Of a DNA stretch of 33,001 nt, positions 1 through 33,001 are shown piece by piece. Each line of letters begins with the position of its first letter. The stretch's first letter is position 1. Under the pieces are notes generated by a model. That model saw nothing but the letters and a program-made list of their open reading frames with translations. It was not told where the DNA came from and did no database searches. Source of the stretch: Planctomycetaceae bacterium (GTDB lineage: Bacteria; Planctomycetota; Planctomycetia; Planctomycetales; Planctomycetaceae). The stretch spans positions 1 to 33,001 of the forward strand of contig OMIV01000113.1 of NCBI GenBank assembly GCA_900299185.1. The letters run 5' to 3'. The position numbers and the translations under genes are program-made.

Positions 1-1527
1 AGTCGGCCAGGCCTCGTTCACCCAGCGTTCCAGGCGAGGATCAATTTGGCCAATGCCTGGTCCCGCAGGTTCAGCCGGAAGCGAAACGGTTACTCCTAAG
101 GTTCCACCGTATGGCGTCGGTGTTGGCTGGCCGGGATACCACAGCACTTTGCGAGGACGAGGAACGAAGACCTGCACTTGGGCAAACGTCTGAGCGTCGC
201 TGCGTTGATTGAGCGGATTACGGAACAGCCCCGGCCCCGTCTCAGGCAGATGCTTCCGATAGACGACACCCACAAACTGGAAGTTACGTTCGACGAAGTC
301 ATCGACATCGATCTCGGACCGCAGCCGACTCATCACAATCGGGTACTGCATGTCATTCGTGCGAGACAATTGGTTGTTTGGATCAACAACTTCAGCTTGT
401 CTCACCAATCGCTCGAAAACGCGGCCATCGTCCGTGCGGCGCATCACCATCGGCAGGTTGGTCAATGGGTACTCAATGACGAGCAGCGATTCGAGATACT
501 CACACGTGGCAATGCGCCACAGGTTGTAAAAGACCGACATTTTGGCTCGATCATGAAAGATCCGCAGGCGGTCCAAATTCCAATCGTCTAAATACGTCAT
601 CGCTAATCGTCGACGCTGTTCCAACGACTCTTTGAGATACTCCTCCGCGAATGACACTCGAGCGTAGTCGGCTTGAAAAGGATCGGGATCGATGACCGGT
701 AGGGTGCGTGTGAGTGGAGCCGTTTCATCAGCAATCGAAACCGGCATGACGGTGGTTCTCCACAAGAGCCCCATCTGCATTCCACGATTGGTTTGATCGC
801 GTTGTTGGAGAGTTGTCGTGCGATTGCTCGATCCAAGTAGTCCGTGCCGACGAGCAACTTCCGAAGTAATCGCTTGAGCGAGGTCCGGAGTCATCTCCAT
901 GAGATCGCGTTGAAACCGTCCAATCAGACGCTCGCGAAGAATGTGTTCAAACACGTTGAGTGTGAGTCTCGCCGATCCCGCTGATAATTCGCCAAAGGCA
1001 CTGACGGCGTCTCGTTCTTTGGGCACCTTGTCGACGATGGCCCGACCTAACGTTTGAAACTTCTCGAAACTGGAACCTTGCAAGGTTCGGCCCACTGCGT
1101 CCCAAGCATCTAGAACCGGTGGGACCAAGGACTCGGCGTTACGGTCGCGCGACTCGCGCAGGAATGCAGTCATCGCAAAAACATCGCAGAGCAAGTGGTT
1201 CGTAAAGGCCAAACCATTCATTCCTCGTGCAATGATGACTCCGCCCGAATACGCCGACGCATCAGCGGCGTTCTGCATTTTGAGTTTGTCATCAACGTGA
1301 GTCCCAACATTGACGACCGTAATGAGCAGCATCGTAAACATGAGCAGCACGAACACCGTCACGATGCTGATCGAGCCGCGTTGATCTCGATGCAATCGCG
1401 CAGCGAAAGCGTTTAACCATCCGGTACATCGAGCCCGCAACGCTCCCCAGTGACGGAGCCCCGTGAGGTCCGCACTCAGGCCGTTAGCCGAGGCTCGATG
1501 TTGTGGGTTAGTCAATTCGTTGCTCAT
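1..1527 (-). CDS. TadG-like Flp pilus assembly protein (3' part outside window)
   Basis: The frame is open from an ATG at 1527 to the window edge, giving 509 codons with no stop, so the C-terminus is missing. After a basic N-terminus there is a prepilin-like junction (DQRG-SISIV, residues 48-56) followed by one membrane helix at about 52-74. The segment after it (KLKMQNAADASAYSGG, about 81-96) is typical of the TadE/TadG-like N-terminal region of Tad pilus proteins, which anchors a large extracytoplasmic part. The rest is a soluble stretch that I cannot assign. The start overlaps the stop of the TadE-like gene by 20 bases, which implies translational coupling and a shared transcript. Its place last in a pilin, peptidase, TadE, TadG order supports the call. 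A von Willebrand type A domain, common in TadG, is not visible in this part. Confidence 0.72.
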   Translation of the reverse strand, partial: MSNELTNPQHRASANGLSADLTGLRHWGALRARCTGWLNAFAARLHRDQRGSISIVTVFVLLMFTMLLITVVNVGTHVDDKLKMQNAADASAYSGGVIIARGMNGLAFTNHLLCDVFAMTAFLRESRDRNAESLVPPVLDAWDAVGRTLQGSSFEKFQTLGRAIVDKVPKERDAVSAFGELSAGSARLTLNVFEHILRERLIGRFQRDLMEMTPDLAQAITSEVARRHGLLGSSNRTTTLQQRDQTNRGMQMGLLWRTTVMPVSIADETAPLTRTLPVIDPDPFQADYARVSFAEEYLKESLEQRRRLAMTYLDDWNLDRLRIFHDRAKMSVFYNLWRIATCEYLESLLVIEYPLTNLPMVMRRTDDGRVFERLVRQAEVVDPNNQLSRTNDMQYPIVMSRLRSEIDVDDFVERNFQFVGVVYRKHLPETGPGLFRNPLNQRSDAQTFAQVQVFVPRPRKVLWYPGQPTPTPYGGTLGVTVSLPAEPAGPGIGQIDPRLERWVNEAWPT

Positions 1528-2545
1528 AAGAGATCAATGGTTTGAAGCCTTCGTTAGTGAGAGTCACGGTGGCTGTGAGCGGCGTGGTATGCACGGCTTC
1601 GACGAACGGCACTCGGCCTCCGGCAGTTCGACGACTAATGCGCGGCGCGACGGTGTCTTGCCGACCATCACCGGCCACGACGAACCTCGCCAAGAAACGT
1701 CCCGGCCCCGGCAGCAGGGCAAAGTCATGTGTCACTCGAATGACAATCGGATCCTGCCAACCTACTTCGTTTCGATTCCAATCGCGGATGTATTCGCCGC
1801 TTTCATTTGTGGCGATGACACCATCAACCACGCGTAAGACTCGCGGGTTGTAGGTCGGTCCTCTTTCGAAATCTTTGGCAATAAAAGCGAGATCGAGCGT
1901 GGTATTCCAGTAGGCGTAGCTGAGCTTGTTTTGCAGTCGAGTTGGAATCTTGGCGTTCGTTGAAGACGACGGAACAAGCTGTTGATAGGCCGCAATAAGC
2001 ACATCGGGTTGAGTCGGACAACTTGGACATGTAACCGGCTGCAAGTAGGTATGACTCGGCGAGATTGGAGCCAATGCCGTCACGGCTGCAGAGAAGATCT
2101 TGTTGAGCTTGTACGACGACGATTCGTCGACTCCGTTCGCGGCAATGCTGGTGTTGTTGAAGACGGCTTGGATGGGATTGTCGTCTCGAATCGGGTCGGG
2201 CACGTGGTTCTCGTAACTCTCTGAGTAACTAGCAGCGCCGCGCAAATGAGCCGGTGCCCAAACGATGGCCGCTCGCCCGGCAGCGAACGCGGCGTAATGC
2301 ACGACGATGATGCCAACCATCAACTGGCTGACCTGCACGATGAACATCACGAGCATCACAAACAGAGGCAACGTCAGCACGAAGCTCAACGACTGAACGG
2401 CACCTCGCTCGCATCGATGCAGCCGCAGCAATCTCGACAACGTCAGCTTCGCACCGCTGAGCTTTATCACCGCGCACAACACCACAAACGCGACGACCAT
2501 CGCAATAACGGCAGGCAACAGTGCAGTCAGAATCTCGCGATTCAT
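1508..2545 (-). CDS. TadE-like pilus assembly membrane protein
   Basis: 345 residues from an ATG. There is a hydrophobic helix at about 8-30, a basic linker with CERGAV at about 45-50, and a second long helix at about 53-80 followed by HYAAFAAGRAA. The block of ERG, a hydrophobic run, then an alanine-rich AAGRAA segment is the TadE signature: minor pseudopilin-like proteins processed by the TadV peptidase that prime or anchor Flp pili. Residues 100-345 are soluble and extracytoplasmic, with a CPSC pair near 175-178. The extra N-terminal helix is unusual, because most TadE proteins begin close to the prepilin site. The gene lies between the peptidase gene (about 176 bases upstream) and the TadG-like gene, which it overlaps. 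The first start codon is used; its Shine-Dalgarno (GGAA) is weak. Confidence 0.72.
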   Translation of the reverse strand: MNREILTALLPAVIAMVVAFVVLCAVIKLSGAKLTLSRLLRLHRCERGAVQSLSFVLTLPLFVMLVMFIVQVSQLMVGIIVVHYAAFAAGRAAIVWAPAHLRGAASYSESYENHVPDPIRDDNPIQAVFNNTSIAANGVDESSSYKLNKIFSAAVTALAPISPSHTYLQPVTCPSCPTQPDVLIAAYQQLVPSSSTNAKIPTRLQNKLSYAYWNTTLDLAFIAKDFERGPTYNPRVLRVVDGVIATNESGEYIRDWNRNEVGWQDPIVIRVTHDFALLPGPGRFLARFVVAGDGRQDTVAPRISRRTAGGRVPFVEAVHTTPLTATVTLTNEGFKPLISYEQRID

Positions 2546-2721
2546 GTCGATGTTCCGAGTCGTCTTGAAACGACCAATGCCACTTCGAATTCAGCTCATC
2601 CCACTGATTCATCACACACAGGATCAGACAGCTTCTTTCGTCCCGTGCGATGCGATACGGCCGTCGCGAAAGCAGATTGATTCCAATTCACATCGAGCCG
2701 CAGTCTTTGCTCCTGGCAGAA

Positions 2722-3258
2722 CTATCCCATCAAGTGCCGATATCCCACGAGGGCCGCCGCCAGAAATGCAGACGGAGCTAAGAACAATCCCCGTTGCAGA
2801 GGCTGACGTTCCAACGGAGTCAGTGGCACCCAACCTTTGGCTTGAGTCACCAACCGTAGGTGCTCAAACGCGGCACCTAGCAGTTTCGCAACACCAACTT
2901 GCCAGATGATGACGGCCATGCCGAGAACAAATCCCAGAGAGAAGGTCCAAAGCACAACTTCGATGCCGGACTCTAAACCCAGAAATGCGCCGACCATCGC
3001 CATCAACTTCACGTCGCCGCCCCCCATGTCAAAAAATACGAAGGCGACGAGCATCAGTCCGCCACATGCTAAGAAGCCCACAAGCGATGTTTGCAGTCCT
3101 TCCCAGCCATGCCCCAACCAACCGAACCCCAGACAGTTGATAATCAACCCCAGCAACATGCCGGGGTAGGTGTTCCAGTTCGAGATCCAATGCCTACGAA
3201 TGTCGGTCACGGACGCGAGAGCCAACAAAACCAAGAGCACACAGAAAGCTGGCATCAT
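2722..3258 (-). CDS. Prepilin peptidase, TadV/CpaA type (A24 family)
   Basis: 178 residues of almost entirely membrane protein. It carries the two aspartates of A24 aspartic peptidases: one in VTDIRRHWISN (about residues 18-28) and one in GGGDVKLMA, the GxGDxK-type motif. The family cleaves the leader of Flp and TadE-type prepilins on the cytoplasmic face of the inner membrane. The length fits CpaA/TadV, which lack the N-methylation domain of PilD. The frame extends upstream to a TTG at 3297, but the ATG-ATG at 3258/3255 places the first helix right at the N-terminus as in the family, so I start there; a weak AGGG lies just upstream. It sits 63 bases after the second pilin gene, as expected for an enzyme acting on the two pilins. 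Confidence 0.82.
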   Translation of the reverse strand: MMPAFCVLLVLLALASVTDIRRHWISNWNTYPGMLLGLIINCLGFGWLGHGWEGLQTSLVGFLACGGLMLVAFVFFDMGGGDVKLMAMVGAFLGLESGIEVVLWTFSLGFVLGMAVIIWQVGVAKLLGAAFEHLRLVTQAKGWVPLTPLERQPLQRGLFLAPSAFLAAALVGYRHLMG

Positions 3259-3321
3259 GTCCCTAACGCAGGCGATCCCCACAGCATTCACCACCAACCT
3301 GAGATGCTCAGTTCATACGAC

Positions 3322-3540
3322 CTACGACCGATTCGACGCAGCGTCGTTCGCACCGTCCTCAAGGTCTTGAATGCCCTTGTTGAAGTAGTTCTTGATGCGC
3401 GGCCATCCGAACTTGATCAAGAAGATCAAGATTGGAATCGCAATCGCTCCGATGATCAGGATCGTTTCGAGACTCACAGCGCCGCGCTGATCGCGGTGAA
3501 CTCGACGGAGCAGTTTGGGAAGGAATGCCTCTCGTAACAT
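3322..3540 (-). CDS. Flp-type pilin, second in order
   Basis: A 72-residue class IVb pilin precursor. A basic leader (MLREAFLPKLLRRVHRDQRG) ends in glycine, and the mature protein would start AVSLE, so glutamate falls at +5, the position required for Flp processing and assembly. A single helix (TILIIGAIAIPILIFLIKFGW) follows, then a short acidic tail. A Shine-Dalgarno (AAAGG, 6 bases before ATG) supports the start. It is 24 bases after the other pilin gene and upstream of the peptidase gene. The tyrosine usual at +6 of Flp pilins is absent here (threonine instead), so this may be a minor or pseudopilin rather than the main subunit. Confidence 0.7.
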   Translation of the reverse strand: MLREAFLPKLLRRVHRDQRGAVSLETILIIGAIAIPILIFLIKFGWPRIKNYFNKGIQDLEDGANDAASNRS

Positions 3541-3564
3541 GTCGGGCCTTTCGGAATACCCCGT

Positions 3565-3765
3565 CTACAGGAACGGCCACGCAATCAGCGTGCAGGTCAT
3601 CTCGTAAGCGAGCTGAATGATTTTCTTACCAGTCGGAATGGCAAACGCCACCAGCGGCAGAATGACGCCGAGCAACAGCACGTAATCCAATGTCGCAGCA
3701 CCGAGTCGATCGGTCAGTCGCGACTGCCTAGATGGCAATTGGAAAGTGTGTTTCTTGGCTTCCAT
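3565..3765 (-). CDS. Flp-type pilin, first gene of the pilus operon
   Basis: 66 residues. The leader ends ...TDRLG and the mature protein would begin AATLDY, giving aspartate at +5 and tyrosine at +6, a variant of the usual glutamate-tyrosine pair of Flp pilins. A hydrophobic helix (VLLLGVILPLVAFAI) and a short C-terminal segment complete a normal Flp architecture. The ATG has GAAGG 6 bases upstream. Being the first and shortest gene behind a long leader, it is the best candidate for the major pilin, although the aspartate at +5 is atypical. The secretion ATPase (CpaF/TadA), TadB/C and the outer-membrane secretin are not in the window and may lie past the left edge. Confidence 0.66.
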   Translation of the reverse strand: MEAKKHTFQLPSRQSRLTDRLGAATLDYVLLLGVILPLVAFAIPTGKKIIQLAYEMTCTLIAWPFL

Positions 3766-4066
3766 TTTCTGCCTTCAAAACCCTTATTGAATGGCTTTAC
3801 GTCTCAGTGACGCGATTCATTTTCGAAGCCAATTAGGAGCAACAGGACCTGACGCTTCAGGCAACTGTGGTCGCGAACTGAAGACCAATCCTCAGAATGA
3901 ACGCTCCACGTTTTTTGATCCAAATGGGCAATCGCAACCCTGCACTTAAGCCCTCAACCAAGCCATCGTGCCAAAATACGTGGAGCCGTTGAATGAATCA
4001 ACGCGACCTCTGACAAGGCAGGAGAACGGCAGCGACAGCAATTCCTCAACAGCGTCGCTCGAAACT
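3766..4066 (-). other. Intergenic leader upstream of the pilus operon
   Basis: 301 bases between the stop of the giant kinase gene and the first pilin gene, both on the minus strand. No coding frame here looks real. It holds a hairpin-forming pair AGCGAC/GTCGCT (4031-4036 and 4054-4059) just downstream of the kinase stop, without a T-run, so only a weak terminator candidate; the long inverted repeat at 3900-3990; and a small CCTGA/TCAGG hairpin at 3848-3861. The pilus operon promoter is presumably in this stretch, but I cannot pick out a convincing -35/-10 pair. Confidence 0.5.
3900..3990. repeat. Long imperfect inverted repeat in the pilus leader
   Basis: The arms are 3900-3917 and 3972-3990. 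The reverse complement of the left arm matches the right arm at 17 of 18 positions plus one inserted base, around a common core ACGTGGAGC. The 54-base interior contains a further GGGC/GCCC pair (3926-3929 and 3950-3953). This could fold as a stem-loop in the leader RNA of the pilin operon, or act as two inverted protein-binding sites about seven helical turns apart. It lacks a terminal T-run in the right place for an intrinsic terminator of either strand. Confidence 0.5.
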
Positions 4067-7000
4067 CTAGGGAGCTAGTCGGTGGAGCGTTCCGGTCTCG
4101 CTAAGTAACAGCACGTGACCGTTGCTGTCGAAGGTTGAGGCTTCGATGAAAGGCGCTTCGAAACGAACTCGCGCCGTTGGAGAGGGCAGGGCCGAATCGG
4201 TCGCGGCTCGGGGCACGATGCCCGAGTCGGGGAGATCAAAGAGCAGAGCTTCCGAGTACGTCAGCAATGCCAGTCGCTTGCCGTTCGAATGCAGTGCGGC
4301 ATCGGTGATCCAGTTCGCATTCGGAATCGTGCCGAGGAGTTTTAGTTCCACCGCGATTGATTGACCGGTGGGCTCGGGGGCGGCGGTCGGGAGATCCAGC
4401 GCAAAGAGTTGCGCCACCCCCGATGAGACCTTGCTTGGCAAGTAGTACTTCCCGCCGAGCACAAACGATGCTTCGAAGTCGGTATCAGGAGCAGGAGCGT
4501 TAAACGTCATTTTCCGACGCAGTGCCAATTCGATTGGTTTGGCGAAGGACGACTCGGCGGCACCTGCCGCACGCGGATCTGGTTCGTCGACTTCGTAGAT
4601 CGACCTCGCAGCCGATCGCGAGGCGTTGCCGACGTCACCAATCAGTAAGTGCGATTGTGCATCGAGCGTGATCGTTTCCCAATCCGAGTTCGTCGCTCCG
4701 GCGATCTTGTAGGTCGCCAGCACTCGGCCAGTTTGGTCGAGCGCGTACAAGTTCGCGGGATTGCCCGAGTCCGAGATCGTCCAGAAAACGCCTTCGTGCT
4801 TGCTGCTCGCGATGAGACCCGATGCTTCCTGAATCTCGGGAACACTCAACTTGCCAACGTCTTGCACGGGTGCCGCCGCTAACTCACGGGGAGCGGCAGT
4901 TTGCTTTAAGCGTGCTAACGTCTCTCGATCGAATGCCGCTTGCTGTCGCGCGAAGAATTCTGCGGCACTGAGCATCGACTGCTCTCCTGCTTCGGATTCG
5001 ACAATCCACACAAGGCTGTCGAGTTCATCAGCCGGTGCGTTGCCATTCGCGTCGGGCTTGCCAGAGATCAAACTCAGCGGCTCACCCGTCGGGCTCACGG
5101 CCAAACAACCGCCATGCTGTGTCGTAATCATTACGCCAAGCGGCTTGCTTTGAACGCTATCCCAAATCTCAACGGTCCCGTGACTAGTCCCCAGAGCCAA
5201 CGTGCATTGATCGGGATGTAAGCTGAGTGACACCAACTCTCCCGGCGGCTGCCGCAGCGTTCGGACAATCTCGCCCTTCAAATTCAACTCCAGCAAATGT
5301 CCCGTGCGCAAGGCAGCAAAAAACGATCGCTGCTCGCCTCGCCAAGCGATCGCGGAAATAGAACCGCCCACGTACGGAGTGTCCGGCCTGGGTTTCATGG
5401 TTGCGACATCGACAACGAAAGAGTGGTCGCCTGCGGCATACATGATCTTCTCATCGGGCGACCAAATCAGACCGTACACATTGCTATTCAACGCGACCTT
5501 TCGTTGCTCGCCCGTCTTTAGAGAGACGACGATGATGTCTCCGCCTTGCAGTGAGACCGCGACTTGCTCGCCACTCGGACTTGCCGAGATCGAAATGATT
5601 GGCCGATCAAACGCAGCTAACTCGGCACGAACATCGCCGGTGCGTGTGAGGAGCTGCAGCTTCGACTGATGATTGTTTGCAATGAGTTGCCAGGCCGAGC
5701 CATCCAACTTGCGAGTGCCCGCGACAGGACTGCCATTTTCTGGAAGTGCTGCGACACCATTCAGTGTGGTCGGATTCGGTCGGGCGCTCGAATTAGGGCG
5801 AGTCCAGTCGAAGGCATGCAGAGGCACATCGACGACGCGTTTCATCATTGTTGTCCCGTCGGGGGCCAGCAGACTCAGCGTGCCCGCATGACTGCTGACG
5901 GCAAGTACGCTGCCATCGGGCGACCACTTCGCGGCACTGATGTCGGCGTAGCTCGGCGTGTAGGTTGTCAGCAAGCGACCAATCTTTAGCGACGGGCCCT
6001 TGCCCACAACTTCATGCAGGAAGACTCGACTGCCACTGGCACTGGCGAGGCGTTGCCCATCCGGCGACCAGCCAACTGCCAGCGTTGGTTGCGGCAATGG
6101 CCAAGTGAAGGTCTTCTGTAGAACCCCTTGACGATCGACGAGATCAATGACGCAGTGGCCACCACGTGCAAAAAGTCGTTGATCGGGACTCAGAGCAGCA
6201 CACGACACGGCTGAGTTCATCGCAATCTCTTCAGGTTTCGCGTTCTTTGGACCTCGTGCCTCGTATCGCCGAACCAGCGGAGCCTGTTGTGAAATCAAAA
6301 TGTGATTGCTGTCTCGCTCCCAATCGCAGTTGATGGCATCGCGGCACGACCACTGATTGATGACCTGCCAGGTCGAGACATCCCAAACTTCGAGAGCCTC
6401 AAAAGACGCGGCGATGAGCAAGCGACCGTCAGGACTCCAACTGGTTCGAGTTGGCCCTCCAGCGATCGTCGTTCGGATGAGCTTCGGTTCGCTCCACTTC
6501 TCGTGTTCGTCCTGTGTAATAATTCCGAATTGCTGAAGATCTCGAAGTGCAATCGCCAAACGCCGACCGTCCGAACTCCAACTCACTCCATAGATCCCCA
6601 GTTCGATGCGAATGCGATCAATCACGGTCCCTTCCGGATCAAGAATTGCAATTCCGCCATGTTCTGCCGAGGCGAGAAACTTGCCATCAGGGCTCCAGGC
6701 GAAGTTGGCCACGCGAGCAACCTTTTCTGAGCGTGTAAAAGCGAGCCGCGACTTCCGAACGTCCCACACAAACAACGCGCCTGTGAAGTCGAGCGACGCA
6801 ATCCACAATCCATCTGGCGACCAGCTCAACTGATGCGGGTACTGCGTGTGGCCAAGTAATATTGATTCCACTCCACCATCGGTTGTACGCAGCAGGCGAA
6901 TGGCAGCATCTTGCGTCGACACCGCGAGCAGTTTGCCATCGGGACTCCACGCCAGCAGGTGGCAGAGCGACTGTGATTCGCGACGTTTGATTTGCCAGCG

Positions 7001-10000
7001 TCCCATGCCAGGAAGCCGAGCCGGTTTGGGAACGATACCAACCAGACTCGATTGAGCACTTGGTTCTTGCCAACGCGATGCCAGCCTCAGCGTCGCTGTC
7101 GCGAGCTGCGGCAAACCCAACCGCAATCGCGTCGGCTGAAGCTGAGGCGATGACGGCAATACGGCAGCAGGTTCGGAAGTATTTGTCGGAAGGATTACAG
7201 CATCGCATGTCACCAAGGCTTGCTGCGGTCCGCTCACTTCCAAGTCGTACTCACCCGCAGGCAACAGCACCTCGCCTTTTTGTTGCGAACGAAGTTCCAA
7301 AGTTGTGACAGTCTCGGTGCCGCGTTTCACAGTGACAACCGGGTCGAGAACATCCGACTCAATCAGCAAACGCGTTCGGTCCTGTTGCAGCAGTTCCAGA
7401 TCCTGCTTGGCAAGTTGCGCAAGTACTGAGTCCGGTGCCGCGTCTTTGCGTGCGGTTTCGAAGAACTGTTTCGCTTCGACATGCTTGCTCAAGCGAACGA
7501 AGCGATGCCCGAGCATCCATGCCGCCTTCGCTCGGAACTCCGGTGGCAATGACGGAGCGACTCCGCTCCAACCGACAAAGTTCGTCGTACCCTTCCATGC
7601 CAGTGCGAGCTGCATCAACTGCGATGTCTTGAGCTTACCCGTCTCGAACACGCCGGAAAGCCCCTCATTTACTAACTCCCACAGCGTCTGATCTTGCTCG
7701 ATCGTCACAACGCTCTCGAATGCCTTCTGTCGCAGAAACGCTTGTCCGATCAGCAGCAGCGGCAAGCGCGTGCGTTCGCGCAGTGAGATCGCTTCGAGAG
7801 CAAATTGACGAGCGAGCTGTTTGCCGCGCGGCGCCCGCCACATGTCGCGCATGCTTTCGAAGATGGACTGCGGCGTTGCGAGTGACGTCGCCATCGAGAC
7901 CATAGAACCGCTCGAGTTCCCGGTCGAGACGAGTCGCATGAATTCGCTCGCGTCGCTCTCACGCAGTTCGCCACTCAATGACCCAAGCATCAGTGCCAGA
8001 ATCAGACTGGTGTCGTAACTCTTACCGTTACCGTCGAAGAGAACTTGCGAGCGTGCATAGGCTCGACTCCAAATGTCATGAGCTGCGCTCACGTTCCCGC
8101 GTTCATCCAGCAGCAGGCCCAATATCACCGAGCGGGCAGACTGAGTGTACGTCTCGAATGGCTCGTCTTTTTGCGGCTCACCGATCGCGCGCAGATCGGC
8201 TTCGCAGTTGTCGATGTTACCGAGCATGTAGTGAGCCCGAGCTCGCTCCAGCAGCAGCATCGAACTCATCGGCTCGGACATCGGCACTCGTCCCGAAAGC
8301 GACGCATCGAGTTCTTCAATCGCTCGCTTCGCCTGACCGGACAGTCGCAGGATGCGGCAGAAGTGGCGCATGACTAACGCGCTGCGCTGCCGCTTGAGCA
8401 ATGGCTCAATCACGGCCAGTGCTTCGGGCCACTTCTCGGCAAAGTGATAGACCCGCATCAATTCCATTTGGTTATAAAAATCACCGAACCCATCGGGACT
8501 CAGCAAGCGGTCAATCGCAGCGGCACGCTCAATCTTCTGCATCCGGTTCAAGTCGAACTGCAAGATGCCGCCGAGCGAGAGATACGACTTCGCATAAGTC
8601 TTGAGGATCTCGTCACGAAGATCGCTCGGCACGAGCACGGCCAGTTCTTCAAAGCGAAACCGCGATGAGAGGATCTCGATGACGCTGTCGGCTTCGTCGG
8701 GCTGGTTGCGTCGCAACGCACTCACGAGTGTCTGTACTCCGGCGAGCGCGCCCCAATTTCCTGAACTACTTGCGACGAGGGGCGCAAATACCTCGTCCGC
8801 CGCAACGAACTGCTGCAACTCCGTCAAGCACGCTCCAAGCTTGTAGCGTGCTTCTTGCTGCACGGACTCGTCTTCGCCTTCAGTGACCTGCTGCCGATAC
8901 TTCTCAGCAGCCTCTGCAAACTTGCCGGCATCAAACAGTTCGTCACCTTGCTCAAGCCCCGACGCCGGGACCGCGCGCGGACGATGCTGAGCCGTCAGCG
9001 ACAGCAGCGGCACATCCGCCGGCCAGCGCAGGGCGAAGACTCCCGGCGAATCTGGTCGCAGCGCAAACGGATCCGTAAAACGCAGCGGCGGTAAGTTGTG
9101 AATCTGAAATTCGAGATCGCCGCGTTGACGTCGCGCTCTTAATTGCAGCGGCCCCGTCGGCAACAAATCCGCAGGCAAAACGCGCCTCAGCAGCGGGATT
9201 CTGTTACGCCGAACCTCGGCGACAAACTGCTTCGTATTTGCATTCGAAGATGCCAGATTCACATCGTCTTCATTGGCGTGTGAAGTCGTCGAGGCTGGCG
9301 CATCGAGCATTCGAATTGAGAAGTCGTAACCACGGCTGCCAACAGAGTTGAGGCTGAAACCCACTTCGACAGCCGTTCGCCACTCGGGACCAAAAACACC
9401 CGCGAGTTCGATATCGTCGCGACATACGAACAAGGTTTCGGTCTGGGGAGCGACGACGTATTTGATCTCCGTCGCGTTGTCGGCGTGAGCCGCCCGAGCC
9501 GTCATTCCTACAACGGCAACGACCGACTTCTCACTGTGTTTCGGCAGGAACGCCCCCTTCGCAATCTGCACCTTTGATTCACCGAAGATCTTCTGCAGTA
9601 GCTCGTTGAGCTTTGCTGTCGCTGCGGCATCCGTCGAAACCGTTTGAGGCGCATTCAATTCAAAGTCGACAACCCAATCAGTGAGGCGTCCCTCAAGCTG
9701 AGTCAGCAAGTCATCCGCCAATGACGGAGCGCGGCCTTGCAACAACTGAATCGAAGCTCGCAATGACTCCGCGACTTCGGTGCTGAGCTTCGGGCGCTTC
9801 AGTTCTTTCTGCAGCAAGTCAACGAAGGCATCCGTAATGCGACTGGCATGGTCGACCGGAGCCCGCTCGTTCTGTTGCGGCAGCGCGGCAATGCGAGTGG
9901 CGAGTTGATCCGCCGACTTCAGCCACTGCTCCGACAACTGAGCGTTGTCGATTGTCCGCTCGAACTCGGTCTGCAAGGTGACAAACTCGCGTGAGGCCGA

Positions 10001-11362
10001 CGCTGACTTTGCGAGTGAGAACCCCGCACCAATCGCGATGCCGAGCACGACAACGGACGCGATCAACGCGGCAGCCAGCGGCTTGCGTTTGCACCAGCGC
10101 CACACGCGCGTTGCAGCATTCACGCGTCGTGAGCGAATTGGCTCTCCAGCCAGATACCGCTGCAGCTCCGCCGCGAGTTCTCCCGCTGATGCAAGCCGAT
10201 GCGCGGGCGTCTTCTCAAGACACTTCAGGCAAATCGTTTCGAGGTCTCGATCAACCGACGGGTTGAGCAGACGCGGCGAGACCGGAGCAGATTCAACGAA
10301 GTGCTTGAGTGTCTCCATCACCGTCACACCTTGAAACGGCGGACGTCCGACGAGCAAGCAATAGAGCACCGCACCGAGCGAATAAACGTCCGACAGCGGC
10401 CCGACTTCTCGAATGCGTCCGGCAGCTTGTTCGGGAGGCATGTAAGAAGGAGTACCCAGAATTTGACCGCTCGCAGTGAGTCCGCTGTCTTGCTCAATAG
10501 CTTTCGCCAATCCGAAGTCGGTTACGCGCGGATGTCCGTCGCTCGTGAGCAGAATGTTCCCCGGCTTCAAATCGCGATGCACGATGCCGTGCTGATGCGC
10601 GTACTCGATAGCCTCAGCCACTTCGTGCATCAGCGTCGCCGCGTCTCGTGCGGGCAGGGGGCCGCGCCGCACACGATCGGCCAGACTCTCACCATCAACG
10701 AAGCCCATCGAGAAGTAGTGCTGCCCCTCGTACTCACCGACTTCATAGATCGGCACGATGCCCGGATGTTCGAGCCGAGCCGCCGCCTCGGCTTCGCTAT
10801 AGAAGCGTTGAATGTCGCCGTCCGAAGCGAGCTGACCTTGCAAGATCATCTTCACCGCAACAACGCGATTCAGCCGCGTCTGTCGAGCTCGATATACGAC
10901 ACCCATGCCTCCGCGAGCGATCTCAGCAATGACCTCGTAATCGCCGAACGACTTCAGCATCGACCGTCGTCCACCCGCCGTTCTGACATTAGCCCGCGCA
11001 GCCGGAGTCTCGAACTGAGTGTCGCTGCCGTCTGCTGGTTGAATGACCGTTTCGACGGCCTCAGGGGCCAACGGGCGCCTTTCCTGAGGCACGATCGTCT
11101 GCACGTCCGCCGGTGACATCGGTGCCGACGTTTGGGTGCTCTCCGCTGGAGCAATAACAGCCGCGACTTTAGTTGCTGATGTGGCCGTCCTTTGTTCGAG
11201 GCCAATCTCCGTCACCGATTGCGAGTCGCGAGGCGTCGCCGTCGATGATTCATTGAGAGTCATCTCAGCAGCATCCGCAGCGGGAGCGTTCTGGAGAGGT
11301 TGAATCATGGTCGCATCGAGTTCCGTGCGACCGGCCTGCTCACTGGCGGGATCTTGGCTCAT
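4067..11362 (-). CDS. Giant Ser/Thr protein kinase with repeat region, WD40 propellers and C-terminal propeller-like domain
   Basis: 2431 residues. After a disordered N-terminus (1-140) comes a complete Hanks-type kinase domain (about 142-403): glycine loop ARGGMG (149-154), lysine K171 in VAVK, HRDLKPGN (262-269), DFG (282-284), PPE (309-311). All catalytic residues are present, so it should be active. A membrane helix follows (about 429-447), which places the kinase in the cytoplasm and the rest probably outside it. Next are an unassigned beta-rich block (about 560-800), helical TPR-like repeats (about 800-1325), then about a dozen WSPDG-type WD40 blades (about 1455-2120), and a last module (about 2170-2431) with EASGLIASS and WTISDSG motifs, resembling a separate propeller family. 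AGGA sits about 8 bases before the ATG. Planctomycetes have many such kinases; the ligand and substrate are unknown. It is probably transcribed alone. Confidence 0.88.
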   Translation of the reverse strand: MSQDPASEQAGRTELDATMIQPLQNAPAADAAEMTLNESSTATPRDSQSVTEIGLEQRTATSATKVAAVIAPAESTQTSAPMSPADVQTIVPQERRPLAPEAVETVIQPADGSDTQFETPAARANVRTAGGRRSMLKSFGDYEVIAEIARGGMGVVYRARQTRLNRVVAVKMILQGQLASDGDIQRFYSEAEAAARLEHPGIVPIYEVGEYEGQHYFSMGFVDGESLADRVRRGPLPARDAATLMHEVAEAIEYAHQHGIVHRDLKPGNILLTSDGHPRVTDFGLAKAIEQDSGLTASGQILGTPSYMPPEQAAGRIREVGPLSDVYSLGAVLYCLLVGRPPFQGVTVMETLKHFVESAPVSPRLLNPSVDRDLETICLKCLEKTPAHRLASAGELAAELQRYLAGEPIRSRRVNAATRVWRWCKRKPLAAALIASVVVLGIAIGAGFSLAKSASASREFVTLQTEFERTIDNAQLSEQWLKSADQLATRIAALPQQNERAPVDHASRITDAFVDLLQKELKRPKLSTEVAESLRASIQLLQGRAPSLADDLLTQLEGRLTDWVVDFELNAPQTVSTDAAATAKLNELLQKIFGESKVQIAKGAFLPKHSEKSVVAVVGMTARAAHADNATEIKYVVAPQTETLFVCRDDIELAGVFGPEWRTAVEVGFSLNSVGSRGYDFSIRMLDAPASTTSHANEDDVNLASSNANTKQFVAEVRRNRIPLLRRVLPADLLPTGPLQLRARRQRGDLEFQIHNLPPLRFTDPFALRPDSPGVFALRWPADVPLLSLTAQHRPRAVPASGLEQGDELFDAGKFAEAAEKYRQQVTEGEDESVQQEARYKLGACLTELQQFVAADEVFAPLVASSSGNWGALAGVQTLVSALRRNQPDEADSVIEILSSRFRFEELAVLVPSDLRDEILKTYAKSYLSLGGILQFDLNRMQKIERAAAIDRLLSPDGFGDFYNQMELMRVYHFAEKWPEALAVIEPLLKRQRSALVMRHFCRILRLSGQAKRAIEELDASLSGRVPMSEPMSSMLLLERARAHYMLGNIDNCEADLRAIGEPQKDEPFETYTQSARSVILGLLLDERGNVSAAHDIWSRAYARSQVLFDGNGKSYDTSLILALMLGSLSGELRESDASEFMRLVSTGNSSGSMVSMATSLATPQSIFESMRDMWRAPRGKQLARQFALEAISLRERTRLPLLLIGQAFLRQKAFESVVTIEQDQTLWELVNEGLSGVFETGKLKTSQLMQLALAWKGTTNFVGWSGVAPSLPPEFRAKAAWMLGHRFVRLSKHVEAKQFFETARKDAAPDSVLAQLAKQDLELLQQDRTRLLIESDVLDPVVTVKRGTETVTTLELRSQQKGEVLLPAGEYDLEVSGPQQALVTCDAVILPTNTSEPAAVLPSSPQLQPTRLRLGLPQLATATLRLASRWQEPSAQSSLVGIVPKPARLPGMGRWQIKRRESQSLCHLLAWSPDGKLLAVSTQDAAIRLLRTTDGGVESILLGHTQYPHQLSWSPDGLWIASLDFTGALFVWDVRKSRLAFTRSEKVARVANFAWSPDGKFLASAEHGGIAILDPEGTVIDRIRIELGIYGVSWSSDGRRLAIALRDLQQFGIITQDEHEKWSEPKLIRTTIAGGPTRTSWSPDGRLLIAASFEALEVWDVSTWQVINQWSCRDAINCDWERDSNHILISQQAPLVRRYEARGPKNAKPEEIAMNSAVSCAALSPDQRLFARGGHCVIDLVDRQGVLQKTFTWPLPQPTLAVGWSPDGQRLASASGSRVFLHEVVGKGPSLKIGRLLTTYTPSYADISAAKWSPDGSVLAVSSHAGTLSLLAPDGTTMMKRVVDVPLHAFDWTRPNSSARPNPTTLNGVAALPENGSPVAGTRKLDGSAWQLIANNHQSKLQLLTRTGDVRAELAAFDRPIISISASPSGEQVAVSLQGGDIIVVSLKTGEQRKVALNSNVYGLIWSPDEKIMYAAGDHSFVVDVATMKPRPDTPYVGGSISAIAWRGEQRSFFAALRTGHLLELNLKGEIVRTLRQPPGELVSLSLHPDQCTLALGTSHGTVEIWDSVQSKPLGVMITTQHGGCLAVSPTGEPLSLISGKPDANGNAPADELDSLVWIVESEAGEQSMLSAAEFFARQQAAFDRETLARLKQTAAPRELAAAPVQDVGKLSVPEIQEASGLIASSKHEGVFWTISDSGNPANLYALDQTGRVLATYKIAGATNSDWETITLDAQSHLLIGDVGNASRSAARSIYEVDEPDPRAAGAAESSFAKPIELALRRKMTFNAPAPDTDFEASFVLGGKYYLPSKVSSGVAQLFALDLPTAAPEPTGQSIAVELKLLGTIPNANWITDAALHSNGKRLALLTYSEALLFDLPDSGIVPRAATDSALPSPTARVRFEAPFIEASTFDSNGHVLLLSETGTLHRLAP

Positions 11363-11443
11363 TCCGTTCCTATCGACTTCGCGTATCCATCCGACGTCTC
11401 GACATCACGTGCTTGGCCCTGACTGGCTGTCCGAAAACTCGAA

Positions 11444-11460
11444 TAGGCATATCTTGCCTA
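11444..11460. promoter_or_regulatory. Operator-like palindrome TAGGCA-N5-TGCCTA
   Basis: Perfect 6-base inverted arms with a 5-base spacer, overlapping the candidate -10 of the kinase promoter. The size and spacing fit a dimeric regulator's site. No cognate regulator gene is seen nearby. Confidence 0.35.
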
Positions 11461-11474
11461 ATGGTTGAGTTCAA
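11446..11474 (-). promoter_or_regulatory. Candidate promoter of the giant kinase gene
   Basis: On the minus strand TTGAAC (11474-11469, 4 of 6 to TTGACA) is followed after 17 bases by TATGCC (11451-11446, 3 of 6 to TATAAT), about 85 bases before the kinase ATG. The -10 half lies inside the palindrome at 11444-11460, the usual position for a repressor operator. The match is modest, and planctomycete promoters are poorly defined, so this is only a candidate. Confidence 0.3.
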
Positions 11475-11506
11475 CTCGGTCACTTCGAGACTTGCTCGGT
11501 TCTCGC

Positions 11507-11518
11507 TGCCAATTGGCA
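11507..11518. promoter_or_regulatory. Perfect 12-base palindrome TGCCAATTGGCA
   Basis: A perfect palindrome about 33 bases upstream of the candidate -35 of the kinase promoter. It shares the TGCC/GGCA half-site with the palindrome at 11444-11460, which makes a common regulator conceivable. Confidence 0.3.
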
Positions 11519-11672
11519 CTCGTAAGTGTCCGGTGCCCCTTGTGCTGTGGTCTGTGGTCGAAAGCCTACGCATTGCATTGAGCGCAGACGGCAACTTTGC
11601 AATCGATTCGGTAATAACTCTGACAGACCGAAAGCTGACCTCACGGCTTCATAAACCTACCGCTGCCATGAG

Positions 11673-12200
11673 TTACTTCTTCTCAATCAGCGCCACCTCA
11701 GCTCGATCGAGCCGCAATGAAACTGGCTTATCGAAGAAGGTCGCTCGCGCGGGGATTTCTCGGTCTCGCTTAAAGCCAAAGTGGTAATGCATGCCGAGCA
11801 AATGCCAGCGGCCATCGTAGAAGAAGACATCAAAGTCGATGTGAGTCGGACCGTTATGGCCGTTGCCAACTCCGATGATCGTAAAGGCTTGGCTGGATAC
11901 TTGGGCTACGGCGACGATGTCGTAGGACTCAAACTTCGCACGCAACTTGCCCATCTGAGCGAGCATCTTCTGCACGCCCTCACGAAACTTGGCGCGATCT
12001 TCAGGCGTCCGAAACGCGGGGTTGGTGTCGACAGACGCGTGCCGCAAGGCCGCATCAATTTTGTCATTGCCGACAGCTTGAATGAGATCAGCCAAGGTTA
12101 CCCAGTACTCACGCAGTGACTCAGGAACGGCATCTTGAGGATCCGCCGCATGGGCAGATGAAGCGAACAGCAAGATCGCAATAGCAAGCAGATGACGCAT
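11673..12200 (-). CDS. Secreted small protein, possibly NTF2/SnoaL-like
   Basis: 175 residues with a clear signal peptide: MRHLL, a hydrophobic core, then SSAHA-AD with a likely cut after residue 19. The mature part has an N-terminal helical section and a beta-rich C-terminal section (SSQAFTIIGVG, HIDFDVFFYDGRWHLLGMHYHFG) whose 'variable substrate ... D-G-R-W-H-L' pattern recalls NTF2/SnoaL-like folds; this is a weak match. The open frame continues upstream to 12395, but the ATG at 12200 has a near-perfect Shine-Dalgarno (GGAAGGAG, 6 bases before) and starts the signal peptide, so I use it. It diverges from the plus-strand pair at 12350 across about 150 bases that must hold both promoters. 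No catalytic residues are assigned. Confidence 0.7.
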   Translation of the reverse strand: MRHLLAIAILLFASSAHAADPQDAVPESLREYWVTLADLIQAVGNDKIDAALRHASVDTNPAFRTPEDRAKFREGVQKMLAQMGKLRAKFESYDIVAVAQVSSQAFTIIGVGNGHNGPTHIDFDVFFYDGRWHLLGMHYHFGFKRDREIPARATFFDKPVSLRLDRAEVALIEKK

Positions 12201-12349
12201 GCAAGACTCCTTCCAAGAACGTGAGGCCGAGCAACGATGCTCACCACATCTGACCTGACATGGCGAGAGGCGCGGCGGAGAATACACTCCCGCCCGCGAA
12301 TTGCCTGCAAGCAAGTCTCGCAGAGGAAGTTCACCAACTGATAGTAGCC

Positions 12350-12652
12350 ATGACCGAACGTCAAACACTCTTTCACCCGTCGCAATTACGAGCATGGTTG
12401 CTGTGGCAACTTCGTGCGGCGGTCGTGTTTATGGGTGTCTTGGGATTGAGTGTTGTGCTGAGCGTCATTTTGCGAGCGGCAGGAGACGACGGAGCCGCTG
12501 ACTCATTACGCGGATTGTTGTGGCTGGCTGTTGTTGGATTGGGATGCGATGCGTTGGCGTTGTTGCTGACGACGACTGTGGCGGTCATTCGATTGTTGGA
12601 AGATCGGAAGTCGAACACGGACGAGTCACCCGCTGAATCAACCGGGAGCTAG
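12350..12652 (+). CDS. Small two-helix membrane protein of unknown function
   Basis: 100 residues from an ATG at 12350; the frame also runs upstream to 12260, but the added residues look non-coding. There are two membrane segments at about 22-42 and 55-82, joined by a short acidic loop (AGDDGAADS), with a basic N-terminus and an acidic, serine-rich C-terminus. No family is recognised. Its stop lies 6 bases before the next gene, so the two are almost certainly co-transcribed and may be partners in the membrane. A GAGGAAG lies about 20 bases upstream of the ATG, too far to be an ideal Shine-Dalgarno, so the exact start is uncertain. Confidence 0.62.
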   Translation: MTERQTLFHPSQLRAWLLWQLRAAVVFMGVLGLSVVLSVILRAAGDDGAADSLRGLLWLAVVGLGCDALALLLTTTVAVIRLLEDRKSNTDESPAESTGS

Positions 12653-12658
12653 CCACGC

Positions 12659-13873
12659 ATGCCGATCAAGTTTCGATGCCAACACTGTCGGCAGTTCTTG
12701 GGGATATCTCGGGAGCGAGCGGGCGACATCTTTGATTGCCCGACTTGCGGTCGCACTTTGCGAGTGCCGGAACTGGACGGCTCGGTAAAGCCCTTGCCCA
12801 GGGTGCGATTGGATTTGGGCGATAGCCAGTTACGCAAAGCGCTGGATGAAATTGCCGACATCGGGCAATCCGCTGGAGACGCGATCGAGTTCGATGGCAT
12901 CGACGACATCGGAAGATCGACTTCGGATGGATCTGCTTCAGCGTCGGGGGGGAACTCGGCATCCATTCCTAAGATCAGCAAACAACCGGAAGTCCTTTCC
13001 GTCGTTCCTCAAGTGGCTCCCAAGCCCATTGAACTCGCGCCAGTTGCCCCTGTCGTGCATGACATTCCCGAGCCGAGTGCTTCGACAAACCAGCGTCGCG
13101 ACCAAGCGTGGAAGGAAGTCGTCGAACTCGGCGAAGGAGAATCATCCGATGAGCCGATTGCTCAGGCTGATCCCGATATGGAAGCACCTCGCGGCGTCAG
13201 TCGTAACAGGCCGGCAACCGGCACCCGAGTTCTCGAGATTGGCCCTTCGTTCTGGTTTGCGGCTGTAGGATTGGCTGCATCTGTTTTTACAGCCGGCTTC
13301 TGGGCTGGAAGACTTACTACGATTAGCTCGATCCCTGTTGCTCCACTCCCAGCAAAGTCTGATGAACCAACCGGGCAGGGGAGTGCCGCTCCACTCACAA
13401 AGACCGAGGCTCAGCATTCCAGTGATGCTGAGGTGGCCGGACTGCGTGGTCGAGTGACCTATCGACCTGAGAATGGCACCAATCGTCCCGACAAGGGCGC
13501 GCGAGTCATCGCCTTGCCAGCAGACTGGAACGGCAAGGCGAAGTTGCAAGTCGTCGGCTTTCGCTCTGCAGACTCAGCCGACGATCTCCGAGTTGCTCGC
13601 GCGAGCCTGCAGGCAATGGGCGGCGATCTCGCCGTAACGAGCGACACGGGCGAGTACGAACTGTCTCTTAAGTCCGGCGGGCAATACCTATTGGTTGTGC
13701 TGTCGGGCTCAATGCCACGTCCCGAAATGGAAGACACCCAAGCATCCGTCAGTCAGCTCGGAGCGTACTTTGACCGTCCGCAACAACTGCTCGGAAAAGT
13801 GATGCTGCATACCGAACGCATCACCTGGTCCGGAGAAGGCTCGCAACCGTGGGACCATGTCTTCCAACGCTAG
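12659..13873 (+). CDS. Zinc-ribbon, single-pass membrane protein
   Basis: 404 residues. It begins with a zinc ribbon: C7/C10 and C27/C30 in CQHC...CPTCG, followed by RTLRVPE, a small ribbon common at the N-terminus of planctomycete membrane proteins. A long disordered, proline- and acid-rich linker (about 40-190) leads to one membrane helix (about 197-218). The C-terminal extracytoplasmic part (about 262-404) has beta-strand pattern (LRGRVTYRPENG, DTGEYELSLKSGGQYLLVVLSG) like carboxypeptidase-regulatory/transthyretin-like domains. GGGAG is well placed before the ATG. It therefore puts a metal-binding module in the cytoplasm and a beta-sandwich outside, suggesting a structural or sensing role; the function is unknown. 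It is operonic with the two-helix protein just upstream. Confidence 0.72.
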   Translation: MPIKFRCQHCRQFLGISRERAGDIFDCPTCGRTLRVPELDGSVKPLPRVRLDLGDSQLRKALDEIADIGQSAGDAIEFDGIDDIGRSTSDGSASASGGNSASIPKISKQPEVLSVVPQVAPKPIELAPVAPVVHDIPEPSASTNQRRDQAWKEVVELGEGESSDEPIAQADPDMEAPRGVSRNRPATGTRVLEIGPSFWFAAVGLAASVFTAGFWAGRLTTISSIPVAPLPAKSDEPTGQGSAAPLTKTEAQHSSDAEVAGLRGRVTYRPENGTNRPDKGARVIALPADWNGKAKLQVVGFRSADSADDLRVARASLQAMGGDLAVTSDTGEYELSLKSGGQYLLVVLSGSMPRPEMEDTQASVSQLGAYFDRPQQLLGKVMLHTERITWSGEGSQPWDHVFQR

Positions 13874-13899
13874 GCGATGATCGATCTCTCAATCATCGC
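13874..13899. terminator. Hairpin between convergent genes
   Basis: GCGATGAT (13874-13881) and ATCATCGC (13892-13899) form a perfect 8-base stem with a 10-base loop in the 19-base gap between the zinc-ribbon gene stop and the AmmeMemoRadiSam stop, which lies inside one arm. Its position suggests a bidirectional terminator, but neither side has a T-run, so it may act through a different mechanism. Confidence 0.4.
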
Positions 13900-16800
13900 A
13901 ACAAGCGGCCCGCATACCCAACCACTCGCGTGGTATCGCCGTTGGCATCGGCGGATGTGGCGTAGCCAACAAGCATTGATTCTCGAAGTCGGCCTAGCTT
14001 TTTAAGCGTCTTAATCACGATCACTGCCGGGACCACACCGCACATGCTGATTTGGTTTGCTCGACACGTCCTAAAGAGCGAGTCCTCATCCAAGCGATCG
14101 AAGTCAGCGAGTGCCATTGCATCAAGACGGCGGTTCTCTTCGTCGGTCGCGTAGTGATTCATGTCGCTCGAAATGATCAGCAACGGCGGTTCGTCAAGTT
14201 CGCGAATGACCTCAGCCAGCTCCGTTGCGAAAGCGTCGCAGCGTTCGAGATTGGCCGCTCCGACAGCAATGCCAACGACTTTCGTCTCGGGATTGAGCCG
14301 AGCAATCATCGGCAAGTTGACCTCGATTCCGTGCTCGGCTTGATGGGCCGCAGAGTCGAGTTGCAGTCCCTTAATTCGCTCAGACAACTTGGCTGCGAGT
14401 TCGAAGTCAGAGGCGACGTTGCAACCCGGCAACTGCCAAACATGATGCGGAGCAACAGCCCATTCCGAACCATGATGAGTGTGCTTGGGACCGATGATGA
14501 TGACTCGCTTCGGCAATTGAACTCGCTTCAAGACATCAGCTGCGAGCTTGCCCGAGAACGCCCAGCCGGCATGTGGAATCATTGCTCCAGAGCAGGGCAG
14601 GGGAGTGGCTTCGCCATCCAGCAGCTTGTCGAGCATTTGATTCATGCTCGGAGCGTCACCGGGATAGAAACGCCCGGCGACAGCAGCGGGACGCTCTGCC
14701 GAACCACGCTGGGGTCGAGGCACTGCCGAGAACGTTGTGCGTACACGAGTGCTCTGAAATTCGAGGCTGAAGATTTGAGCGTAGATCGGTTCCGCGACCT
14801 GACAAAGCTCTGCCGCGTCATCCAGATTCTTCTCAACCGATGCATCGCGATCGTAGACCCACGCCGTGCGATTTCGCTCCGACACCAGAATCGCTCGATG
14901 GCGAGGGTTAATGCCGCTCAAGCTCGGCTGATCAATCGAGCCATGCATCGTCGTGTTGAAGGCGATCGACAAATCAACGTTGAAGTTCGCATTCAAGAAT
15001 CCACGTCGTCGCAATTGATTGGCCAACTCTTCGCACATCGCAAACGCGGTGGTTTGCAGCGGCATCAGATCTCGAAGGGCCATGCGTGCTTGAACGACTT
15101 CTTGACCGCCACCCGGCAACGTGACATTCAAAGCAATGCCGTTGACCGACGAGTCTGGAACGGTGCCGCAGTAATACATCGGAGTTGCACCACGGATGAG
15201 GGCCGCGATGTTGTCCTTGCAAATGCGTCGGAACTCTTCGAACTGCTCCGGCGAATAAAGCGGCTGAGCCGCTTCAAAGTGCGCGACTTCCTCAGCAGAG
15301 CGAGTCATGCGGCCGTAAATGACATTGCCTTCGAAGCGAAACAAGACAGTGTCAGATTCCTTCCAGGCGGTCGGTGGTAAGCCGGCTTTAATACAAACTT
15401 GATTGAGGAACGTTTCCGAGTCCCAGTCGTTGTCGGTGGCGACACCAGGCAGCAGAAGACCTCGCTGATTGCCACGCACGATCTGCAGACCGTGCATTCC
15501 GATGGTGACCTCGTTGATTCGGTCGAGTCCGGTGGCGTGAACTCGTTCGGGAGAGAACAACAGCCAGACTTCCAGGTCAAGGTGTGGAATTTCAATTCCA
15601 GCAATGGGAGGGAAGCGAGGATCGTCGGTTGCCGTGCGTAGCGACGCCTCTTCGATTGTTCGTTGCAGCGGCATCGTTTGACCGAACGAACCGCAGCAAG
15701 ACCGCAGTCGCTTGTCTCGCTTGAGACTGACGAACGCTCCTGAGATGGCGGCGTCCGCAACTCCGAGTCTCTTGAGATCAGGAATCTGAGCAGGTCGGTT
15801 TTCGACTGCGGCTTTCACGCACTCCGCCGCTGCAGCGAGGATGGCCTCACGTTGTTCGCTGGTCAGAGGCAACCGCGTTGGAGGCTGCGTTGCGATCGGT
15901 CGAACCGGGGCAGGGGGGGCGTTTGTTGCAGAATTCGTCGAATTCTGCGGGGCAGGGGAGAGGGGCGCGATCTTGACCGGAGCGACAGCTGGCTGCTGGC
16001 TGGCCAACCACTGCAGCGCCGATTCGTCAAGCCCCGTCTTCGTGCTACTCGTTGAACCATCCTTGTTTGAGCTGCTCATGAGCGTCGGACCTCCTGATGA
16101 ATGCTGAGTCGTGATACGAGGTTGTGCGGGTTCTGAATTGTTCGTCGTCTGAAGCTGAGTAAGAATTGTGGACTCTGTCGTATTGATTGTCGGAACGGGG
16201 GCAATGTGAAACTGCCGCATGTCGACCGGCTGCCGCTTACGTCCCCAATTGCCGGGTCGATCAAGAAATTGTCCTGCAATCTCGGTCAGGCAGTAACGGC
16301 AACGATTCCCCTGAAGGGCATATGTCCCAAGTTCGTACCAGTTCCGTTCGATGAGCAATTTCTTACAGTTGGGACAGAACGTGCTTTGTCGAGCAACGTC
16401 ATTCACGTTACCCACGAAGACATGCTTCAGACCGACTTGCATCGCGATTTCTCGCGAACGAATGAGCGTGTCATGCGGCGTCGCAGGTCGATCAAGCATG
16501 CGGAAGTCGGGATGAAACGCAGTGAAGTGAATGGGGACTTCATCGCCCACGGCATCCAATACCCACTCACTCATTTGCTTGATCTCGTCAGGACGATCAT
16601 TGGCGTTGGGGATGACCAGATTGGTGATCTCGAACCACACCGGAGTTTCATGCTTGAGCCACTTCAACGTGTCGAGAATCGGCTGCAGATGCGAGTACGT
16701 GATCTTGTAATAGAAGTCTTCGGTGAAGGCTTTGAGATCCACATTGGCAGCGTCCATGAATTCGTAGAACGGACCTCGCGCTTCCTCGGTGATATAGCCC

Positions 16801-17321
16801 GCAGTTACCGCCACGTTCTTCACACCAGCCGCGCGGCAAGCCTTCGCCGTGTCGATGGCGTACTCGGCCCAGATAACGGGGTCGTTGTAGGTGTAAGCCA
16901 CGCTGTGACAGCCCAGAGATTTCGCGGCCAACGCGATCTCATCAGGCATCGCGCGATGACTTAGACGCTCGACTTCGCGGGCTTTGGAGATGTCCCAATT
17001 TTGACAAAACTTGCAGCCGAGATTGCAACCGGCGGTGCCGAAAGACAGCACGCTGGTTCCCGGATAGAAGTGGTTCAGCGGCTTCTTCTCGATGGGGTCG
17101 ATGCAGAATCCCGTGCTGCGTCCGTAGGTTGTCAGCCACATCTCACCGTTGAGATTCTGGCGGACAAAACAGAAGCCGCGATCGCCATCCTTTAACGCGC
17201 ATTTTCGCGGGCAGAGAGTGCAAACAACCCGATCTCCATCGCGGTGCCACCACTCACCGGGGAAATAACCATCGCTTACTTCACGATGAGCTGGCGTTAC
17301 TTTCGGTAACAGAGTTTGCAT
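13893..17321 (-). CDS. AmmeMemoRadiSam triple fusion: radical SAM + AMMECR1 + MEMO
   Basis: About 1142 residues; numbers below count from the upstream TTG at 17351, so subtract 10. Residues about 40-370 are the AmmeMemoRadiSam radical SAM enzyme: CxxxCxxC at C109/C113/C116 in GTAGCNLGCKFC for the 4Fe-4S cluster, an upstream cysteine set (CTLCPRKC), and a C-terminal CPNC/CRYC pair. A Ser/Pro/Ala-rich linker (about 385-495) leads to an AMMECR1 domain (about 496-686, with RDKRLRSCCGSFG). An unassigned block (about 690-880) follows, then a MEMO domain (about 886-1152) with PHAGW (H927), GPKH (H957), SSDMNH (H1066) and C1104, matching conserved MEMO metal-site residues. GGAGGAG (17332-17326) sits just before ATG-ATG (17324/17321), so I start there. 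The start overlaps the DUF3592-like gene. The three parts are usually separate genes; the substrate is unknown. Confidence 0.9.
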   Translation of the reverse strand: MQTLLPKVTPAHREVSDGYFPGEWWHRDGDRVVCTLCPRKCALKDGDRGFCFVRQNLNGEMWLTTYGRSTGFCIDPIEKKPLNHFYPGTSVLSFGTAGCNLGCKFCQNWDISKAREVERLSHRAMPDEIALAAKSLGCHSVAYTYNDPVIWAEYAIDTAKACRAAGVKNVAVTAGYITEEARGPFYEFMDAANVDLKAFTEDFYYKITYSHLQPILDTLKWLKHETPVWFEITNLVIPNANDRPDEIKQMSEWVLDAVGDEVPIHFTAFHPDFRMLDRPATPHDTLIRSREIAMQVGLKHVFVGNVNDVARQSTFCPNCKKLLIERNWYELGTYALQGNRCRYCLTEIAGQFLDRPGNWGRKRQPVDMRQFHIAPVPTINTTESTILTQLQTTNNSEPAQPRITTQHSSGGPTLMSSSNKDGSTSSTKTGLDESALQWLASQQPAVAPVKIAPLSPAPQNSTNSATNAPPAPVRPIATQPPTRLPLTSEQREAILAAAAECVKAAVENRPAQIPDLKRLGVADAAISGAFVSLKRDKRLRSCCGSFGQTMPLQRTIEEASLRTATDDPRFPPIAGIEIPHLDLEVWLLFSPERVHATGLDRINEVTIGMHGLQIVRGNQRGLLLPGVATDNDWDSETFLNQVCIKAGLPPTAWKESDTVLFRFEGNVIYGRMTRSAEEVAHFEAAQPLYSPEQFEEFRRICKDNIAALIRGATPMYYCGTVPDSSVNGIALNVTLPGGGQEVVQARMALRDLMPLQTTAFAMCEELANQLRRRGFLNANFNVDLSIAFNTTMHGSIDQPSLSGINPRHRAILVSERNRTAWVYDRDASVEKNLDDAAELCQVAEPIYAQIFSLEFQSTRVRTTFSAVPRPQRGSAERPAAVAGRFYPGDAPSMNQMLDKLLDGEATPLPCSGAMIPHAGWAFSGKLAADVLKRVQLPKRVIIIGPKHTHHGSEWAVAPHHVWQLPGCNVASDFELAAKLSERIKGLQLDSAAHQAEHGIEVNLPMIARLNPETKVVGIAVGAANLERCDAFATELAEVIRELDEPPLLIISSDMNHYATDEENRRLDAMALADFDRLDEDSLFRTCRANQISMCGVVPAVIVIKTLKKLGRLRESMLVGYATSADANGDTTRVVGYAGRLLR
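15928..15948. repeat. Perfect 10-base inverted repeat inside the AmmeMemoRadiSam linker
   Basis: GCAGAATTCG-T-CGAATTCTGC, 21 bases with a one-base centre. It falls in the part encoding the low-complexity linker (around the residues QNSTNSA), next to a run of G. It may be chance in a weakly constrained linker, or a DNA-level site. Confidence 0.4.
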
Positions 17322-18483
17322 CATGCTCCTCCGGACAATGGAAAACGGCAATGTCGTAAACGAGATGCATGCCGAGTAACCAACTTTGGTTTGCCACGTG
17401 AATTTGCCACTTCGCGATGTGGTAGTTCGACACGTTGAATTCAGCGCGACGATTCTCCACTCGCCACGGTGATGGGATCGACCATCGTGCGATCCCGTTT
17501 TCGATCGCCACCATTTGGTGTTTGATCGAGTCGGCTTGGAAGCCTTGTGCGGCGGCCAACTCCTCGGGCACTTCGAGCCAAACGGCGATGGAATGTTTGA
17601 ATTCAGAATCGGGGTCGAACTTCAACATGCACTTCAAGTCATCACCCAGCATCAACGGCGAGGGCGACACATGGAGTTGAGGCTCGCCGTGTCGAGCCAT
17701 TTGCCACAACGTAAACAGCAACAACAAGAACAACGAACCGGCGATAGCAATTGCTGGTGGCAGCAGCCACCACAGCGTCCTCGACTGTGTAGCAATGCCC
17801 TGAATCATCGCCACGAAAAAGAATCCCAGTGGCACATTGCAGGCGATATTCAATCCGATCACCGAGACCCATCGGCGTTGCGGGCGTCCTTGACCTTCAA
17901 AGTGATCTGGATCCCAACACCACGGTTGCAATGGCAGTCGAGCTTGCAATGCCGTGACTTGCCAGATTCGACGTTGTCGCCCCCAGACTCGTTGACCAAG
18001 CCACAATCCCAAAGGCAGTAATCCAAGCCCTATTAGCCCAGCGTTTCCAGCAGTTTGAACTGGGAAGTCGCGGTAGAGAATCGCTTGTTCGGGATGCAAT
18101 GGATCGAGATAGCAAGGCACAGTCGCGTCGCTTTTGCGCGCAGCTTCGAGAGCATCGCGACGTTGCTCAGCAAAGTGTTTGTCGAATGTTCGAATTGGGC
18201 TTAACGAGACACGATCCGATCGAAACAACGTGCCGTTCCAAGAGACGTCATACTTCGCCATCACTTCATAGATAGTTCCAATATCCGACTCTCGAACCTT
18301 AAGCCGCGTTTGAAGAATGAGAGCATCAGCGTGAGCCATATTGTCCGACGACAGCCAGTCGTTGGACTCCGATAAAGCAAACATCAATTGAATGGCCCCG
18401 ACCACCGACAACCACGAAGCCAGAATCATCCCCGCGATCGTGATGACCTGGAGTCGGCGACGCGAAAATCGAGAGCCGGGCAT
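17281..18483 (-). CDS. DUF3592-like membrane protein
   Basis: 400 residues from an ATG; the frame extends to a TTG at 18507, but the ATG is preferred because the first helix begins soon after it. One N-terminal helix (about 13-36) is followed by an extracytoplasmic section with the DUF3592 pattern: a conserved YDVSWNG strand, then VPCYLDPLHPEQAIL, where the family has 'V.VYYDP.NP..A.L'. Three further membrane helices (about 147-168, 207-233, 236-262) and a soluble C-terminal region of beta strands follow. DUF3592 proteins have no firm function. Its end overlaps the start of the AmmeMemoRadiSam gene by 41 bases, so the two are translationally coupled. Confidence 0.7.
   Translation of the reverse strand: MPGSRFSRRRLQVITIAGMILASWLSVVGAIQLMFALSESNDWLSSDNMAHADALILQTRLKVRESDIGTIYEVMAKYDVSWNGTLFRSDRVSLSPIRTFDKHFAEQRRDALEAARKSDATVPCYLDPLHPEQAILYRDFPVQTAGNAGLIGLGLLPLGLWLGQRVWGRQRRIWQVTALQARLPLQPWCWDPDHFEGQGRPQRRWVSVIGLNIACNVPLGFFFVAMIQGIATQSRTLWWLLPPAIAIAGSLFLLLLFTLWQMARHGEPQLHVSPSPLMLGDDLKCMLKFDPDSEFKHSIAVWLEVPEELAAAQGFQADSIKHQMVAIENGIARWSIPSPWRVENRRAEFNVSNYHIAKWQIHVANQSWLLGMHLVYDIAVFHCPEEHDANSVTESNASSS
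17326..17332 (-). promoter_or_regulatory. Strong Shine-Dalgarno deciding the AmmeMemoRadiSam start
   Basis: GGAGGAG reads on the minus strand inside the end of the DUF3592-like gene. It is 1 base before the ATG at 17324 and 4 bases before the ATG at 17321, so the second is the more likely start. The upstream TTG at 17351 has no such signal. Confidence 0.65.
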
Positions 18484-18657
18484 GCAATCAACTCGTTTCA
18501 ATGGCAAACAAAAAGGTGAGGTGAACTTGCTGATGTCACGCGACTCATAACGGCCAGCAGCTTGGTCCGCGTCATGTAAGACTTCCGACCAATCTGAACT
18601 GCGATCGCTGCAATCACACCACGATCACAGGCGAGACTCACTGTGGAACTGTCAGAA

Positions 18658-20028
18658 CTATTCCTTGGACCGCAACTTTCTAATTTGCGCCAAGATTGCG
18701 GCATCGAGTTCTCTCAACCCCTCATCGGGATTAACGGCATAAAGACCGACATTGTAGTGGGAGACATTGCCACTTGGATCAATCACCACCCAAACCGGAA
18801 GCTTCGCGCCAAGTGGGCGGGGATCACCAAACTTCTTTAGGGTCTCGCCACTGTCAGTGGTGATTGCGTATCCAAGATTCATGAAGTCTCGCAATTTGCG
18901 AACCGACCGAAGTGCTGCTCCAGTGGTCTCAGGCTTGGCGAAGCCCTCATTCACAGCGACTCCGACAACATCGACGTTGTGTTGCTTCCTTCGGTTGTGG
19001 ATGTAATCCAAATAGCCCACTTGGCCATAAGGTTCTTCGAGCGGCGAGTCTCGGTAATCCCAGAAGTGCAACACGGTGATGCGATCTTTCTGAGTCTTGC
19101 TGCTTACGGTCGTCTGATTGAGCATCGTCAGGCTGAATTCAGGGGCGGGTTGTCCCACGAGCTTCTTGGCAACGTTGGCAATGTTGTCTGCTCGTTGAGA
19201 TTGAGCTGACGAGTCTCTCGCAATGGTCACCGCCAGATCTTTGAGCGAGGTGCCATTGGCCTGCTTCTCGATTTGCGGCAAGGCGTCTTTCACCAACTTC
19301 AATTGGTTCTCTGCCAGCTCGCCTTTCGTCTCGCCTGGTTGACGTTTCAGAGACGACTGCAATTCCAACAACGAAGTCATCGGGGCATTAAGTTGATCGA
19401 GCGATTTGGCAGTCAACGGGCGAGCTGCCGCCAGATCCACCTTCAATTCATACTCATCGCCTCTGCCCATGAAGAGCCGCTTTTGGGTAGCAACGACGAG
19501 TGATCCGCCTTCTTCAATCCACAGGTTTTCGCGTCGCCCAAAGTTGTCGCGAGCTTCAACTCGCCAGCAACTTCGCTTGTTGAGAGTCTCTTTCTTGCGG
19601 ACTTCATAGGTGAACTTGCCTGAATTCCATGTCGCGTCGGCTTTGATCTTGCTCGCAAACTCAAAAACGGGAGACGGCAACTCAACCGGCACCCGAGTCC
19701 CATCGTGATCCTGCAGCACATGCAACGGTCGACCGTCCAGACGTCGATTTTCAGCATCGAACGTGACTCTGCCGAAACGCTCCGGCCAAGCCCAGCCGCC
19801 ACCACTTTGCTCATTCACCACGAAGAAAGCGGCTCGGCCTCCCTCTGCTCCTTGCAGAACGACATACGCGTCGAACTGCTTGGCGACAGTCGTCCCACCT
19901 TGTCTTGAAACCTGTGACAACGTGCCGGTGTATTGCAGCTCAAAGCCCGGATGTCCGCTCAAACTTCCTTCAGGAGCTGCCCCCCAAAACAACGCAAGCC
20001 ACAAGCTGCAAATCGAAATCGTGTTCAA
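18658..20028 (-). CDS. Exported thioredoxin-fold (TlpA/redoxin-like) protein lacking CXXC
   Basis: 456 residues. An N-terminal hydrophobic segment (ISICSLWLALFWGAAP) looks like a signal peptide. Residues about 25-205 are a beta-rich domain of unknown role, about 210-285 a helical linker, and about 290-455 a thioredoxin fold of the TlpA/redoxin type: VGQPAPEFSLTMLN, a strand ending VLHFWDY, VDVVGVAVNEG, and a cis-proline loop (KLPVWVVIDPSG). Where active members have WCxxC, this protein reads DSPL (about 326-329), so neither redox cysteine remains and it is unlikely to be an oxidoreductase. The start is a TTG with AAAGGA 8 bases upstream; no ATG is available before the signal peptide. A 150-base gap separates it from the DUF3592-like gene. 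Confidence 0.75.
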   Translation of the reverse strand: MNTISICSLWLALFWGAAPEGSLSGHPGFELQYTGTLSQVSRQGGTTVAKQFDAYVVLQGAEGGRAAFFVVNEQSGGGWAWPERFGRVTFDAENRRLDGRPLHVLQDHDGTRVPVELPSPVFEFASKIKADATWNSGKFTYEVRKKETLNKRSCWRVEARDNFGRRENLWIEEGGSLVVATQKRLFMGRGDEYELKVDLAAARPLTAKSLDQLNAPMTSLLELQSSLKRQPGETKGELAENQLKLVKDALPQIEKQANGTSLKDLAVTIARDSSAQSQRADNIANVAKKLVGQPAPEFSLTMLNQTTVSSKTQKDRITVLHFWDYRDSPLEEPYGQVGYLDYIHNRRKQHNVDVVGVAVNEGFAKPETTGAALRSVRKLRDFMNLGYAITTDSGETLKKFGDPRPLGAKLPVWVVIDPSGNVSHYNVGLYAVNPDEGLRELDAAILAQIRKLRSKE

Positions 20029-20150
20029 TGCAAAGTCCTTTGCGATGAGAGTGAATCAGCTGACTACTTACGACCGCCAAACGAAAAACGTGCGTCACTG
20101 AGAAGTTCATCGAGCCCCTGCAAATCACGCTCGGCGAAGACTTGCCTACT

Positions 20151-20169
20151 TCATTCGCGACTTGAATGA
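20151..20169. repeat. Inverted repeat TCATTC-N7-GAATGA
   Basis: Perfect 6-base arms with a 7-base spacer, directly abutting the next palindrome. It may be an operator or an RNA hairpin. Confidence 0.4.
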
Positions 20170-20190
20170 GTGGCATCTTCAAGTTGCCAC
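20170..20190. repeat. 21-base near-palindrome GTGGCA...TGCCAC
   Basis: GTGGCA-T-CTT-C-AAG-T-TGCCAC: 9 of 10 arm positions pair around a single central base. The length and symmetry fit a dimeric regulator's site. It follows the 20151-20169 repeat with no gap, so the two may form one regulatory unit in the middle of the divergent region. Confidence 0.45.
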
Positions 20191-20340
20191 CATTCTTGGG
20201 TCACGGATTTGAAGCGAGATTCAAGCTCGACCTTCCGAACGCGGGAGAATCTTGGTGAAGCCTTCGTACTGCCACAAGGTCGCATCAAACTTGCCGTGAC
20301 TGATGTCTTCGTGACTTTAGCGAGACCTTACGCAGCCTCG

Positions 20341-20370
20341 TTGACACTCAAAGAAGGCAACTCCTACCCT
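20341..20370 (+). promoter_or_regulatory. Candidate promoter of the adaptor-kinase pair
   Basis: TTGACA (20341-20346) is a perfect -35 match; after 18 bases comes TACCCT (20365-20370), only 3 of 6 to TATAAT. It lies about 47 bases before the adaptor ATG, a sensible distance. Confidence 0.33.
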
Positions 20371-20374
20371 AGCC

Positions 20375-20391
20375 GGATCATCGGACGATCC
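20375..20391. promoter_or_regulatory. Near-palindrome overlapping the expected start of transcription
   Basis: GGATC-A-TC-G-GA-C-GATCC pairs at 7 of 8 arm positions. It sits just after the candidate -10, where a bound repressor would block the promoter. Confidence 0.3.
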
Positions 20392-20416
20392 AGCCTCTTC
20401 TGTTAGGGTTAGGTGC

Positions 20417-21568
20417 ATGGTCAACACCATCGTTACTCGTAAGAGCCCGCACTTGTGGTTCTCGTCAGTGGCACTTGCAGCGTGCTTGTTGCCATTGCAA
20501 TCCGCCCTGCCAAGAACGTTGGCCCAAGACGACTCAAAACTTGTTGCAATTCAGAGACGCAAGCTGACCATCACTCCCGCTGATGCCTATCGATTGCCAC
20601 TCCGACTGGAACCAATCCGCTCAGTCACAGTGACTGCTCCGTGTGACGGAACGGTCAAATCGATCTCCGAAAAGGAGGGCAGGGCGGTCAATGCTCAAAT
20701 GGAGCTGATTCGCCTTGATAATCCGCGTCTCGACTTAGTTGCCAAACGAGCGAACGCTGCCAAGGAGCTAGCTCAACAGGAACTGCGAATCGCTCGCGCC
20801 TCAACGAATCCAGATCAAATCAAACTTGGCGAAGCAAAAGTCGCCCTAGCCGAAGCGGAATGGTCGCTTGCCGTTTTCGACCAATCATCCACCAGCATTC
20901 GCGTTCCTTACGCAGCCACGATCCTGCGAATCCATGTCGCTGAAGGTCAGCAAGTTACGGAAGGCGAACCGTTGGTTTCATTTGGGGAGACTTCCCAATT
21001 GAAGTGCCGATTGCCTGTTGATCGAGAACACGTTCTTGCCGGAAGCTCGATGGATCTTTTGATCGAGTCTCAGACGCTGAAAGTCACAGTGGACTCGATC
21101 GCACCGCTAGCTTCGGATCACGACAAGCTTCGTGAACTCGCAGTTTCAGCCGCCACTGCAGTCGTAAAGCTAGATAATGCCAATCAAAAGTGGCATCCCG
21201 GCCAAGTTGTTTATGGCCCACTTTCGCCGAAAGGTCCGGTTGCCAATGTTCCTTTGACGGCGGTCAAAGCCGATGCGAGTGGAAATCGAATTGTCCAAGT
21301 CGTTCGTGACGGCGTCATTCGCTCCGTCGCCGTCACCTTGCATGGTCAAGTCGGCATGGAGAGCGTGTTTGTTAGTGGCCAATTTGGAACTCAAGACGAA
21401 CTCGTGACTTCAGCAACGCGAGAACTGGCCGATGGGACAGCCCTTAAACCAGCCGCGCCAGGGCAGGTGGCCGTTAGCACTTCGAAATCAGCAGAAAACG
21501 CAGCTGTCGGAACCTCACCGACCGCGTCTGGCGTTCCTCCCAAGAAGACATCCGCAGCTGGCTTCTAG
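20417..21568 (+). CDS. HlyD/RND-type periplasmic adaptor (membrane fusion) protein
   Basis: 383 residues with an N-terminal signal sequence (hydrophobic 13-30, then LPRTLAQ). Residues about 68-105 and 160-192 are the two halves of a lipoyl/barrel-sandwich hybrid domain (VTAPCDGTVKSISEKEGRAVNA; VPYAATILRIHVAEGQQVTEGEPLVSFG), split by a short helical hairpin (about 105-155). A beta-barrel part follows (about 193-300) and a variable tail ends in Ala/Pro/Ser. Such adaptors normally link an inner-membrane transporter to an outer-membrane channel, but neither is present nearby. The ATG has TTAGGGTTAGG upstream. The next gene, a kinase, begins 57 bases downstream on the same strand. The short hairpin suggests a non-canonical or regulatory adaptor. 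Confidence 0.75.
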   Translation: MVNTIVTRKSPHLWFSSVALAACLLPLQSALPRTLAQDDSKLVAIQRRKLTITPADAYRLPLRLEPIRSVTVTAPCDGTVKSISEKEGRAVNAQMELIRLDNPRLDLVAKRANAAKELAQQELRIARASTNPDQIKLGEAKVALAEAEWSLAVFDQSSTSIRVPYAATILRIHVAEGQQVTEGEPLVSFGETSQLKCRLPVDREHVLAGSSMDLLIESQTLKVTVDSIAPLASDHDKLRELAVSAATAVVKLDNANQKWHPGQVVYGPLSPKGPVANVPLTAVKADASGNRIVQVVRDGVIRSVAVTLHGQVGMESVFVSGQFGTQDELVTSATRELADGTALKPAAPGQVAVSTSKSAENAAVGTSPTASGVPPKKTSAAGF

Positions 21569-21625
21569 CGACTCAGTTTCGAAACAACTGAATGCTCAAA
21601 ACTTCTCTCGATTAGGGATACTTCA

Positions 21626-23212
21626 GTGGCCGCCCCAAAGCCTGCAGAACCACAACCGCAAGACAAGAACAAGATCGATGACTACCAGCTCATCAGCGTC
21701 ATTGCGACGGGCAAAATGTCACAAGTCTGGGAAGTCCTTAATGAGCAAAGCGGGCAGAAATTCGCCATGAAGTTGCTCCTTCCAGAGGCGATGAAGGAGC
21801 CCGATGAAATTGAGCTACTCAAGCATGAGGGCAAGCTCGCACAGACGTTTGAGCACCCAGTTCTGAATCGATGTTTCGGTATCGTTTCACGGAAAACCGA
21901 GTGCTACTTGCTCCTGGAGTTGTTTAAGACGCCGAACATCAAACAGTGGCTGCACAACAATGTGCGAGCCGTCCAGATGCGTCTTCCGCGAATTGTCGAG
22001 CAAGTCTGTCAAGGCTTGGGCTACATGCACGACAAGGGCTGGGTTCATAAGGACATAAAACCAGACAACATCCTTTTGAACCGCTCGGACGAAGTTCGAA
22101 TCATCGACTTTTCACTGGCAGTAAAGAAGGCAAGCGGTCTGTCGAAACTCTTCGCGAGTAAACGTGGAGTGATTCGCGGAACCAGAAGCTATCTCGCGCC
22201 CGAGACGATTCGAAAAGAGCCCTCTACTCCGGCTACGGACATCTACAGTCTCGGAATCGTCTTATACGAGATCCTGACTGGTACCGTGCCATTTAAGGGT
22301 GAGAATCCCCAGGAGTTGCTCGCGAAACACATTTCCGCCATCCCTGCTCCACCGTCGTTCTACAACAAGAACGTGACGCCAGAAATGGATGCTCTTTTCG
22401 CGAAAATGTTGGCCAAGAAGCCGACCGCGAGACCACAGACCTGCCAAGAAGTTTTGACCGAGTTCAACAAGATCCAGGCATTCAAAGAACCTGTTACTGA
22501 GACGGTGGACACAAACAAACAAGCTGTGGCCGAGGCCCCTCAAGACGATGAACTCAAGAAACTGCTGTCGACTCGATTGAGCAGTAAAGACGACGCAAAA
22601 CTTCAGGAACTACTTCGACAAAAACCAGAGTTGATGCAGATCGTCAAAGACGAGCGTGCACGCAAAGAGGCTGAAAAAAAGCGAAACGAAGAGGAACTTC
22701 GTCTTCGCGCTGAAAAGGATTCCCAAAAGAAAAAGGGTGGCGGACCAGAAACTACGTCTGCCCCCACCCCTACTGCGGCATCGCCAACACCACCGCCGCA
22801 GCAGGCAATGCAACATGCCGCCATGGTTCAGATCCCAGGTTTCGGAATGCATCCCCAAGGAATGCCGATGCCTTACGGCGTTCCCCCACAGCCAATGATG
22901 CCATACGGAATGCCTCAACCCGTAATGCCAATGCCAGGAATGGCAGCCTACGCACCACAACCAAGCTTTCCCCAGCAAATGATGCCCGGAGCATACCCAC
23001 CTGGTGTGATTCCGCCGGGTTATCCGATGGCCGCCCCCGGAATGATACCGCCACCTATGCAACCGCAAATCCACGCAAATCAACCAGCGGCCTCCCCATC
23101 GCCGCGACGAACCCAAAAGCCGCCACAGACACGATCAGCAGTTCCCAAACAACCAACAAATCCCAAAGACGCAGATCTGCCCGTCATGACGGAACTTCCC
23201 GATATCGAATAG
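21626..23212 (+). CDS. Atypical Ser/Thr kinase (possible pseudokinase) with Pro/Met-rich tail
   Basis: 528 residues, GTG start with AGGGA about 7 bases upstream. The kinase fold spans about 18-285: K49 in AMK, a C-helix glutamate near 63-68, HKDIKPDN (141-148), DFS (161-163) in place of DFG, APE (191-193) and a conserved DIYSLG. The glycine loop reads ATGKMSQV, with most glycines lost. The catalytic lysine, both aspartates and the asparagine remain, so weak activity is possible, but the altered loop and DFS suggest a regulatory or pseudokinase role. A charged coiled-coil-like stretch (about 305-370) follows, then a tail (about 376-528) very rich in Pro, Met and Gly with repeated MPYG and PMP units, probably disordered. 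No membrane helix is seen, so it is cytoplasmic. It follows the adaptor gene on the same strand. Confidence 0.82.
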   Translation: MAAPKPAEPQPQDKNKIDDYQLISVIATGKMSQVWEVLNEQSGQKFAMKLLLPEAMKEPDEIELLKHEGKLAQTFEHPVLNRCFGIVSRKTECYLLLELFKTPNIKQWLHNNVRAVQMRLPRIVEQVCQGLGYMHDKGWVHKDIKPDNILLNRSDEVRIIDFSLAVKKASGLSKLFASKRGVIRGTRSYLAPETIRKEPSTPATDIYSLGIVLYEILTGTVPFKGENPQELLAKHISAIPAPPSFYNKNVTPEMDALFAKMLAKKPTARPQTCQEVLTEFNKIQAFKEPVTETVDTNKQAVAEAPQDDELKKLLSTRLSSKDDAKLQELLRQKPELMQIVKDERARKEAEKKRNEEELRLRAEKDSQKKKGGGPETTSAPTPTAASPTPPPQQAMQHAAMVQIPGFGMHPQGMPMPYGVPPQPMMPYGMPQPVMPMPGMAAYAPQPSFPQQMMPGAYPPGVIPPGYPMAAPGMIPPPMQPQIHANQPAASPSPRRTQKPPQTRSAVPKQPTNPKDADLPVMTELPDIE

Positions 23213-23458
23213 ATACGGCCTAGAACAAAGAAACTAGAGCAGGGCGTAACTAACATTTGACCAAAAACGGCAGCAGAAAGTCACTACCGCTGTGCCGATC
23301 GCGGCTGAATCCGCCGGCTTTATCAATACATTTAACCCACTCTTCCAGACGTCGATCAAACTAATTAACACACCCAAACATCCCACTCAACCTCGTGCAA
23401 TCCACACTGAGAAACAACACCATCATCAAACTTAACCAACTCGGCATATTCGCCGCGC

Positions 23459-24466
23459 GTGAAAGCATCAACCAAAATGGAAATGCCCCCAGATCCGAGA
23501 AGGAAAAAAAAATCTCCAACGCCCCCGCTATCATTCGAGAAACCGATCTTTGAACTAGAAAGACAGCTCGAGCAACTCGAATCCCAACTTGAACCAACTG
23601 CCGCAACGAACGAGGCAATCAGAAGCCTTCGCGTAGAGATTACTCGTAAGCGCCGAGAGATCTTCCTGAACCTCGACCCGTGGGAAGTCGTACAAATTGC
23701 CCGCCATCCAGATCGCCCACAAGCACTGGATTACATTGAATTGCTATTTGACGAATTCATGGAGCTGCATGGTGACCGTGCATTTAGAGACGATCGCTCC
23801 ATGTTGGCGGGCTTCGCCAAACTCGATGACCAGAAGATACTTTTTGTCGCTCAGCACAAAGGGCGCGATCTCCAAGAACGAACGGAACACAACTACGGGA
23901 TGGCCCATCCTGAAGGTTATCGAAAAGCTCTCGCAAAGATGGAGATGGCAGCTCGCTACAAGCTGCCGATCGTCTGCTTTATCGACACACCTGGAGCATA
24001 TCCAGGAATTGGAGCTGAAGAGCGAGGCCAGGCCTATTTGATTGCCTATAGCCTTCGAGAAATGGCAAAGCTCAACACCCCGATCGTTTGCGTCGTTATT
24101 GGAGAAGGGGGCTCGGGTGGAGCTCTCGGAATTGGAATCGGCGACCATGTCTCGATGCTGCAATTCTCTTACTACTCCGTAATTAGCCCCGAAGGCTGCG
24201 CTGGAATCCTTTGGAAGCACGTCAAACATCGAGATGAAGCCGCTCGAGCCCTCCGATTCACTTCCCAGGATTTGAAGCAGTTCGGTATTGTCGACGAAGT
24301 CATTTCAGAACCGCTGGGTGGCGCCCATCGAGACCATCGACAGATGGCAGCGTCCTTAAAGATGTCTTTACAAAGAAGCATCAAAAGCCTTTTGCCGCTG
24401 TCCAATGAACAGCTAATTCAGAGGCGATACGAAAGATTTCGACAAATGGGCTGCTTCAGCGAATAG
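23459..24466 (+). CDS. accA: Acetyl-CoA carboxylase carboxyltransferase subunit alpha
   Basis: Up to 335 residues, slightly over the usual 315-320 because of a basic N-terminal extension (DPRRKKKS). FEKPIFELERQLEQLESQ (about 26-43), GRDLQERTEHNYGMAHPEGYRKA, FIDTPGAYPGIGAEERGQ (about 174-191), GEGGSGGALGIGIGDH (about 215-230) and SVISPEGCAGILWK are the family's diagnostic blocks; the GGSGGA stretch forms the oxyanion site. With AccD it transfers carboxyl from biotin to acetyl-CoA, the first step of fatty acid synthesis; accD is not adjacent. The start is uncertain: the frame opens at a GTG (23459), while ATGs at 23477 and 23483 are also possible and none has a clear Shine-Dalgarno. It converges with cvpA. 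The 246 bases upstream show nothing I can assign. Confidence 0.93.
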   Translation: MKASTKMEMPPDPRRKKKSPTPPLSFEKPIFELERQLEQLESQLEPTAATNEAIRSLRVEITRKRREIFLNLDPWEVVQIARHPDRPQALDYIELLFDEFMELHGDRAFRDDRSMLAGFAKLDDQKILFVAQHKGRDLQERTEHNYGMAHPEGYRKALAKMEMAARYKLPIVCFIDTPGAYPGIGAEERGQAYLIAYSLREMAKLNTPIVCVVIGEGGSGGALGIGIGDHVSMLQFSYYSVISPEGCAGILWKHVKHRDEAARALRFTSQDLKQFGIVDEVISEPLGGAHRDHRQMAASLKMSLQRSIKSLLPLSNEQLIQRRYERFRQMGCFSE

Positions 24467-24563
24467 TTACAGAGAGAATGGCGAGAACTGTCGCAAGAAC
24501 AGAAACGTCCGATAATGTATGTTATGTTGCCTTTTAATTGCCTGCGCTGAAGCTAGTCTCCGG

Positions 24564-25076
24564 TTATTCAACGTCATCCGCGAAAGTAAACGCAGATGAA
24601 ACCGCACCACCAATCTCATCCGGCAGCAGTCGCCCCAATTCCCCGACAACCGACCTAGCCAGGCACCCCACTTTCGATTCCAGCAGCAAGGGGCGAAAAC
24701 TTGGAAACGCAACAGCAACCCCAATAATTACAAGCAAAACGATTACTGCCCCCTTCGCCGCACCGAAGATTGCTCCCCAGTGTCGATCGAATTCAAGAAA
24801 CCGCAAGTTCTCAAACCAAAGTCGAGTCTTTCGAGCAATCAAGTACACAACGAAGGAGACTGTGGAATAGAGAAGGATCGCCGCGAGCAACGGCCTAAAT
24901 GTCTGACTAATTTCCGGAGGGAAGGCGTCTTGTATTTGGGCGATCCATCGACTCGATAAATACACAGCCAACGCAACCGCAAGAATTCCCGCCAATTGCC
25001 AGATGGCGCCGCGCTGCGCCCCGCGGTATGCAAACGCAACCACAACCAAAATTGAGGCAAGATCAATCCATAACAC
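24564..25076 (-). CDS. cvpA: CvpA family membrane protein
   Basis: 170 residues with four hydrophobic segments (about 5-22, 26-44, 63-82, 101-123). The opening WIDLASILVVVAFAYRGAQRGAIWQLAGIL is the CvpA pattern (D near residue 5, then a G-x-x-RG-x turn), and the paired aromatic/basic segment before the last helix also fits. CvpA proteins are inner-membrane proteins tied to colicin V production, purine genes and envelope stress, with no defined biochemical activity. The start is a GTG with AAGGAG 7 bases upstream; an ATG 5 bases further upstream is in another frame. It lies 141 bases after dtd on the same strand, a gap with short AGGGT/ACCCT and TCGGT/ACCGA pairs (about 25098-25140) that could mark a transcript boundary. 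Confidence 0.8.
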   Translation of the reverse strand: MLWIDLASILVVVAFAYRGAQRGAIWQLAGILAVALAVYLSSRWIAQIQDAFPPEISQTFRPLLAAILLYSTVSFVVYLIARKTRLWFENLRFLEFDRHWGAIFGAAKGAVIVLLVIIGVAVAFPSFRPLLLESKVGCLARSVVGELGRLLPDEIGGAVSSAFTFADDVE

Positions 25077-25217
25077 TCCATGACTCCTTCACACCTCAGG
25101 GTATCGGTCGCGATAACCGAGACAGGGACAACGAGACCCTATCTTTCGGGATCAACTGGAGTCTATAGCGACCTCTTCGACGCACATGCGCTGAAGTCCA
25201 TTTAACATCGAGTGAAT

Positions 25218-25667
25218 TCAGAACTGCCGAGAACTATCGAGCAGAATTGTAACAGGACCATCATTGACTAAAGTTACATCCATATGTGCTTGAAATCGCC
25301 CAGTCTCAACATGGATACCCAGGGTTCGTAATTCTGAGACGACCGATAAATACATTCGCTGCGCGTCTGCCGGTCTCGCAGCCGTCACAAAACTCGGTCT
25401 TCGCCCATTTCTACAATCACCGTATAACGTAAATTGGCTTACGACTAATACAGAGCCCTGGATCTCACTAAGGGACAGATTCATTTTTCCGAATTCATCT
25501 TCAAAAATTCGAAGACCGCGGATTTTGGTGGTGATGTATTCAACATCAACAGCAGTATCTTTTTCTGAAACCCCCAACAGCACCAAAAAACCTTTGGAAA
25601 TCTCGCCGACAACGTCTCCGTCAACAACGACCTGGGCCGACGAGACTCGCTGCACCACCGCTCTCAC
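25218..25667 (-). CDS. dtd: D-aminoacyl-tRNA deacylase
   Basis: 149 residues, the standard length. It hydrolyses the ester bond of D-aminoacyl-tRNAs (and glycyl-tRNA-Ala), protecting translation from misacylation. [17 protein letters not shown] at the N-terminus, SQFTLYGD (77-84) and the Gly-cisPro motif NDGPVT (135-140) are all intact, so a functional dimeric enzyme is expected. The start is GTG, with GGAAGG a few bases upstream. It lies 35 bases after thiO on the same strand, probably in the same transcript. Confidence 0.95.
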
Positions 25668-25702
25668 ATCCCACCTTCCAAACAGTCAACTGACCGAAGT
25701 GT

Positions 25703-26803
25703 CTACGATTGCGTGACTTTGAATGACGATAACGACACAGAGAGCGGCTGACCGAGTATCAATTGACGAATTAGTTTTCCCGTGGCAGGCGATAACTGAA
25801 GTCCGGCTCTAAAGTGACCGGCGGCAACATACAAATTCTCGAAGCCAGTGGCAGCTCCAATTATTGGTTGACCGGATGGTGTGCGTGGCCTTAGTCCCGA
25901 CCAAAAGCGTTCAATCGAAGCGTTCTTAAGGTCCGGAATCAAACGAAACGCAAACTCAAGCAGCGACTCCACTCCTTCGGCTGTATTTCCCTTGTTAAAG
26001 CCAACCCACTCCTCGGTCGAGCCAACAAGAATCCGTCCGTCATTTCGGGGTACCAAATACCGAGGCCCAACTTCGATGACATGATTGAGTGCGCACGAGG
26101 TTGAATTCAGCAAGACGATTTGGCCTCGAACTGGAACAATACTTGTTTTAATCTCGAGCGGACTTAGCAACCGCTCGGTCCATGCACCGGCAGTTACAAC
26201 AAATGCTGAACCTGCAATCGGAGTCATTGACGATAAGACGCGTGCAGCGAGAACTTTTTCGCCGTCAACCTGCCAATCCACGACTGGAGCTCCAGACACA
26301 AGCTTCACTCCCTTTCGCAAGCAACTCGCGTAAAGAGCTTTGAGATGTCGCGGATTCCGAACCTGACAGAGCCCCGGCAATCGAAATCCAAAGTCGATGT
26401 TCGCTTCAAGACATCTCTCATGAAGCTTGATTCCATCTGAATCAAGCCACTCTACATCAACTCCATCGAGAGCCCACTTCTCCATCTCCCTTTGCAACTC
26501 AACTTCACCCTGAAATCCAATATTGATCCCGCCGCAGTTCCTAAATCCATTATCGATACCGCTCAAGTCCGCTAGCTCACATGAAAGCTCACTCCACCGA
26601 GAATAGCTGAGCGCTCGCAATTTGGAGTCGGGCTCGCGACCTTTGCCAGCACATCCAGGATAAAGAATCCCGGCACCAGCCCAAGAAGCCTCTTGGCCAA
26701 ATTGCCCCTGCTCCAACACCGTAACCGACGCCCCCTGCCCGGCCAGCTCATAAGCAGTCGTCAAACCAATGACGCCGCCACCCACTATAACAATGTCAGA
26801 CAT
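25703..26803 (-). CDS. thiO: Glycine oxidase / FAD-dependent oxidoreductase, ThiO type
   Basis: 366 residues, matching ThiO. A Rossmann FAD motif opens the protein (VGGGVIGLTTAYEL, about 7-20). EASWAGAGILYP (about 38-49), YLVPRNDGRILVGSTEE, GLRPRTPSGQPIIG and GHFRAGLQLSPATG are characteristic of the ThiO branch of the DAO family. The enzyme oxidises glycine to iminoglycine, which supplies the thiazole of thiamine; related D-amino acid oxidases cannot be fully excluded. No other thiamine genes are in view. It begins 2 bases after the stop of the cytochrome gene, so translation is likely coupled, and dtd follows. Confidence 0.88.
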   Translation of the reverse strand: MSDIVIVGGGVIGLTTAYELAGQGASVTVLEQGQFGQEASWAGAGILYPGCAGKGREPDSKLRALSYSRWSELSCELADLSGIDNGFRNCGGINIGFQGEVELQREMEKWALDGVDVEWLDSDGIKLHERCLEANIDFGFRLPGLCQVRNPRHLKALYASCLRKGVKLVSGAPVVDWQVDGEKVLAARVLSSMTPIAGSAFVVTAGAWTERLLSPLEIKTSIVPVRGQIVLLNSTSCALNHVIEVGPRYLVPRNDGRILVGSTEEWVGFNKGNTAEGVESLLEFAFRLIPDLKNASIERFWSGLRPRTPSGQPIIGAATGFENLYVAAGHFRAGLQLSPATGKLIRQLILGQPLSVSLSSFKVTQS

Positions 26804-26805
26804 AC

Positions 26806-28746
26806 TTATTTCTTATTTGGCTTTTTGCTTCCACCACCACCGCGTTTAGCAAGCATCGCTTGACCATAAGCAGAACCGAGCGCCTTAGAATTTGAGCCAT
26901 AGACTTCCGTCAGAGCTTCATTCAACTTACCTGCCGACTGCATCTTGTTAATGAATTGGCCATATTTTACTGGGCCTCCGTTTTTCATGAGGAAATCAAC
27001 CAGAGTAAGACCAACTGGACCAATTGCGGCAGGTCCAAATTTCCCGTCTTCAAAAATCGCTTCTGGAGTTTCGATTCCGGATAATGCCTCAGCTGCATCT
27101 TTTGGCATCGCTTCGAAGAAACTGTTATTACCGACCGCCTTAGATGCTAAAGCTAGCCCCGTACCAGTTACGATCCATTCAGGTAGCTTTGAGCCAGGGC
27201 GCTTCAAATAGGCCGATGTGATATTGGAAACCAAACTAGCTCTCATACCAGGATGCCAACTCTGGGGCTCATCACCAATATCTTGTATTGCGACAAACGC
27301 GTCTTCATATGCAGTCGTCACAAGGGCGTGACCATAGATTTCGTTTGCAGTGTCTCGATTATGTATGGACTGATTGAATTCGGTGTAGGTAAATCGATCT
27401 TTGCAAACAAAAATTGATAGGCGGCCCTTAAATATCGGTTTCTCCTTGATTCCAAAGACGCTGCGCAGTGAGTTCGAGTGCTCGTCCGCCCACTGGGCAA
27501 CCTGCTTAAGTCGTTCCTCATTAGCGTTGCCGTAAACGTAGAATTCCACAGTTTCGACAGACTTAGGTTCGTCACGAACGACCTTCTTCCAATCTTCCTC
27601 AGTACGCTTTTGACGCATCGCTGAATATTCAGCGGAAGTCATTTTCGCGAACTTCTCCATGAGAAGTTCGTCATCGGTCGGTACCAAGGATCGCAACGGG
27701 GTCTTAGCTGAAGGCCCGTCAAATTTTGCTCCCTCAAGTATCCACTCTCTCAAATCAGCGTGAAATTTTCGTGTGATTCTGAGTTGACCTTGTGGCATTC
27801 GAGGTTGCTCTCCTGCCCCCACAAGTTGCCATAAGCGACTGGCATCTAGATTCCCTGGAACAATTACGCGACCACTATCTCCACCCCTCATCATTCCTTC
27901 GAAATTAGAAAGATTTAATCCTGACCGTGGATTGTTGGCTCCGTGACATCCTAAGCACAAATTCACAATTGATGGCGCAATTTGTTTCGTAAACGAAATC
28001 TTCTCGTCACCAGTAGCCTTATTAATTACCACTGGCATTTCTGGCATATTCTTCTTGGGATCATTGCCATTCGCGTTTCGATCAGCGACCTTCCCTAATT
28101 CAGCAAGCGGAACATCTTCAGCAGTTCCGTCAAACGATGCGCCTTGAGCGACCCATTTCGCAATCTTACCGATATCCGCTTCACTCAATGCATCACCGCC
28201 TTTAGGCATTCTCTGAGCGGGATTCGGCGTGACTAAGCGACCCAGCATGAGGCTCGCATTGGGATTTTTGGGAACAACCAGGGGCAAGCGACTTTGGCTC
28301 CCTAGTTTCAGGGTTGCAAAACTCGTCAGATCAAGCTTGCACTTTGGGTCTTCTGTATTGTGGCAACTAACACACTTTGAGCTAAGTATCGGAGCAACAT
28401 CCTTTGCAAAGCTGATCAGCGTGGGATCTGGCTTTCCGAGTCCCTTTGCAGCGGCCTGTCGCTGCTTTTCTAGTGCCTGCCTGACAGTCATCAATGTCTT
28501 GTCATTTGCAGGAAACGCAGCATCAGCCACCAATTTCTCAAGCTGCTTATTCAGTTCTTCAAGAGTTTTTTCAGCCTCTTGATATTCCTTTTTTGTAACA
28601 AGACCTCCAGCCTTTGAGACTTCCTTTTGGATATTAGCCAATTCCTTACGCTGGTCCGGTGTTGGCGAGCCGAAGATACCGCCCTGCCCGACGAATACAG
28701 CGAAACCCAATGCCGCAAGACACCAAATGCTGCGGTGCATCCGCAT
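26806..28746 (-). CDS. Exported protein with two cytochrome c-type haem motifs and a peptidase-like C-terminal region
   Basis: 646 residues from the ATG at 28746, preceded by GAGGG at about 8 bases. The frame runs upstream to a TTG at 28863, but only this start puts a signal peptide (RSIWCLAALGFAVFVG) at the N-terminus. A coiled-coil-like stretch (about 28-100) precedes two planctomycete-type cytochrome c domains: CVSCH (125-129) with MPKGGD (180-185), and CLGCH (264-268) with MPQGQ (317-321); the MP motifs could supply the distal methionine ligands. The C-terminal part (about 395-630) has the strand-helix pattern of planctomycete gluzincin-like proteins, including LPEWIVTGTGLALA, but where a HExxH helix would be it reads RASLVSNITSAYL, with no zinc ligands. 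The basic GGGGSKKPNKK tail ends it. It begins the thiO-dtd transcript. Confidence 0.8.
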   Translation of the reverse strand: MRMHRSIWCLAALGFAVFVGQGGIFGSPTPDQRKELANIQKEVSKAGGLVTKKEYQEAEKTLEELNKQLEKLVADAAFPANDKTLMTVRQALEKQRQAAAKGLGKPDPTLISFAKDVAPILSSKCVSCHNTEDPKCKLDLTSFATLKLGSQSRLPLVVPKNPNASLMLGRLVTPNPAQRMPKGGDALSEADIGKIAKWVAQGASFDGTAEDVPLAELGKVADRNANGNDPKKNMPEMPVVINKATGDEKISFTKQIAPSIVNLCLGCHGANNPRSGLNLSNFEGMMRGGDSGRVIVPGNLDASRLWQLVGAGEQPRMPQGQLRITRKFHADLREWILEGAKFDGPSAKTPLRSLVPTDDELLMEKFAKMTSAEYSAMRQKRTEEDWKKVVRDEPKSVETVEFYVYGNANEERLKQVAQWADEHSNSLRSVFGIKEKPIFKGRLSIFVCKDRFTYTEFNQSIHNRDTANEIYGHALVTTAYEDAFVAIQDIGDEPQSWHPGMRASLVSNITSAYLKRPGSKLPEWIVTGTGLALASKAVGNNSFFEAMPKDAAEALSGIETPEAIFEDGKFGPAAIGPVGLTLVDFLMKNGGPVKYGQFINKMQSAGKLNEALTEVYGSNSKALGSAYGQAMLAKRGGGGSKKPNKK

Positions 28747-28860
28747 GATGAAGCCCTCTCCCGCAAGTTCCCCTGATAAACACCCAGTCGATCGAGACTG
28801 TCGGCGCAGACCAAAAGCAGTCAGTCGTGGAAACGGATTGTAGGGATAACTCCGATGCGG

Positions 28861-28890
28861 CAAAAGCGGTGATTTAGTTCAAATTCACCG
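28861..28890 (-). terminator. Likely intrinsic terminator after the GHMP kinase gene
   Basis: On the minus strand CGGTGAATTT (28890-28881), loop GAACT, AAATCACCG (28875-28867), then GC and a run of four T (28865-28862). The stem is 9 pairs with one bulged A, and the stop codon of the gene lies inside it. It would end the flagellar-GHMP transcript before the cytochrome gene. Confidence 0.48.
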
Positions 28891-29892
28891 AACTGTCGGC
28901 TTGATGACCTTGCAGCCGATTTCGCCCAGTCGAACAGTCAATCGAGCGAATGTGGTCTCGTCGGGATAAACACCGACAATGGCGCCACCAGAACCGGCAA
29001 ATTTGGCTGACGCTCCGCATTGCCGAGCAGTCTCAATCATCAAGCAATGAGTCGGTGATAGATCACAAATCGACTTGCGTAAGTCGAAGTTTTCATTCAT
29101 GAGCACTGAAAAAGCAGCCACATCACCTAGCTTCAACGCCCGATACGCCGCCTCTGCGAGACTTGCGAACTTTGACATCGCCGCAACCACTTTGGCGTCG
29201 CCGGCGAGGAAGCGTGCCTTTAATGGGCCGTGAGTGACCTCAGTTGGCTCCCCTGCTTCTGTGGAATAAGCAATGTAGATCGTAGGTAGTAATCCGATCG
29301 GAACCGACTCATAGATTCCGCAATTATATCCGTCGATTGTGCGAATCTTGTCCTTGGCGAAGTCCATATAAACTAGACCCTCGAGAACTTGAATCACACG
29401 ATCCTGAAGTCCGCCAGCAATACCGAGATCCTGCGTCTCAACGGCGAGAGCCAGCGACGGTTGCACATCAGTCGGTATCGCAACGTGATAAAACTCCTGC
29501 AAGGCTCGAAGCGTCGCGACAATAATCGCACTCGATCCGGCAAGCCCCACTGCTCGAGGAATGTTCGAACCATAACGAATCGAGAAATTGCGAGCGTGAA
29601 GCCTCCAACCTTTGAACTGGCAATACTCTACAAACCGTTTAATTGTAGCTTTCACTAACCTGGCTCCGCCATAGTAGCCATGCAATTTCACATCGTGCTG
29701 TAATTCGTGAATGGAGCCAAAGCGGCTTCGATCTTCTTGGCTCAGTATTATTTCAAGATCTTCCCACTCATAAAGAACGACTTCAGCAAAAAAATCACGG
29801 ATGACCACGGAAAGCGTACGACCGTTGTATCCATCCGATGGATTCCCAATCAGTCCAGCTCTTGCATACGCTCTTTGATGGATGATTTCCAT
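28885..29892 (-). CDS. GHMP sugar kinase, glucuronokinase-like
   Basis: 335 residues. The N-terminal AYARAGLIGNPSDGYNG (about 9-23) and the ATP loop PRAVGLAGSSA (112-122) are GHMP motifs 1 and 2, GIAGGLQDR (158-165) contains the likely catalytic aspartate (D164), and KFAGSGGAIVGVY (297-309) is motif 3. The LIGNPSDGY form and overall length resemble plant glucuronokinases, which phosphorylate D-glucuronate at C1 for UDP-glucuronate synthesis; other sugar-1-kinases are possible and the substrate is not fixed by the sequence. The ATG lies 14 bases after the MotE-like gene, so it is in the flagellar transcript, with a likely terminator at its end. Its link to the flagellum is unknown. Confidence 0.85.
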   Translation of the reverse strand: MEIIHQRAYARAGLIGNPSDGYNGRTLSVVIRDFFAEVVLYEWEDLEIILSQEDRSRFGSIHELQHDVKLHGYYGGARLVKATIKRFVEYCQFKGWRLHARNFSIRYGSNIPRAVGLAGSSAIIVATLRALQEFYHVAIPTDVQPSLALAVETQDLGIAGGLQDRVIQVLEGLVYMDFAKDKIRTIDGYNCGIYESVPIGLLPTIYIAYSTEAGEPTEVTHGPLKARFLAGDAKVVAAMSKFASLAEAAYRALKLGDVAAFSVLMNENFDLRKSICDLSPTHCLMIETARQCGASAKFAGSGGAIVGVYPDETTFARLTVRLGEIGCKVIKPTVR

Positions 29893-29906
29893 AATCAGTC
29901 CAGGAG

Positions 29907-30722
29907 CTATTGAGCAGGTGGAGCAGCGGGATTATTGGGATCCGGTGTCGCAGTGTTACCCTGCTTGACTTTTCGAAGCTTATCGGTGAGCTGGGCAGCC
30001 AATTCAGCCTGTGTCATTGCCATTTCAGCGAGAACTTTTGCGGCTTGCCGATCTTTCATGGATGCCAAGAGCCGCACCACGGTCTCAGTCAAATTATCTT
30101 CGCACATTTGACTGAAAATCTTGGCCGCGGCATCGGCCTGCATGTTGTCATATACCAACGCTACATTCTTTAAGCTCGCAACTTCATCAGCCCCCTCGGC
30201 GGTTGCCGCGGCACGCGTCTGCTTTCCATCTTTCGGAGAATCAAGAAGCTTGGCCTGCTCGGCAAATACATTCGTCGCAGAAGCCAATTCTTCATCAACT
30301 CGCTTACGCAATTTAGAAACCAACTCTTGCTCCGAACGAAAATCATCCAGAATCAAATTCATGGCTTCTTGGCGTTCTGATAAGAGTTCCTCGCGCCGAT
30401 TCAGAGCTGCATTTCTTTCTGCCAACCCGCGAGCCAAGATTTCTGTCTCTTCGGCTCCAGGCACGAACCTCGCATCGACGGCAACTGGGACTCGCATTTC
30501 GTCAATCGCATCCGGATTACGGCGTTCAAGTACAGAACTCGGAGGCTCTGAAACAATGGCCTTCTCTGGCTTCTTATCCGTCTCATTCTTTTTATCCGTG
30601 GCGGACTCTGCTGCTGCAGGAGTCGAAGTCGCAGCTTTTTGCTGCATGAAATAAGCACCACCAAATGCTGCTGCCAAAGCGATGGCTAAGACCACCGTTC
30701 CCTGGATTAGTGTTTTTACCAT
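29907..30722 (-). CDS. MotE-like flagellar protein with MgtE-N domain
   Basis: 271 residues. One N-terminal membrane anchor (about 7-26), a charged, disordered stretch (about 30-70), a long coiled coil (about 95-155) and an MgtE N-terminal-like domain (about 185-245: VALVYDNMQADAAAKIFSQM, ETVVRLLASMKDRQAAKVLAEM), with a Pro/Asn-rich tail. This architecture next to fliI-fliJ is that of MotE-like proteins; in rhizobia MotE is a periplasmic chaperone of the motor protein MotC. Its ATG overlaps the inferred original stop of fliJ in the ATGGTAA arrangement, showing tight coupling in the ancestral operon. The protein itself shows no damage. Confidence 0.75.
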   Translation of the reverse strand: MVKTLIQGTVVLAIALAAAFGGAYFMQQKAATSTPAAAESATDKKNETDKKPEKAIVSEPPSSVLERRNPDAIDEMRVPVAVDARFVPGAEETEILARGLAERNAALNRREELLSERQEAMNLILDDFRSEQELVSKLRKRVDEELASATNVFAEQAKLLDSPKDGKQTRAAATAEGADEVASLKNVALVYDNMQADAAAKIFSQMCEDNLTETVVRLLASMKDRQAAKVLAEMAMTQAELAAQLTDKLRKVKQGNTATPDPNNPAAPPAQ

Positions 30723-31212
30723 TCGGATTCTCCGGGGTTTTCGTCCGGCGTCTCACTCAATGACTCGACAGTCTGAGGACGACTCCACTTTCGCATAACA
30801 TTTTCGTCGACCGCGATTGCTGCTCAAGCTCGTTTTTCCGACGATGCTCGAACAGTTTCTGCTCACGCAGCGTTTTTAGAATCTCAGTTTCCTTCGTCGA
30901 TTCAGCCCGATCTGCCTCTGCTTTGTCAAAAACGCGTTGAGCACTTTCGACACGTTCGCTGGCCTTTTTGAGCCGACTGTCTATCGCCGCCAAGTGATCT
31001 ACTGCATTCGACAATGCTACGGGGTCGAAAACTCGCCCTACAAGACCGGTTGAATCGGATGCGTCTTCAAACTCTCGCTTAACCTCAGCTTCACGCTACT
31101 GTGCTGTCAAAAGCATGTTGAATGCCTCTCGCTGCCGCTGTTCCGCCTGACGCTGCTGCTGATGGCGATACTTGAGCACTCGTTCGAGTCTGAAATCAAA
31201 TTTCTTAGCCAT
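30716..31212 (-). pseudogene. fliJ: fliJ, interrupted by a TAG and a single-base frame change
   Basis: From the ATG at 31212 the frame reads MAKKFDFRLERVLKYRHQQQ..., a normal FliJ N-terminus, to a TAG at 31098-31096 (codon 39). The same frame continues for 112 FliJ-like coiled-coil codons, including LREQKLFEHRRKNELE. Near 30822-30825 the good frame switches by one base: the original frame ends at a TGA (30759-30757) after atypical residues, while the neighbouring frame gives AAIAVDENVMRKWSR, like a FliJ C-terminus, and ends TGG-TAA at 30718-30716, overlapping the next gene's ATG. One extra G would restore a 165-residue protein. FliJ is the export-apparatus stalk that couples the FliI ATPase to the gate. 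Whether this is real decay, recoding or a sequencing fault cannot be told here. The gene has no clear Shine-Dalgarno. Confidence 0.82.
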
Positions 31213-31271
31213 GAGATCGCGTCATCGCCCGTGTTTGAATTGATCGACCACCATCTCACCCGAGCAAAACG

Positions 31272-32585
31272 TCAATACGGCCACATGCCAGAAATGCGTT
31301 GCATCGCAGTCAGCGTTTCATCGAGATTGAATCGCGTTCCAACCTCTTGTCGTAAAAACGTCCGAATCGGACCAATCAACTCGACAGCCCGATCAGTTTC
31401 GGGATTGGCCCCCTTCTTATAAGCACCAATCCGAATCAAGTCCTCTACGTCAGAGTAGAGCGACATGATTGCTCGCAGCCGCCTGGCGGCGTCTTTGTGT
31501 TCCTTACTTGTGATACTCAAAAAGGCGCGACTAACGCTCTGCGCGATGTTGATCGCGGGGTATTGACCAGACTCTGCAATCTTTCGATCCAAAACGATGT
31601 GACCATCCAGAAGAGCTCGTGCCGCATCTGACACTGGCTCATCCAAGTCCCCGCCATCGACAAGCACCGTCAAGAATCCGGTGATACTGCCGCGATCTGA
31701 ATTACCAAGACTTTCCAACGTACGAGCCATAAGTTGGAAACACGAGGGGGTGTAGCCACGAGCGCTTGGCGGTTCACCGATGCTGAGCCCAAGTTCTCGT
31801 TGAGCCATCGCAAGGCGTGTTAAGCTGTCTAAAAAGAACAATACATTCGCGCCTTGCCGACGATAATAATCCGCAATTGTAACCGCAGTTTCGACAGCTC
31901 GAATGCGCATCAAGGGCAACTGGTCGCAGGTTGAAATTATCACAATTGATCGAGCGAGACCTTCTTCACCGAGACAGTCTTCGATGAACGGAACTAATTC
32001 GCAACCTCGTTCTCCAACGAGGGCGACAACATTGAGATCGGCTTCGGATGTTCGAGCGATCTGCCCCATCAACGTGCTCTTCCCGACCCCGCTTCCCGCA
32101 AAGATACCCACGCGCTGACCGCGCCCGCAGGTCAGCATGCTGTCGATTGCCTTTTGGCCGGTCACAAAGGGATCCGAAATCCGCTGGCGTGACAACGCAC
32201 TTGGCGGATTATGCATGACAGGCACTTCGAGGATTTCATTTAGTTCACCCGCACCGTCAGCAGGACGACCGAGCCCGTCGAGAACGCGTCCTAGCACTCC
32301 TGGTCCAACTGGGACCATGCGTTTTCGTCCGAGGCGAACAACAGCCATGCCAGCTTGAATAGCATCTTGCCGCTCGTAAGGAACGAGATGCGGTAGCCCG
32401 TTGGTGAAACCGATGACCTCAGCCAACAGAGACACGTCTCGACCGTTGAGTTGGCATTGATCGCCCAGAGCCAGCGGGAGAGCGCAAGCCAACCGATCTT
32501 CGACGAACTTCAACCGCCCTGTGACCTGTAGCGTCTTGACGCTGTCCAATTCGCGGGTAACCCGATCTAAATTGAGTCCCAGCAT
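31272..32585 (-). CDS. fliI: Flagellum-specific ATP synthase FliI
   Basis: 437 residues. The Walker A loop is GSGVGKST (164-171), the Walker B strand VLFFLDSLTR (248-257, D253), and the segments EPPSARGYTPSCF, DEPVSDAARALLDGHIVLDR and DLIRIGAYKKG are typical of the FliI/YscN family. The ATPase powers and sorts flagellar export, as a hexamer with FliH and FliJ at the cytoplasmic side of the export gate. The motif GERGREV reads GERGCEL here (191-197), an arginine-to-cysteine change in a normally conserved position, consistent with a C-to-T change. The ATG overlaps the fliH stop by 19 bases. Fifty-nine bases separate it from the broken fliJ. Confidence 0.93.
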   Translation of the reverse strand: MLGLNLDRVTRELDSVKTLQVTGRLKFVEDRLACALPLALGDQCQLNGRDVSLLAEVIGFTNGLPHLVPYERQDAIQAGMAVVRLGRKRMVPVGPGVLGRVLDGLGRPADGAGELNEILEVPVMHNPPSALSRQRISDPFVTGQKAIDSMLTCGRGQRVGIFAGSGVGKSTLMGQIARTSEADLNVVALVGERGCELVPFIEDCLGEEGLARSIVIISTCDQLPLMRIRAVETAVTIADYYRRQGANVLFFLDSLTRLAMAQRELGLSIGEPPSARGYTPSCFQLMARTLESLGNSDRGSITGFLTVLVDGGDLDEPVSDAARALLDGHIVLDRKIAESGQYPAINIAQSVSRAFLSITSKEHKDAARRLRAIMSLYSDVEDLIRIGAYKKGANPETDRAVELIGPIRTFLRQEVGTRFNLDETLTAMQRISGMWPY

Positions 32586-33001
32586 GACGCCTCCCGAAGC
32601 TGCTGCATCATCTGGTTCATCTGCTCGCGCAGGTTATGTGAAACGCTCATTTCTTGTGTTGATGCTCGGCAGTTGCCCCTAGACAGTGACGAATCAGATT
32701 CCCATACGATATCGGGCCCATTCTGAAGCAACGCGGCATCACCAATTTGACTCTTAATAAGCCCCAAATCCGTGGGATTTAGAGCGACCGTGACAGTATC
32801 TTGAGTATCAAGTCGCTGCACCAATTCAGATACCATAGATGCGACATCGAATTGGCCAGAAAGGATTTTCTCTTGCAACAACTTCGACGCGATCAACTCA
32901 CCAAGATGGATGGCAGCTTCTTGCAATTCAATTTTCAGTCGCTCAGGTTCTTGACGCAGCTGATTGGCCAAGAGCCCCAAGTTTTTCAGCAGTGCTTCGA
33001 G
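32567..33001 (-). CDS. fliH: FliH flagellar export regulator, C-terminal part (5' end outside window)
   Basis: 144 residues are open to the window edge; the N-terminus is missing. Visible are a long helix (about EPERLKIELQEAAIHLGELIASKLLQEKI), a segment VTVALNPTDLGLIKSQI and RGNCRASTQEMSVSHNLREQMNQMM, which follow the FliH pattern of a C-terminal domain that binds the N-terminus of FliI and restrains its ATPase. The gene ends inside the start of fliI. No lesion is seen. Confidence 0.8.
   Translation of the reverse strand, partial: LEALLKNLGLLANQLRQEPERLKIELQEAAIHLGELIASKLLQEKILSGQFDVASMVSELVQRLDTQDTVTVALNPTDLGLIKSQIGDAALLQNGPDIVWESDSSLSRGNCRASTQEMSVSHNLREQMNQMMQQLREASCWDSI

Follow-up and report, generated by a model that had tools for sequence, protein, structure and literature searches.

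Gene and domain organization

The window, meaning the whole stretch of 33,001 bases that was analysed, carries on its reverse strand a frame of 1152 aa that is uninterrupted between TTG 17351 and its stop codon at 13893, and in which a radical SAM domain (R), an AMMECR1 domain (A), a pseudo-AMMECR1 domain (M) and a MEMO domain (B) follow one another in this order (Table 1). ATG 17321 is preferred as the start because a GGAGG lies six bases upstream of it, giving a protein of 1142 aa and a computed 126,240 Da; the same frame also offers ATG 17324 and TTG 17351 as alternative starts. Counted from the TTG, the chain matches the NCBIfam models TIGR04337 (radical SAM, residues 34-378, 579.8 bits against a cut-off of 220), TIGR04335 (protein A, residues 504-677, 124.4 bits against 99) and TIGR04336 (protein B, residues 887-1149, 250.5 bits against 26). 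The original prediction of a single intact chain with radical SAM, AMMECR1 and MEMO in that order is thus confirmed, since one frame passes all three cut-offs, and its three named domains stand, but as a domain count it was incomplete, four being present with a second AMMECR1-type copy that had been overlooked. The cluster cysteines were likewise correctly placed (C109/C113/C116 in TTG numbering, C99/C103/C106 when counted from the ATG), as was the linker at about 385-495, where the model is disordered at 386-487 in TTG numbering, and the expected His/His/His/Cys set of MEMO is present as H917, H947, H997, H1056 and C1094, together with D1053.

Table 1. Features of the fused gene and its protein (residue numbers count from ATG 17321)
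Feature	Position	Strand	Basis
Whole gene, 1142 aa from ATG 17321	13893..17321	-	
Shine-Dalgarno-like GGAGG, 6 bases before ATG 17321	17328..17332	-	read in sequence
Radical SAM domain R (TIGR04337)	16218..17252	-	
CxxxCxxC (C99/C103/C106)	17004..17027	-	alignment
Disordered linker, residues 376-477	15891..16196	-	pLDDT under 50 in model
AMMECR1 domain A (PF01871, TIGR04335)	15321..15830	-	Pfam, NCBIfam
R-x-C-x-G of A (R540, C542, G544)	15690..15704	-	106/106 fused rows
Domain M between A and B, divergent second copy of AMMECR1 type, unnamed by Pfam or NCBIfam	14709..15263	-	profile, model, fold
MEMO domain B (PF01875, TIGR04336)	13908..14687	-	Pfam, NCBIfam
H917, equivalent to H49, an iron ligand of human MEMO1	14571..14573	-	alignment
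H947, equivalent to H81, an iron ligand of human MEMO1	14481..14483	-	alignment
C1094, equivalent to C244, an iron ligand of human MEMO1	14040..14042	-	alignment

In our main alignment (106 rows, taken from a pool of 107 distinct fused proteins) H917 is found in 105 of the 106 rows, and H947 and C1094 in 105 each with a single gap. Gaps at C34-C106 arise because some rows have short N-termini. By alignment, B carries as a putative metal site the equivalents of the His/His/Cys iron ligands of human MEMO1, whose roles are taken from PMC11081632. B also has the MEMO fold in common with that protein (3bcz, 7kq8), which stands alone while B sits in a fused chain.

A divergent second AMMECR1-type domain

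Roughly 190 residues separate AMMECR1 from MEMO, and these constitute M. The Pfam AMMECR1 model (PF01871) matched none of the 62 M members at E up to 1, and R-x-C-x-G, the signature of the AMMECR1 family, occurs in 0/62 M rows against 106/106 A rows; for these two reasons we call M AMMECR1-like and place it outside PF01871. A library scan of the window's M returned 0 families, and since Pfam and NCBIfam do not see the domain, annotation pipelines overlook it. A profile of M nonetheless matched those of fused and stand-alone AMMECR1 domains (P 1e-6 and 1.9e-6, with about 165 columns compared), the MEMO and radical SAM profiles giving P 0.35 and 0.078 as negative controls. Furthermore, in a Foldseek search with the predicted model of M (pLDDT 97.1) AMMECR1 structures were the sole matches under E 0.001, and in fold comparison the top three matches, at Z 14.1, 12.2 and 10.6 over 168-171 residues, were solved AMMECR1 structures, with the best other structure at 5.3. 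The AMMECR1 family structures PH0010 (1vaj), MM0484 (1zq7) and ST0229 (1wsc) resemble A by sequence and M by fold; the identity of M to AMMECR1 structures is about 9-12%. By profile and predicted fold, M is accordingly a divergent AMMECR1-type domain.

The M alignment comprises 62 of 63 representatives (L052 omitted) drawn from 132 M stretches. Searching 294 genomes of the phylum with the M profile gave matches in eight, of which seven lie in an A-M-B context and the eighth (G160, E 6.7e-4) falls on an ordinary AMMECR1 domain, so that no stand-alone M gene was found among them. M is absent from the g186 genomes, where an 8-residue gap takes its place, and the middle of L202 (from G449) matches the M profile weakly (P 0.0047). 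Loss of M in g186 is the simpler reading, since L060, which lacks M, groups with the M-bearing L063 in the tree of radical SAM domains (support 98); L063 is itself among the 62 alignment rows and matches M strongly by construction.

The radical SAM domain is loosely attached and exchangeable

Besides the CxxxCxxC motif, alignments of R show two further conserved cysteine sets, C34/C37/C41/C51 and C316/C319/C341/C344. R has its radical SAM core in common with pyruvate formate-lyase activating enzyme (3c8f, 3cb8) but differs from it in these extra sets and scores only 55.7 bits with the PflA model, far below the cut-off of 231.75, which places it outside that family. Across the 106 fused rows the stretch between R and A varies from 22 to 146 residues, whereas the A-M joint has 10-12 residues in 90/106 rows and the M-B joint 11 residues in 94/106. 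A, M and B are hence connected by short, near-constant joints, and R by a variable linker. The full-chain model likewise has the linker disordered and A, M and B mostly at pLDDT over 90, with a pTM of 0.61 for the whole. R thus hangs on a tether that is disordered in the model and variable in length, and that is probably not essential.

In G167, G475 and G552, as well as in the genomes from which L168 and L170 come, R has a gene of its own, and in one group A-M-B is fused to an R from a very distant radical SAM branch, as indicated by an 89-row tree (representatives of 178 rows) and an AU test. Alignment A1 included 12 of 15 radical-SAM-only rows, and the AU tests used hand-picked sets of 29 and 30 rows. 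In a 73-row A-M-B tree (representatives of 161 rows) the group whose R is of the distant branch, itself at 88, is nested in the main clade (37 rows, support 99); its exclusion from that clade is not rejected in the 30-row set (p-AU 0.21). On these trees, one kind of A-M-B block occurs fused to R domains of two lineages that lie very far apart; we claim the two linkages and leave replacement of R and independent fusion undistinguished. That the components act at a fixed 1:1:1, as one chain would imply, is not borne out as a general requirement, given both the separate R genes and the R of very distant lineage in one group.

Distribution, copy number and gene neighbourhood

The same architecture was found in a genome of the same genus (G199) and in many assemblies, some of them of a single contig (G225, G209). 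Among the matches listed, the fused chain occurs in at least 58 of 170 and at least 43 of 248 genomes (hand counts, class assemblies), the phylum, family and class searches having scored 2-4 candidates per genome. A contig scan with two MEMO patterns fitted to the Planctomycetota group, of which the best 80 of 297 loci were kept and named, had the fused chain in 73 of these 80, and a plasmid search yielded 44 matching records, none of which covered 80% of the chain. L064 and L065 are not one-frame fusions and were left out of a 38-row fused alignment. The fused chain is usually the sole copy, as 26 of the 27 fused genomes present in both searches have one AMMECR1-model match and 23 of 27 one MEMO-model match; in the window's genome both models match once. 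The expectation that the components are otherwise separate neighbouring genes proved too simple for these genomes, since nine frames (about 7 distinct genes) are two-domain proteins in the reverse order MEMO-AMMECR1, and in some genomes the AmmeMemoRadiSam genes lie far apart or on different contigs.

Flanking genes, counted as stop-to-stop frames rather than called genes, offer no clue to the substrate: with the fused gene and overlapping frames excluded, no gene of the window had a relative in more than 5 of 91 loci. Clustering of neighbours from 87 sources gave one recurring same-strand gene directly upstream in 14, encoding a protein with two DUF3467 stretches, and a profile of it matched 16 of 92 stretches (the 91 loci and the window, five being repeats of named loci). 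It was rejected as a specific partner, given that G087 and G105 carry two-DUF3467 frames but have no fused-protein match; the window's genome, with one such frame on another contig, likewise disfavours it.

Proposed mechanism and alternatives

What the data show is the domain order, the retention of cluster and metal residues, the AMMECR1 fold of M in a predicted model and a broad distribution of the chain within the class; the mechanism that follows is inferred. The explanation that we tentatively prefer, at somewhat short of even chances, is a one-chain R-A-M-B system in which a compact A-M-B and a tethered R act jointly on one substrate. A, M and B would fold as one compact body, A with its retained R-x-C-x-G and the iron site of MEMO would act on the same substrate, and M, which lacks the motif, may contribute a binding or packing surface. 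The tethered R would swing in and generate a 5'-deoxyadenosyl radical that abstracts a hydrogen from the substrate, whereupon MEMO could complete the change through iron redox chemistry; the tether would raise the local concentration without being essential. Against this stand the pTM of 0.61 for the whole-chain model, the missing M of g186 and the weak one of G449, the detachment of R in relatives, the uninformative neighbours and the report in PMC11081632, whose authors detected no dioxygenase activity for human MEMO1.

A credible alternative, only somewhat less likely, is that the domains are only co-tethered, R acting on a separate protein like pyruvate formate-lyase activase, with the AMMECR1/MEMO block as regulator or metal supplier and the fusion just equalising amounts. 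Such an arrangement would suit the resemblance of R to that activase, its detachment in several lineages and the free length of its linker, but it is in poor agreement with the joining of A-M-B to two distant R lineages and with the almost invariant site residues of A-M-B. That M is an unrelated spacer resembling AMMECR1 by chance is very improbable: Pfam and NCBIfam do withhold the AMMECR1 label (0/62 members; 0 families for the window's M) and the identity is low, but the profile P values differ from those of the controls by orders of magnitude, every Foldseek match under the threshold is an AMMECR1 structure, and the best Z of 14.1 compares with 5.3. Least credible of all, to the point of being nearly negligible, is that the frame arose by chimeric assembly or belongs to a gene in decay. 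The window is indeed a whole contig in a genome of 383 contigs, but the same order recurs in the same-genus genome and in many assemblies, several of one contig, and the frame has no internal stop and keeps its site residues; independent assemblies with the same chain refute the reading as a chimeric join.

Within the preferred one-chain system, a more speculative and rather unlikely extension is that the degenerate M and the active A form an obligate internal pseudo-dimer, A-A'-MEMO being the true catalytic unit that accepts unrelated radical SAM domains. If so, AMMECR1 would generally be an adaptor that holds the substrate and links radical SAM with MEMO chemistry, and its stand-alone form would act as a dimer.

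Relation to known systems

AmmeMemoRadiSam (TIGR04337/TIGR04335/TIGR04336; PGAP names amrS, amrB) is widespread and partly common to humans, in whom AMMECR1 and MEMO1 are disease-linked, although we know of no agreed molecular function for either. All three families exceed their curated cut-offs here, and judged by sequence the chain constitutes its cell's AmmeMemoRadiSam system, with the whole set truly fused. Three separate genes are the usual layout, one not demanded by the models; here there is instead one frame, in which A and B are separated by an additional domain of AMMECR1 type. A literature search found no paper naming a radical SAM-AMMECR1-MEMO fusion in its title or the start of its abstract. 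As a natural fusion, the chain is a handle on AmmeMemoRadiSam, and by uniting both domains with a radical SAM domain it lends itself to structural and trapping studies. The presence of M inside the chain gives a hint of where self-pairing of AMMECR1 may take place, and the near-constant A-M-B joints, as against the loose and exchangeable radical SAM domain, hint at which contacts are fixed.

Memo-Ammecr1 systems have reportedly been treated by Burroughs et al. in 2019, in a paper that PMC7159879 cites. The two-domain MEMO-AMMECR1 proteins (e.g. L077, 484 aa) have both domains in one chain, as here, but in the order B-A, without M and with the radical SAM protein separate. A 464-aa amrB adjoining amrS in Ideonella has the length of such a two-domain protein, a likeness of length alone.

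The fused gene and its occurrence

A radical SAM domain (R), an AMMECR1 domain (A) and a MEMO domain (B) lie in one chain in the order given by the original prediction, encoded by a single intact reading frame, and the NCBIfam profiles of the AmmeMemoRadiSam radical SAM enzyme, protein A and protein B (TIGR04337, TIGR04335 and TIGR04336) all score above their cut-offs, in agreement with a Pfam scan. The three predicted domains are thus borne out, but not as the full count, since a fourth, here called M, is present. The frame can be read from a TTG or from an ATG preceded by GGAGG at the right distance; residues are numbered from the latter, which gives a protein of 1142 residues and 126 kDa.

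Genes discussed in the text, with positions on their own sequence
Feature	Sequence	Position	Strand	Remarks
Fused gene, ATG start	window	13893-17321	-	R-A-M-B
Fused gene, TTG start	window	13893-17351	-	R-A-M-B
Upstream gene	window	17281-18507	-	overlaps fused-gene start by 41 bases; weak DUF3592 match, under cut-off
Protein kinase	window	4067-11362	-	2431 residues, WD40 repeats
GHMP-kinase-family gene	window	28885-29892	-	same contig as fused gene
ATPase	window	31272-32585	-	T3SS/EscN-type C-terminal domain (Pfam); flagellar or secretion type
R with about half an M domain	L206 (genome G607)	1630-3135	+	no A or MEMO behind
MEMO - AMMECR1 - caspase-like chain	L183 (genome G160)	460-3057	-	865 residues
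Two-DUF3467 gene upstream of fused gene	L121-L127, L129, L141, L149, L164, L170, L172-L175			L170: upstream of an A-M-B gene, not of a full fusion

The same architecture was sought in other genomes and recurs in many of the class, so the fused chain is real and common there. The window's family has a match in 81 of 170 genomes, and in at least 58 of the 170, by hand count among the matches listed and with several rows cut by contig ends, R and at least the AMMECR1 part share one open frame. The corresponding hand count among the matches listed for the class is at least 43 of 248 genomes, spanning six family codes, while the phylum has a match in 115 of 199 genomes, four among the matches listed (the window's genome, G048, G069 and G181) having both parts in one frame without internal stop. 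Among the best 80 of 297 loci of a scan of named genomes, 73 have R, A, M and B together in a single frame, and the other seven have an A-M-B frame without R. Three of these seven frames start at a contig edge (L113, L145 and L167); in L133 R and A-M-B are two overlapping frames, in L166 a 91-codon piece of R adjoins A-M-B, and the loci L168 and L170 lack R, which in these genomes is a separate frame on another contig. The titles of the best 80 are planctomycetes, including Gimesia, Pirellulaceae, Gemmataceae, Isosphaeraceae and Fuerstiella, except for three 'bacterium' bins (L099, L141, L175), one 'Nealsonbacteria' bin (L151) and three 'Kuenenia' bins (L108, L111, L112).

The fused gene is usually the sole copy in the cell. 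It is the only PF01875, PF01871 and TIGR04337 match in the window's genome (E up to 0.001), and among 27 fused genomes covered by both family searches there is one PF01871 match in 26 (two in G573), a count that excludes M because PF01871 does not see it, and one PF01875 match in 23 (two in G449, G504, G532 and G573). Genomes G167 and G573 (loci L189 and L190) have a reverse-order MEMO-AMMECR1 gene besides the A-M-B form and hence two sets per cell.

The AmmeMemoRadiSam system and its families are already known, and reverse-order MEMO-AMMECR1 frames are present in the phylum. A literature search, covering few subscription journals, listed no publication that names this fusion in its title or at the start of its abstract. 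The fused genes are in public genomes, and others may well have come across the three-domain layout before. As far as can be seen, what is new is M as a second AMMECR1-type domain, the anatomy of block and tether, and the presence of radical SAM domains from two lineages.

The middle domain and the anatomy of the chain

M comprises about 190 residues between A and B, is not named by Pfam or NCBIfam and is conserved across relatives (62 rows), 47 of which show a loose pattern around D-x-A-M-H-G. In profile comparisons M resembles A of the fused proteins (probability 91, P 1e-6) as well as a set of 15 further AMMECR1 domains taken from stand-alone proteins or MEMO-AMMECR1 frames (probability 90, P 1.9e-6), as against P 0.35 for MEMO and 0.078 for radical SAM controls. 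Furthermore, M modelled alone (pLDDT 97.1, pTM 0.90) has as its sole Foldseek matches under E 0.001 four chains of three AMMECR1 structures, and realigning the hits that Foldseek itself had listed gave Z 14.1, 12.2 and 10.6 for these and 5.3 for the best other. Profiles and predicted fold together indicate that M is a diverged AMMECR1 relative; R-x-C-x-G occurs in 106 of 106 A rows and in none of the 62 M rows.

The full-chain model (mean pLDDT 82.7, pTM 0.61) scores above 90 over most of A, M and B and below 50 in residues 376-477, as well as in the radical SAM loop 100-120. The stretch 376-487 has 112 residues in the window and 22 to 146 in relatives (median 43). The joints within A-M-B vary little: A and M are 10-12 residues apart in 90 of 106 rows, M and B 11 residues apart in 94 of 106. 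Judging from pLDDT and joint lengths, A-M-B probably forms a compact body to which R is tethered.

No row that extends as far as the CxxxCxxC motif lacks its cysteines (95-100 rows). In the MEMO domain H917 is found in 105 of 106 aligned fused rows (N in one) and H947, H997, D1053, H1056 and C1094 in 105 each, with one gap; H917, H947 and C1094 align with H49, H81 and C244 of human MEMO1, metal ligands according to PMC11081632. C316, C319, C341 and C344 (106 of 106 fused rows) and C34, C37, C41 and C51 (all 94 rows reaching them) perhaps make up a further metal site.

Linkage of the radical SAM domain and possible function

In the radical SAM tree (89 rows) one group (SH-aLRT 91) holds 54 fused and five not-fused rows, namely L133 and those of G167 (L006), G475 (L203), G552 (L204) and G607 (L206). 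R and A-M-B are two genes about 140 bases apart in G167, and in G607, where A-M-B is on another contig, the R frame with about half an M domain looks like the relic of a former, split fusion. In L115, L140 and L200, with L199 and L201, the A-M-B block is ordinary, but the radical SAM domain is very distant and falls with L216 and L217 (branch 4.06, 100*). A topology that keeps the radical SAM domains of all fused proteins in a single clade is rejected (p-AU 1.4e-31, 29 rows). This set may have arisen by replacement or by a second fusion; by either event A-M-B has come to be joined to radical SAM domains of two lineages, which argues that R and A-M-B work together.

R resembles pyruvate formate-lyase activase and should abstract hydrogen atoms, and human MEMO binds iron or copper (PMC11081632). 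What is shown here is the anatomy; for the chemistry, the simplest chain of events that we infer would have A hold the substrate via its conserved cysteine, R reach it on the linker and generate a radical, and MEMO complete the change by iron redox chemistry, with M offering another surface for binding or packing. In the main rival reading R has a different protein as its target, and the other parts of the chain are regulatory. The joining of two radical SAM lineages to A-M-B speaks for cooperation within the chain, but R is detached from A-M-B in several lineages, M is absent from the g186 genome tested (L060; 8 residues between A and B), and dioxygenase activity was reportedly not detected in human MEMO1 (PMC11081632), all of which counts against the proposed chain of events. 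The neighbours of the fused gene are of no help here.

One published lead is that a MEMO-like gene (MJ0403) is in the mevalonate operon of most archaea, although decarboxylase activity could not be demonstrated (PMC3857490). The window also has a GHMP-kinase-family gene, but none of the other 91 loci showed a match to this kinase next to the fused gene. Translational coupling of the overlapping upstream gene with the fused gene is possible, but this gene has no match in the other loci searched around the fused gene. In the 14 loci checked for position, the gene immediately upstream and on the same strand codes for a protein that contains DUF3467 twice; its profile matches 16 of 92 stretches, and the protein is found also in genomes without the fused gene. 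In G160, of the same phylum and another family, the caspase-like domain of L183 matches PF00656 (52 bits, cut-off 21.4), with NF047832 under its cut-off; this genome (61% complete) has no TIGR04337 match, and contig C237 carries two frames of L183-like size.
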